Origin: Apium graveolens
Lineage: Eukaryota; Streptophyta; Magnoliopsida; Apiales; Apiaceae
NCBI RefSeq assembly: GCF_009905375.1
Contig: NC_133653.1
Coordinates: 81,728,911 to 81,792,910, forward strand
DNA length: 64,000 nt
Direction: 5' to 3'
Shown here: piece after piece, positions 1 through 64,000 of the stretch
How the letters are laid out: each line of letters opens with the position of its first letter
Numbering within the stretch: position 1 is the stretch's first letter
The notes under the pieces: model-generated
Seen by the model: the letters and a program-made list of their open reading frames with translations, nothing else
What the model was told of the DNA's origin: nothing
Database searches by the model: none
Position numbers and translations under genes: made by a program

Positions 1-1511
1 ATTTTGGTACTCCCTGGATGGATGGAATACCTTGAATTATGTGCCTCCTGTAAAATTTCATTTTTCAGCTCCGTCACTGGTGGAATCCAAATTCTAGATG
101 AAAACCTCAGAATACCTTGATCATCCTTTTGTGTGCATAACTCTTCACCTACCGAATGATTTATATCTTGATCCATTACATCTTCCTGACATTTCTTTAT
201 TTTCTCAAATAATTCTGGTTGGAAAGTCATACTGTATACTTTCGTTTCCTCAGGCTTGCAAACTTTAATCTCCAATTCCAATTTCTGAAATTCCTTATAT
301 ATGTCTTCAGGTACTGATAACACATTCAACCTTTCCTTCCGACTCAATGCGTCTGCTACCACATTCGCTTTACCGGGATGATAATTAATCGAGCAATCAT
401 AGTCTTTGATCAACTCTAACCATCTCCTTTGTCTCATATTAAGTTCCTTCTGTGTGAATATGTACTTTAAGCTTTTATGATCCGTGAAAATCTCGCACTT
501 TTCTCCATACAAATAATGTCTCCAAGTCTTCAAAGCGAAAACTATGGCTGCTAGCTCCAAATCAAGAGTAGGATACTTCTGTTCATGTGGTTTCAATTGC
601 CTTGACGCATACGCAATCACCTTTTCGTGCTGCATTAGAACACATCCTAATCCTTTGTGAGAAGCATCACTATAAATTATGAAATTCCCTTGATCATCTG
701 GAAGTGACAAAACAGGTGTCGTGATCAATCGTCGCTTCAACTCCTGAAAACTTTCCTCGCATTTGTCGTTCCATATAAACTTCTCATTCTTTCGTGTAAG
801 CTTTTTTAATGGTGTGGCAATCCTCGAGAAATTTTGAACAAATCGACGATAATATCCCGCCAATCCTAAGAAACTTCTTACCTCGGTGGGTGTTTTCGGT
901 CTCTCCCAATTCGTAATTGCCTCTATTTTTGCCGGGTCCACTTTGATCCCTTCATTACTAACTATGTGCCCTAAGAACTGAACTTCCTGTAGCCAAAACT
1001 CACACTTCGAGAATTTAGCATATAACTTCTTTTTCCTTAAAATCTCCAAAGCCATTCTCACATAATCCGCATGATCCTCTTCCGTCTTTGAATAGATTAA
1101 AATATCGTCTATAAACACAATAACAAACTTATCCAAATACTCCTTGAAAATTCTGTTCATCAGGTCCATAAACGCTGTCGGGGCATTGGTCAACCCAAAA
1201 GACATCACTAAAAACTCGTAATGTCCATACCTTGTTCTGAAAGCTGTCTTTGGTATATCTTCTGGCTTGATCTTTAGTTGATGATATCCTGATCTTAAAT
1301 CAATTATGGAGAAATACTTGGCTCCCTTCAACTGGTCGAACAGATCGTCAATTCTGGGTAACGGATACTTGTTCTTGATTGTCAGCTTGTTGAGCTCCCT
1401 ATAATCAATACACAGTCTCATGCTTCCATCTTTCTTCTTGACAAATAATACCGGGGCTCCCCACGGGGATACACTGGGTCTGATTACTCCTTTCTCTCAG
1501 AACTCGTACAA
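1..1511 (-). pseudogene. pol: Ty3/gypsy pol: reverse transcriptase, RNase H and start of integrase
   Basis: The minus-strand frame from about 1495 to the window start gives a typical Ty3 reverse transcriptase (YRELNK, the catalytic FIDDILIYS box) followed by RNase H ([18 protein letters not shown]). The last codons at the edge look like the start of the integrase zinc-binding region. The frame appears open from about 1495 leftwards. It is cut off from the protease part by an in-frame TAA near 1512 and an in-frame TGA near 1499, where the family normally has coding residues between the ELAK motif and the RT core. In an intact copy this enzyme makes cDNA from the element's RNA. This copy cannot make a full polyprotein without readthrough. 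Confidence 0.88.
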
Positions 1512-2525
1512 TTATTTCGCTAGCTCTTTCATCTCAACAGACGCCATTCTGTACGGGGCCTTGGATACTGGTTCTGTTCCAGGTGCTAAGTCGATGACAA
1601 ATTCAATTTCTCTATCTGGAGGAAGTCCTGGTAACTCGTCGGGAAATACGTCTGGAAATTCATTCACAACTGGAATATCTTCAAGTTTTGTTGGTTCTTG
1701 ACTTCTGTCAGTCACATATGCCATGAAATGCTCACATCCTTGTCGTAGTAACTTCTTGGCTTGAATCATCGTTAAAAACTTCTTTACTTGTTTTTGACCC
1801 TTGAACGTTATTATCCTTTCGTCAGGCGTCTTCACCATTACCTTCTTATTTCGACAATCTATCTGGGCATCGTGCTTAGATAACCAATCCATCCCTAATA
1901 TAACGTCAAATTCTCCTAACTTAAATGGTATCAAATCTACACAAAACTTACTACCAGAAATCTCAATCTCATAATTCCCACAAACTTGATTAACATATAC
2001 ACGTTCTTGATTTGCTAATTCCATAGTCATTATTTCATTTAAACACTTAACTGGACAATTTAACTTACTAACAAAATCTTGTGAAATAAATGATCGAGTT
2101 GCTCCCGAATCTATTAACACTTTGGCACATAAAGAATTCACATTAAGCATACCTGCCACGACATCCGTATCTTGGATCGCATCCTTCACCGACATGTCAA
2201 AAACTCTAGCCCTTGGAGTCTCATTCACTGCTGGGGTAGATCCCATAATCCTTAATGCATTACTGACTGGGGCTGATGTCTTGCAATCCCTGGCCATATG
2301 TCCTGGCTTTCCATATTTAAAGCACGTAAATCCAATAACTGGAACCTTTACTGCTGGATTCCGGATGGGCTGATCCTTACTTGCTGGTTCTCTTGCTGGC
2401 TGATTTCGGCACTCCCTCGAATAGTGCCCTTTCTGGTTGCATTTGAAACATACCACATTCAACTTATTAGAAACTCCTACATGCTTCTTTCCACATACTT
2501 GACAATCTGGAAAAGTTAGTCTCAA
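1512..2525 (-). pseudogene. Ty3/gypsy zinc knuckles, protease and RT N-terminus
   Basis: This 337-codon minus-strand frame starts with CCHC zinc-knuckle sequence. The first knuckle is complete (CFKCNQKGHYSREC). The second reads CFKYGKPGHMARDC, with tyrosine in place of the second metal-binding cysteine. A retropepsin-type aspartic protease follows, with the LIDSGATRSFI active-site motif and a later VILGMDWL motif. The end (EFPDVFPDELPGLPP) is the usual lead-in to the RT domain. The frame stops at an in-frame TAA just before the RT core. The ATG at 2525 is only the first methionine in the open stretch: in this family the region is normally translated as part of a gag-pol polyprotein. Confidence 0.85.
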
Positions 2526-2704
2526 CTGATTTGACTGATTTGTATTAACTGGACTGTTTTTCTGGCCTCCGTCTCCTGCATTCTGTTTCCTGAAATTAAA
2601 AAATATCCCTGGATGAAACTTGCCCTTCTTAAATTTTGAAACTTCCCTGGTTGTGACTGACCCTCACTTCCCTCAACTTTCCTTTTCTTGCTTTCTTTCT
2701 ACAT

Positions 2705-3415
2705 CTAGAACATCTCACTCTCTGTCTCTGCGATCATAGCCTTTTGTACTACTCCTGCATAGGTATCCGATTCAAAAATGGCTACCTTCCCTCTGATCCA
2801 GGGTTTCAAATCTTGCTGGAATCTTTTAGCCTTCTTCCTGTCAGTATCCACATACGACGGTACATACCTTGACAATTCCTCAAATTTACCCTCATAATCT
2901 GTTACCGACATGTTCCCTTGCTTTAATTCTAAAAACTTCAGCTCCATTTGATCCTGAACAAACTGAGGAAAATACTTTTCTAAAAACAATTCCTTAAACC
3001 TTTCCCAAGTAATAACATCTGTACCTTCCAATGTCTTCACCATCTCCCACCAATAGGTGGCTTCATTCTTCAGATAGTAACTTGCAAACTCAACCTTCTG
3101 TTCCTCCTTTACTTTCACTAAGGCAAATGCCTTCTCTATTTCCTTTAACCACACATTTGCTTCAATTGGCTCTAAGGAACCCTTGAATTCTGGTGGGTTT
3201 ACTGCCTGAAAAGTTTTGAAAGTTACCTGGGGATTGGTTTGCCTTTGTTGTTGTTGTGCCAGGTGAACTGTTTCTTGGGCCAAGATTTGAAGAATCTGGG
3301 CTATTGCTGGGTCTATGGGTCCTGGGTTCACATTTGGGTTTGTATCATCTTGGTTGTTATTGTTGTTGGTTTCTTCATTCTGGTTGTTGGTGCGGGTATT
3401 TCTTCTGGAAGGCAT
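2705..3415 (-). CDS. gag: Ty3/gypsy gag (capsid) protein, shortened
   Basis: The gag domain is recognised by the retrotransposon capsid pattern: PEFKGSLEPIEANVWLKEIE, then YYLKNEATYWWEMV and the WERFKELFLEKYFP stretch, ending with the RRKxxRFxxDLKP-like region. I chose the ATG at 3415 (protein starting MPSRRNTRTNN) over the upstream in-frame ATG at 3457, because a basic Met-Pro-x-Arg-Arg start is usual for this gag type. The N-terminal region is rich in Asn, Gln and Pro. A TAG after the SEMF residues ends the frame about 180 bases before the zinc knuckles, so capsid and nucleocapsid are now separate. This is probably another disabling mutation. Confidence 0.8.
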   Translation of the reverse strand: MPSRRNTRTNNQNEETNNNNNQDDTNPNVNPGPIDPAIAQILQILAQETVHLAQQQQRQTNPQVTFKTFQAVNPPEFKGSLEPIEANVWLKEIEKAFALVKVKEEQKVEFASYYLKNEATYWWEMVKTLEGTDVITWERFKELFLEKYFPQFVQDQMELKFLELKQGNMSVTDYEGKFEELSRYVPSYVDTDRKKAKRFQQDLKPWIRGKVAIFESDTYAGVVQKAMIAETESEMF

Positions 3416-3841
3416 TTTCTGTAAAGAATCAAACAACTTATTCAGCTTTTGAATCAAATCTTTGTATAAAAGAAAAGTTTTATAAAACAGAGGTATCTCT
3501 TTTTGAAAACAGTTGTAACTAAGTAAATTGCATGCTTCTTTACAGAATATAAACAGTCATGGAAAACAGGGTACATGGTATCACAGGGGTATAACTGGTG
3601 CAATAAGGTAAATGACAGTGCTGGAAAGGAAAAAGGTACTGATATATATAGATCAAAAGTTTTAGGTAGTACAAGCGTAAAGACGCTTCGGAAGTAAAAG
3701 CAAAAGGGTACAACAACCTACTCACTAGTCAGCATAGCTAGTCTATAAAGACAACTCAAAAGTCTACTGATACACACTACACACTACTGTACATACTACA
3801 TAACCATAACAACACTGCATCTCCATCTCTAAATCTCTGGC

Positions 3842-4345
3842 TCATGGCAAATCTGGACCTCCAATCTCCTCTAGAACCCACTTAGCCCACTCCACTAAGA
3901 AATCAGGAGTGATGTCCTCATGTGTAGCCTCAGCAATCCTCATAGCAGCTGCTCTATGAAACGCCTGGAGCCTCTCCCTAAGTCGCCTCTCACCACTCCC
4001 CATCTCTCTAGTACGCATGATATGCAATAACTCCTGGATCTGACTCTGTAGGAATCGCTGCTCCATAAGGCAAGCCTCAAACTGATGATATGGGACAGGA
4101 TAGGAAGAGAACTGGAAAGGTAATCCTGTGACTGAATGACTAGTAAAGCCTGAATCAGCAGGTGGGGGTCCTCTGATAAGTGGCCTCATGCCTGGAGGTG
4201 GAATAGCCTGTAATGATACGGGCTGCAACACAGGTGGAGGTAGTATAGCCAACACTGGTGGAACAACAGAACGTGGATCCGAAGACGGCACTCCAACTAA
4301 AGGCTCTGAGTGATCAGCTGATACGGGAATAAAAGAGTCGGCCAT
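3842..4345 (-). CDS. Extra leader ORF between primer site and gag
   Basis: This 167-codon ORF lies between the primer binding site and gag, in the element's sense direction. The N-terminal half is rich in proline and serine. The C-terminal half looks helical and charged (GSGERRLRERLQAF) and ends with a Trp-rich segment (DFLVEWAKWVLEEIGGPDLP). I recognise no enzymatic motif or known domain. The ORF is intact although pol is broken nearby, and most plant Ty3/gypsy elements have no ORF here. It may be an element-specific accessory protein or an open stretch kept by chance. Function is unknown. Confidence 0.5.
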   Translation of the reverse strand: MADSFIPVSADHSEPLVGVPSSDPRSVVPPVLAILPPPVLQPVSLQAIPPPGMRPLIRGPPPADSGFTSHSVTGLPFQFSSYPVPYHQFEACLMEQRFLQSQIQELLHIMRTREMGSGERRLRERLQAFHRAAAMRIAEATHEDITPDFLVEWAKWVLEEIGGPDLP

Positions 4346-4523
4346 CGCTGCTATCTGAAATCATATCGCAATATCAGAATCTCGAACCATAACGTGAATT
4401 ACACTAATACCTGATATACCGAAGCACTCAACCTCTCAACGTTCTATCTTTCTATTCCTTACTTCTAATCCTAACCCTCTTCTGCCGTCAACCTAGGCTT
4501 GTGTCAGTGACTTATAACCTGTA

Positions 4524-4535
4524 GCTCTGATACCA
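4524..4535 (-). other. Primer binding site, initiator tRNA-Met type
   Basis: The minus strand reads TGGTATCAGAGC, the complement of the plant initiator methionine tRNA 3' region used by many LTR retrotransposons. Four bases separate it from the LTR end at 4540. This fixes the direction of the element and the inner LTR boundary. Confidence 0.85.
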
Positions 4536-4539
4536 AACC

Positions 4540-7500
4540 TGTGGCGCCCTCCAAACCCGGGTCAGAAGTTTGGGGTCCACACACACACACACCTTATTTA
4601 TAACCTGCTTATAACAATAATAAAGATAACAATAATATGCAGTGACCCTATTTACCAACTACCACGGATCGCAAGAGGTTAAAGTATGCACACAAGCCAC
4701 ACATCTATTTATATTACATACCATTCAAATCCCAATCATTCAAGCTCAAACTGAGTATTAAACTTTATTACAAACTTTTATAGACTTAAATTATTCCAAA
4801 AGAAGCCTACTAGCTCAGCTTTCTCAACCTGAACCCCTAGCTCTCGCGCTGGACTGGGGATCCTCGTTACCAACTGGTTCATTTTTAACTGGAAAGAATA
4901 TTAACAACATCGCACAAATGAGCTAACTAGCTCAGCAAGTCACAATGACAAAACCGAGAATAATGATCATCAATAGAACATGATTATGATATCAAGTGAG
5001 CAATGGATTATGATTTAGAATTGGATATTATACTTTTAATTTAAAAACCAAGGTTAGGCTGCTGATCAGTCACGCACTAACCCCGAGCAAGGCACACAGC
5101 ATTGCTCTAACTACTGGATCCAAGGCACACATTGGCCTAACTTGACCATTATATGGTCTGACCACGAATCTGGTCCACAATTTTATAAAAACAATCCAAT
5201 TCTAACATAATAACAGAATAAGCAATAATAAACAATAACCAGAATCATTAACAACAATGAGTGTTTAATAATGAAAGGGTTTCAATCCTTGTAAGGATCA
5301 ATAAGGTAATTTCAAAGCTTGGATGCTGGGTAATGAAAGAATTGGATAACAAAGGAATCAATATTTCAGGGTTTCAAGGATTAGGTCTTTCAAAGCATAA
5401 GATATCATGGATTGAGTATATAAGTAATTCAATTCAGTGTTTGGTATTTAGTTTGTATGTATTTGTGGAGTAGTATCGTAGATTCGTGGTTCGTGTTTGG
5501 GTATTCAACAATCAATGGTCTAGAAAGAATCAGGTTACGGCTCAAGATCAATAACTAGAATCAGGGTTTAGGTTTCTGTGCTTCAAAGCACTTGCAATAT
5601 CACAGGATTATCAAGTACTACAATATTTCGAGAAAGTTCAGAACACTTGCCTGGTACTAGCTTACTATTCTGCACTCGCTTCCAATCACAATCGTCTTAC
5701 TCCTCAACTACCTGTTTCCCTTTCCTACGCCTTGCCTCTTCTGCTCACATATCATAAACATCTATCAATAATCGACTCATAGAGTTCTATTCAACACATA
5801 CTTCTATCTACCCTTCGTTTTACCCAAATCCGATTAACGGATTGAAAGTTATGTAATAATCAAGTAAACACCGAATATATAGACTGATAGTCAATCAACA
5901 AGTCATATATAGCACATAATACATCACGTAATCAATGATATATTATTTATAAAGAAGTCTCGGGTCATAAATAGGTTTTCGGGTATTTAAAATGATTTTT
6001 AAAACATTTTTCGGAATTAAAATGGGTCGTTGGATCAAATTTTGGGTTAATAAACAGGGTTCAGTTGGCCAATTCTGGCTCCGAAACAATTTTATACTAA
6101 TTATCGAGCCTTGGAAATAATTTAGAATAATATTTTAAAGCTCGAAACTATTTTTCGGAATTTTTAAATCATTTTTAAGTAATTATATCTAATTAAATAA
6201 TTAATTAAAATCAATTAATATTTAATTAAATCAATTAATCAATTAATTTCCAAATTAATTGACCAATTAATCGATTAAAAATTAACTGAAATTAATTAAC
6301 TAATTAATTCAGATTTATTTCTGAATTAAAAATAATTTTCAGAATTAAAATACTAATTTTTAGAATTTTCAGAAATTAAAAACGAATTTTTATAATAAAA
6401 ATAGATAGGAAATATGATTTTGAAACATTTTTAATACAGGAATCCAATTTTTGCAAAGTCTGAAAACCTGGGGGACCAAACTTCATCGTTTTCAAAAGTA
6501 CAGGGACCAAACTGCAATTTTGCAGTTCCAGTCGCCGGAAAAGTCGGGGGTGGCCGGAGAACTCACCTCCGGCATCCTCCCACCACCATCACCTCCAGAA
6601 TTAAACTACACAACACCAGGAACCTATATCTGCAATCAAAATTCATCAATAACCCCAGACTTGGCCGGAATTTGATCAAGAAACTCGCCGGTTTCCGGCG
6701 GGTTCGACGTAAACTTCAAAACACAACTCCCTTCTCTACAGACCTCGTTGATTCATGAAACTTGTACGACTAGATTGCAAATTTCACAGAGAATACAATA
6801 TACTATACCACAACATCAATCTATTTCAGAATAATAAACCCCCAAATTTCAATTAAGAACATTCATACGGGTTATAAACCCTAATTTTAAAATTCAAAAA
6901 TCAAACTCAAATTTGAACAAGTTATTGAACTCCAAATCAGACGTATAATATATCAAAATCATCAGGAAAACAAGCTCTACAACATGCCATCACCAAATCA
7001 TACAAACAATCATCCGAACAAAAATTTATATTTTTAATAAATTTAATTCGAAAATAAATAAATTTCCAGAAAATAAACCTTTGATTCTGCAGTGAAACAA
7101 AGCTCAGAATCTGATAGAACACTTCAAATCCTTCGTTTTGGTTACTCAAGATTTGAAAACAGAGATCGGCAACGCCTTCGTTTTGCTGTTTGATTCTTAG
7201 AACAGTTTATGTAATTAGGGTTTTTCTCTGAAAATTATAGAATTAACTATCTGCAAATGATTTTGATACGAAATAAAATACGGAAAAAGGCTATTTATAA
7301 TTACGGAAAATTAGTATCCCGTTGGATCATTCCGGATATAAAACGGTACGTTTATTTATAAAAACTGATCCAAAGGGTATCGGTTTTCGGGATAATTATC
7401 CAAATCAGTACAATTTGTACTGCGGTCTTGGTCTCAGCGCCTGGTTACACGTACTACGAAGTGATAATTGGGATAGTTTAATAAAAAGCTCCCGTTTATC

Positions 7501-7979
7501 GAAAATACGGGTTTTATTGATTTACCGAAACGAATATTGTATCGAATATATTGCGCCGGGACCCGCGCAGAACAAACCGTACGCCGGATCGAAAAAGTCG
7601 AAACATGGGATATGCTCGGAATATTACAATTAGGTTAGGAAGGAGTTCTCGGAAGAGTTTCGGGTTCCAAAAACGTAACAACGGATGACGTCGATTGGTT
7701 CCCGTTTTTATAAAATAGATTTTAAATACTCAGAATTTTTTTTGTATAAATTTCATATGATTCTTATAAATCCATAAATCAACATAAAAATAATTAGGAA
7801 GATATGACAATTATCTATGTTTTATTTTGGACATATAAAAATTAAAATACTCAATTAATATTATTTTTGAATATCCAAGTACAGATAACATTTAACAATT
7901 AACTCACAGAATAGATACTGAACACACATAATAATTATTTAATAGCAAAATAATTACACGATATATCCCGGATATTACA
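4540..7979 (-). repeat. 5' LTR of the Ty3/gypsy element (about 3.4 kb)
   Basis: On the minus strand the LTR begins TGTAATATCCGGG at 7979 and ends GGCGCCACA at 4540, beside the primer binding site, so it has the TG...CA ends. It includes an ACACACAC run near 4581, a long stretch of TTAATTAA-like repeats at about 6180-6330, and GC-rich segments near 6530-6720. Several short ORFs inside have no protein-like features and are left out. The length is inferred from the two terminal signatures, because the partner LTR lies outside the window. Confidence 0.7.
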
Positions 7980-8950
7980 ACATATACATGCACCCACACA
8001 CCAGTACATATATGTATATAGTAGTAATCAAATAGGAGTAAAATCGGAAGCGACCAAGCCCACCTGAGCTAAGCGGTGGCTTACCGGAATCGGCCGGAAA
8101 AACATGAAAATCAAGCGCCAAAAAAATCGAACGGAAACGCAGCCATAAGAACAAGAACGAGAGAATTATGTACCAGGACCATAAACACACTCGAAGTCGA
8201 GTGATAATCGAAAAGAGGGGACCCGAAAATGGTGAGAGTGAGATCGGAGTGAAAAACAAGGGGATACAGGGGAGGAGTGGTTGTGTGTATATTTATTTGT
8301 TTTGTTTCTGTGTTGTTTTTTTTTAAAACCAACCAGCTGCTGCCACGAATCTAAAGCTACATAAAAAATCGAACACGTATCACAGGAGTCGCCACGTGTC
8401 CCGAATTATGCTCGCAAGCCCATGTTTTGACCTGCGTTTTGCGATTTAACGAACCGAGTTGCGAGAAACTTAAACTCATAAAATTACCAAAATAGTTTTA
8501 AAATTCTCGAAATAATTAAAAACTAATAAAATAAATTTTTTAAAATTTTTAAGTCATTTCTGAGTTGCGCAACAAACCCGCATTTTTATGATTTAACGAA
8601 CAAACATACAGATGTATTTAATCCCAAAAATTACAAATAAAATTATAAAGCAATAAAAATAATTTTAGAGATAACCCAAGTATTTATGGAAATAAATCTT
8701 GAATAAAATCACTTTTAAATATAAAAGTAAAACAACACAGCTTCACAACGAATTACACAAATGATACTCGAACACCAACGATCACACATAATTAACAACA
8801 AAATAATATTTAACTGATAGAACCCATACACATATTTTTAATTATTTAATTATTCAATAACTATATATTTAAATAATAAAAATATAAGAGTCGTTATAGG
8901 TCCCACACGGGGCCCAACATGCCACCTCATATTTGTTTTCCATATCAACA
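7980..8950. other. Unassigned AT-rich DNA, possibly an older LTR remnant
   Basis: No gene is visible here. The stretch resembles the neighbouring gypsy LTR in style: segments such as GGAATCGGCCGGAAAAAC, AT-rich runs, and at 8890-8905 the minus-strand sequence TATAACGACTCTTATA, which looks like an LTR start. It may be the decayed LTR of a related element into which the 1-7979 element inserted. The two ORFs over 70 codons here overlap each other in different frames and look random. Confidence 0.3.
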
Positions 8951-8959
8951 TATATTAAA

Positions 8960-9162
8960 TTAAAAAAAAATTCTAATGCAACACTATGACCTCTACTGGT
9001 GCATGTTGCGCAACACTAACAGTTATTCGCAACGGTAGCTTCAATGTACTGCAACGCTTTCTGCACTGTGTTGCAATAAACTGAAAAATTTTGTAGATAA
9101 TGCAACGCTTTTCCTGCAATGCTAGCTAAAAACTGTTGCCTATGGGCACTTATTGCGTAGTG
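8960..9162. mobile_element. CACTA-type transposon terminus (remnant)
   Basis: The segment ends ATTGCGTAGTG at 9162, the complement of a CACTACGCAAT terminus, and is packed with short GCAAC and GTTGC motifs in both orientations, typical of CACTA subterminal repeats. The following three bases, TAT, could be a target duplication. Immediately to the right the Ty1/copia coding remnant resumes, so the transposon inserted into that element. The opposite terminus was not found, so this copy is truncated or extends into unrecognised sequence. Its terminus resembles those of the three CACTA elements at 38-53 kb. Confidence 0.6.
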
Positions 9163-9165
9163 TAT

Positions 9166-11290
9166 CACATCACCATCTTAAGTCAAGAGAAATCCATAAT
9201 TTCTCCCGGGCTCATGGTGAATCCTACTAGATCTATGAATAACCCGTGTTTCCTTAACATGATTACTTTCAACATTTTGATGTATATCTTTATCTTGTTC
9301 CAACTCAGGTTCAGTGTTATCATGTGGTTCTCGATCTTCATCGAGATGCATTGTTCTCCCACTGGTTTTCTTAAAAAGTAATTCTCCCCCAAGAGATACA
9401 TCGGTCCAAGCAATAAATACTTTATTCTCGGAAGGATTATAAAAACTATACCCTTTAGTCTCACTTTGGAATCCCATAAAATAGCATACATCTAATTTTG
9501 GTCTAATCTTTTCAGATGCTAAACGTTTCACAAACGCTTCACGTCCCCAAAATTTTCATAAATGACATGTTATAACGTTTATCAGTCAATATCTCATATG
9601 AAGTCTTTTGAACCACTTTTGTCGGATTCAGTTAAATGTATATACAGACGTTTCTAGAGCATAACCCCAAAAACTGATTGGAAGATCCTATTGACTCATC
9701 ATCGATCGCACCATGTCCAACAAGCTACAATTTTCCTCTCAAAATCCCTATTATATTGAGGTATTTTAAAAGGAGTAAGTTATGATATAATATGACACTC
9801 CTTTAAGAAACTCTTGAATTTGATGTTTAAGTAATCTCCTCCACGATCTGATTGTACAATTTTAATACTTTCCCTATTTTCTTTTCTACTTCTGTCTTAT
9901 ATTCTTTCAATATTTCAAAAGAATCGGATTAGTTCTTCATAAGATATACATAAACATATCTACTGAAATCATCAGTAAATATTATGAAGTATTATAAGCC
10001 ACCCTTTACCATCGTACGCATTCGACCATATATATCATTATGTATAAGTCCTAATCGTTTGATGGCCCTTTCATCTGATCAGGTAAAAGAAGTTTTAGTC
10101 ATTTTTCCAATGAGACAAAATTCAAATCTTTTGTATGATCAAAATCAAACTTATCCAAGTATCCATTTGTATGTAACTCATAAATGTGTTTCTCAATAAT
10201 ATGGCTTAAACGACAATGTTAGAGGTAATATTTTATTTGAGTCATCTTAGAACATATAAATTGTTAACTAATTATGCAATATTATAAGCCTTATCATTAA
10301 AAAAGAATAAACAACTGTTGTTTATTTATTTAAAATGAAAATATTTCTTGTCTTGACAAGAAATTGATATAATGTACCGCTAAAAGAAGGCACGCAATAA
10401 CAATTTATCAAGTTCTCAATCTCGCATTATGGACAAAATTAGGTATCGAGTTCCTCCAACCAGAGCAACAACTTTTCTCCAATTCTAACCCGATACCTGA
10501 AGCTTGAGCATTTCTGGTCTTCTTCTTTGGATCTTCCAAACAAGCTCGACAATTTAACTTCCAATCATCCAGTTATTTCCACAGAAGTGACAATCATCTC
10601 CTTTAGCAACACCACTATCAGTCTTCAAAAGCCCTTTGGGATTGGACTTTGGTTTGGCACCGAATAAGATTAAATCTTCACCTTGACTGTCCACTATCTT
10701 CTACCACTTGCATTCCATGTTTACACCATCAATATGGACGTAGTTCATGCCTTTACTATGTTATTTTCAGCATTTCTAAACATGTGTAGTAACTTAGTAG
10801 GTGTTTTTTCTATCTCATCCATTTTGTTATAACAAACCGAGAACAAAAGTTGTTCAAAGATTGCTTGATCAAATCAAGTAGAGTCTCTAGATCAATCTTA
10901 AAACCCAAAATATCAAGGTATGTATACCTATCATCTTTAGAACATGTGGTCCAACTGGATATCATTCTCCCATTAATGTAAAATTATAGTGCCTAATTAG
11001 TATTGTCAAATCTTTCTGACAGGCATATCCTTCAAACATCTTTTGAAGGTGCTCAATCACATCATAAGCATCACTATGCTCTTTTTGCTTCTAAATTTCG
11101 GCACTCATAATTGCAAGCATGAGACGTGAAATATTGTTTCCATAATCAATTTGCTTCAGATAAGCATTTTGTTCAGCACATATTTCATTCTCAGCTAGAA
11201 GAAATAAGGGAGGGGTTTGAGTGACATCTTTGAACCTGAGGACAATCCTCAAGTTCCCATGTCAGTCGAGGAAATTATTTCATGTCATCT
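9166..11290 (-). pseudogene. Ty1/copia gag-integrase remnant
   Basis: The best preserved part is 9531-9178 on the minus strand: KLDVCYFMGFQSETKGYSFY, then an acidic linker and HRSSRIHHEPGRNYGFLL. This is the Ty1/copia region after the integrase core, leading to reverse transcriptase. Further upstream on the minus strand, fragments in shifting frames resemble integrase, a damaged zinc knuckle near 10590 (CHFCGNN), and gag near 11290-11000, with AEQNAYLKQIDYGNNISRL and a later DAYDVIEHLQKMFEGYA. No frame stays open across the region. It cannot make a functional protein. Confidence 0.7.
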
Positions 11291-13186
11291 TGTCCTTGTC
11301 AAGGACTATTACATATAGAAGTTATTTGTGTTATTTTTCATTTGATATCTACAATATTAAAGTGCAAAAAATGAATTAGTCTACAGGTGATCATTAGATT
11401 ATGTTGAAGTGATTATTCATATATATTCGAAATATTTATATCTCCCACTATTTTTATCAAATCAATAGCCCTAACTATTAATTCGGAAATAATATCATCT
11501 ATATCCTTTCTATTAAGCCAAGATCCATATTTCAACAAGCGTTAGGTCACCTTTGACTTTTCTCCTACATATGATTATTTAGGTAGACAACATTTGTCAA
11601 TTATATCAACTATATAATTATTGGATAGCTTGGTGGAACAATATTTGTTCATATTTATCTAATAAATCTCGTCAAACTCTATGCCTCTTAGTTCACAATC
11701 TTATTGTGGTAACTTAGTTAAGTTAAACCATAGTCAAAAAGTATTAATATACTTCAACACATCTCCTATTATAGATGGGAGTACTTCTTTTTGGAAAACC
11801 CACTCCTTAACTATCTAGGGGTTAACGCATTGGACTCACTGGAAGGCATCTGATCAACTTAATATTAACTTTATGGTTTTGTTAATTTTAAAACGATCAT
11901 TGATCCCATCATAAAGAGATTCCCAATTTTTCCTTAAATAAAATACTTTAAATCAATATTTGTCAATGTTTTGATTTCCTGGTAGTGAGGGAGTCAAAAC
12001 GGTCTCCCTTAAAACCCACAACCTTACAAGTTCAATGAACTCACTTTTGACAAAATCGGCCCATGTCAGAAATAAAGAAGATTAGTATTTTTATTTCGTG
12101 TTTCATAAACACGAGAATCTCATAATCATTTGTTCATTTTAAAATCTTGAATCATTACAGATTTTATCTTGGTTAGCAAGAATGACATGGCTGTTGTATC
12201 TAATACATATATTCTTATTCTAATTAAGCATGCATCATTAAACTACTCTACACATACATTCATCATATGAGCATATATATGTAAAGTGCAATAAAGTAAA
12301 CGTGGTTGGTTATGTTTTCATCCTATGTGATCTTTATCAAGATAATGACAAAGATCTAGGTCAATCTAAGGTTATAAATAAATAATAGCTAACTATTACA
12401 TGTCTTCTTTATTGAATTATCTTTTCCTTTTATTGCTTTCTTGGATGGCCTCCATGGGGGATTACACTTCCTTGATATTAAATCTTCATGTCTTCATGTA
12501 TATTACAAGAATAATATATAAAAACTAATCTAATGAACTTACAAGAAGAACTTGAGTTTTATTCGAGATTTATAATTACAAGATAGAACGACATGCAAGC
12601 CATATTTAAAAAATCAAAATCATTAACCTAAGGTCATAAGCCATAACCATCCACCATGCTCAATCAACACATAAGAACATGTTAGAACACATAATCTGAT
12701 CTTAACATATCATACCCATCATGATCTAATTAAAAACAAAATATGGAATACCAAAAAAATCAAATTCAAATTCTGAAAATATTAAATCGTTGTTTACAGA
12801 CAGTAAACGACGTCAAACGTCTTATAGACGAGTCAATAATAACTTTAGCTATCAGTTTTGATCAGACGCTCGATTTTTTATCAAATAGGGTATTCGTTCG
12901 CAAAAATCGGACACCAGACCCAGATTTCAGAGACTCTGCAACATCTGATTCAGAATCCGTATCTAATGCGATTCTCATAATAAGAACTAACATAAATCAT
13001 GTACATATCAATATACATACAAATTATATAATCATCATATTATTATACAACTTACATGAATATCGTATTTTCAAACCATACATATATAAACATATTGTAT
13101 CAACATCAAAACATGGGCAAATCACGTACATGCTTGTATATCAAAAACGGTTAAACACATAAACGAATTAAACACTTTCGCAAGTA
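11291..13186 (-). other. Leader region of the decayed copia element, no gene
   Basis: This AT-rich stretch lies between the probable LTR and gag of the decayed Ty1/copia element. Near 11990-12080 the minus strand carries a conserved-looking segment (GACATGGGCCGATTTTGTC) that I associate with copia leaders. An ORF at 12743-13162 on the plus strand has no recognisable features and is probably chance. No host gene is visible. Confidence 0.35.
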
Positions 13187-13198
13187 GCTCTGATGCCA
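13187..13198 (-). other. Primer-binding-site-like sequence of the decayed copia
   Basis: The minus strand reads TGGCATCAGAGC, one mismatch from the tRNA-Met primer site TGGTATCAGAGC. It sits just inside the probable LTR and marks the start of the internal region. Confidence 0.5.
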
Positions 13199-13199
13199 T

Positions 13200-14708
13200 T
13201 AAAGGGTATTGAGCACATAATTGCAAAGGAAATAATGTAAATTAAAATTAAAATCAGAATAAAATTGAACTCTACGGAGGATCCATGTGAAAATAGATAT
13301 ATAATTCATAGTAAGAATCTTTACCTTAAAAAAGCTTAAAGAGTTCATTAATGGAGATTAATGGAGTTCCAAACCTTGTTGAATCACCACGTATTCCACT
13401 CTCGCAATCTACGCTCCACGGTATCTACAAGAACGGTTTTCTTAAAGGATTGATATGTACTAGCACCCGAAAACTTGATCTCTACCTCTCTTTCTCTTTC
13501 TTCCTGAACGGGCTAGGGTTTTGTATAACCATACATCGTTTTTCTTAAATTGGCCCTTAAAAAATTTATATAGAGAGAAAAATGAGTTTTCTAATTATAA
13601 TCTAATTATAATAAATACTAATCTGAAATCTCAATTTACTATTTAATTAAGTCACACTTAATTAATTTTAAATTATTTCCGAATTAATTTATGTAATTTC
13701 TCTCTTTTATTTATTTAATTAATTAACTCATACTTAATTAATATCATAAATAAAATAAATTACTTATTTAATTTAAAATATATAATTTAAATTATTTCGC
13801 CTTCAAGTGTTCTTTGTGTGTGACCTTGTAGGTTATTATTATATTGGCAATAATTTTAATATCTCATATTGAAATTTTAAACAATGAGCGTCATCTAGTA
13901 ATACATCATTGCTACCCATGTAATAATAATTAAATTTGTGATTCGATTAAAATTTTTGTTATAATGTACAATGTAATATAATCCCTTTAACCAAATATTA
14001 GAGATTAAACTAGAGGCATGTAATGTGTCATTCTCATCATAGTTTAATTCAAGTTTCCTTGACCAATTAGTAGACTATCATATCACAGATTTCATAGTCT
14101 AAACTCACACAAGAGCCCAATAATATTACTCCTAAAATAGAAAGGTTAAATCTCATCTAGAACATTCATATTTCTTATACGATTCATAACATATCCAATG
14201 TCCACTTTTATCATTATCCGGTCAAGGATAACTTTTAATGGAATCCAAGTATATTAATTTTCGTATAGAAATAAATGACTTCAGATCTAATGACCATTAC
14301 ATCATTATCACTATGAGAATAACTTATAACATTATAAACATGTAGTATCTCACAACGGATCAATCCACCACCATGTATCTGATACATGTGTCTATTTTTT
14401 GACTTTAGTATCACCATATATACCTATGATTAATGAGATGTGATGATCAGTCAACAAACATACTAGTCCTAATGCATTATTATTGTCCCATATAATAATA
14501 CAACTAGGGGCCTTTAGGAATATAAATATTATTCTCATAATCTCATTTCTAAGTCACGTAATTAGAGATATAGAATTGCATATCATATTCCAAGAATATT
14601 TATTAATCTAACATTTATATCACAGTAAATTAAGAGTTAATAAATTATAAAAAAATAATGGATAAGATATAAATATTAATAATCCAAATATTTTAAACTA
14701 AAATATCA
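13200..14708 (-). repeat. Probable 5' LTR of the decayed copia element
   Basis: The minus strand starts TGATATTTTAG at 14708 and runs about 1.5 kb to the primer-site-like sequence. It is AT-rich and contains typical copia-LTR-style sequence around 13870-14480. The inner boundary is approximate because the CA end is not clear, and the partner LTR is not in the window. Confidence 0.45.
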
Positions 14709-15811
14709 TAGTGTTGTCTCTATAGCACAAACACTAGTTGGCTACCACCTCTTCCGGGCAGCACGTCTCCCTTTTTCACCCTTCACTTCACTTAAAATAT
14801 TTTTTTTCATTTTCCGTCATTATTTTATTTCTTGAAAAATGTCAGGTTTCTCGAATTTTTTTCCCAATTTTCTTTTTCAAATAATGATGTGACACATAGT
14901 AGATAACAATTTTCTTAAAAATATTATAAAAAGCCATGTGTATAAATATGCGTCCAGTGCTTAGCCAGGTCATTTGATATTTATTACTCTTTCTTAGTCT
15001 TAGAAAATTTTTTGAGGAGCCTACCCCTGCTGCTATTTCTTGGTCTTTCTTTTACCGTTTACTTCACTTAAATTTTACCTTTTTTTGTTTTTCCTTCATT
15101 ATTTCTTAGTCTTTCATTTTTAGGTTCCATATAATTTTAAACATATTCTTAAATGTAAAAACTGTTAATAGTTATTCTAATAATTCTAATTGTTGATAAC
15201 CAAATGATATGTGTTAAATTTATTATATAAAAAAATTGTAATAATATTTTGAACTATTAACCTTTATTAAAAAGAAAATGGTACACAAATATTAATTTTG
15301 GTTTCACCAATTTTTGGTACCACCAACTTTTGGTTTCACTTATTTTATATCTTATAATTCTACTTTTGTATGTTTTTTATTTCTACTAAAATTTTTGGTT
15401 ACATCCTTTATTATCGTATCCTTTATTCATGTATGTATATCTTATACTTGTACATATCTTATGATTCTAATTATTTTGATTTTATTTTTGTTATCTTATA
15501 CTTTTAAGTATTTAAGTTTAATTTTATTTTTGTTTCATTATACTTCTATATGTCTTATGATTATATTAAGTTTGTTAAGTTTAATTTTATTTTTATTTTC
15601 TTATACTTAATGTTTTATGATTCTACTTCATTAAGTTTAATTTTATTTTTGTTTCAGCCTTTTGGCTTTAATCTTTGTCTTCTTAATACCATTACTAATT
15701 CAATATATTATACGTTTTTTGTTTAATCAACTTTTGGTTTCACCTCTTTTTGAATTTCATTATAACTTTAAATGTATAATTTTTATTCTTCTTTTACGAC
15801 TTATAATATTA

Positions 15812-15856
15812 AACTAGCCTACTAATAACCGGTGCAAGGCACGATTCATTTTCTAG
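15812..15856 (-). mobile_element. Helitron-like 3' end
   Basis: On the minus strand a short hairpin (GTGCCTTGCAC) is followed after about 15 bases by CTAG and then T. A hairpin shortly before CTRR and insertion before T are the marks of a Helitron 3' end. The element would extend to the right. No 5' TC end and no Rep/helicase coding were recognised, so this is only a candidate. Confidence 0.3.
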
Positions 15857-18800
15857 TCCTGTACTGAAATGCAGCATAGTTCAAAATCTGGAGTCTATTA
15901 AGAACATGCCTGGATAGTGTATGATATGAATAATAAATTTTTCGAATTCGGAAACCCATATTAATCACAAAATGTATACCTTAAATGACATGTTAAAGAA
16001 ATAAACTCTTTAATGCATGTTATTTTTCAATGAATGTTTTCATGGTGCTTGCAATACCAATGGAAATACAAATACAATATACCAGTCCAAGTTGGTATGA
16101 ATACATTAATGCAAAAAAAAAATCCCAATTGAAAAGAATTAATTTTTTTCTTTTTCATTTGAGATTTTTACAATATATAGTTTATATGTACACTGTTGCA
16201 TCATTTTTTTCTAAATTACAAACATATAGGATGTTACTGATATAAAGACATGATTGTCCACGTCAGTTGTATGTTTATGGTTGCAACATTATAGACCTGT
16301 TGCGCCTGTGACATGTGACCATCACAAAGAATCCATTAAAAGCATCTGACATCGGCAGTTTCTCAGATTGCTATTATTAATTTTCGTAAACGGCTCTAAA
16401 ATAAATAACTGTGAGATGCCAATATACCAGTAAAAGAAATATGAGAGGCAGGTTGAGGGAACCCTTTACCTGGGGGAATAAAAAAAATACCTGACAGTGA
16501 TTCACGTTAGCTGTGTAATGCTCGGGCAGGCTCAGTCATTCATCCATCGATAAGATTTCTCTTGAGCCAAACAGAGCTCCGTCCAACGAAAAAAAGCTTA
16601 TAATGACAGGCCAATGAAGGAGAGCTCATAATGACTGGTGCAACAATAATAAAGAGCTACTAATCAGTGGTACAATAACTTGTACTTCTTGTTTAAACCT
16701 GAAAGGTGGTAGAAAAATGCTTCAGAATGAAAATTGCAGACTTAAGTGATCAATAATAGTTTAAAATTAGTTGTCAAATACGTTTGCATCTTGATGGAGC
16801 CAAACTCTTACTCTCTTCATTATGACAATTTTATCGAAACCTACTAAAATTAATTTTAAGAACAGAAACAATAAAAACAACCATGATAAAAAGATTAAAA
16901 TACGGAATAGATGTTAATATATAGACTTTTAGTTATTAAAAAAGGGAAACAGGTTTCTTATAACTATAGCAGCGCACACACTGTGCATTCTTCAAGAAAT
17001 TTATCCAGTAGATATGTACATAGAGACAAAGGCAAACTCGTAATTCAATATATTAGCACAAAGATAGTAAAGTTAATATGTAGTATTAACATAATAACTG
17101 ATCAAAGATTTCAAAAATAAATGTTTGCTACGTATTCCCTTCTAATAGAAAAATGGTATCCACAATATTTAAAGAGTTTAAAACTTGTTATACCTATAAA
17201 ATTAATGAGATTAGGATGAAAAAGTGCTAAAATAGCCCCATCATGTTCCCTAGATCCTGGGTTTATAAGTTTGAAAATTTGTTAAAGCACATTATCAAAG
17301 GTGTTTGATAAACTTTACATTTACTATGTATATAGTAAACAATAGTTATATGCAATTCGTAAGCCGGTGCCATCTCATTCTATTGTTCCGGTAGAATATG
17401 CTGCGGAGCTTTAATTTCTATGACCAGCAAGTGAGCTCTTTTTCCGTGAACTTTGAGTATATTTTTCTTTATATGTTTCAATTCACTTATGTTATAAGAA
17501 TTTCAACCATATAGACTATAGAGATAAATACTATATACATCTTACCAGCCCGTCAAACTCACAAGTATGAACTAATAAAGAGCACTTGGAACCCCATTAA
17601 AGACAACTGACAGGTATGAGAAATACCAACTTAAGAATTGAATATACAATGCATATATGTAGGTGGAATTGAAAAGAAACTTTGTTCACGCAATCCTTTT
17701 CACACCTGATTTTTGTATTTATTTCTGCAAGCATTGATAACCCACTCTGAATATAAGCTAAAAACAACTTCCTTATAAAATTGCAACTTTCCCCTTTAAA
17801 CTGCAAGTTTCGCTAACCCTAATATCCTTATAAAATGTCAAAACTAAAGTTTTGGAAAAAGTATTAGAGCATAAATTGTAATTTTATTGTGAGTATATAT
17901 GAAAACCAAAATCCATAAATGCATCGAAATTCTCAGAAATTTAAACTGTTATCATCTTTGCGTAGGTTTCCAGCTGGAAAAAAGTAATGGCTGACTAACT
18001 AAAAAAATCACCAAAAACCGTTACACTCTTATCAAAATCTCAGGAAAGCACAAAACTAATACCCAACTATAATTGTCCTTACTGTGAGACCAAATCGTCC
18101 AGGTATAAGCACATGATATCTACCCTCGAGATAATAATCCATCGCCCCGAAAAATCCCATATATCAGGGATGAGAAAAGAAACATAAGCGTAACTGACAC
18201 TCTAAGGAAGCAGTGAAAAATGCATTAGACGTTGGAAGGAATTTGGTTTTTTTATTACTCAAAATTAAACACCATAAACCCAAAAACCCCATAAGATAAC
18301 AGGTTGAATTTAATGAACCAAAATCCTGAATAAGATATCCAGAGCAAGAAAAGAGAACATTAGTCTATGAAGTCTTGATACTGTGCAAGTATGGTTTTAA
18401 TTTTGAGGTTTATTTGCATTCTGTGGAGGTACCGATCAACAAATATTCTTAAATGCGGTCCTAGAAGAATAAAAAACTTGCAGTCTAAAAATGAATTATA
18501 GGAAGCTACATTTGAAGTTAATATTCTGAAATTCGAACTTAATTATATAGATTAGCAACATTTGTCGTAAAACTTAAAATATAAAGAGAAAACAACATAG
18601 CATTACATATATTATTATGAATGCAGATGAAAAGGGGTTTGCTTACAACTATAAATCTGGCCTGTAGGGATAAGGGCAAAGACCTCAAGCACGTCGGTCA
18701 GCTCCTTCGAAAAATAGGGTACAATCGTCTTCATTACATTTGCCGAAAGTCATTGTTTGTCACTATTGCCTTACTTCAAGCCTGCAATATTAAACAGGAA

Positions 18801-20594
18801 GCTACTGCTCAGGCCAAGTTTGCCAATCTCAAATTAGTCACCCACACAGTTGGTAAAAACAAATTTCACAAATAACAAAAAGTAGCTACCAATTTAAAAG
18901 TATAATATAAAGGCTAAAACTAAATATTTTCATATATTATAATGCAATTTCTAAAACTAAAGGGAGCTGTGGGTGTTTTGATAACATCATGGTCAGGATG
19001 AGAACTATGAGAGTCAACGGGAATTCAAATATACAAAGTACTGGCAATTGCAACAAAAACTTACACCCCCTACAAATTTCTAATAAAGCAGAACAATGAA
19101 AAATGAAACCTCCAATTTTTACATGTACCTTTAAATTCAAAGACCGGACCTTCCAAATCATGCCTAAATCTATGAGTTTCTTTGTTGATTATAATTCTTA
19201 AATTACTAAATAGTGAAATTGTAAAAAAAAATTCAAAGGAACGTGAATAAGGGATTGTGAAGAATTCAGGTTAGACTCCGAGGATCCTACTTTAAATCAT
19301 TAAAATTTACGCACATCTTTAATGCACTTGAGCTTTTCTGCCTCGTCAAATGCTATCAGCTTTTCATAAATAACCAAGAAATAAGTTTTGTCTTAGTAAA
19401 ACTGAACACAGATCTGCACAATAGGATTTGTTCTCTACCAGAGAGTGCATGTGAATTTTCTGGCTTGCTTCTTTCATTAATCCGTGCTACAGACACAGAT
19501 CTAAAAAAATGTAAAAACTTAAATTATTACGGATCATGTAGAGGCATAATGGCACACCAATTTAATATCTTCTAGAAATCACAAAAATGTGAAGGGGATT
19601 TTCTTTAACATAACCATAGAAATACCTTAGAATCAGCTCATAGTGATAAAAGAGTCTTTAGAATATAAGAAAATACCAGGCTAGTTCATCTCTATCGGTG
19701 ACCCTCTAACTTGATTTTTACCTTTTAAATTCAGTAGTTGGCTCGGAAAAGTGATTTCAAAGACGCCGGTAACTCTAGAGTTATATATTAGTGTGAAGAG
19801 TCCTTGATGCCAACTACGAAGATTATTCTCTTGTGCATGAAAGGTAATGAAAACCGAAGCATTAATATCAAAAAAAAGTTGAAGCAAGGGGCATAAATGA
19901 TAACATCTTCTGCCCAAAGAAAGTGTATTGGAAGATAGTAGGACATTAATTAATGCAGAAAGACGGGAAATCCCCAAAACCAAATTAAAAAATAGGCCAG
20001 ATGAAATTATAATCTGTGTACTCGATTTAAAAAGTAAAGGTTATAAAAAATGAATATTTACCTTGGTGAATGATTGTGTGCTCGTTTTATTGATTAAAGT
20101 TGCATTAAGCTGTTCATTATCTGGTTCAAAAGAAACAATCCTACATAAAAACTCAAAATAATTATGAACTGCAAAGAGTGGAGCAATCTCTTTCACATAT
20201 ATAAACTTAAAAGGTATATATGCTCCACAACTCATAAACCCCCAGGACTGAAAATTGAGTATGAACGCATTGCTTTATCTTTATCACTTCAGTCATTACA
20301 TATTTATAGTTATAAACACATCTATTTTATACACAAATACATAATATTTATGCATATGTATCGTAAAAGAAAAATGAGATCATATACATGTATATTAACA
20401 TGAAACTAAAAGTGAAGCCAAGTTGTAAAGATTACCCGTGTAACTGGAATTTCGAAGATCAAAACATCGCCATTGGAGGAGTTCAAGAGTCGGGATCGAG
20501 CAAAGCGAGAATGCTCCAGAACTGAAGTTGATAATATTATTTTTTCTAAAATTGAATAAGGGCAGAACTGAAGTTGATAATAGCTTTTACTTCC

Positions 20595-20720
20595 TAAAGG
20601 CTAAAGGCTCTAAACTTCATCCAGTATTTCATGTGTCCGCCATTCACAAGTGATGGAGAATTAGTGTTAGAGCCAGAAGTAATCCGGGACACGCGCTGGG
20701 TTAAAAATATGAGGTTTTAG
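20595..20720 (+). pseudogene. Ty3/gypsy pol C-terminal fragment
   Basis: A short plus-strand stretch reads KLHPVFHVS in one frame and DGELVLEPEVIRDTRWVK in another. Both match the conserved end of Ty3/gypsy pol after integrase, where a chromodomain often follows. A frameshift separates them. Just upstream, AGAACTGAAGTTGATAAT occurs twice, 46 bases apart (about 20518 and 20564), which may be filler or a local duplication. Confidence 0.5.
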
Positions 20721-21540
20721 TTTAGCACATAAGCTAAAAGATGAGCCTTATGCAAGTCAAAATATGAAGTATTGGAAAATATATTGGGGCTTACCTTTTC
20801 ACCCTACAGAAATGAGAAAATGTACTTTTAACTGCTGAAATGATTTTTTTGTCCATCCGATTTAGGTTAAAGTTATTTTGTTCAACCTCGTTCATTCATG
20901 AATTCCATAAAGAGTTTATTTTTACGGTTGTAGCTTCTTCATTAGAAATCTTTTGGAAAATGTTTCAATCTACAGATTACTATTTGTAGAAAATGTTACC
21001 CAGGTGATCAATTATACTTGTAGTTTCAAAGTGTCATTAATGATCCTCTTACATATTTGATCATATGTACTATGTTTATTACGTATTGATTAACATCATG
21101 TTAGACAAATTTGAGTAATAACCCACACAATTGAATATTCATTATGATGTTGGCCAGGCCCGTTCTATCCTTTTCCAGGCAGAGTTCACTCCAAGAATCA
21201 CAATAAAAAATATAAAGATCTGAGGAAAAGGTCAATGGAACAGATCGCCAACCAGGTGTAATGAGTACAGGCTACAGACAAAACATTAAACGGCACCCAA
21301 CTTCACTAAGACATGATGCATGCGGCCCGTAGATTCTGATATGGTATATTATAATATGTACAAGCTGACCTGTGAAAAACTCGTATAAATTCTGGATAAC
21401 TACATATTAAAGTAAACATATGTACACCAACTACTTCCATGTCTGCACATGCGAAGGAGTACGACTGTTTCTTGAAACTTAGGACGGCACAAATACACAA
21501 CTTATATTTGTATCGCTACCAGCCTGAGATACATTCTCTC

Positions 21541-21548
21541 TATAAAAA
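21541..21548 (+). promoter_or_regulatory. TATA box of the germin-like gene
   Basis: TATAAAAA lies about 100 bases upstream of the germin-like start codon at 21642, preceded by a CT-rich run. Position and sequence fit a plant TATA box with a leader of about 70 bases. Confidence 0.6.
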
Positions 21549-21641
21549 GGAAAATCTATGCGGACATATATACTTAAATCTTAATCACTTTATACATTCT
21601 TATCTGTAATCTATACAATCTTTTCAAAATTTAGCAAGGAA

Positions 21642-22418
21642 ATGGTGAAATTTATTGTCTTGGTCGGGCTTTTAGCTCTTTCTTTCTGTGTTGTGATGGC
21701 AGCTGACCAGAGTCCACTCCAAGATTTCTGTGTTGCTCAATCGAATAGCCAAAGTATGGTTGATGTCTTTGTTTATACTCCTTCCAACGGCATTAGACAT
21801 GTATAGTTTAGATCATAGCAATAAAACCAAACATGAATATTTTGCACTCATATGTCTATTTGCCTTGAAAATTTACTTGCAGTGCTTTTAAATGGTCTAG
21901 CATGTAAGGATCCGAGCATGGTTCAAGCCAGTGACTTTTATTTTAGCGGACTTCATATACCAGGCAACACAAGCAATGCACTTGGTTCAAACGGAACTCT
22001 AGTTTCCACTGCTCAGATTCCAGGACTGAACACACTGGGAATCTTTCTCGCCCGCATTGACTTTGCACCATGGGGTCTCAACCCGCCTCACACTCATCCC
22101 CGTGGCACTGAAATCTTAACTGTCATCCAAGGCAGTATTGAAGTTGGATTCGTCACCTCCAATCCCGACAATCGTTTGATCTCCAAGATCGTAAACAAGG
22201 GAGACGTTTTTGTCTTCCCTATCGGTCTCGTTCATTACCAGCGCAATGTAGGAAGTGGTAATGCAGTGGCTGTTGTTGCCCTTAGCAGCCAAAATCCTGG
22301 ATTAGTTACTATTGCACATGCAGTGTTTGGTTCTAAACCAGACATATCAACTGATTTACTTGTCAAAGCTTTCCAGGTGGACAAAAGCATCATCTCTAAT
22401 ATCCAGGCCAAAGTTTAG
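21642..22418 (+). CDS. GLP: Germin-like protein, two exons (21642-21753, 21883-22418)
   Basis: Exon 1 starts at the ATG at 21642 and encodes a hydrophobic signal peptide (MVKFIVLVGLLALSFCVVMA) and the start of the mature protein (DQSPLQDFC). The intron has GT at 21754 and AG at 21881-21882. Exon 2 brings the protein to 215 residues, the usual germin-like length. The cupin core has both germin boxes: PPHTHPRGTE and GDVFVFPIGLVHYQ, supplying three histidines and a glutamate for a metal ion, normally manganese. The two cysteines (in DFC and CKDP) can form the usual disulfide. N-x-S/T sites (NTS, NGT) suggest glycosylation. Germin-like proteins form secreted cell-wall oligomers, some with superoxide dismutase or oxalate oxidase activity; which one cannot be told here. 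The gene looks intact, with a TATA box at 21541. Confidence 0.93.
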
Positions 22419-22785
22419 AACATCTCAATTTTTTTAGTTATATCTACTCTTCATGTAATAATTGTGAGTATTTGTTATTCAGAATCTCTTACATGTATTT
22501 TTTAACTTTTTGTTCTCTCTTTGGACAATTTGTCCGTGAGCACAGTTACTTAGTAACTTAATTCTTTTTCGCTAATTTCTTGATAAAGTGAGCTTGAAAT
22601 TTCTGAACGCATTGATCTGTTAGATAATTTTAGTTATATATCTACAATAATATTAGACATATAAAATGTATAATTGAAAGAATCTGAAAAGACTTAAAAT
22701 TAACTTGTGCATATGTACTGGGTACAAAAACTCAATCTCCTGTTTAAGTCAGTATGACACATTATGACATGGAAAAAATCATAGA

Positions 22786-25700
22786 TTAAAGCATCTCTGG
22801 TGGAGCTAGAACTGCGCCTCTTTTCTGAATCCTGCCTTTCAATCCCCTGATCTTTGCATCAACTCTTGCACTAAACCCAATTTTGGCTTCATGTCTTCCT
22901 TTTCTCTTTTCTCTTCTCCACATATGTCGATCAGTAACGTCTTTTTGGTAGAACTTGATTTCTTGAATGATGTGATGATCCATTGGATTAAAACATCTCA
23001 GGAATGAGGTATGCATAAAGTACGGGAGATTACAGGCTATTATGACTAGAAGAATGGCAATCCAAAATAGCGGAGAGGGTGCAAGAGTTTCAACAAAGAT
23101 TTGATATGACCCAGTTGAAGTGTCAGGTAAAAGTGCCCCGTATATTATTAGAAAAAGGAACCAAACCACTATACTTCCCCAAATAAAAATATGCTGGATC
23201 CAGGTGAAGTGGGTAAGTGCCAGAGCAATTTGAAAATTGACTGCACAAACAATGCCCGTGAACATAGTTGCACCCATGATGCTCATATCAGCTATTTGTC
23301 CATCGACGCGAAAGCCTTGATTATAGAAAGCCAATACGTTGAGAAAGAAGACAATGAAGGAAGTATAAACTCCATTGCATATCCATCCGATTATTCTGTA
23401 CCATCCAAAGAATAGGTTTTTTGAGCCTTGCTGATACAATGCTGGAAATTCTAGGCAGACTTGGGACGAGACATCTTGTTCTAGTACTCCCAGTGACATT
23501 ACGGGCAAAGATGTAGCTGCAACATTATAAAGAATCATGTACCAGCTATCATAAACCGCATTACCAGAAAAAGCGGTGCAAATTTCATAGTAGAAAAGCG
23601 TGAGGCCAAAAGCTATATTCTTATAGAAGAAGTAACAAATCATCTGAGCAATTCTTTTGTAAAACCAGTGACCATGGACCACAAGAAGTCTTTCCAAATA
23701 TCTAAACTGTGCGATAGCAAAATCACTTGACATCACAGCTTGCATTCCTTCAACTCCACTAATCCCAATTCCTATATCAGCCTCTTGGATCATTCCAACA
23801 TCATTTGCGCCATCCCCTATTGCTAAGGTTGTTTTTCCTGTCCCTTCTTTTACCAATCTTACAACTAGGGCCTTTTGCCTAGGAGAAACCCGGCAACATA
23901 TAACCGATGCACAACTAACTGCTAAATGCAAAAATTGATGTTTCAGATCATCATCCAAAGCAAATGCCAAGGCTTTCCCATCTATTATCAAAGCGTATGC
24001 AGCATGAGGGTCTTCTTCTTGTTTTATCATTTGACTTCCATTCCTAATTTGCGTCAATATGTCAGATTTTGTATTCTCCACTGATTCATTTTCTAGCATG
24101 TCTTTGGTAGATATGCAAATCTGTTGCATTTCTTCACGTAGCAGACTGCATGAAAACCCGATATTGATTGCAGTTTCCATCTTATCACCCGTCAACACCC
24201 ATATCTTCAGACCGGCTTGTGCTAGACTATCAATACATTGAGGAACTCCAGGCTGTAGTTTATCCTCCACGGCACTGGCACCAACAAGCATCAGCTCTTT
24301 CTCGATTTTGTCAGATAATTCCTCAAGAATTTCATCTTTGTTGCTTGACTGAGAATTCCTTGCAGTCTGAAACTCGTTATTCCATTCATTATAATCAGCC
24401 TCTTCTAGCTTTTTATATGCAAAAACGAGTGTTCGTAACCCAGCTTCGCCATAGTCAGAAAGATGTTTTTTTGTAGCTTTTTCACATGTTCTTCCCTTCT
24501 CTGACAATCTATCAAAAATTATTGTGTCCGCACCTTTGCAGAAGAGAAAAATCTCTCCCTTCTCGTCACGAACAATAGCAGACATTCGCTTTCTTTTGCT
24601 GGTAAAATCCAAAATATTGAGAATCTTGAACTCCCTTTCCACTGGTTCATCAGAAGAAGGATCCGCCTCACGAACAAATATGCTTCCTTGAGTTCTTTTG
24701 CAAAACTGAAACCCAAATTCTTTTGCTGCAACAAGAAATGCTCCTTCATCGGGGGACTCTGCTTCATAGTTGTATCCACCTTCTTCCTCATTTTCTTCTG
24801 GAATTGCAGTATGGCACACTGCAAGTATTCGAAAAAATATTAAATGTATATCTGGTTTAGGCAATTTCCACCAACATCCATTGGTCAGACGATCATCCTC
24901 AAAACTAAAACCCTTAATTTGACGTTTATCGTTCTTATTATCAGAAGTACCTTCTGTCTCCAAATTCACTTCTCCTTCAAAGCCACTGACTGCACTCGAA
25001 AAGTCATATTCTTCAGCATCAAGATCCATAGACATCTTCTTGACAGCAGCTACTTCTACTTCACTGGGGCGTTGTCCATATGGAAGTCCCGCAATAGAAC
25101 ACTTCAAAAAGTCCATCTGATTACATGTCAAAGTACCTGTTTTGTCAGATAAAATTGTATCAACCTGGCCTAATTCTTCATTTAAATTTGATGTCCTTGC
25201 TAGGGCTGGTGTATCAGTGTCTTCATGGTACATGTGAATATCCTGGTTAATGAAGCTTGCTTGCAAGACTCTTACAATTTCAATCGAAACGTAAAGTGAT
25301 ATAGGTATTAGATATCCATACAGGATTAGAGCAGTGATCAGATGGTATAAACCTGACAAGAATGGTTTTTGAGGATTATATAAATTTCCTTCATCAGGAG
25401 CATGTAAGTACCACCACTCTGGCATGTCATACTTTGTCAAATAAGCAAATCCCACTGAGCTCATGATCGAGATGAGCACTAGGAGGCTGAACAGAATGTA
25501 GATAATTTTGTCCATCTGTTTCTCTATCCTGCTTCTCTTAGAAGGGGATTTTGTCGAGTTCTGCATAACTTTTGTATCATGACCAGTAAAAATCACAACT
25601 CCATATACATATGACGTATTCTTTAGCTTAGAGTCACGGAGGAGAATCTGAATTGGATCAAGAGTGTAAGTTCTCTTATCATATTCAAGTTCACCTTCAA

Positions 25701-26397
25701 AAGTGTAAAGATTAGGATTAGGGTCTTCACATTTGATGGTTCCTCTAAAATCTTGGAACCACAAATCCTCATCCAAATCCATGGTTGTCTCCAAAGCTCT
25801 TTTAACCTTCAAGTTTGTCTCACCATCTAAATTCATTGTTTCTACATAACATATTCCATCATCATAGTTAGATGACAGGAGAAGTAAATCTGCAGGGAAA
25901 AAGTTATCCTTCTCAACTTTTACAATATCACCAACCATAATATTTTTCCAAGGTCTAGACTCGAATTCACCATTCCCGTTATGAACTTGTGCTGGTCGCA
26001 TATTTACCTTCCAATCCTGTAAAAATCTCTGCCAATCTTCTATTAATTCTTTTACCATACTAAGGCCAACAACAAATGCTAATGGTGCAATGGCACTGAA
26101 AGGATCGTAAGGCCCGTAGGGCGTGATTGATAGAATTGCAGCAATCAGAAAGTAAATGTTTGCAACACGGTTGAATTGCTCAAACAGTGCAATTGGAAAG
26201 AACGTGACAACATTGTATTTCGTCGTAGATGTGCTATTCGACTTGTAATTGAAAAAATGAGGCTGGTTGCAGTATATTATTCTTGAAAAACCAGTGCCTT
26301 GTAGTTCATCACTACCAACTGCTTTATTTGGAGTACTAGTGCAAGAAAACGTATACAGACTGCTCCTCAGCTTTGACCTAATCCTTCCACGCGCCAT
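22786..26397 (-). CDS. ALA: P4-type phospholipid-transporting ATPase (ALA4-7 clade)
   Basis: This 1203-residue ORF has all hallmarks of a plant aminophospholipid flippase, which uses ATP to move phospholipids to the cytosolic leaflet. In order: an N-terminal MARGRIRSKLR, typical of the ALA4-7 group; the actuator-domain DGET at 191-194; PISL in membrane segment 4 at 365-368; the phosphorylated aspartate in DKTGT at 418-422; the nucleotide-binding KGADTIIFDRL; TGDKMETAINIG; the hinge GDGANDVGM; and a C-terminal set of membrane helices. Length and motifs match the family, so the gene is probably functional. P4-ATPases usually need an ALIS (CDC50) subunit. The whole protein lies in one ORF without introns inside the coding part. 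The ATG at 26397 gives the expected N-terminus. The exact paralogue cannot be fixed without a tree. Confidence 0.95.
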   Translation of the reverse strand: MARGRIRSKLRSSLYTFSCTSTPNKAVGSDELQGTGFSRIIYCNQPHFFNYKSNSTSTTKYNVVTFFPIALFEQFNRVANIYFLIAAILSITPYGPYDPFSAIAPLAFVVGLSMVKELIEDWQRFLQDWKVNMRPAQVHNGNGEFESRPWKNIMVGDIVKVEKDNFFPADLLLLSSNYDDGICYVETMNLDGETNLKVKRALETTMDLDEDLWFQDFRGTIKCEDPNPNLYTFEGELEYDKRTYTLDPIQILLRDSKLKNTSYVYGVVIFTGHDTKVMQNSTKSPSKRSRIEKQMDKIIYILFSLLVLISIMSSVGFAYLTKYDMPEWWYLHAPDEGNLYNPQKPFLSGLYHLITALILYGYLIPISLYVSIEIVRVLQASFINQDIHMYHEDTDTPALARTSNLNEELGQVDTILSDKTGTLTCNQMDFLKCSIAGLPYGQRPSEVEVAAVKKMSMDLDAEEYDFSSAVSGFEGEVNLETEGTSDNKNDKRQIKGFSFEDDRLTNGCWWKLPKPDIHLIFFRILAVCHTAIPEENEEEGGYNYEAESPDEGAFLVAAKEFGFQFCKRTQGSIFVREADPSSDEPVEREFKILNILDFTSKRKRMSAIVRDEKGEIFLFCKGADTIIFDRLSEKGRTCEKATKKHLSDYGEAGLRTLVFAYKKLEEADYNEWNNEFQTARNSQSSNKDEILEELSDKIEKELMLVGASAVEDKLQPGVPQCIDSLAQAGLKIWVLTGDKMETAINIGFSCSLLREEMQQICISTKDMLENESVENTKSDILTQIRNGSQMIKQEEDPHAAYALIIDGKALAFALDDDLKHQFLHLAVSCASVICCRVSPRQKALVVRLVKEGTGKTTLAIGDGANDVGMIQEADIGIGISGVEGMQAVMSSDFAIAQFRYLERLLVVHGHWFYKRIAQMICYFFYKNIAFGLTLFYYEICTAFSGNAVYDSWYMILYNVAATSLPVMSLGVLEQDVSSQVCLEFPALYQQGSKNLFFGWYRIIGWICNGVYTSFIVFFLNVLAFYNQGFRVDGQIADMSIMGATMFTGIVCAVNFQIALALTHFTWIQHIFIWGSIVVWFLFLIIYGALLPDTSTGSYQIFVETLAPSPLFWIAILLVIIACNLPYFMHTSFLRCFNPMDHHIIQEIKFYQKDVTDRHMWRREKRKGRHEAKIGFSARVDAKIRGLKGRIQKRGAVLAPPEML

Positions 26398-27784
26398 TAA
26401 TAGTCAGTATGATATGACATTCAAATACACTAACCTCTCAGATACATACGCAACATGGGAAATCTTGCACTAACAAAGAAAACGAAGATTTTTTGGAGAG
26501 GGAAATCTAGAGATCTTATTTCGAAATGACCCCTAGTAGTCCCTCTCCGCCACTCTCCGAGCTAATAATACTTCAATGGTACGAAGGACTTTGGCTGGAG
26601 AAATCAGAGATGCATTAAGAAGATATACAAGCTGTGAAAGAGCTCAAAACTACTTGAACAAAATTTAATAAAAGAAAGTAGTGTAATTAGCAGTAAGTGA
26701 AAACAAATTCAGTACAAGAAAGGTGAGTACAGAGAGAAGTTTAGATCGAGGAGTGGAAGAAGGATCAATGTAACAGAAGAAATTGAAACTGAGAACTTTT
26801 CTCTTTCCAAACAACATTTGACAGTGTTTCACGGGACATGTATTAGATATATTACTAAAATTAAGCTGCAACACATGTTGGTCTGCATGGTTTTTACTAT
26901 TGACATGTCAATGTGGATCTAAATCTCATTTAGATAGAAATGGAAATCATAATTTCAAATTAAAATTTCTTGTTAATGAAATACAATTTCACATGCACTA
27001 ATCTTTTACTTCTATGCATAGTTCAAAAATCTAACTCAGAAATATAAAAACCTCTAAAGTGGACAAATGCAGTGTATCTGTGTATTTCAGGAAATAGTAT
27101 ATCTGGGCAATGTGATGAGTTCCTCATAATAAAAAATCAAGCAGATGCCAAGATAATTGCATAAAAATGTATTCACTCTATAGAATCTGGAGAAAATGCA
27201 GAGCAATTTCCTCCCACACATTTCATTTCTAGATGATATGAACATCTAATGGTCAAATTAATCTTCAACCGCTGCAGTTATTTTCCATTGGATATTCACA
27301 ATTATGATTTCAATGAACATGTATAACTACATAATGACACTTGGTTTTTTACAAATTAGAACAGTCTACACAGTTTACAAATTGAAGATGATGAAGTCTT
27401 TCCCCAAAGGAAGACACTCTTTAAGGGTTCATTCCTAAACTACAGAGTATCTAATTTGCAATCATATCTGACTTGGTTACATTCACTAAGAAGGTCCAGC
27501 AGCTGGTTATCAAAATTCAGAAAATTCACCTCTCTCATAATCCCAAATTCTTTAGTCCCTTCTTGGAACATGAAAAACACACAGTTGTAAAGTTCAATCT
27601 TGAAGTGGGCATATCTATCGGCAACTGTTGGAAGGAGATATTGTAACAGTGGATGACCCTTAATCACATAAAAGTAAAGTCTTTGATGTCAAAATAATTG
27701 TCCACATGACTAACTCTGTAGCGAAAAGAACATGTTTTGGCTACCTTTTCATTCATATAATTACCTTAAAAGTTTTTAGAATTG
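26398..27784. other. Region between the flippase gene and the GT17 gene
   Basis: Both neighbouring genes are on the minus strand, so this stretch holds the promoter and 5' leader of the flippase gene (just above 26397) and the 3' untranslated region of the GT17 gene (just below 27785). No convincing promoter element was identified. The ORFs at 26665-26874 and 27440-27667 (minus) lack recognisable domains and are likely chance. Confidence 0.4.
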
Positions 27785-28894
27785 TTAGGACCTGTCCAAG
27801 AATTCAGTATCACTTTGTCGTGAACAACCACCAGGAAGCAGAAATTTGAACTTTTCAGCATTCTCCAACAAATAAGCTGGAACATGAACAGCTGATGTTG
27901 AACGAGGAATTGATCCCATCCTTTTAAACAATTCCCGAAAGCTATACTCCTCTGGCAGCATATCATAGAGATCATCTCCTTGACAGATAATTTTCTGAAT
28001 TCGGGAGACATCAAGAAAATCACTCCTCTTCACCCGATCCGCGTGACTGTAAGCAGTCATCTTGAAAACAAACTCTTGTATAGTCCTAAAGCAAAAACTG
28101 CAGTGCCATCCAGCATCAGAGAGAACATAATCTGATTGTCGAGAGTGCTTATAAACTGTCCACGGCCTGTAGACGTGAACAGCCGGTTTCCAGTTGCCAG
28201 ATTCTAATGGGAACTCAAAGGAGTACATATAGTTTTTCAATTCCAGGTGTATAACATCAGGAATCCCGTCACACCACTGCAGCAATTTAATTGCATTCCT
28301 ACTTGGAATCTCATCAGTGTCAGACATGATAAGGAGGTCGTTAGGAGAAATACCAGACTTGCGAATCAATTTGTTCATAGCCCTTCGCTGTGCCGCCTCA
28401 CGATCAAATGGATGTGTTTTTGATCCATCTGATGCAACCCTTCCTGGAAACACGCCATGTGTGATCTTCTCTTCAGCAAAAGCAAATCTATGACGGTTTT
28501 TGGTGAAGAAAAGCGGCTTTGGCTTGGCAGTAAAAGTCGTGTTTGCTTCAAGAATTACAAATTTTGTAATTAAGGGATTCAGCTCCCCTAATCTCACCTC
28601 AAGCAAATCAATTTCGTTACTAAAAATTATTGCATCATAGACACGGCGTGGTCTTGAACGAACAGACCAGCCATGTAGTTTACATATCGTCGCTAATGAA
28701 ATATTTTCTGCGTAATAGTGCGGTAAGTATTCAAAGGACTCGGGTGGTTTATCCCATATAGGACGTAGGAAATAGACGACTTTTTCATAATGAGGTATGA
28801 TGACAAAAAGACATAGCAATGCAAGTACAATGAGTACAGCAAAGGCTCGTACCGGAATAGCTTGTCTACTGTATCGAAGTGGTCTCCTCGCCAT
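27785..28894 (-). CDS. GT17-family N-acetylglucosaminyltransferase-like protein
   Basis: The protein resembles beta-1,4-mannosyl-glycoprotein N-acetylglucosaminyltransferase (GnT-III-like, family GT17). Visible marks: an N-terminal basic stretch with a single membrane anchor (about residues 16-34, [17 protein letters not shown]), as in Golgi type II enzymes; the conserved [34 protein letters not shown]; and SDTDEIPS, whose DTD is the likely metal/nucleotide-sugar site (about residue 192). The reading frame extends upstream to a GTG at 28915, but a plant start should be the ATG at 28894, giving 369 residues. A plausible splice acceptor (AG before GTGTGAAAC) just upstream suggests an intron in the leader. 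Plant members have no well-established bisecting-GlcNAc activity, so the substrate is uncertain. It appears intact. Confidence 0.88.
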
Positions 28895-29519
28895 ACTTTC
28901 CTGTCCTTGTTTCACACCTATGTCAAATAAAATCTTATTAAGTGTTTAGAAAAGGGTGAATTTTGAAATAAATTGTAAAAATGGAAAGAAATTGTGCACA
29001 TAACACAAACAGGGAATTATATTTTACCCAAAAATAAAATCCAAATCACCAAAACGATGGCGATGGATTTACATCATGCAATTCAAAAAGGGTACGATCT
29101 TTAACAATCACACAACCAATTTATACATAAACAGGCAAACTTTAAAATAAATCATCACGAAAACAAGAAATTATTCATATGAATACAAAAACAGAAGATG
29201 ACATATAGCAAACAATAAAAGTTAAAGATAAACCCAGATCACATAAACAGTGCCGGTGAATTTACATTATGCATCCCAAAAAAGGTTCAATCTTTTGCAA
29301 TGATACAACCAATTCACACATAAAAACTGCATAATAGGCAATATTTTATACAAATCATCAAAAATGTAAGAATCCACGCACATTGAAACAAAAACAGGAG
29401 ATAACAAGATAAACCCAGATCATAAAACAATGTCAAATGGCATAAAAAAGTGCAAAATCACAAAATGAAGATAATGCAGTAATACAGGGAGTATGTTCAA
29501 GAAAAGGGCTTACACGTAT

Positions 29520-29745
29520 AGAAAAGAGAACAGTATACTAACCAAACACAAAAACAGAATATGAGTATATATGATCCTGTAAACACAGAAAAATCATGGA
29601 ATCATGCTTACAATTATCATGAATATTTCATTTCCAAGAATGTAAGATTCATATGAAATCCTAAAAGGAAGATTATGATGAACAAGTAAAGCAATTAATT
29701 CTATAGCTAAAAACATCTAAGTATGTGAACAAATAAGAGAAGTAC
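29520..29745 (+). repeat. Duplicated segment, copy A
   Basis: About 220 bases here are closely similar to 29965-30190, sharing blocks such as AATCATGCTTACAATTATCA and AAAGCAATTAATTCTATAGC. The spacing between the copies is about 445 bases. It is a local direct duplication in the upstream region of the GT17 gene. Confidence 0.7.
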
Positions 29746-29964
29746 TTGTAAGATTTAAGAAGAATTATGAGATAAATTGTTCGATTATAAGTGATTTGTA
29801 ATCGCGATTGCAGGCCCAGGAACCCCAGTGTAAAGTTCCTCGGCTGCTCATTCTCGCTCGGCTGGTGTAAATCATCACTCTTTTTCATCTTACATCATGT
29901 AGTTTACTTCTTTTAAGCCAACACGAAACTAAACACGCAAGCATCCATAGCATTCCGATTGTGC

Positions 29965-30190
29965 ACAGTATACAAACCAAACACAATAACAGAACATGAG
30001 TATATAAACGATCTTGTAAAAACAGAAAGCTCATGCAATCATGCTTACAATTATCATGAATATTTCATTTCCAATAATGTAATTAAGCTTCATATGAGAT
30101 GATAAAAAGAAGATTATGATGAACAAATAAAGCAATTAATTCTATAGCTAAAACATCCAAGAACATGAACAAATGATCCTACAAAATTTA
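29965..30190 (+). repeat. Duplicated segment, copy B
   Basis: Partner of 29520-29745, with many substitutions and small indels, so the duplication is not recent. The 29746-29964 spacer includes the candidate leader exon. Weaker similarity continues beyond the end of this copy. Confidence 0.7.
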
Positions 30191-30440
30191 AAAACAATCA
30201 ATACAGAAAGATATATAACGTTTTCATCTATAATTACGATTACACACAGTACCAAATTTATCACAGTATTAAAGAAAAATTATCAAGTAAAAGATATAAG
30301 AACACGTACCACAAGTCTCGAATTCAAACAATCCTTGCTACCGGAAAGATGCAGATATGAAAGATATAATTACAGGAGAGGGGGTACTATATTTTTACAT
30401 GGCAACAAGGGTTTTGTAGGAGTCATAAACTTGACTCTAT

Positions 30441-31863
30441 AATGACCCTGTGGTCTGTGCGGCCTGTTTAATTTTCACAGTATCGTATGTATTTTGTTTC
30501 TTTTTTTGGTTATTTCATCATTTAATTCACACGCCTCTCTTTTTTTACATATATTGTAAAAATTGGAAATCCAAAAAGATTCAATAGGGAACTATTAATT
30601 TTGGATTAATTATAAATTAAAGATTAATTAAAGGATTAATTAGACTAAAATTTGGATAAATTATAATAAAATTATACTAAATATATTTTTATGATTATAT
30701 TAATTATTTATTAACAAATATATTTATCATATCGTAATTTTAATAATTATTTACATTTAAAATATTATAGTAATTAATTTTAATAAATAATTATATATAA
30801 TTCAATAAAGAAAAATTCATAAAAATGAATCAAATTTTAAAAATCTGATCAATCGAGTATTTTACAAAAAATAATTGTAAATTAATTAATTAAATCAAAG
30901 TATTTTTAAAACACTGTTTACTACTTATTAAATAACCTCAAACTCTTATTTCCCGATAAATTTAATGTCGTAGACTCGTACAAAACGAGTAAGAGATATT
31001 TGTAGAATTATTATATATATTATATTTAATTTTACTTTTAATAGGCAAAAACAATATTTCTAAATACAGTCTTTCGAAGGACTGAAAAAGTTAAATGTAC
31101 ATAAAGTTTAAAATAATATTTTTCATATTATACGTTTCTCTTTGATTTAGAGTACCCTAAAGTTTAAAACAATCATATTATACGTCACATCTTTGAATGA
31201 CCCGGATGACCAAATTAAATTTTGATATAACTTGATCACGCTAGGTTATTAATATTGTTACTCTATTTGAGACCTGGGGCAGAAAAGTTATCATTTCCCT
31301 ATTTGCAAAATTATAAAAAATCATAATAACACTTGCAGACTTACAGTGAAAACTTGGGTCACAGCGCCATTATGTACACAGATCCTTACGTACACGTGAC
31401 ATCATTTGCCACAATTACCCGTAAAAAAACATATCATCTGTTTTTTTTTTTTTACACTTTCCTTTCCTTTCTTGGATATTCAATTCATTTTTTTTTAATT
31501 TCAAAATTTACCAAAAATAGTTAATGGATCCCCTTATTTCCCCACTTTTTCTTCCTTTTTACACTATTTTTAACCCCATTATATCTCTTTTATACATTAA
31601 AAATTAATAGCATCTCGCTACTTTACCAACTTTTCTTTCTTTTTTTCACTATTTTATACATATACTTTAATCTCTATATCCAATCCTTTTGATAACAAAT
31701 CAAAAGGACGGAGGGAGTACTATTTCACCATATTTTAGATTGAAAATCTCCGTCCGTTCCTTTTTCTTGATATTTCTAAAGATTAAATAAATTAAAGTTT
31801 AAGAGTAGCGTTAAAGTACTTTTGATTAGTTTCCCAATTTTTCTTTTCTAAGTGCATATATAT
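30441..31863. other. AT-rich intergenic DNA with a MITE end
   Basis: No gene is visible. The sequence GACGGAGGGAGTA at about 31707-31719 is the right end of a Stowaway-type MITE. A second CTCCGTCCGTTCC at about 31749 resembles a left end. Neither partner end was found intact, so these are remnants. The rest is AT-rich with poly-T runs near 31441. Confidence 0.45.
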
Positions 31864-32448
31864 TAGGGGTAAATGTGGTCGGGTTGAGCGATTTTGAGAT
31901 AATAAATCAAACCAAACCTATTAATTCGGTTTTTAAAAGATGATTTTGTTAATCAATAATATTATTTTCAATCCAATTATATCCTTTATACATTAGTTCG
32001 GATTGGTTTGGGTTAAAACTCGAATAAAACTATTTAAATATTAGTAAGAGACAAAATTACAATTAATTTTAATCAAAAGTTGAAGTGTATCTCATACTTT
32101 AACACTACATAAATATTATTGGATATTATATATACTGTATACTCTTCAAGTTTAAAGTTAATAACATATCGTGTGTTACCCGTAAAATAAATATTTTATT
32201 TCGAATATATTATTTATTACAATAAATATATAAATTAAAATTTCAAATAATAATACTATAGTTAAAAAAGCGGGTTGGATTGTGTTAGTAAGGATTTAAA
32301 TTTTTTAAACTGATCCAACCCATTATATTTGGGTTTGACAAAAAATTATACCAATTAAATTCGGGTTTGGATATTTCGGCTTTGTCGGCCGAAATAAGGG
32401 GCAGGTTGAGTTGGTTTTGCGGTTTGGTCGATTTTTTATTCACCCCTA
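31864..32448. mobile_element. hAT-like non-autonomous element (MITE), 585 bp
   Basis: The left end TAGGGGTAAATGTGGTCGG and the right end CCGATTTTTTATTCACCCCTA (in reverse) form an imperfect terminal inverted repeat. It is flanked on both sides by the 8-base ATATATAT (31856-31863 and 32449-32456). Eight-base target duplications are typical of hAT transposons, although this one is low complexity. The interior has repeated GGGTT/AACCC subterminal motifs and no transposase ORF. Confidence 0.65.
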
Positions 32449-33456
32449 ATATATATGAATATAGAGTTATTTAATTATAAGAAATGTTATTATTTATATA
32501 TGTTACACTTGTTAATATATTTAAAAAAAAAATTACGCACTAATTTGGGGTACATCTCGCACATATTCTTCCATCAAAAATACCTCCAAACATATAAGTT
32601 TGATTTAAGTACAATTTTGCTTGATAATACATATTTTTTGATTCTTAATTTTTAATAAAAATTGAGTCAATATGATAAATTTTAGAAGTTAGGTTTTATT
32701 TTCTTTAAAAAAAAATCCTGTAGTAAAATACTTATATATATAGGAAGCAAAACACAAATTTCTGGTACATCCATTTCTTTTTTGTTATCAATATTATTAT
32801 TCGTTAATATTTTCAAGCAATATTTAAAGAATAAATTTTATGACATGAGACGTGGTCCTCGTGTCATTTTCTTTTACCTATTTGTGGGAATCATGGAACA
32901 AAATGTTGTTTGTAAGTTGTAACAAATGTGGAACAAACTTCAATCGGAGTAATATTACTAATAATGAATTATTTACTGTGCTCCGAGCATATGCCAAATA
33001 CGAAATAACATAATTTTATTTCATTATAATTGATTTTAATAAATATAAAATTTTATCAATCAAAATAAATTAAACTCATAAAATTCTAATTAACATATAC
33101 ATATACACTAGAAAAATCTTAATAATAAATAAATACAGTACACATCTACATATCTACATATGTACACAGTACACGTTAAGCCTCAGTGATCTTCTTATGT
33201 TCGTACTTTATCATTCGTCTTAATACAAACCTCGTGCCTAACGTCTTTGATTACTATATTATTTCGTGAACAAGAAAAGCTTAACGTTTTTTATCTGGGT
33301 TGCATTCGCATAAAAGCGATTTACTTGTTTATTTTATTTGTCAAATAAGCGATATTCTGAATGTGATTTACTGTTGGCTACAACTACGAGTCATTTTGTT
33401 TAAGTACACAAAATTCTAATAAGATTACATAATTTTTTATTTTGCTGAATTTTGAG
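32449..33456. other. AT-rich intergenic DNA
   Basis: Between the hAT-like MITE and the left target duplication of the large copia element I see no gene, RNA or repeat that I can support. Confidence 0.5.
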
Positions 33457-33461
33457 GATAA
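33457..33461. other. Target site duplication, left (GATAA)
   Basis: GATAA directly precedes the 5' LTR. The same five bases follow the 3' LTR at 54911-54915. This proves a single insertion spanning 33462-54910. Confidence 0.9.
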
Positions 33462-34664
33462 TGTAAATCCTTAGTTTTGATGATCACAACACAGCAAGCC
33501 ATCATGTTGTTATTTGAGAATGTTTGCAGGATATAACAGCTTAATGTCATTGCTGTTTAAGTATCATGACAGCAAGCTATCATAAGACAGTAATCTATTT
33601 CAGCAAGCTATGATCACGATTGTCAGAATAACAGCAAGCCAAGATGCACAGTTCAGATTCAACAAGGAAGTCGAATTTCATGGAGATTTTATAGGATCTT
33701 CAAATATATCAGTTGTAAGGACTTCTCTAATATAATATACGTGCATGATATATAGAGAGCTCATTTATAAAACGTTTTTACTCATTCAAATTGATTTCCT
33801 AAAGAATAGGAGTTTGTTTTTCTTTCAAACTCTATCTTCTATCTACTGATTAAAATGTTTTATACTCTACAAAATAGAAGAGATATTTTCTGTACGTTGA
33901 ACTTCTTTCTTTCTCTTCTATCTAACGTACACATGAACGTTGGAAACCATCCTAATGATCTTAAACGGTAGAATTGGATTCTAGCCGTTGTAAGTTGTTG
34001 AGAAGGTTTCAAATGTTAATGTGTGGTTATATAAGAGGTTTTCTTGCAGTTTTATGGGGACGACTTTGCAAGCAAGAACACATACAACTCCTGATCTTTA
34101 TTGATTTCAAAATACTCTCGAGCTCTAAATATATACACGTGTTTTATCTTAGAGAGAGTTTATAGTTTGAGTTGTAATCTTTATCATTGATTTGTATTGT
34201 TCAAATTGTATTGATTAGTTGCTGGATAAGTTGGCTAGGGAAACAAGGGTTTAGTGGTACTTGCTAGAGGAGTTTGTACTACGGGGTAGTATAGTACTTA
34301 GAGAGCAGGTTCTTAAACAGGGTTTCAACAAGCCATTATCAGCAGCTGGGATAAAGGGAGATATATTGTTGTATCTTGTAGTTGTAACCTTCATTGATCA
34401 ATAATATATTCTCTTACCAAGTTGGTAAGGGACCAGGACGTAGACCATAGGGGCTTAGGGGTCGAACCTGGCTAAAATTCTTGTGTGTTCTATTTACTTT
34501 CCTGCACATTATTTTCTGCATTGCATTTAGTCATCTCAGCTTACTATCATTGTCAGATTATAGTTCAGTTGGTAAAATCTCAGTAAGCTATTATCGGGTA
34601 AAATTTAAAAGTAATCCTAGTTAGCCATAATCACCTATTCACCCCCCCTCTAGGTGTAATTTCA
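33462..34664 (+). repeat. 5' LTR of the copia element (1203 bp)
   Basis: Begins TGTAAATCC and ends GTGTAATTTCA, just before the primer binding site. A TATATAAG at about 34030 is a good TATA box for the element's transcript. AGCAAGC occurs four times at 33493-33640. The short ORF at 33974-34165 is present in both LTRs but has no protein features. Confidence 0.95.
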
Positions 34665-34666
34665 GT

Positions 34667-34678
34667 TGGTATCAGAGC
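34667..34678 (+). other. Primer binding site of the copia element
   Basis: TGGTATCAGAGC, two bases after the 5' LTR, is complementary to plant initiator tRNA-Met. Confidence 0.9.
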
Positions 34679-34723
34679 TTTGGTATACTAATCTTTCTGT
34701 AACAGGAATAGTATTCGATCGAA

Positions 34724-36760
34724 ATGGCTGACAAATATCCCGAAGGAACCTCAGATTACCGAGCACCTCTCTTGCTTGGTACAGAAAACTATAACTGGTG
34801 GAAAGGTCGCATGGAAGTGTATCTATCCAGGGAGCCACTAGCTTTGAGAGTTGTTCAGAAGGGTCCTTTTGAGTTCAAGGACAAAGAAGGCAAAGTGAAA
34901 GACGTTGATGATCTTACAGAGGCTGAACTAATCAAATACAGCTTCAATGGAAAGGCTAGGAATTCTCTCATGAATGGGTTATGTCCTAGTGAATGTGATA
35001 AAGTCTCTTCATGCAAATCAGCTAAAGAGATATGGGATACTCTGGAATTGTATCACGAAGGATCCAAGAGTTTAAGAAAGGTGAAATTGAGTAAACTAAT
35101 GAATGAGTTTGGAAATTTCAAGCTTCAAGACGGAGAAACTATTCGAGAAAGTCAAGCTAGATTGCAGATAAATTTGAATGCCTTAAAGCAGCTTGGCAAA
35201 CATATCCCACAAGAGGAAATCAACATGAAGATACTTAGTGCTGTGCCATTTATCTATGAACCAAAGGTAACAGCTCTAGAATCCTCTCCAACTATAGATA
35301 CTATGGATCAATTGGCTGTTTTTGCAGAATTGGAACAATTTGAAAGCAAAATCAAGGAAAGCCAATCAAGTTCTATACAAGCTCCAGTTGCTCAAATGAA
35401 GCAATTAGCTCTTCACACTAATGATAGCTTACTGAAATCTGAAGATGAGTCAGACGAAGAACTAGCTTTAATATCCAGGAAGATCAGAAAGATGATCGAG
35501 AAGAAGAACAAGCTGAAAAGAGATAAAGGCAGATTTTCCAACAACAAGAAGCCCAACAAGGATTCTAAAGATCAGACATGCTTTGAATGTGGAAAGCCAG
35601 GCCATTATAAGCGGGACTGCTACAAATTGAAGTCAAAACAGCAAACTGTCTTCAAGGATAAGAAGAAAGCTAAAGCTCTAATGACTTGGAGTGATGATGA
35701 CTCGGTTTCCAGTGATGATTCAAGTGGAGACATGGTCAATCTTGCCCTAGTTGGACTTGATGATGATTCTGTTCGAGGAAATTCAGAAAGTGGATACCTA
35801 GAAAGTGATTCAGAAGAAGATCAGAGTGAGGTAAACTCTTGTAAATATAATTTATCTTCTGAAAATATTGTTTTGGAACCACTAACCATGCAGGAATGTA
35901 AGAATGTATCTATGGGTGAATATTATTCTCTTAAAGCTGAAAATAGCAAGCTAAAAGAGAAGAATAATTATCTCAAGACTATGGTTCAAGATTTGATGAG
36001 CAAAGTAGATACTTGGATTGACAAGAAGGTACCTACACAAGCTGACAAAGAGGCTGAAATCAAGGATCTTCAAGCTAAAGTTAGTCATGTGGAAAACTTC
36101 AACAAAATTCTCCTCAAAAGAAACAAGACTCAATTAATGGAGATCACAGAGTTAAAGAAGGAGATTGAAGCAAGGGATGAATGTTTGGAGCTGTTCAAAC
36201 TCAGAGAATCAATAGATGCAACACCTTCAAATCAAGCAGAAGAACCATCTCAGCAAGCTGAAATCATAAGTCAGCAAGCTGAAAAGATTGATCTGCTCAC
36301 AAAGGAAGTGGAGGATCTGAAAAAGGGCATGGGATCGTTTGTTCAAGGAGAAGAAAGTCTCAAATCTATGATGAACAACACAAATATTCCATTGGTCAGA
36401 GAAGGAATTGGAATGAATGCAAACAAGAAGGATAAAACTCTAAGATATGAAGGAAAACATGGGATACCCTATGATTATGCTATGCCTTGGAAGATATGCA
36501 ACAGATGTGGAAAGAAAGGGCATCTTGAAAAGCATTGCAAAGTTCAGAATGGACAAAAATCATACCATGGAGGAAACAAACAGAAAACAGCTTACTATGA
36601 TCAGAATGGCAGAACAAAGACAGCTTACCATCATCAGGCTGGCAGAGTTAAATCACCTAGATTTATCCAAAAATGGATAAAGAAATCTGATTTACATGTT
36701 TTATATGTTTTATCTGCTAACCATGTCGGACCCAACAAACTTTGGGTACCAAAAGGTTGA
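34724..36760 (+). CDS. gag: Copia gag polyprotein (678 aa)
   Basis: The ATG at 34724 lies soon after the primer site and gives the typical SIRE gag start (LLLGTENYNWWKGRMEVYL). The capsid region covers about residues 1-230. There are two CCHC zinc knuckles: CFECGKPGHYKRDC near residue 286 and CNRCGKKGHLEKHC near residue 590. Between them is a long acidic and coiled-coil stretch (about residues 390-560) with QQAE repeats. The protein packages element RNA in virus-like particles. The frame ends with TGA; 21 bases later a TAG follows in the same frame, directly before the pol methionine. Pol is therefore in frame with gag but behind two stops. Confidence 0.93.
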   Translation: MADKYPEGTSDYRAPLLLGTENYNWWKGRMEVYLSREPLALRVVQKGPFEFKDKEGKVKDVDDLTEAELIKYSFNGKARNSLMNGLCPSECDKVSSCKSAKEIWDTLELYHEGSKSLRKVKLSKLMNEFGNFKLQDGETIRESQARLQINLNALKQLGKHIPQEEINMKILSAVPFIYEPKVTALESSPTIDTMDQLAVFAELEQFESKIKESQSSSIQAPVAQMKQLALHTNDSLLKSEDESDEELALISRKIRKMIEKKNKLKRDKGRFSNNKKPNKDSKDQTCFECGKPGHYKRDCYKLKSKQQTVFKDKKKAKALMTWSDDDSVSSDDSSGDMVNLALVGLDDDSVRGNSESGYLESDSEEDQSEVNSCKYNLSSENIVLEPLTMQECKNVSMGEYYSLKAENSKLKEKNNYLKTMVQDLMSKVDTWIDKKVPTQADKEAEIKDLQAKVSHVENFNKILLKRNKTQLMEITELKKEIEARDECLELFKLRESIDATPSNQAEEPSQQAEIISQQAEKIDLLTKEVEDLKKGMGSFVQGEESLKSMMNNTNIPLVREGIGMNANKKDKTLRYEGKHGIPYDYAMPWKICNRCGKKGHLEKHCKVQNGQKSYHGGNKQKTAYYDQNGRTKTAYHHQAGRVKSPRFIQKWIKKSDLHVLYVLSANHVGPNKLWVPKG

Positions 36761-36781
36761 GTTGTTTTATTTGTTTTGTAG

Positions 36782-38413
36782 ATGTGTCTTGCCGCTCGAG
36801 TCAAATCAACTCAATGGATTTTAGATAGCGGATGTACTAGACATATGAGTGGAGACAAAGCACAATTCTTGAGTCTTCAGATGAAAAAGGGTGGAAGAGT
36901 GACTATTGGTGATAGAAAAACTCTTCAAATTCTTGGCAAAGGTAAAATAGGTAATAAACACATTTCAATTGATAAAGTTCAATATGTTAAAGGCCTTAAA
37001 TATAATCTGCTTAGCATAAGTCAGTTATATGATGATGGTCATACTGTTAACTTTGGTATTGATAAGTGTATTATTACTATTGGTACTAACAAAGTCACCC
37101 TAGTTGCTAGAAGGGAAGGAAATATATATATTTTGGACTTTGAGTTGCAGAAAACAGCTTGCTGTCTTGCTGCAATAGACACTGATCCTTATATTTGGCA
37201 TAGAAGATTGGGTCATGCTCACATGGACTTACTTAACAAGCTTTCAAAGAAGAAGCTAGTCAGAGGTTTACCCAAAATCAAGTATGTCAAGACTGAGGTG
37301 TGTTCGGCATGCCAATTAGGCAAGCAAATTAGAAGTACTCACAAAGCAAAGAAAATGGTATCTACTTCTAAACCCTTAGAACTTTTACATTTAGACTTAT
37401 TTGGTCCAGAAGCTTATAAAAGTATAGGAGGTAAGCAATATGGTTTTGTAATTGTTGATGATTATTCTCGTTTTACATGGGTATTGTTTCTTAGAACTAA
37501 AGATGCTGCTTTTAATGAGTTTGAGAAACTAATTAAATTACTTGAGAATAAGCTCAATACAAAGCTTGTAGGAATAAGGAGTGATCGAGGTGGTGAATTC
37601 CAAAAAGACTTTGTTACTTATTGTGAAGAAAGAGGAATATCACATGAGTTCTCGGCTCCAAGGACTCCACAACAAAATGGTGTGGTGGAACGCAAGAATA
37701 GGTCACTGCAAGAGACAGCAAGGACTTTGTTGCAAGAAAGCAAGTTACCTAGAAGTTTTTGGGCAGAAGCAGTCAACACAGCATGCTATGTTCTGAATAG
37801 AGTATTGATAAGACCTATTTTGGACAAGACTCCATATGAATTGCTCAAGAAAAAGAGGCCCAACATCAGTTACTTCAGAATCTTTGGCTCAAAGTGTTTT
37901 GTGCTCAAGACAATTGGTAATGATGGTAAATTTGATGCTAAATCTTATGAAGCTATTTTTCTTGGTTATTCTATGAATAGTAAAACCTATAGAGTTTATA
38001 ATTTGTCTAAGCATATTGTTGAGGAATCTATAGATGTTACTTTTCAAGAACCTAACAATGATCTTCCAAGAGACGAGGAAGATGATGCAGGTGAAGCTGG
38101 ACAACAGCAAGCTGAAACAGAGAAGGCTACTCCAAAACAGCAAGCTGAAACAGAGACTGATTCTGGAAAACAGCAAGCTGAAATTGAAACTGCCTCAGGA
38201 AATCAGCAAGCAGAACCTTCTACTCCAGTTGATGATGCAATTGTAAAGATGGCAAAGATGACTCTTGATGGTCCTACAGGAAATAGAGCAAAGGATAAAA
38301 TGCCAATCTATGATGGTGAAGACTTAGCTCCTCCATCTAAGATAAGGAAGACTTCACATGAAGATATTGGAAAGCATTCATTGCCAAAAGCTACACGGAC
38401 AGTGAAGAATCAC
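36782..38413 (+). pseudogene. pol: Copia pol part 1: protease and integrase
   Basis: Same frame as gag. It starts with the copia aspartic protease (WILDSGCTRHMSG) and continues with the GAG-pre-integrase zinc region (HRRLGHAHMDLLNKLSKKKL, CSACQLGKQ). The integrase core follows, with D in LLHLDLFGP, D in IRSDRGGEF and E in PQQNGVVERKNR, so the DDE triad is complete. A later linker has repeated QQAETE units. CACTA element 1 interrupts the gene at 38414, after a CAC that is duplicated on the far side. Frame analysis then runs into transposon sequence and stops at 38479. Confidence 0.92.
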
Positions 38414-39159
38414 CACTACACCATAGATGGCCTATCGCAATGGTTTAATCATGTGTGTTACAAAATTATGTTACCTTAGCTATGCTCATTTTAGCCTACC
38501 GCAACGTAATATTTTTGATGTTACCATAGCCTTTGTAACATGTTACTATAACTTCAAAGTGTTGCATACGGTAACATGTGGAAACTTATGTTACAATAGG
38601 GCGTTAATGGGTAAAAAAATAACATTTAACAAAAAATAAAATATATATAATTATTTGACTTCAAAATTAATCAATTTTGACAATATAATTAAGAAATAAT
38701 ATTAATATTAGCTAAGATTGATAAAATAATTTTTTTGTTAAATTTTGTAAATTATACTAATTAGTTACTGATAATTTTTTATTTATAAAAAATTTGAACA
38801 ATATTTATACTTAAAAATTTACTAAAAAATAAAAATAAAATGAAATTAGCATTGTTGGTTATCATTGGGCTCTCGACCAGGCGGGGAGAGTAGACTCAAA
38901 ACATTTGGAGAAGCGTTTGAACAGCCCGGGTAAAATTTGGACAAGTCAAATTTTTCCAATCTAAATACCTCTCGGTCTCTCTCTCTCTAAACAGCTCTCA
39001 GACAAGGGTTTTATATTCTTCCTCTCAACTTTCAGTTGAACCGAATCTAATCATCTACCTCAGCTTTTAGTTGAACTGAATCTAATCATCTTACGGATTG
39101 GAGATTCAAATAAATTGGGGGTTTACATCAATTGACATCAATTGAATCCATAATCTGAA

Positions 39160-39268
39160 ATGGTTGGTAGATTAAACCACGTCGCTTCTTGTATTATGGC
39201 AGCAAATGGTGTCGGCGTCGGCATGGGTCTCCCCGTCGACAAACGCATCATCTCCGATAAGCCCGTAA
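39160..39268 (+). pseudogene. Captured exon-like sequence, unidentified (CACTA 1)
   Basis: An ATG at 39160 after a CT-rich leader opens a short reading frame (MVGRLNHVASCIMAANGVGV and on to SDKP) that ends at a GT. A second exon-like block follows an AG at about 39445-39536 (ERVAQILVHSDLVNSLLLAD), with a stop codon just before it in the same frame. The composition is protein-like and the borders look like splice sites, so this is probably a captured host gene. I do not recognise the protein. Confidence 0.4.
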
Positions 39269-39897
39269 TCTCCTCTCTCTCTGTCTCCACCATCTCTCTC
39301 TCTCCCCCTCCCTCCCCCCCTCCCCCATCTCTCCCCCTCTAATAATGTATATTTCTGTTTAATTAATACGATCTAATTAGAAAACTGAAATTGGGCATTT
39401 TTGAAATCCTAATTAGAAATATTTTTTTCCCGTTGTTGGAAGGCAGCCATAAATTGAACGCGTTGCTCAAATTCTGGTGCATTCAGACCTGGTTAATTCT
39501 CTTTTGCTTGCTGATTCTGATGAAAGACGTAATGATGTAAGTTTAGTTAATTTGATTTTAGATTAGATGCCTTCAGATATATCAATCGACACAAGGATAG
39601 AACAACCTACTTTCGGAAAGGTGCTTTTGGGGAGTAGAGGGATGTTTGTGGATAGATATATGTACTCAATATGTGTAGTATTATTATTTGCCTATACATT
39701 TTTCTTAAATATCCTCTTTATCCTGGCACTGACATGCTTGAATCTTAAGAATTAACTTTTCTTAATAGCATCATTTATTAGAATTTAATTGAGATTGGAC
39801 TAGCCATTAGATATGGTTTATTTGATCATTTGTATTCGGTACAATTATGTACAAATTATCAGGTGCAATTTTATTTATGATCTCTGCGTTAGTTCAG

Positions 39898-40374
39898 GGG
39901 ACTAATGTGGAAGGAGGAGTTGGAATTAAGCTTTGTGGACTTCATGAAGGATGGGGCACAGTGGCTGGTGGATAACACTGACATAAAACTTGATGGTAAG
40001 TAGAGATGCCATCAAATCATTTCATCACTTTGGTAAACGTTTGCGGTTTAATAAAATTATCCAGTACTTGGTTATTTAAAGATATTTCAATTCATATATA
40101 TAGTTCGTATCTGAAGTTTTTCTCTTTTTCGCATTAAGTTCTTATCTGAGCTAAACAATTATGTGGCTTACAGTCTTATCTCGTATAGTGCACAGTACAA
40201 AATATACGTCTTCTGCTAACAATGCATACTTATGTTGAAAAAGAGTGGTGTTACTTGTGTACTAACACAATTCTTCTGTTCTGGAACTCAGGGATTGATT
40301 ATTTATCTGTTGCTGCTTTTGATGATATTATTTCTGCTCACATTGTTTACCTTGAAAGAAGATCTTTATTGCTG
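39898..40374 (+). pseudogene. Captured cyclase / kynurenine formamidase-like fragment (CACTA 1)
   Basis: Two exon-like blocks are joined by a GT...AG intron. The first (about 39898-39993) reads [20 protein letters not shown] followed by VDNTDIK. The second (40292-40374) reads IDYLSVAAFDDIISAHIVYL followed by ERRSLLL and a GT. Together these resemble the middle of plant cyclase-family proteins (kynurenine formamidase-like). The N-terminal metal-binding part and the C-terminus are missing, so no active enzyme is expected. It lies in the same orientation as the transposon and downstream of its leader-like region. Confidence 0.6.
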
Positions 40375-40582
40375 GTATAAATTTGGGCAAACTACACATC
40401 ACTTTACTATATGAATAATAGACTTGCATAGTTCCCTGTCTCTGTTTGACACACACAAACACAAAGTTGTGATACACATTTTCTTTTATACAAGTAAAAA
40501 GTATTTGTAGCTGGCACAATTTATCTTTAAATATGTATCTATATGCTATGGGGACTCTGATTCCATCACTTTGTAAAGCTAA

Positions 40583-41527
40583 TTAGAAAAGACAACCACC
40601 GGTAGATGCATTATGCTTCACTATCTTTGATGTGCCCTTGAAGTCACAAGCTTCCACATCTTCATTTTTAATCTGAAAATAATTGTTAAATGTATACGAT
40701 GCCTTATGCGCTTCATCCAAATTGCTGCATGATCCTCCATCCTTCAAGCTGGTATAATCACCCATTGTACATGCATATTGTACATTGGATTCTGCATCCT
40801 TAGGATTCTTGACTTTGTCGGTGTCCAACACACACCATTGCTGCTCAAGATACTGCACATTCTTTGCTGGCATTTTATCGTTCCCGTTTCCTGTAAAGTC
40901 TAGTGAGTACTTTGGTTGTCCGTCGTATCTAAAAATCCCCCAATGGCGCTCAAATGGGCCCAGGGCTACACTTTTTAGATTTTCATCCATTAGACTGAAA
41001 AGGTAGCACTCAATGTAGCCAGGATAGAGAGGAGTTCCTTTGTTAGTTGCCATTTTTTCTGAAAAATCGGTCGTAGAATTTTTTAGCCATCTTGGCATTA
41101 GCAGTTGGCTTTTTTCAAAGACCAATAAAGAGTATCAATATTTGCATCAAACATGTTGTTGTAGCTAATGTTTTTGTCTTGAACAGGTTTGGCCCCTTCA
41201 TCGAAGAAAGCAAATTGGACAGGAAAATCTGGGTTCTGGTAAAGACTCAGAAAAGGGTAGATGTTAACAAGGAACATAGAGTCGTTGTCACTGAGAAATT
41301 TCGCAATTTTACCTATAATGTCTTTGATGTCGCTGCGAAAATGACCATCACATGGAACACCTGAACCTCATTCATATACATCAACATTTTGTGGGGTGGT
41401 TACTTTTATATTATTATGGCCAGCTTCATTCAAAGCCTTTTGAATGTTTTCCATAGCAGGTAACAATGTCTTTAGGTTAGAACCATTATAGGCTTTTAAG
41501 AACAGTTCATTTCCTACAGCAACAGAC
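40583..41527 (-). pseudogene. Captured GH17 beta-1,3-glucanase with X8 domain, fragment (CACTA 1)
   Basis: The minus strand encodes the second half of a glucan endo-1,3-beta-glucosidase (family GH17). It starts after an AG with [15 protein letters not shown], which contains the acid/base glutamate in GNE. It continues through NIYPFLSLYQNPDFPVQFAF and PGYIECYLFSLMDENLKSVA to an X8 (CBM43) carbohydrate-binding domain (QQWCVLDTDKV, YACTMGDYT). Lesions: an in-frame TGA at about 41364; loss of about 25 residues around 41095 that should contain the nucleophile motif (GEVGWPTDG in relatives); and a nearby frameshift. It resembles the glucosidase 8-like type. It cannot be an active glucanase. It is antisense to the transposon. 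Confidence 0.85.
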
Positions 41528-43088
41528 CTGGAAAATCATTGAAATAGATTCATCAGATTTCTATATGACAGAAGATATATAGCTCATATCCGCTAGGAGA
41601 ATGTTTTATTTAATGATCTTTGGAGTTTATCCTGATTCTTATATTCATTTCTGTTCTTGTGGTCATTTTTTTGATTGATTTGATACTTGATTAAATGTCC
41701 TGTGATTATTCTTCAATTCAGTGTATGTGTGTAAATTCTGGGTACACTACACTGTATAAAGATTCTCAAAATATTAATGCTTTATTTTTACACCCCTTTT
41801 TCTTGATTTTCTTGATATTTGTTTAGTGCCCATTTGTTTTTGTTTTTAATTATTATTGAAATTTGTTTGTGATATTGATGAGTTTGTGTAGGTCTCCAGA
41901 TGGGTCTGGCTTTCTTACCTCTACTGATAATAACACTTTTCATGGCTTCACCTTGTAAGTACACTTGTAGCCTCTTTCATATGAACTGAACACACACAAT
42001 TGGGTATCAACACGAATGATCTTGTCAATTTTCAGGGTCCAAAGTTATTTTACATTTCTGTTACGCAGCATCCTTCATTTAAATAAATTTTTTATGCATA
42101 GCAGACCGGGGCTGTGCATCCGGACCAAATGCATTTCTAGCCGTGTTGGGAATTATGAAAAATGTGGACAAGATACGCGAACAAAGAGGCTTTAGGTCAC
42201 CAGGGTTTTGGGTCTAATTAAATGATCTCTCCCGGGAAATAATTTTAACGCCCTTTTCGGGGCCTTGCCATAGTTCATAATAATATGAGAACACATATAT
42301 TGTGTGTCTTGATTGTTTTTATATGTTCATATATATATTTGGATTTGCTGGATAGATGTAAACTGAACTTAACATCATTGACTCACAGGAAGGCAGAGGT
42401 AACTTGGAGTTAAAATTAGAGAAGCAGATGAGACGCAACATGATGTTAGCGGTTCAAAGCCAGTTACTGAGATTTTGATGATTAGTTAAAAGTCGGTGCT
42501 TTTAATTGTAGTGATAAGGGTGCATTTGTATTAGCCAGTTAGCTTGTCTTGTTATTTATACCTAGTTAGAGGTACAAGGTTGTATTATTTTTGGTTATTT
42601 TGTTGACTTGTATAAAAAACAGGTTTGTGGCATGTTCAATTTACAAACAAATTTTGTCAATTTTGTTTTAGAAATTTGATATATTAGGTACTTCAATGTT
42701 ACAAAAAAATTGGTATAATATAATACCAATCATTATAAAACTCTTACAGTAGGAAAAAAATGTTACAATGCTTTTGTGGCCCGCGTGTGGGGCCCACAGG
42801 TGGGGTCCACATGTAGGGTCCATTTTTTTTACAAATTCTAAGTACAAAGGTAACATACATAGTATGATACTATAGACATACTTTGATGTTACCTTTGAAG
42901 CCTATTGTAACATAAAATTCAATGTTGCAGCAGGGTAAAGGGGATGTTACCTTAGGGGCCAAAGGTAACTCGAAAAAAAACAACTTAATTTTTATGTTAC
43001 CTTAGGGCTTTTTCTGGCTGTGGTAACACTTTTTTGGGCCTGTTGTAACATTTTCTTGGTGTTGCTGTAGGCCATTTATGGTGTAATG

Positions 43089-43633
43089 CACCCTCCAGAA
43101 CAGGTTATTGGTGATATTTCTGATGGTCTCAAGACAAGAAAAGGCACTGCAAATTTTTGTGCTTATGCTGCATTTTTAGCTCAAGAGGAACCCAAGAATG
43201 TCAAAGAAGCACTTGAAGATGAAAATTGGATCACGGCTATGCAAGAAGAACTCAATCAATTCGAACGATGTGATGTTTGGGAACTGGTCAAGCCACCAAA
43301 GGATGCTTCAATCATTGGTACAAAATGGATTTTCAAAAATAAAGTGGATGAATTTGGTACTGTTACTCGAAATAAAGCAAGGCTCGTAGCACAAGGGTAC
43401 AACCAACAAGAAGGCATTGACTTTGATCAAACTTATGCTCCAGTAGCTAGATTGGAATCAATTAGGATGCTTCTTGCTTATGCATGCTACAAGAAGATCA
43501 AGCTACATCAAATGGACGTCAAAAGTGCTTTTCTTAATGGAATTCTGGAAGAGGAAGTTTATGTTAAGCAACCCCCTGGTTTTGAACATGAACAACATCC
43601 GGACTATGTTTACAAGCTCAAGAAGGCATTATA
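43089..43633 (+). pseudogene. pol: Copia pol part 2: N-terminal half of reverse transcriptase
   Basis: Reading resumes right after CACTA 1 in the copia pol frame (HPPEQVIGDISDG). It covers the start of RT: WELVKPPKDASIIGTKWIFK, RLVAQGYNQQEGIDFDQTYA and MDVKSAFLNGILEEEVYVKQ. It is interrupted again at 43634 by CACTA 2, inside the codons for KKALYG. The copia sequence itself looks undamaged here, in keeping with a recent transposon insertion. Confidence 0.92.
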
Positions 43634-45074
43634 CACTACACCATAAATGACCTATTGCAATGGTTTGATCAAGAATGTTACAAAGTTATGTTACATTAGA
43701 TATGCTCACAGTAGCCTAATGCAACATAGGACTTCTCATGTTAGCATATGCGTTGGAATATGTTACCATAGTTTCAAAGTGTTACATACTGTAACATCAA
43801 AAACTTATGTTACAATAGGGTATTAATGGACAAAATATTATCATTTTACAAATAATTTAATATATATAATTGCTTGACTTCAAAATTAATCAATTTTTAT
43901 AATATAATTAAGCAATAATATAAAAATATAACTTCGATCAAATAATTAAATATTATATATTTATTTTTAATTTTAAAGTAATTGCAAATTTAAAATCTAT
44001 TATAAGCAATTTTTAAAACAAAAGTATAATAAATAATCATTATATTTGATTTTAAAATTAGTTAATTTTGATAAAATGAAATTTATTGTTTAAATTTATA
44101 AACTGTACTAAAAAAAGATTTTTTATTAATACAAAAGTTGAATACTATTTATAATTAAAATATTATTAAAAATATAAAACTAAGGTAAAATTTCAATTTT
44201 TGGATATTGGTTCAGGCGGGCTAAACTTGACAAGCGGGCTATCTTCTTTTGACAGGGCGGGTTAAAATTTCATCAAATCAAAACACTCTCTCTCAAAACC
44301 TACCTACCTTCTCTTATTCTTCTCTGGTCACCTCTCTCTTAACTCTCTCCGGTTCTCATTCTCTCTCACATATCTTTTAATTAAAGTCGATTTAATTTAG
44401 TTAAAAGCTACGTTTTTACAGATCCATGGCAATGGAGACTACTTGAACTAATTTGAGCCTCAAACAAAGCTAGGGATTTATGTTTGAATTTGGGGTTTTT
44501 GATTTTTTGTTCTTTTTTTGTTAAACTCTATTTGTTCTTGTACTAATTTGATTTTCTCTCTTTATTCCAGGACTAATTAGGGGGCGAATTAGCTTCGGGG
44601 TGGAATCATTAGTCGTGTTGTTAAGTTTGTTGGATAATCTTATCTCTAATCTGTTTATTCCTCTATTAAGTGGATCCATGTTTTATGACCTGTGAGTTAT
44701 CTCCCTCTTTTATTTCTCTTTTTTTTGTTATTCATGTGATTATAGTTTTAGTATGTATAATTTTTAATACAATAGTTAAGTGCTTTACTAGTATAAATTT
44801 ATGTTGCGATTTCATTATGAAATTGTTAAGTAATTATGGAATGGGATAATACTGAGGATTTTGTTGTTCAAGTGAATGAGATTATGATTGTATTTATTTG
44901 TAATTTTCTAATTTATCCTCGATTAATTATTTTGTTTCTAGAATTTATAGTGTATGTATAATTTAGTTGAAAGTAGAGCGATTGTCATCGGATTTTAGTG
45001 GTATTGATTTCGATAAAATTGGATAAATTAGCTTCATTTGTATATAACATCCTATCACTGATTTTGTGAATCAG

Positions 45075-45708
45075 ATTCCTACCGGAAGATTTAGCAATGG
45101 TCGCCTTGTCACTGATTTTGCCGGTAATTAATCTTGCTAGCCAGTACCTACTTAGCACAAAAAATTTCGCTTTATTACATATCTACTGCTATATATTGTA
45201 TCAGTATTTTTTTTTTAATTTGGTGAACTTGTTTGCTTAGCATCTTATGCTGGTGTGAAGGAAAATTTGCCACCATATTTGGATTCTAGGCTTAGCATGG
45301 ATGAGCTTATGACTGGTGTTAGCTTCGCCTCTGCTGGCTCTAGATTCAACCCTCTCACGGCCAAATTAGACGTTCGTCTCTTCTGACATATCCAAAAATT
45401 GTTCATGCATTATGCATACGAGTGTTATTTTTAGAACACGGCTTAATTCGGATTCTGAAATAAATTTGCAGGGTACAATTTCGATGCCAAAACAAATGGA
45501 AAATTTCAAAGAGTATAAAACAAAGGTTGAAGTAGTGATTGGGACAGAAAGAACTGAAGCTCTGATAGAGAAGACTGTTTATGTAATCAGCGCAGGTACA
45601 AACAATTTTGTTGTCAATTATTATGGTGCCTCTGGTATACGAAGATATAGCTATTCAATTCCTGGCTACTCCCAATTCTTAGTCCAATAAATTCAACAGT
45701 TTATAGAG
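45075..45708 (+). pseudogene. Captured GDSL esterase/lipase exons (CACTA 2)
   Basis: Three exon-like blocks have GT/AG borders: 45075-45123 (IPTGRFSNGRLVTDFA), 45241-45372 (LPPYLDSRLSMDELMTGVSF then ASAGSRFNPL) and 45472-45708 (GTISMPKQMENFKEYKTKVE then VYVISAGTNNFVVNYYG). These match plant GDSL esterase/lipases in order. The first family block with the catalytic GDS serine is absent, as is the C-terminal DxxH block. The block III motif reads GTNN rather than GTND, and a stop at 45688-45690 ends the frame before the splice site. It is a captured, non-functional fragment, but could be transcribed. Confidence 0.85.
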
Positions 45709-46785
45709 GTCAGTATTTACATAACAGTATTATATATATGTGGGTTAATATTAATCAGCATGCATGTCTGCTTTGATAGTTTGCAACTTGCAACTGCAAG
45801 TAGCAACAATTCTGCAGGGTTGTACATGGATAATATTGTTATTCTTACATGATAAATGTTACAACGTATGTTCCAACTTTTTCCATGCATACATGATCAC
45901 TTAATAGTTCTCACTTTTAGGTCGAACATTATTGCATAGAGCTGAATTGAATAACCTATTTGTATCAGAGTCGTGGATACTTACACATGTGGTCGACATG
46001 CATCCATGGAACTACAATTTACTACTGATAGAGACAGAGTGTCTAGATCGATGTATTACATATTTATCTTGTTTATATTTATTGTTTATAACTTAATTAC
46101 GTACAACACAATATATTCGGTGTAAACTTATAGTTGATAATTATGATGTGGTAGAAATAACGTTGGAGCTTTGTAATTGGATATATGTTGTGTGTTTTTA
46201 TGTACATGTAAATGCTGAAATGATTGCTAGATTGGTAGTTTAATTATAGCAGTAGTTAATCAGATATGCTATCGGTAATGTATATATATATATATATCTT
46301 CTTTACTATGTTATCATGTTTTTGTTCATTTTGTGAGTTGATTTAGATGGATATAGGGACTGTTGTGGTTTGTTTTTGTGTGTATAATTTAGTTGATATT
46401 AGAGTGATGTCAGATTGTGTTGTGGACCTTGCGGCGGTATCTTTTCGGATAATTTATATAAATGGGCTGATTTGCTTGTATTTGTTTTCGTGCTCGCGCG
46501 CTTTTTATGTAGATATAGATATTTTAATGATTGTAGGACAGCGGGTTAACTTCTAGCAATTAATCAGAAAGGGTAGTTCAATTGATTTAAATTCGGAACG
46601 GTAGTTGCTAATATTGCATATAAAATTATTGTGTAATTTCTTTGTCTAAAGAGGATAAAGGAAATAGTTATGTTACTTAAATTACAAGTTTTGCATTAGC
46701 TACTAGTACACAGGATTGTCGACTCAGAGAACTTTTGAGGATGCCGTTTTGTGATGAATTATGTGGATTTTTAATTTTTTTGCAG

Positions 46786-46867
46786 TTTGGAAGGAAGGAA
46801 AGGAAAGCAACTGTAGCCCCAACTGTCATTCCTGACCCAGATTACCGGATACCAGTTGTTTTACTTG
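46786..46867 (+). pseudogene. Captured exon resembling a DUF3119-type plastid protein (CACTA 2)
   Basis: After an AG, one exon-like block reads FGRKERKATVAPTVIPDPDY followed by RIPVVLLG, then a GT. This recalls the start of the mature part of plant plastid proteins with a DUF3119 domain. It is only 27 residues and the identification is from memory of the family's conserved sequence, so it is moderate at best. It is in the sense direction of the transposon. Confidence 0.45.
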
Positions 46868-47130
46868 GTCTGTGTGTTAAATGTATTGGATTTTTTACCA
46901 GTTAAATGGCTAAATAAGAGTTCCTGTGATTCTTTTTACTTCATTATATGATAGCAAATGATGGATAGAGCTGGGCAGTTGTTCTTAATTCTTAATTCGA
47001 CTTTCAGCTCAAATATATGGCAAACTTAAGTCTACTAAAGTTCAGGCTGACATTCAATATCTCTTTATATTGGTTATTCCAAAAGTTATAGTTTTCATAA
47101 TAATTTGCTTGATGTTGAAACCTTTTGCAG

Positions 47131-47254
47131 TCCATAGTTCAGTGTGTTCAGTTGGATGGATCTATGATTATGAAGGCAAGAGATGCTACCATCACAAGAT
47201 TTACCGAGGATCCAGATTGCGAGCTTGAAAGCAGGAGGGGTTGCACTTAATATC
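47131..47254 (+). pseudogene. Captured RAD16-like SNF2 helicase exon (CACTA 2)
   Basis: After an AG, the frame reads CVQLDGSMIMKARDATITRF then TEDPDC, the helicase C-terminal core of RAD16/RAD5-type SNF2 DNA-repair ATPases. A small deletion and frame change then follow: the next conserved block, LKAGGVALN, appears in another frame at about 47224-47250. The fragment covers only one to two helicase motifs and cannot be functional. Confidence 0.65.
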
Positions 47255-47968
47255 ATAGTGGCATCACTATTTTTTACCCATCTTCTTTTGCGTACTCCAA
47301 GTGTTTTCGTACTAGATATCAGATGTTTATTTATCGTACGCTAGACTATAGACTATGTACCTATTTTTTGGATTATATGGAGTTGACGGTGAAATATGTG
47401 AAAACTAAAGTAGTATTTGGTGGGGATTTGTGAAAACTGATTTGAAGTTTGGTGGTTCAAATTGTTTATTTGTTGACTTGTATGAAAAACAGGTTTATGG
47501 CATGTTGAATTTACAAACCATTCATGTCAATTTTTTTTGAAAAATATGTTACATTAGGTACTAAAAATGTTACAAAGAAATTGGTATAATACAAAACATT
47601 ACTGTTACAATATGCATCAAAGATAACATTAAAGTATGTCTATAGTATCACATTATGTATGTTATCTTTGCAAACAAATGTGGGCCCCACTGGTGGGCCC
47701 CATTTTTTTTGAAAATTCTAAGTCCAAAGGTAACATACATATTGTGATACTATAGACATAGATTGATGTTACCTTTGATAGCTATTGTAACACAAATGTG
47801 AATGTTACACCAGGGCAAAAGTAATGTTACCTTAGGGGCCAAAGGTAACTCGAAAAAAAGCAACTTAATTTTTATGTTACCTTAGGCCTTTTTTTGGCTG
47901 TGGTAACACTTTTTTGGGTCTGTTGTAACATTTTCTTGGTGTTGCTGTAGGCCATTTATGGTGTAGTG

Positions 47969-49049
47969 ATATGGCTTAAAGCAAGCACCAAGGGCTTGGT
48001 ACAAGAGGCTTAGTAAGTTTTTGATCAAAAATGGCTTCATTCGAGGTAAAATTGATCGTACTTTATTTACTAAGCAAAATGGTAATGATATTTTGATTGT
48101 CCAGATATATGTAGATGATATAATCTTTGGATCCACTAATGATTCTATGTGTGAGTGGTTTTCTAAGTGTATGAGCAGTGAATTTGACATGAGCATGATG
48201 GGTGAGCTCAATTATTTCTTGGGGCTCCAAATTAAACAATCTAAAGATGGAATTTATGTGCATCAATCAAAATATGTCAAGAATTTGCTGACCAGATTTG
48301 GTTTTGACAATGTCAAGCCAAAATCTACTCCAATGAATCAAAATAGCAAGCTGACATCGGATGAAAAAGGTAAAGATGTTGATATCAAGAAGTATAGAGG
48401 TATGATTGGTAGTCTTTTATATCTTACTGCTTCTCGGCCAGATATTATGTATAGTGTTTGTGTATGTGCTCATTTTCAAGCTAAACCTAAGGAATCACAC
48501 TTAAATGCAGTTAAAAGAATATTTCGATATTTAAGTGGGACTATTAATCTTGGGTTATTTTATCCTATTACAAGCACATTTGATCTTGTGGGGTATAGTG
48601 ATGCTGACTATGCAGGTTGTCAAACTGATAGAAAGAGCACAAGTGGTGTTTGTACATATTTAGGACAAAGTCTCGTATCTTGGCAAAGTAAGAAACAAAC
48701 TTCAGTTGCATTATCCACAACAGAAGGTGAGTATTTGGCAGCTGGTAGCTGTTGCTCTCAAATTTTGTGGATGATTCAGACTCTACGAGATTTTGGAATC
48801 AAGTGTGGCAAAGTTCCAATCTATTGTGACAACACTAGCACCATCAACATATCAAAGAATCCAATTAATCACTCAAGAACAAAGCATATTGATGTTCGTC
48901 ATCATTTCTTGAGAGATAATGCTGCCAAAGGTAAGATTGAATTAGTTTTTGAATCTACTGAATATCAATTGGCAGATATCTTTACAAAACCCCTTGGCGA
49001 AGCAAGATTTTCTACCATTCGAAGGGAACTTGGCATGTGTAGTGTATAA
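47969..49049 (+). pseudogene. pol: Copia pol part 3: rest of reverse transcriptase and RNase H
   Basis: The frame resumes directly after CACTA 2 (GLKQAPRAWYKRLSKFLIKN). It contains the RT catalytic box (IYVDDIIFGSTND) and RNase H (VGYSDADYAGCQTDRKSTSG, ALSTTEGEYLA). The stop is at 49049 after RRELGMCSV, the usual copia pol end. The three pol parts show no stop of their own, so damage to pol comes mainly from the two transposons. Confidence 0.93.
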
Positions 49050-49442
49050 TGGCAAGCTATCTTTGGAAATTTGGTAATGTTAGCTTACTATCATTTTTCA
49101 TGTTAGCTTACTATGATTGGTTGTTTAAATGATATTTTTGTGATTAATTTTGTTTTATATGTCACTATCTGTTTAATTATGTTTAAATATTTGCATGATT
49201 TGCTGATTTAATTGTTAAATGATAAAAATGCTAATTGTGGTGTTTTAGATAGATTTAAACTGTTTTAATGATAAGTGTTAGATTTTAGGATATGTATAAT
49301 TTGTTTTTAATTTTTTTATCCTAAACTCTCCCCTAAATATCATTCAAAGAGCACGGGTTAGGGTTTTATTTCACCGCGACTCCACTTTCTCTATCTATCA
49401 CCGCTTCATTCATTCAAGCTCACCAGTTTAGTTCCACTCAAA

Positions 49443-50717
49443 ATGGTTCGTACTACTAGAAATTCTGGTATTCTGGGCAAGCGTACTTCCTCGAAGACGG
49501 ATACTGCAGTTGTCGATTTGGGTCACGAGAGTGATGAAGAAGTCTCTCACACCCCTGATTCGAAGAAACTCAAGCAATCTTTGGCATTTGATTCTCCTGA
49601 TCTCCAACAACGATTCACTGAAAATGCTTTGGATGTTCGTTCTATTATCCCTGGTATCCCGATTGTTGGTAAGCTTTTTCAAAACTCCAGAGCCTTACTT
49701 TTGTTTCAGAATTTGGGTATGGATTCTTTTATCATCGAAATGCCTAAGGTCTACTATCCTGATTTAATTCATGAATTTTATGCAAATTTGATTGAAGATA
49801 AGTATGGAAACTGTATTACCACTGTGCATGACAAGAAAATTAGGCTTAATCCTCCCATTTTAAGTTCTATTATCAAGTTTGAGAATCCCTCTGAGATTGA
49901 TATTTTTACTGGAAAAGGATATGTGTCATTCCCTGATTTCTCTGTGATGGATCAGTTTAAGTTGTTATTAGGATCTGTTAATGATATTGAAGAAAACCCT
50001 CAGCCCCCTTCCACTAGTCAAGTATCTCCTATGGCACATTTGTTGTTTAAAATCTGTAGGGCTAATATTTGTCCTAGGGGTGGGAATAAATCAACCTTTA
50101 GTTGTCAAGATGTTACTCTGGTTTCTATGCTTCTAGCTGGCAGGGCTTTTGATCTATCAAATCTGGTTTTAAAAAATATGATTGCTGCTGTTAATCAGAA
50201 AAAGATTGGACTTCCTTATGGTTTAATGCTTATCAAGGTATTTGAATTCTTTAAGATTGAACTTAAGAGTGCTGTTAAGGTGAGTGTTAAAGAAGTTTTG
50301 GATGCTAAAGTGTTAGCTCAGTCAAATTTACAAATTGATAATGGAGAGTTAGTTAGGATTTTGCCTACCATTGTTCTTGAGTCTCCAGCTGTAACTGAGC
50401 CTTCATCTTTTTCTCCAACTGCTGAGATGATGCACCTGCTTAAGGGTATTCAAGAGGACAATATTCTGCTTTTTGGACATATGGATGCTACTACAGAGCA
50501 AGTGAATCAGCTGAAGACTGAGATTAAGGGATTGAAATATATTATGCTTAACTTCATGTCTGCTGCAAAACCTTCAGCTTCTCAGTCAAATGCAGATTTA
50601 GACACTGACTTGGATGATCTTGTGGATGCTGCTGAAGACTTGGAACAACAGGAGAAGCAAGATGAGTTTCTTTCACCAAAAGAGAATGCAGCTGTCAATT
50701 CTGCTCAGGAAGACTAA
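49443..50717 (+). CDS. Third ORF in the env-like position (424 aa)
   Basis: This intact ORF follows pol by about 390 bases, where SIRE-type elements carry their extra, sometimes called env-like, ORF. The N-terminus is basic, with a possible nuclear signal (GKRTSSK, SKKLKQ). The middle (VYYPDLIHEFYANLIEDKYG, NPPILSSIIKFENPSEID) resembles the domain called putative plant transposon protein, known from ATHILA ORF1 and related plant proteins. I see no signal peptide or clear membrane segment. The C-terminal part has an amphipathic, probably coiled-coil stretch (TTEQVNQLKTEIKGLKYIM) and an acidic tail. Its role is unknown; without membrane features an envelope function is unlikely. Confidence 0.75.
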   Translation: MVRTTRNSGILGKRTSSKTDTAVVDLGHESDEEVSHTPDSKKLKQSLAFDSPDLQQRFTENALDVRSIIPGIPIVGKLFQNSRALLLFQNLGMDSFIIEMPKVYYPDLIHEFYANLIEDKYGNCITTVHDKKIRLNPPILSSIIKFENPSEIDIFTGKGYVSFPDFSVMDQFKLLLGSVNDIEENPQPPSTSQVSPMAHLLFKICRANICPRGGNKSTFSCQDVTLVSMLLAGRAFDLSNLVLKNMIAAVNQKKIGLPYGLMLIKVFEFFKIELKSAVKVSVKEVLDAKVLAQSNLQIDNGELVRILPTIVLESPAVTEPSSFSPTAEMMHLLKGIQEDNILLFGHMDATTEQVNQLKTEIKGLKYIMLNFMSAAKPSASQSNADLDTDLDDLVDAAEDLEQQEKQDEFLSPKENAAVNSAQED

Positions 50718-50756
50718 TCTGTTTTTGATGATATAAGGGGGAGAACTTAGGAGAAT

Positions 50757-50770
50757 TTAATTTCTTTTAA
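50757..50770. repeat. 14-base direct repeat, left copy (flanks CACTA 3 region)
   Basis: TTAATTTCTTTTAA occurs here and at 53370-53383, just outside the right end of CACTA element 3. The two copies bracket the inserted block. It is longer than the 3-base duplication made by CACTA transposition. Confidence 0.7.
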
Positions 50771-51225
50771 TTAACTAACTACAGGAAGCTCAATGAGGTG
50801 ACTACCTTTTTTTACTAACTACAGGAAGCTTCCAAAATATAATGTTGCTGCAACATTACAGGTCAGTCATTCTATGAACATTAATTACTATGATATTGAG
50901 CGTTTTGCATTAATCTACAAGAGAAGTTATTGCTACCTCTTGATCAAGTTATGAACCAGTATGTTTCTCTTATATCAATGTCTAGTGTGCTGGTAATAGA
51001 AGGACTGCCATGAGCAAAACCTATACAGTCAAAGGAGTTTGATAGGATATTGCTGCTATAGAAAATGGTAAGAATCCTTTATTTTTATCATAGCTCTCAA
51101 GATTTATTGATACCGAATGGAGATAGATTAGGTTAATGATAAGTAAATAGCTTAAAATTATCAGTACAATATAGTGTGCGGAAGATATGTAAACATGTAA
51201 GAGACAGAGTGAAACCAAGGGCTAC

Positions 51226-51375
51226 CTCATCAGGACTCTACTCTCCTCGGAGACGACGACCATCAAAGAGAAAGGCAATTGAATTTATGTCAACTGATTC
51301 ACGGTCACAATAAGCACTCATAAGTTTTTTCAATTGGGTACTCCATTTGATCCTGAAAAAGACTTCATTTCCGTC
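51226..51375 (-). pseudogene. Captured SUMO exon (CACTA 3)
   Basis: After a minus-strand AG the frame reads [20 protein letters not shown] then [20 protein letters not shown], the ubiquitin-fold core of plant SUMO. A stop follows RRLRGE, where SUMO has glutamine, and the SPDE after it matches TPDEL. The N-terminal part and the C-terminal di-glycine needed for conjugation are missing. It is a non-functional captured exon. Confidence 0.88.
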
Positions 51376-52084
51376 CTGTACAAATCATCACAATCAATCT
51401 AAATTTTAAAACTTCATTTATATTTACAAACCTAGTTCATACAACCTAGTTAACGAGACTCTGCTCCACATCATCAATTGTATATATCAGAACACTATTA
51501 TTCTAGAAACTAGCAGCAGAAGACACCTTGCCAGGTTAAGCAGGGAGTAATATAAGAAAATTACATTAACTAGCGGTGATTACCTTTCAAACTTAATAGA
51601 TCTTTTAGTTTACTTGGTACATTCTCATTAATGGTGATTACTTCAACAGAAAAAAGACAGGACTGCCGAATGCATGAACACATAAAATAACTAGGTTGTA
51701 CATTTTAATTTTGTAAATTTTAATTCTATACAAATCACAATCTTTTAACACAGAACAATCAACCAAATACCGCAATTTAAATTAAACAATACATTAACCA
51801 ATTTACCCCAAAAAGACACTCGCAAGCTACTACACTTTCGATAAACCCTAATCTACCCTAAGAACACCATCTTACATTTTATCAATTACATTAGATGACC
51901 GTAAGGTACAGGTATTCCTTGGGGGGTAGGAGGGGAGTTAAATCAACCTAGTCACTTATACAGAGTATCATTTATCATCATAGCTAAATAACAATACGAA
52001 CAAAATACCCAGAATTATCACATCTAAGTAACAAAACAAAATAGAGTAAAAAGATTAAAGTCCATGTAACATGATAGGGTTTAA

Positions 52085-52400
52085 ATATACTGTAAGTTAG
52101 CTCCACAACAAACAGAGATTCCTCAGGACCAAACCCGAGAAAGGCATTTGTGTACTTCTCTTCCGGAATATCCCTCTTTCTCAAAAGCTTCATCCCAAAA
52201 CCTTCAGTTTAAAACCTGTAAACATCAAATAAAACACTATTTAACAATAAATTCATCACAACTAACACATATTTGACATACTTTCTTCCAATTAAACAAT
52301 AAACCACATACTTGATAGTGTGAACAAGGTCACCAACACGAGACACAACATGTAAGAACCTGCGCTTATCCTTTTTAGGTCATTCCAACAACTCGCTACT
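52085..52400 (-). pseudogene. Captured glyoxalase I (lactoylglutathione lyase) exons (CACTA 3)
   Basis: The first block (about 52400-52313, minus) reads PKKDKRRFLHVVSRVGDLVH then TIK before a GT. The second (about 52220-52085, after an AG) reads GMKLLRKRDIPEEKYTNAFL then GFGPEESLFVVELTY. These are the start of the first glyoxalase domain, which detoxifies methylglyoxal with glutathione. A TGA replaces the usual tryptophan before PKKD, and a TAA falls two codons after the exon junction. Only a small part of the protein is present. Confidence 0.88.
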
Positions 52401-53369
52401 CGGAACAACAACTGGATTTCAATTAAACGGCATAATTTTAAACATAGATATACACACAGAAAGAAAATAAAAAACTATTTTTTTCAGCAAACAAACAAAA
52501 CTGCAATAAATTGAAATAACTTGGGGAGAGATACAGAAACGAATTGGGAGAAAGAGATAGAGAGAGAGAGAGAGTTACTGCTTACTAGGAGAGTGAAGAG
52601 TGAAAGAATATGATGCTCCTTCGACCCCCAATTTCAATTAAAAACCCCGATTCCAATTAAAAACCCTAACTCGATTTTACTAATATAAAATCCTAGCTAA
52701 TCAAATCATCAATCTTAAGGTAGTACTTTAGGATGATTCGGCTCAATTGAAAGCTGAGAGAGTGTGTGAGTGACGATCGAGAGAGAGATTTTTAGAGTGT
52801 GAGAGAGGGACTGTGTGAGAGAGATGTTTAGATAGGACTTTGAAACTTTACAAAAAACTGCCGCTTCTCCAAAACTTTTGAGCCTGCTTTAGCCCGACTT
52901 ATGGAGAGCCCAATGACATCCCAAATAACTGCTGGCTAATTTCATTTTTTTTTTATTTTTTAATAAAATTTTAAGTTTAAGTAGTGTTCAAACTTTTTAT
53001 TAATAAAAAATTATTAATTATTAATTAGTACAGTTTACAAAATAAAAAAAATATTATCTTTATCTTAGATAATATTAATATTATTACTTAATTATATTAT
53101 CAAAATTGATTAATTTTCAAGTCAAATAATTATATATATTTAATTATTTGTAAAATATTACTTTTTTATCCATTAACACCCTATTGTAACATAAGTTTCC
53201 ACATGTTACTCGTATGTAACATTTTGAAACTATAGTAACATGTTATAAATGTTATGGTAACATCAAAAATGCTACGTTGCAGTAGGCTAAGATGAGCATA
53301 TCTAAGGTAACATAATTTTGTAACCCATGATTAAACCATTGCGATAGGCCATCTATGGCGTAGTGTAAG

Positions 53370-53383
53370 TTAATTTCTTTTAA
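53370..53383. repeat. 14-base direct repeat, right copy
   Basis: TTAATTTCTTTTAA, identical to 50757-50770. Here copia sequence resumes after CACTA element 3. Confidence 0.7.
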
Positions 53384-53437
53384 GTACTTAGTCTCTGAAG
53401 AACTTGATTTAGTTTTTGTTGAAGTATCTGTTGGTTT

Positions 53438-53511
53438 TAAGACTTGTTGCATCTGGTACTTGATTTGATCTGTTTAAGACTTGTTGCATCTGGTACTTGA
53501 TTTGATCTGTT
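53438..53511 (+). repeat. Tandem duplication, 37 bp x 2, in the copia 3' region
   Basis: A 37-base unit beginning TAAGACTTGTTGCATCTGG is repeated once exactly, without a gap. It lies between the third ORF and the purine tract of the copia element. Confidence 0.8.
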
Positions 53512-53710
53512 TATTTGGTGTGGTAAAACTTGTTGATGGATGTTTTGGTTTAAGACTTGGTTATGCTGATGCTTCTAATATTTGAAATATATTTAATTGT
53601 TTTTTCATTTAGAAGTTTATTATGCTAATTGTGATATCTTTAGTTTTATTTTGAGATATGCATAGATTTAGGGGGAGTTTTTATAATTCTCCTAAATGTG
53701 TGTAATCATC

Positions 53711-53723
53711 AAAAAGGGGGAGA
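53711..53723 (+). other. Polypurine tract of the copia element
   Basis: AAAAAGGGGGAGA immediately before the 3' LTR is the plus-strand priming site. Similar tracts occur at about 50738 (AAGGGGGAGAA, just after the third ORF) and 53670 (TAGGGGGAG). Confidence 0.85.
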
Positions 53724-53724
53724 T

Positions 53725-54910
53725 TGTAAATCCTTAGTTTTGATGATCACAACACAGCAAGCCATCATGTTGTTATTTGAGAATGTTTACAGGATATAAT
53801 AGCTTAATGTCATTGCTGTTTAAGTATCATGACAGCAAGCTATCATAAGACAGTAATCTATTTCAGCAAGCTATGATCACGATTGTCAGAATAACAGCAA
53901 GCCAAGATGCACAGTCCAGATTCAACAAGGAAGTCGAATTTCATGGAGATTTTATAGGATCTTCAAATATATCAGTTGTAAGGACTTCTCTAATATAATA
54001 TACGTGCATGATATATAGAGAGCTCATTTATAAAACGTTTTTACTCATTCAAATTGATTTCCTAAAGAATAGGAGTTTGTTTTTCTTTCAAACTCTATCT
54101 TCTATCTACTGATTAAAACGTTTTATACTCTACAAAATAGAAGAGATATTTTCTGTACGTTGAACTTCTTTCTTTCTCTTCTATCTAACGTACACATGAA
54201 CGTTGGAAACCATCCTAATGATCTTAAACGGTAGAATTGGATTCTAGCCGTTATAAGTTGTTGAGAAGGTTTCAAATGTTAATGTGTGGTTATATAAGAG
54301 GTTTTCTTGCAGTTTTATGGGGACGACTTTGCAAGCAAGAACACATACAACTCCTGATCTTTATTGATTTCAAAATACTCTCGAGCTCTAAATATATACA
54401 CGTGTTTTATCTTAGAGAGAGTTTATAGTTTGAGTTGTAATCTTTATCATTGATTTGTATTGTTCAAATTGTATTGATTAGTTGCTGGATAAGTTGGCTA
54501 GGGAAATAAGGGTTTAGTGGTACTTGCTAGAGGAGTTTGTACTACGGGGTAGTATAGTACTTAGAGAGCAGGTTCTTAAACAGGGTTTCAGCAAGCCATT
54601 ATCAGCAGCTGGGATAAAGGGAGATATATTGTTGTATCTTGTAGTTGTAACCTTCATTGATCAATAATATATTCTCTTACCAAGTTGGTAAGGGACCAGG
54701 ACGGGGGTCGAACCTGGCTAAAATTCTTGTGTGTTCTATTTACTTTCCTGCACATTATTTTCTGCATTGCATTTAGTCATCTCAGCTTACTATCATTGTC
54801 AGATTATAGTTCAGTTGGTAAAATCTCAGTAAGCTATTATCGGGTAAAATTTAAAAGTAATCCTAGTTAGCCATAATCACCTATTCACCCCCCCTCTAGG
54901 TGTAATTTCA
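53725..54910 (+). repeat. 3' LTR of the copia element (1186 bp)
   Basis: Nearly identical to the 5' LTR. I counted seven substitutions and one 17-base deletion (near 54703, relative to 34440-34460). The end GTGTAATTTCA is followed by the GATAA target duplication. Confidence 0.95.
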
Positions 54911-54915
54911 GATAA
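54911..54915. other. Target site duplication, right (GATAA)
   Basis: Matches 33457-33461 exactly. Confidence 0.9.
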
Positions 54916-54988
54916 TAGTGTTAGAACTAGAATATATATAATATTATATCATATTACATTATAGAAATAAGGAGGATAATAAATACTA

Positions 54989-55235
54989 CTCCCTCCGTCT
55001 CTAAAAAAACTTTTCTCGTTTTGACTTTTTATACTATTCATACTAAGAGATTGACTACTAATTTACTTCTAATCTATAAGATGAAATATAGTGATGAGTG
55101 ATGTTGTTGGATTCGTATTTATGAGTAATTTAATACAATAAAATTTTTATATTTAATAATAATATGAAATTAAAAATATTAATAATTAAAAGTGTGTCCA
55201 ATATAAACGGGAAAAGTAATATATGACGGAGGGAG
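54989..55235. mobile_element. Stowaway-type MITE, 247 bp
   Basis: Ends CTCCCTCCGT and ACGGAGGGAG are perfect inverted repeats flanked by TA on both sides (54987-54988 and 55236-55237), as expected for Tc1/mariner-type Stowaway MITEs. The interior is AT-rich with no coding. Confidence 0.85.
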
Positions 55236-55255
55236 TACATAGGTACACGGGCTTA

Positions 55256-55683
55256 GTGTCCATTTGGTAAATCTTAAAATAAGTAATTTACGACTTAAAA
55301 TGAATAAGTGAATTATAAGTGAAAAGTAGAAACATACTTATAAGTAAAATAAGTGTTTGGATATGTTTGGATAATTTTACTTATAAGTCAGAAACTTTTT
55401 TTCTTAAATGAACTAAAATAAATAATTATTTAATATAATTATCTTAATTCTTGAATTTTGAGTTTGGTTAACATTTAAAAATATATATTTTAAAACTGAG
55501 ATTAATAAATAAGCGAAAAATCAAAATAAGTTGAGAAAAAGTACGTCATTACTAACATTCAACTTATCAGCTTATAAGTTATAAATTCAACTTATAAGTT
55601 GGGTCGACAAACACTCGTTACAGACTTATAAGCCTTAAGTAGCTTATACTTAAGTAGGTTATAAGTTGATTGCCAAACATCTA
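55256..55683. mobile_element. MITE-like element with TTATAAGT-rich interior
   Basis: The left end GTGTCCATTTGGTAAA and the right end TTGCCAAACATCTAAACT (in reverse) are loosely inverted. The interior is full of TTATAAGT/ACTTATAA motifs able to fold back. This fits a degenerate hAT- or Mutator-like MITE. No clear target duplication was established. Confidence 0.4.
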
Positions 55684-57366
55684 AACTTATAAATTAACTT
55701 ATAAATTAAAATAAAAAATTTAGTTCTATCATGCACATTCATTCATAAACTAAATATATAATTAAAAAAATTATAAATTATTTTACAAAATTTCCACACT
55801 TGCAGATTCATTCATAAATATTATAACTAAAGTTTAAATTCATAAAAGATACTTGTTAAAAACAGTAATACTAAAAATTTAAATTCATAATACAAAGATA
55901 TTTATTAAACCTAAAATTTAATACAAAGATATAGGAAGATACTTATTACAAAATCTATTAGATGTCCCATAAACAAATTTAAATCTAATAGAAATCCAAT
56001 ACACAAATTTAAAAATAAATTACTAGAAATCCAATACACAAATTTAAATTCATAATACAAAGACATAGGAAAATACTAATTAGAAAATTTAGAAGTTCAG
56101 TACCCAAATTTATGTACACAGCTACTCCCCTGTCAAACCGTACAAAACTAACACAAGAATCTCTTCTATATTTAATATGAGAACAAGAGTATAATTTCAT
56201 GATATTAAAATGTCTCAATAAAAAGACTAAATTACCCCTATTTTTAATATTTATATAATAGATGTGATTTGTGGGAATCGAACTCAAGTTATTCCATTCA
56301 ACTATACAACCTCTTACCACTATTTATCACATGTGTTTTTTTATCATACACATAATATGTAAGTGTGCTAAATAAATGTTTTATTTAATTTTAAAGATAC
56401 TTACTTGAATTCCGCAAAAAAAAAACATAGTTAGTTGAATATTTGTACAGTTAATTTTAATGAATTGAATTCCAGATATAAAATTAGGCATAGTACATAA
56501 ATGGATTATTATCTTATTTATTAATCATTTTTTAGTTTGAAAATATATATCATATATTTTAAACATATTTTTTATTATAAAAAGTAATTAAAATGTACAT
56601 ATATAATTTTTAAAAAAATATTGAAAATAGAATCGCTTATATATAAATAATTTATATTGATATTACATATTTAGATAAGTTCGAATTATAATGAGTCAAT
56701 GCATTTTAGAACTTGACCCATTGTTCAAAAAATATTCAAAATTTGACTACATGACCCGGCCGAAAAATATCGTCACATTATACGTTTAGTAAATTTAAAT
56801 TACAAGTTCGGCGAGAATATCTTACCAATAATGTGAAATTTATTAATATTTTATGTTAATATAAATTAATGTGTTTGAGGTCTTTATAGGATCAAGTCAA
56901 TTGATTATTTATTTTAAAATTACTAACTTCACTGATAACGTATTATTATTTTTGAAATTTGTCCCGATTTTAAGAATATTTGAAATTTGAAATGAGATCT
57001 CACGAGATTTGTTAAAACTACGATGATATATTAAATCGATTTATTTTTCATTTTTCACTTTAAAAAAACTAGCTTTTTAAAAAGAATTCTTTTAGATAGC
57101 AATATTCATTGATCAAGATAATATTGTACAAATATTTTAAATTATTTTAATATTTTGAATTATTCAAATAAAAGTTATATCTATACTATATTGTAGCATT
57201 TGATTCAATACATTTTATATTATTTAAGGAAAAAAATATATATTGTTCAATAATTTGAAGGAATTAACAAAGTCAAGTGATATTTATGAAACTTTATCGA
57301 ACTGAAATTTTTTAATTTTGGAGAATAGTATAAAATTGTTATGGATAAAAAACTAAGGTTATTATT
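55684..57366. other. AT-rich intergenic DNA
   Basis: No gene, RNA or clear mobile element was recognised. Near-duplicate phrases (AATACACAAATTTAAA and similar at about 56000-56050) suggest small local duplications. The ORF at 56009-56320 (minus) has no protein-like features. Confidence 0.45.
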
Positions 57367-57911
57367 TGCTGCATTTATTACTAAGATTCGGGAGCTCAAG
57401 GCCTTTAATGGCTGCTCTCGTGTATCGTAGCTTAATTCTGCCTTTACGAGATGCCTACGTATCTCTGTGAATTAGAGAATCAAGCCAAAAAACGTAGTTC
57501 TGATTTGTGAGGTGAGACCCCTTATATAGATGTTGAGAGTCCTTGAATTGGACTTGGTATAGGAGACTTGGTGGGCAAGTCTCATAATTAGAATGGACTT
57601 TGGAGTCCTAGATAGTAGGAAACTGATTCCTTATCCTTTTAGGTCCCCTTGAGGCCAATCTACAAGGATTTATATCCCCACTAGGACTTATCTTAATAGC
57701 TGTTTTCCTCCTTTATTTATTAATTACGAAATTAATAAATAATCATGGTTTTTGGGCCTTCTTTGTTCCGTCAGAGGTCTGATCTGGTCCATCAGGCCTG
57801 ATCAATGTGTTGACCTTCTTGGTCTGAATGTCATACATCTTCTTATTGGGCCTAGCAGCCCACACCTTGCAATATTTATTTATACAATCAGGATTTATTT
57901 ATCCCTATCAT
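57367..57911 (-). repeat. Probable 3' LTR of the Tat element (about 545 bp)
   Basis: On the minus strand the LTR starts TGATAGGGATAAATAAATCC at 57911, just after a purine tract, and probably ends AAATGCAGCA at 57367. TG...CA ends fit. The partner LTR is not visible, so the outer boundary is inferred. Confidence 0.6.
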
Positions 57912-57931
57912 TTGCCCCCCAACTTTTGGGA
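57912..57931 (-). other. Polypurine tract of the Tat element
   Basis: The minus strand reads CCCAAAAGTTGGGGGGCAAA right before the LTR start at 57911. It is the expected plus-strand primer and sets the LTR boundary. Confidence 0.65.
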
Positions 57932-58020
57932 AACATTGATTAGGTTTCGCAAAAGTTAAATCTATTCATTCCCTTACAGAGTTTCGTTTTTGTGTAAAGT
58001 GTGGAGCGACCTACACATTT

Positions 58021-58562
58021 ACAACGATTTTTCCTTTATTTCTGGATTTTTCCCTAATTTTCTGGGATTTATCCCTAATTTTCTGGATTTTTCCCTTAAT
58101 TTCTGGGTTTTATCCTTAATTTCTGGATTTTCCCTAATTTTATGGGATTTATCCTTAATTTCTGGATTTTTCCCTAATTTTCTGGGATTTATCCTAATTT
58201 TCTGGGATTTATCCTTAATTTCTGGATTTTTCCCCAATTTTCTGGGATATATCCTAATTTTCTGGGATTTATCCTTAATTTCTGGATTTTCCCTAATTTT
58301 CTAGGATTTATCCTTAATTTCTGGATTTTTCCCTAATATTCTGGGATTTATCCTTAATTTCTGGATTTTTCCCTAATATTCTGGGATTTATCCTAATTTT
58401 CTGGGATTTATCCTTAATTTCTGGATTTTCCCTAATTTTCTGGGATTTATCCTTAATTTCTGGATTTTTCCCTAATATTCTGGGATTTATCCTTAATTTT
58501 TGGATTTTCCCCTAATTTTCTGGGATTTATCCTTAATTTCTGGATTTTTCCCTAATTTTAAG
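58021..58562. repeat. Minisatellite, about 20-bp units in 39-bp pairs
   Basis: Tandem units of the forms TTCTGGGATTTATCCTTAAT and TTCTGGATTTTTCCCTAAT alternate, giving a pair of about 39 bases repeated for 540 bases. Units vary by single bases and small length changes. The ORFs here on both strands are by-products of the repeat. It lies in the 3' untranslated region of the Tat element. Confidence 0.9.
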
Positions 58563-58565
58563 CCT

Positions 58566-58645
58566 TAAAATCGATCAGGATGTATAAAAAATCGATCAGG
58601 ATGTATACAAAATCGATCAGGATGTATACAAAATCGATCAGGATT
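58566..58645. repeat. Short tandem array of a 21-bp ATCGATCAGGATGTATACAAA unit
   Basis: Three to four copies of the unit follow the minisatellite directly. They share the core CGATCAGGA with the palindromic region downstream. Confidence 0.85.
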
Positions 58646-59080
58646 CCTGACCGATTTCGATCAGGATCCTGATCGAATTAGCTCAGAAACTTACATTCTG
58701 GTCGACAGGATTCCTGATCGATTTCGATCAGGACTCTGATCGAATTGGCCTTCAAAGTGACACCCTAGTCGACTGATACATGGGCTTAATCGACCAGGAT
58801 TCCTGATCGATTTCGATCAGGATTCTGATCGAATTAAGTGGCTTTCTACCATTCTGATCGAATAGAATATCGATCAGGACTCTCTTCTGTGTCGATCAGG
58901 ACTCTGATCGATCTTAGGGGATTTCTTCCCTCCTGTTCGAATGAGATATCGATCAGGATCCTTTTTTGCGTCGATCAGGACTCTGATCGAACTTAGGGGA
59001 TTTCTTCCCTCCTGTTCGAATGAGATATCGATCAGGACTCTCTTCTGCGTCGATCAGGACTCTGATCGAACCAATTTAAA
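58640..59080. repeat. GATC-rich palindromes and a 79-bp tandem repeat
   Basis: The motif CCTGATCGATTTCGATCAGG, a 9-base perfect inverted repeat around TT, occurs at about 58711 and 58802, with a one-base variant near 58646. From about 58850 a unit of about 79 bases (beginning CTTAGGGGATTTCTTCCC) is repeated two to three times, each with further CGATCAGGA copies. No coding is visible. Confidence 0.85.
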
Positions 59081-59210
59081 ATTCTGGTCGATTTTTGACC
59101 TTTCAAATTCCACAGGAGTTTCTAGATTATTCCTGATATTTCTGGTTGATGGGCTTTTAGGTTGGGCCTGGCTAAATGGGCCTAGAAACGCCTCGTATCC
59201 CGAGCTTTTC

Positions 59211-59220
59211 GCCTATATAA
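59211..59220 (+). promoter_or_regulatory. TATA box for the antisense gene of the Tat element
   Basis: CCTATATAAG lies on the plus strand about 170 bases before the ATG at 59390, followed by a CT-rich leader. It is the likely promoter core of the three-exon gene. Confidence 0.55.
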
Positions 59221-59389
59221 GTGTAGTGTGAAGTGAGAATCCTCATTTCACCTCACATCTCTCATTTTCTCTCATAAACCTCTCTAGAGTTCTCTCCCTT
59301 TGAGAAGGCGATTTCCGGCGGCCGCAGCTCCCGCAGCTCCACCTTTCTCAGGTTTTTCTGGGTTTCAAGCCTTCAATCGAAGCATATCA

Positions 59390-61428
59390 ATGGCGGATCG
59401 TGACTTGGCTCGTTTGCAGAAGATGAATGTCTCTAAGAGAGGTACAAACATTCAAATTCAATCTCCATATACTTCCCTAATTGATATGATTAACTCGAGA
59501 GGTGATGAATATCCCTCCCTATCTGAATTAGATTCGTATAATCATGGTAACACCTTTCATGAGTTAGATGGTAGGATAGAGTCTATGAATACCCTGTACA
59601 GACTTCCACCCCACCTTAGGATCACTCCAACCGCCCCTGGGGATAGGACTTGTAATTGGGAGGGGGATACTTTGTTTATCTATCGAGGAGCCCTGACCGC
59701 GGGTCTTAGGTTCCCATTCCACGAATTTATTCCTCGATTACTTGCCGATGTACAAATCAACCCTTGTCAACTCCCTCCTAACGCTTGGAGGAACATTATC
59801 TGTTTTATGGTCCTTTGTATTAGAAACAATTTTCCTCTTTCTGTAGCGGTCTTTTGAAAAGTTTTCCAATTCTATAATAGCTCTATGAGTCAACCAGGCA
59901 GGGTTTTAATTCGTCAACGGCCCAAAATCCCTCATATCTTTGATAGTAATTCCATAGTTGAGAACAACCCTAAATGGAGGGACGAGTTTATGAGGCTGAC
60001 CTGGGCTGGGGGTGATTGGGCCACACTCTTCCGTAGGCCCTTTTGTAAAGTGTCAGATGGGAGTCCAGGTAGCATCAGATTATCTGATGAGGAGGAGGTG
60101 GCCTACCAAGCCTTAATTTCGGATGATGGGAAAACAGACACCTGGACCCTTTTAGAGGAGTTTTCCTTGAAGAAAGTTGGTCTCTCTCAGGCCAGTGATA
60201 AGGGTAAATTTATAACTGGATAACCATTTTTCCTTCCCTTTAATTGTAACATTTTAACTCCTGCAATTTAATATTCTTTCTATCTTTCTTTTTCAGCTTG
60301 CGAGGCCATCAATAATGTCAACAGGCCCAAGGAAGGGGAGTCAGGCCGCCAGAAGAGGGCCAAGCTAAACAGGGACCCCAGGAGCAAACCTGACGGTCCT
60401 TCTTTTCTTAAGCCCCACGTCCCGGTGGTCGAGCTGGGGGACGATGTGGATCCTCCACTTAAGGCACATTCCTTCAGGCCTAACTGGGGCTTCAGGAGGA
60501 GCGATACGGTGGTTGGATCCACCAAATATGCTAAGGATTGGTCATACCATTCCATCACTCCCCACGATTTTACTGACATTGTTACGGGGAGTGATATCGA
60601 GACTATTGAGCTTCTTGGTTCTCAAGCCCAAGCTGCGGTAACTTTCTTTTTTTCTTTTTCTTTGAATCCCAACTTTCTCGTATTTCAACGAACTTTTGCT
60701 AACTCATACATATTTCTTTGCAGAGTAATACCTACTTCCAGGCGGCCCTACACCAGGCTAGGTCCTGGAAGGGTAACTCAGATGGGTTTGAGAAGGAGAT
60801 GAAGAAATGGGAAGAGAGAGCCAAGGTCCTGGAGAAGAAGCTGGACACGAAGAAAGAGGAGCTGGCTAAGGCTCATTCCGAGCTGGTGAAACTTAGGAGC
60901 GATAAGGATAAGCTCATTGATGACTACATGGATTCTGGCAAGTTTAAGAATCTCATGGAGATTCATGATGAGGGTCTTTATTCCCTACAGTTTACTCAGG
61001 GATGGGATGCGGCCGTAAAGGCGGTTTCTGAGAAGCACCCGGGCTTAGTCGACCCTAAGGACTTTATAAGTCCTGAGCAGGCTGAGTCGGAGGACAGCAT
61101 AGATGCCCTCTTCAACTCCCCTCGGCCAGATGATCGCATCTTGGATCCTAACACTGCTTCCCCTCCCGCTTCTCCTGCGAAGGATGCTGAAGGTGCTGAT
61201 AAAGAGCAAGAGAATGAAGGCTCCCACATGGAGGAGTGGTTTTTTCATTTTATAATTTTATCCTTAACTTATGCCTGGACTTTTATTTGTATCAGAACTT
61301 ATTACCCTCCAGGGTTATTTTACATGCTACTTTCCTTATTCGTATCTTTATCTTTCCGATACTTTAATATTCAAACTTGGCTTAATGGCCACACAAGTAT
61401 TATTACAACTCAAACATCCATAGGTTGA
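59390..61428 (+). pseudogene. Antisense three-exon gene in the Tat element (transposase_28-like / coiled coil)
   Basis: Exons 59390-60203, 60297-60637 and 60724-61428 join in phase with good GT/AG borders and give a frame of about 620 codons. The ATG at 59390 follows a TATA box and leader; an upstream open stretch begins only with TTG. Exon 1 (LTAGLRFPFHEFIPRLLADV, NPCQLPPNAWRNIICFMVLC) matches the domain called putative gypsy type transposon. Exon 3 has a coiled coil (KWEERAKVLEKKLDTKKEEL) and an acidic tail. A TGA at 59855-59857 interrupts exon 1 and may derive from CGA. Antisense ORFs between pol and 3' LTR are known in Tat elements; their function is unknown. The last ~55 residues are hydrophobic and may be read past a missed splice site. 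Confidence 0.75.
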
Positions 61429-61618
61429 AATAATTTCGAATTCTTCAATTTCAAGTCTGGTTTTCCAAAACCTTACATAATATGGGTTCGACCCTGATCA
61501 ATAATAGTAACCTGACAATGTATTTTCTACTGGAATATAAAATCCTATGCAAGCAAAGCTTCAAGGTGCTTTTCAACCTACTTGTCATCCAGACAAGTGA
61601 GAATCGTACTCAATTGCC

Positions 61619-64000
61619 CTACACATAGTAAACCTTCAGGTTTTGTGCATGCCAAGTCCTTGGGACTTCAAAACCATCCATTTTCTCCAGCTTATAGGTT
61701 CCTCTACCTTGAACGCTCTTGACTTTGTACGACCCTTCCCAATTCGGGGAAAGCTTCCCTTTCTGTCCTACACCAGAAGCTTCTACTTTCCTTAATACCA
61801 AATCTCCTTGCTTGAAGAATCTTTCTTTAACCCTTAGGTTGTAATAAAACGAAGCTTTTTTCTGATACTCTACTATCTTTGCATGTGCCTCATCTCGCAC
61901 TTCATCAATTAAATCCAGAGCCAACCTTTGTCCTTCCTCATTTTCCCCAGCATTGAAAGTTTGAATTCTTGGAGAGGAATGTGATATCTCCACTGGAACT
62001 ACTGCTTCTGCTCCATATGCCAACATGAAGGGAGTTGCTCCTGTCGTGACTCTACAGGTAGTCCTATAGGCCCATAATATGGGAAGTATCTCATCTACCC
62101 AATTATTTCTTGACTTCTCGATCCTTTTCTTTAGTCCATCCAGGATTATTCGATTTGCTACTTCTGCTTGCCCATTGGCTTGTGGGTGAGCCACAGAGGT
62201 GAACCGTAACTCAATTTCATTTTCTTCACAATATTTCTTGAATTCCTCATTGTTGAATTGTGCTCCATTGTCAGTGACGAGGATACGGGGAATTCCATAT
62301 CGGCACATAATGTTTTCCCACAGGAATTGTGCAACCTGTTTAGTTGTGATTTTGGCCAAGGGTTTGGCTTCGATCCACTTGGTGAAATAATCAATGGCTA
62401 CAATCAGAAACTTCCTTTGTGCCATGGCCATAGGAAAAGGCCCTAGAATATCCATCCCCGACATAGCAAAGGGAATTGGCGAGTTGATAGAGGTCAGCAT
62501 CTCGGGAGGTTGTCTAACAACTGGTGCATGCTTCTGACAGCGATCACACTTCTTCACATATTCTTTGGCATCAGCCATCATTTCTGGCCAATAGAAGCCT
62601 AAACGGGTTATCTTATGAGCCAAGGCCCTGCCCCCCAAGTGTTGCCCACAAATACCTTCATGTACGTCCTCAAGAGCCAAGCGTGCCTCATCGGGCCTGA
62701 GACACCTCAAGTAAGGGATCACGAAAGATCTTTTATACAGAATCCTATCTATCAAAGAGTACCTTAGTGCTCGAATAGTTAACTTCCGTGCTTCAGTTGC
62801 ATCGCTTGGCAACCAACCGGTCTGAATGTGAGCCTTGATGGGATCAATCCATGACGTCCCCAAGCCTATGGGAGCCACTAGCTTAACATCTATGCTTCGT
62901 GTCTTCAAAACACGGAAGTACACACTTCCTGAACTTTCTTCAATCTCAGATGAAGCAAACTTTGATAACGCATCCGCCTTAACATTTTCTTCCCTTGGAA
63001 TGTGTTCAACATGACATTCATTAAATTGGGTCATCACAGCCCTTACTAGGCGTACATACTTAGCCATCGTATCATCCCTTGCCTCAAATTCTCCCTTTAC
63101 CTGGGATATGATCAGCTTTGAGTCTCCGCGGACCTTTAAGTTTTTGACCCTAAGCGTCCCAGCTAGACCAAGGTCAGCTATCAGGGCTTCATATTCTGCT
63201 TCATTATTTGTTGTTGGGAAGTCTAGCTTCATAGCATACTCAATTAAGAATCCATCAGGGCTTTGCAAAACCAACCCTGCTCCACTGGAATTTGTTTTTG
63301 ATGCTCCATCAAAATAGAGAACCCAATATTCTTTCTCAGTATCATCCTTCTCCCTGTCCCCATTGTCGACTCCCTTGTCTTGAGGTATGGTATCTTCCTG
63401 CCCCCCGACTTCTTGGTTGGGTATGGTACATTCCACCACGAAGTCAGCTAGTGCCTGGGCTTTTATAGCCGTACGTGGCTTATACTTGAGATCGAACTCT
63501 CCCAACTCTATTGCCCACTTAATCAGTCTCCCACTTGCCTTGGGACTGTGAATGATATTTCTCAGTGGCTGATTTGTTAGCACTTCAATCTGGTGAGCTT
63601 GAAAAATAAGGACGCAGCTTTCTTGAAGCCATTACCAAGGCTAAAGCGAATTTCTCAATAGTTGAATAATTCAACTCAGCACCATGCAAAATTTTGCTGA
63701 CATAGTATACGGGTTTCTGGACTTTCAGTTCCTCCTTAACCAACACCGCGCTCAAGGCGCTCTCTGAAACAGCCAAGTAAAAGAATAAAACTTCACTCAG
63801 AACTGGCTTGGCCAACAACGGGGCCTGGCCCATATACTTCTTTAACTCTTCAAATGCCTTCTGATTTTCCTCACTCCATACAAAGCCTTTAATGTTCTTT
63901 AGTGACTTGAAGAATGACAAGCACTTGTCTCCCGACTTGGAGATGAATCGTCCTAGCGCAACAACCCTTCCTGTGAGCTTCTGAACATCCTTGATATTTT
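61619..64000 (-). pseudogene. pol: Tat-lineage pol: RT end, RNase H, second RNase H, integrase (frameshifted)
   Basis: From the right edge the minus strand gives the end of RT and the first RNase H (FVWSEENQKAFEELKKYMGQ). It then shifts frame near 63600, where one extra T in a run of T changes the frame. The rest, 63583-61619, is open for 654 codons. It has an archaeal-type second RNase H (VLYFDGASKTNSSGAGLVLQ, NNEAEYEALI), the integrase zinc region (HEGICGQHLGGRALAH, CDRCQKHA) and the DDE core (GMDILGPFP, VTDNGAQF, GQAEVANR), ending LKVYYV. The leftmost codons (from GTG at 63583) are internal, not a start. Apart from the indel the frame looks intact, so the copy is fairly recent. Confidence 0.9.

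Follow-up and report, generated by a model that had tools for sequence, protein, structure and literature searches.

Three gene-carrying CACTA elements nested in one young copia retrotransposon of Apium graveolens

Introduction

Pack-CACTA elements are reportedly described in Catoni et al. 2019, a study cited in later papers. They are known from Arabidopsis and maize (PMC8903248; also PMC13317346) as elements with CACTA termini and target-site duplications that have no transposase and hold host-gene fragments, often from several loci; the proposed capture route runs through neighbouring insertions (PMC8903248). In soybean, the 5.7-kb CACTA element Tgm-Express1 combines exonic and intronic sequence from five unrelated host genes; it lies within an intron, and transcripts of the gene there include it by splicing (PMC1947982). 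CACTA-mediated gene capture is recorded in 140 events on wheat 3B, with some captures transcribed and under selection (PMC4290129). Among the Apiaceae, carrot has the CACTA elements Tdc1/TdcA1, and its ESTs represent the TdcA1 transposase along with five transcripts that are likely chimeras of transposase and other coding sequence (PMC3224100, PMC2613891). Capture by CACTA elements is known, but the way in which pieces of several genes enter them is debated on the basis of few cases.

Here we describe three CACTA elements, E1, E2 and E3, within one copia retrotransposon in a 64-kb stretch of celery DNA (the window). The locus shares termini, target-site duplications, lack of a transposase match and fragmentary multi-gene cargo with the Arabidopsis and maize elements. 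Unlike them, it has two neighbours in the same orientation and an inverted third with a lost end, all in a young retrotransposon and at one locus. Like Tgm-Express1 it holds exons with introns, whereas the target here is copia pol. Unlike those wheat captures that are transcribed and under selection, the glucanase and SUMO cargo here is broken. The carrot elements resemble these three in being CACTA elements of the Apiaceae. A preliminary description held that such a family is rarely seen so clearly, which overstates the case: both Pack-CACTA elements and the capture of several genes by CACTA elements are already amply recorded (PMC8903248, PMC4290129, PMC1947982, PMC13317346). The locus fits this known kind; what is unusual is the presence of three diverged members in one young element, one of them missing the right end at its junction.

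Results and Discussion

The host element has the features of a copia LTR retrotransposon: LTRs (5' LTR 33462–34664, 3' LTR 53725–54910, forward strand), a 5-bp target-site duplication (GATAA, at 33457–33461 directly before the 5' LTR and at 54911–54915 after the 3' LTR), gag, and integrase 5' of the reverse transcriptase (RT). A purine tract (53711–53724) precedes the 3' LTR. On the same strand, profile matches place gag at 34712–36757 (Retrotran_gag_2, zinc knuckle), and the protease/integrase part of pol, split by E1, spans 36782–38413 (gag_pre-integrs, rve, SH3_retrovirus). The pol segment between E1 and E2 (43092–43633) is the first part of RT, and its second part with the RNase H region follows at 47972–49046 (RVT_2 profile positions 121–243, on 47970–49046). 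An extra open reading frame 3' of pol (49443–50714, PF20167) occupies the position of env-like frames. We take the host to be a Sirevirus-type copia, assigned by lineage features and not by a tree; it is alike in having gag, integrase and RT in that order, a primer site like Met-tRNA, a purine tract and a post-pol frame. Across 1186 aligned sites the LTR pair differs by 7 substitutions, all of them transitions; a further 17 columns of the alignment hold gaps. By this divergence the host element is young, as had been claimed.

Two elements with both ends interrupt pol, both on the forward strand. E1 (38414–43088, 4675 bp; termini CACTACACCATAGATGGCCTA and TAGGCCATTTATGGTGTAATG) is flanked by an exact duplication of CAC (38411–38413 and 43089–43091), and E2 (43634–47968, 4335 bp) by an exact duplication of ATA (43631–43633 and 47969–47971). 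Each begins with CACTACACCATA and ends with its inverse, with one mismatch in E1. The terminal inverted repeats have 27-nt arms, 85 and 89% complementary, that start with CACTA, with CATTA in its place at the right end of E1. In a scan of the window for the 21-base terminus, reporting sites with up to 7 mismatches, all five expected ends had 0–2 mismatches and each remaining site had 6 or 7. An exact search for the terminus among viral contigs found none, which is what plant DNA should give. The right subterminal region of E2 also contains an inverted repeat with 75-nt arms (47596–47799, 85%).

When E1 or E2 is taken out and about 33 bases of flank per side are joined, the copia pol frame is restored, reading ...RTVKNH/PPEQVIGD... 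at the E1 site and ...KALY/GLKQAPRAWY... at the E2 site. Residues 1–56 of celery protein P0001 match 43467–43634 and residues 56–199 match 47970–48401. Hence, this celery homologue runs through the E2 site without a break, a statement that concerns this site only, as the compared relatives do not span the E1 site.

E3 is an inverted element (about 50771–53365, 2595 bp, reverse strand) with an intact left terminus at 53365 and no right end. We infer its extent, and a probable target-site duplication of TAA (50768–50770 and 53366–53368), from a 14-base copia repeat that flanks both sides; with one TAA removed, the copia flanks form a perfect adjacent 15-base tandem. At the other edge, a search for a CACTA terminus gave a best match with 12 mismatches in 31, and no convincing remnant of the ~500-bp right end was found in E3. 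A 20-bp direct repeat at the broken edge (50771–50830; copies at 50771–50790 and 50811–50830, one mismatch) is possibly repair filler.

The lost end of E3 is the one that faces the neighbouring elements. Its absence at the element/host junction resembles the published capture model of tandem insertion and end deletion. Alternatively, E3 may never have been a complete insertion with TAA, its left end having been put at 53365 by a rearrangement, or an ordinary, transposase-independent deletion may have taken the right end. We consider this possible but rather unlikely: E3 does have one terminus only, and filler-like repeats at its edge fit any end-joining repair, but the perfect 15-base tandem that remains without one TAA is what a 3-bp insertion without flank loss is expected to leave. 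What the tandem speaks against is a rearrangement, or a deletion that extended into flanking sequence; it does not speak against a deletion that stopped there by chance.

The three elements belong to one family. Left ends share 75–90% identity and right ends 81%, which rules out unrelated repeats as their origin. Subterminal TGTTAC/GTAACA repeats cluster in both orientations, with 6–11 per end, against means of 0.33–0.77 and maxima of 3–5 in shuffled ends (1000 shuffles each). Of the 66 copies in the window, 39 fall in the 1699 bases that make up these ends. BLAST between the interiors of E1, E2 and E3 gave no match at E≤1e-4. With left ends 10–25% different there are no recent copies among them, so the three are separate family members and not one element re-inserting. 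TNP2-type transposase is found in autonomous CACTA members only. Across 18 frame translations, six per element, Pfam matched no transposase family, although remnants in broken frames can escape Pfam, so E1, E2 and E3 are non-autonomous at most. Taken together, CACTA inverted termini, 3-bp duplications and clustered subterminal repeats make these CACTA (En/Spm) elements, E3 with one end and a probable duplication.

These results bear out much of the preliminary description: matching termini and exact duplications in E1 and E2, a third element with one matching terminus, shared terminal regions that are not unrelated repeats, and no transposase. Its picture of a family that repeatedly captures and re-inserts holds as to one family with different cargo, but not as to a single element re-inserting.

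The cargo of E1 begins with two exon-like pieces of one gene, identified by reading (39160–39264 and 39453–39536, forward), that matched no Pfam family and none of 251 listed proteins. These proteins were the best 120 of 276 matches, the best 120 of 2652, a list filled by glucanase hits, and 11 others, so that a missing match among them is weak evidence of absence. A PDR-type ABC transporter fragment follows (PF08370, 39597–39743, forward; E 4.9e-13, above the cutoff). Sequence matches identify two consecutive exon pieces of a cyclase-like gene with the intron between them (PF04199 relatives, 39896–40377, forward), 82% identical to celery over 61 amino acids; Pfam assigned these pieces no family. 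The GH17-X8 glucan endo-1,3-beta-glucosidase 8-like fragment (40496–41529, reverse; match poor below about 40583) contains two premature stops, changes frame twice and lacks 21 codons. A possible WD40 exon, found by reading (41893–41955, forward), may be WRAP53-like; its best match in a PDB search, to a WD40 protein, had E 0.13. Last is a SABATH (SAM-dependent carboxyl) methyltransferase fragment (42083–42232, forward), above the cutoff in a read-through frame (E 1.8e-7) and just below it as a stop-free piece (E 1.8e-6).

E2 holds three exon pieces, with introns, of a GDSL esterase/lipase-like gene (45078–45699, forward; exon limits by reading). The match to PF00657 is weak (E 1.5e-4, 22.4 bits, under the 23.6 cutoff), and the unspliced pieces gave nothing credible in Pfam or, for one piece, in PDB (a chance match, E 0.87). 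The GDSL piece and the WD40-like exon had no match among the 251 listed proteins either. Two further exon-like pieces of one gene (46786–47244, forward, by reading) matched no Pfam family, nothing in PDB (one piece) and none of those proteins. On the reverse strand, E3 carries a SUMO exon with a premature stop (51217–51378) and two exon pieces of glyoxalase I (lactoylglutathione lyase, 52086–52376), the latter from PDB sequence matches and with no Pfam family. Three of the proteins, including the pieces of the methyltransferase and the transporter, drew no NCBIfam match. Identity of cargo to Heracleum was 77%.

In all, seven host-gene fragments have tool support, four in E1, one in E2 and two in E3, with GDSL just below the Pfam cutoff. 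The earlier count of at least seven in about 11.6 kb (4675+4335+2595 = 11605 bp), with different pieces in each element, thus stands: the fragments are of different families and the interiors do not match one another. The glucanase and SUMO pieces, at least, can no longer make their protein of origin; their premature stops rule them out as intact genes. Identified cargo other than these two consists of short parts of longer proteins. With host-gene fragments between CACTA ends and no transposase match, the three elements fit the Pack-CACTA kind, E3 with one end only.

The cargo might instead have been brought by other nested elements and not captured by CACTA elements, as maize Helitrons and rice Pack-MULEs hold many gene fragments (PMC4290129). 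This is highly unlikely, given that all inverted pairs longer than 20 nt at ≥80% listed in E1 and E2 belong to the CACTA end regions, either inside one or joining two. Weaker inverted pairs, rich in AT, are also listed, one of them around the GDSL region (18 nt, 83%).

Very probably, then, E1, E2 and E3 are members of a single Pack-CACTA family, diverged and non-autonomous, that arrived already filled with host DNA and landed separately in the copia element after its integration. An autonomous relative would supply CACTA transposase in trans, recognising the shared ends and moving the elements by cut and paste. Their interiors would have been filled with host genomic DNA earlier, most likely when neighbouring elements that had lost their inner ends were mobilised as one unit. 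The copia element would have integrated first, the three family members inserting into it afterwards, and E3 would have lost its right end later at the element/host junction, probably by failed excision or repair.

The LTR age bounds the CACTA insertions only if they postdate the last copying of copia. Were the CACTA elements to have entered before the last retrotransposition and been copied along, LTR identity, which dates copia integration only, would give no date for them. We regard this order as extremely improbable. Cargo introns are kept in the copia sense direction (cyclase; GDSL by reading), and the 21-kb element has its pol interrupted twice, so that copying with copia would depend on proteins supplied in trans and on the introns escaping splicing. 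E2 is also absent from the celery homologue, which shows only that E2 is missing in that relative.

If the insertions followed copia integration, then elements with as much as 25% difference between their ends all moved at roughly one recent time, and this would bear on how loosely CACTA transposase reads ends. E1 and E2 have one orientation and a spacing of 545 bp; their outer ends could thus mobilise both, with the copia RT piece, as a 9.6-kb unit. A bolder and unlikely reading is that the locus is a snapshot of the capture cycle, with diverged Pack-CACTA members gathered in one retrotransposon in under some half a million years, E1 and E2 able to move as one unit, and the E3 end lost as the model calls for, at the junction that a transposase would cut. 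For such a young array of three with one end lost at the junction, relatives or populations could show the empty site, single insertions, the end deletion or the fused unit. The locus is in any case a clean example of the known shuffling of gene pieces in plant genomes. The window's three members of the family all lie inside the copia element, three events at a locus that was chosen for them.

Three related CACTA elements interrupt a young copia retrotransposon

The preliminary description placed three gene-carrying CACTA elements, E1 to E3, inside one copia retrotransposon, and their claimed ends are borne out. In a scan of the window with the 21-base terminus, five sites carried zero to two mismatches, the next best carried six, and the five coincide exactly with those ends. 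E1 (38414–43088) is 4675 bp long and E2 (43634–47968) is 4335 bp long, with the claimed 3-base duplications, CAC and ATA respectively, present on either side. Both interrupt the copia pol, whose frame is open once the short flanks of E1 (RTVKNHPPEQVIGD) and of E2 (KALYGLKQAPRAWY) are joined. A predicted celery protein aligns through residues 1–56 (95%) up to the E2 junction and through residues 56–199 (96%) from it; this celery relative is therefore continuous across the junction and lacks the insertion there.

The shared ends define E1–E3 as one family. Over the first 430 bases, identity is 90% for E1/E3, 75% for E1/E2 and 76% for E2/E3, with a left-end stretch of ~630 bases common to E1 and E3, and the last 450 bases of E1 and E2 are 81% identical. 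Beyond the first 574–634 and last 510 bases, the interiors showed no mutual match at E 1e-4. TGTTAC/GTAACA occurs 6–11 times per end (shuffle means <1), and the right end of E2 forms an inverted repeat with 75-nt arms. A soybean CACTA element, too, has stem-loop subterminal repeats that are asymmetric, and its 3-bp duplication is ATA, as in E2 (PMC2613891).

E3 (~50771–53365) is inverted, with its left end intact at 53365. A search for its right terminus did not find one. When the E1 and E2 right ends were compared with the E3 region, all matches were short and weak, and the best (E 5e-4) lies inside the E3 left end. The last bases of the copia flank before E3 are TTAATTTCTTTTAA; this 14-base stretch recurs after E3, from 53370. 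In 300 single-base shuffles, the longest shared word was 11. Since taking out one TAA yields a perfect adjacent 15-base tandem of copia flanks, TAA is probably the target-site duplication of E3, and 50771 its broken edge. This edge carries a direct repeat of 20 bp whose copies differ by one mismatch.

The host copia element is complete (33462–54910), flanked by a perfect 5-bp duplication, GATAA. It has LTRs of 1203 bp (33462–34664) and 1186 bp (53725–54910), a primer site (TGGTATCAGAGC) and purine tract, and gag, integrase and RT domains. Its gag and pol lie in one frame with two stop codons between them (36758–36781; TGA at 36758, TAG at 36779). Across 1186 aligned sites, the LTRs show 7 substitutions, every one a transition, and the alignment has a further 17 gap columns (BLAST identity, which includes gaps as differences, is 97.85%). 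At substitution rates of 1.3e-8 to 7e-9, the K2P divergence of 0.0059 corresponds to ~0.2 to 0.4 million years. Because substitutions confined to transitions are what methylated-DNA deamination would produce, even this short age may be an overestimate.

Downstream of pol lies an extra ORF (49443–50714) assigned to PF20167, whose best named matches, among those listed, are from celery (Apium graveolens) and carrot. It is 55% identical to celery protein P0001 and 69% identical over 157 residues to celery protein P0005. The RT parts of these proteins are 91–97% identical to the window copia, the RNase H part of P0001 80%, and a second part of P0005 56%. These figures suggest that the ORF either diverges more quickly than RT or was exchanged, although errors in the gene models may also play a part.

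Captured host-gene fragments

The preliminary description counted at least seven host genes in E1–E3; we likewise count seven, six firm and one, GDSL, weak. We scanned six frames of each element against Pfam, reading stops as X. Matches above cutoff in E1 were PDR_assoc (4.9e-13), X8 and GH17 (to 1.6e-18) and Methyltransf_7 (1.8e-7), and in E3 Rad60-SLD/SUMO (5.2e-11; 1.2e-22 in PDB). E2 returned SCIMP alone, under cutoff; we regard SCIMP (0.013), Thioredoxin_16 (E3, 0.03) and Fn3_Dep-1 (E2, 0.16) as chance matches. The pieces of two further genes drew no Pfam family. Cyclase-like pieces in E1 are 82% identical over 61 residues to a celery cyclase-like protein (E 3.9e-23 in the full search), celery being the closest named relative among the best 120 of 276 matches, and they match 111 of 251 compared proteins drawn from the matches listed. 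Glyoxalase I pieces in E3 match PDB lactoylglutathione lyases (E 3.8e-27 and 4.5e-5). The spliced GDSL pieces of E2 reach E 1.5e-4 and 22.4 bits, just below the Pfam cutoff of 23.6. Three further exon-like pieces, two in E1 and one in E2, received no identification by any tool used.

Among the best 120 of 2652 matches, the closest named relatives of the E1 glucanase by identity are from Heracleum (77%) and carrot (75%), and the top score belongs to a longer Malus protein. Taken with the matches of the extra ORF and of the cyclase-like pieces, this marks the window as plant DNA, probably from an Apiaceae host. The fragment begins at residue 108 of the 473-aa Heracleum protein (77% over 336 columns) and carries two in-frame stops, two frame changes and a loss of 21 codons, including VGEIGW, the motif that bears the GH17 catalytic glutamate. 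The E3 SUMO exon contains a stop codon, and the remaining pieces are short portions of longer proteins. An intron is kept between the E1 cyclase exons and, by reading of the sequence, the GDSL and SUMO regions also contain introns; the captured material was therefore genomic DNA, not mRNA.

Such elements are of an already known kind: wheat 3B holds 140 CACTA capture events (PMC4290129), soybean Tgm-Express1 holds five gene fragments within 5.7 kb (PMC1947982), and Chenopodium CACTA elements carry gene fragments (PMC8978399). In the Apiaceae, the carrot CACTA family Tdc1, also named in PMC2613891, is represented by ESTs of its transposase and by five transcripts that are likely chimeric (PMC3224100). 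As weak evidence, no title among the literature matches listed concerned gene-carrying CACTA elements in Apiaceae or CACTA clusters within Sirevirus elements.

A possible route of capture

The ends common to E1–E3 would be acted on by the transposase of an autonomous relative; En/Spm requires TNPD and TNPA, both suppliable in trans (PMC2613891). For Pack-TYPE elements, DNA gain is proposed to occur when adjacent insertions move jointly once their inner ends have been lost to deletion or altered by mutation (PMC8903248, PMC13317346), and a further, still undiscovered mechanism may exist (PMC13317346). The components of the proposed route are present here: E1 and E2 point in the same direction, 545 bp apart, and the missing end of E3 faces them, broken at the spot where transposase would cut. 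With E3 inverted, however, E2 and E3 together would present two left ends, and the sole standard end pair among the three joins the left end of E1 with the right end of E2. That the locus is a snapshot of capture by joint mobilization of neighbors after inner-end loss is conceivable, though we consider it unlikely.

Elsewhere in the window, Ty3/gypsy-type parts (gag, protease; RNase H, integrase; Transposase_28) lie on both sides, at 1515–3556 and 59288–63631, with dense tandem arrays of 40-, 79-, 99- and 139-bp periods (58026–59071) adjoining them. Host genes for a germin-like cupin, a phospholipid-flippase P4-ATPase and a family 17 glycosyltransferase adjoin repeats at 21837–28945.
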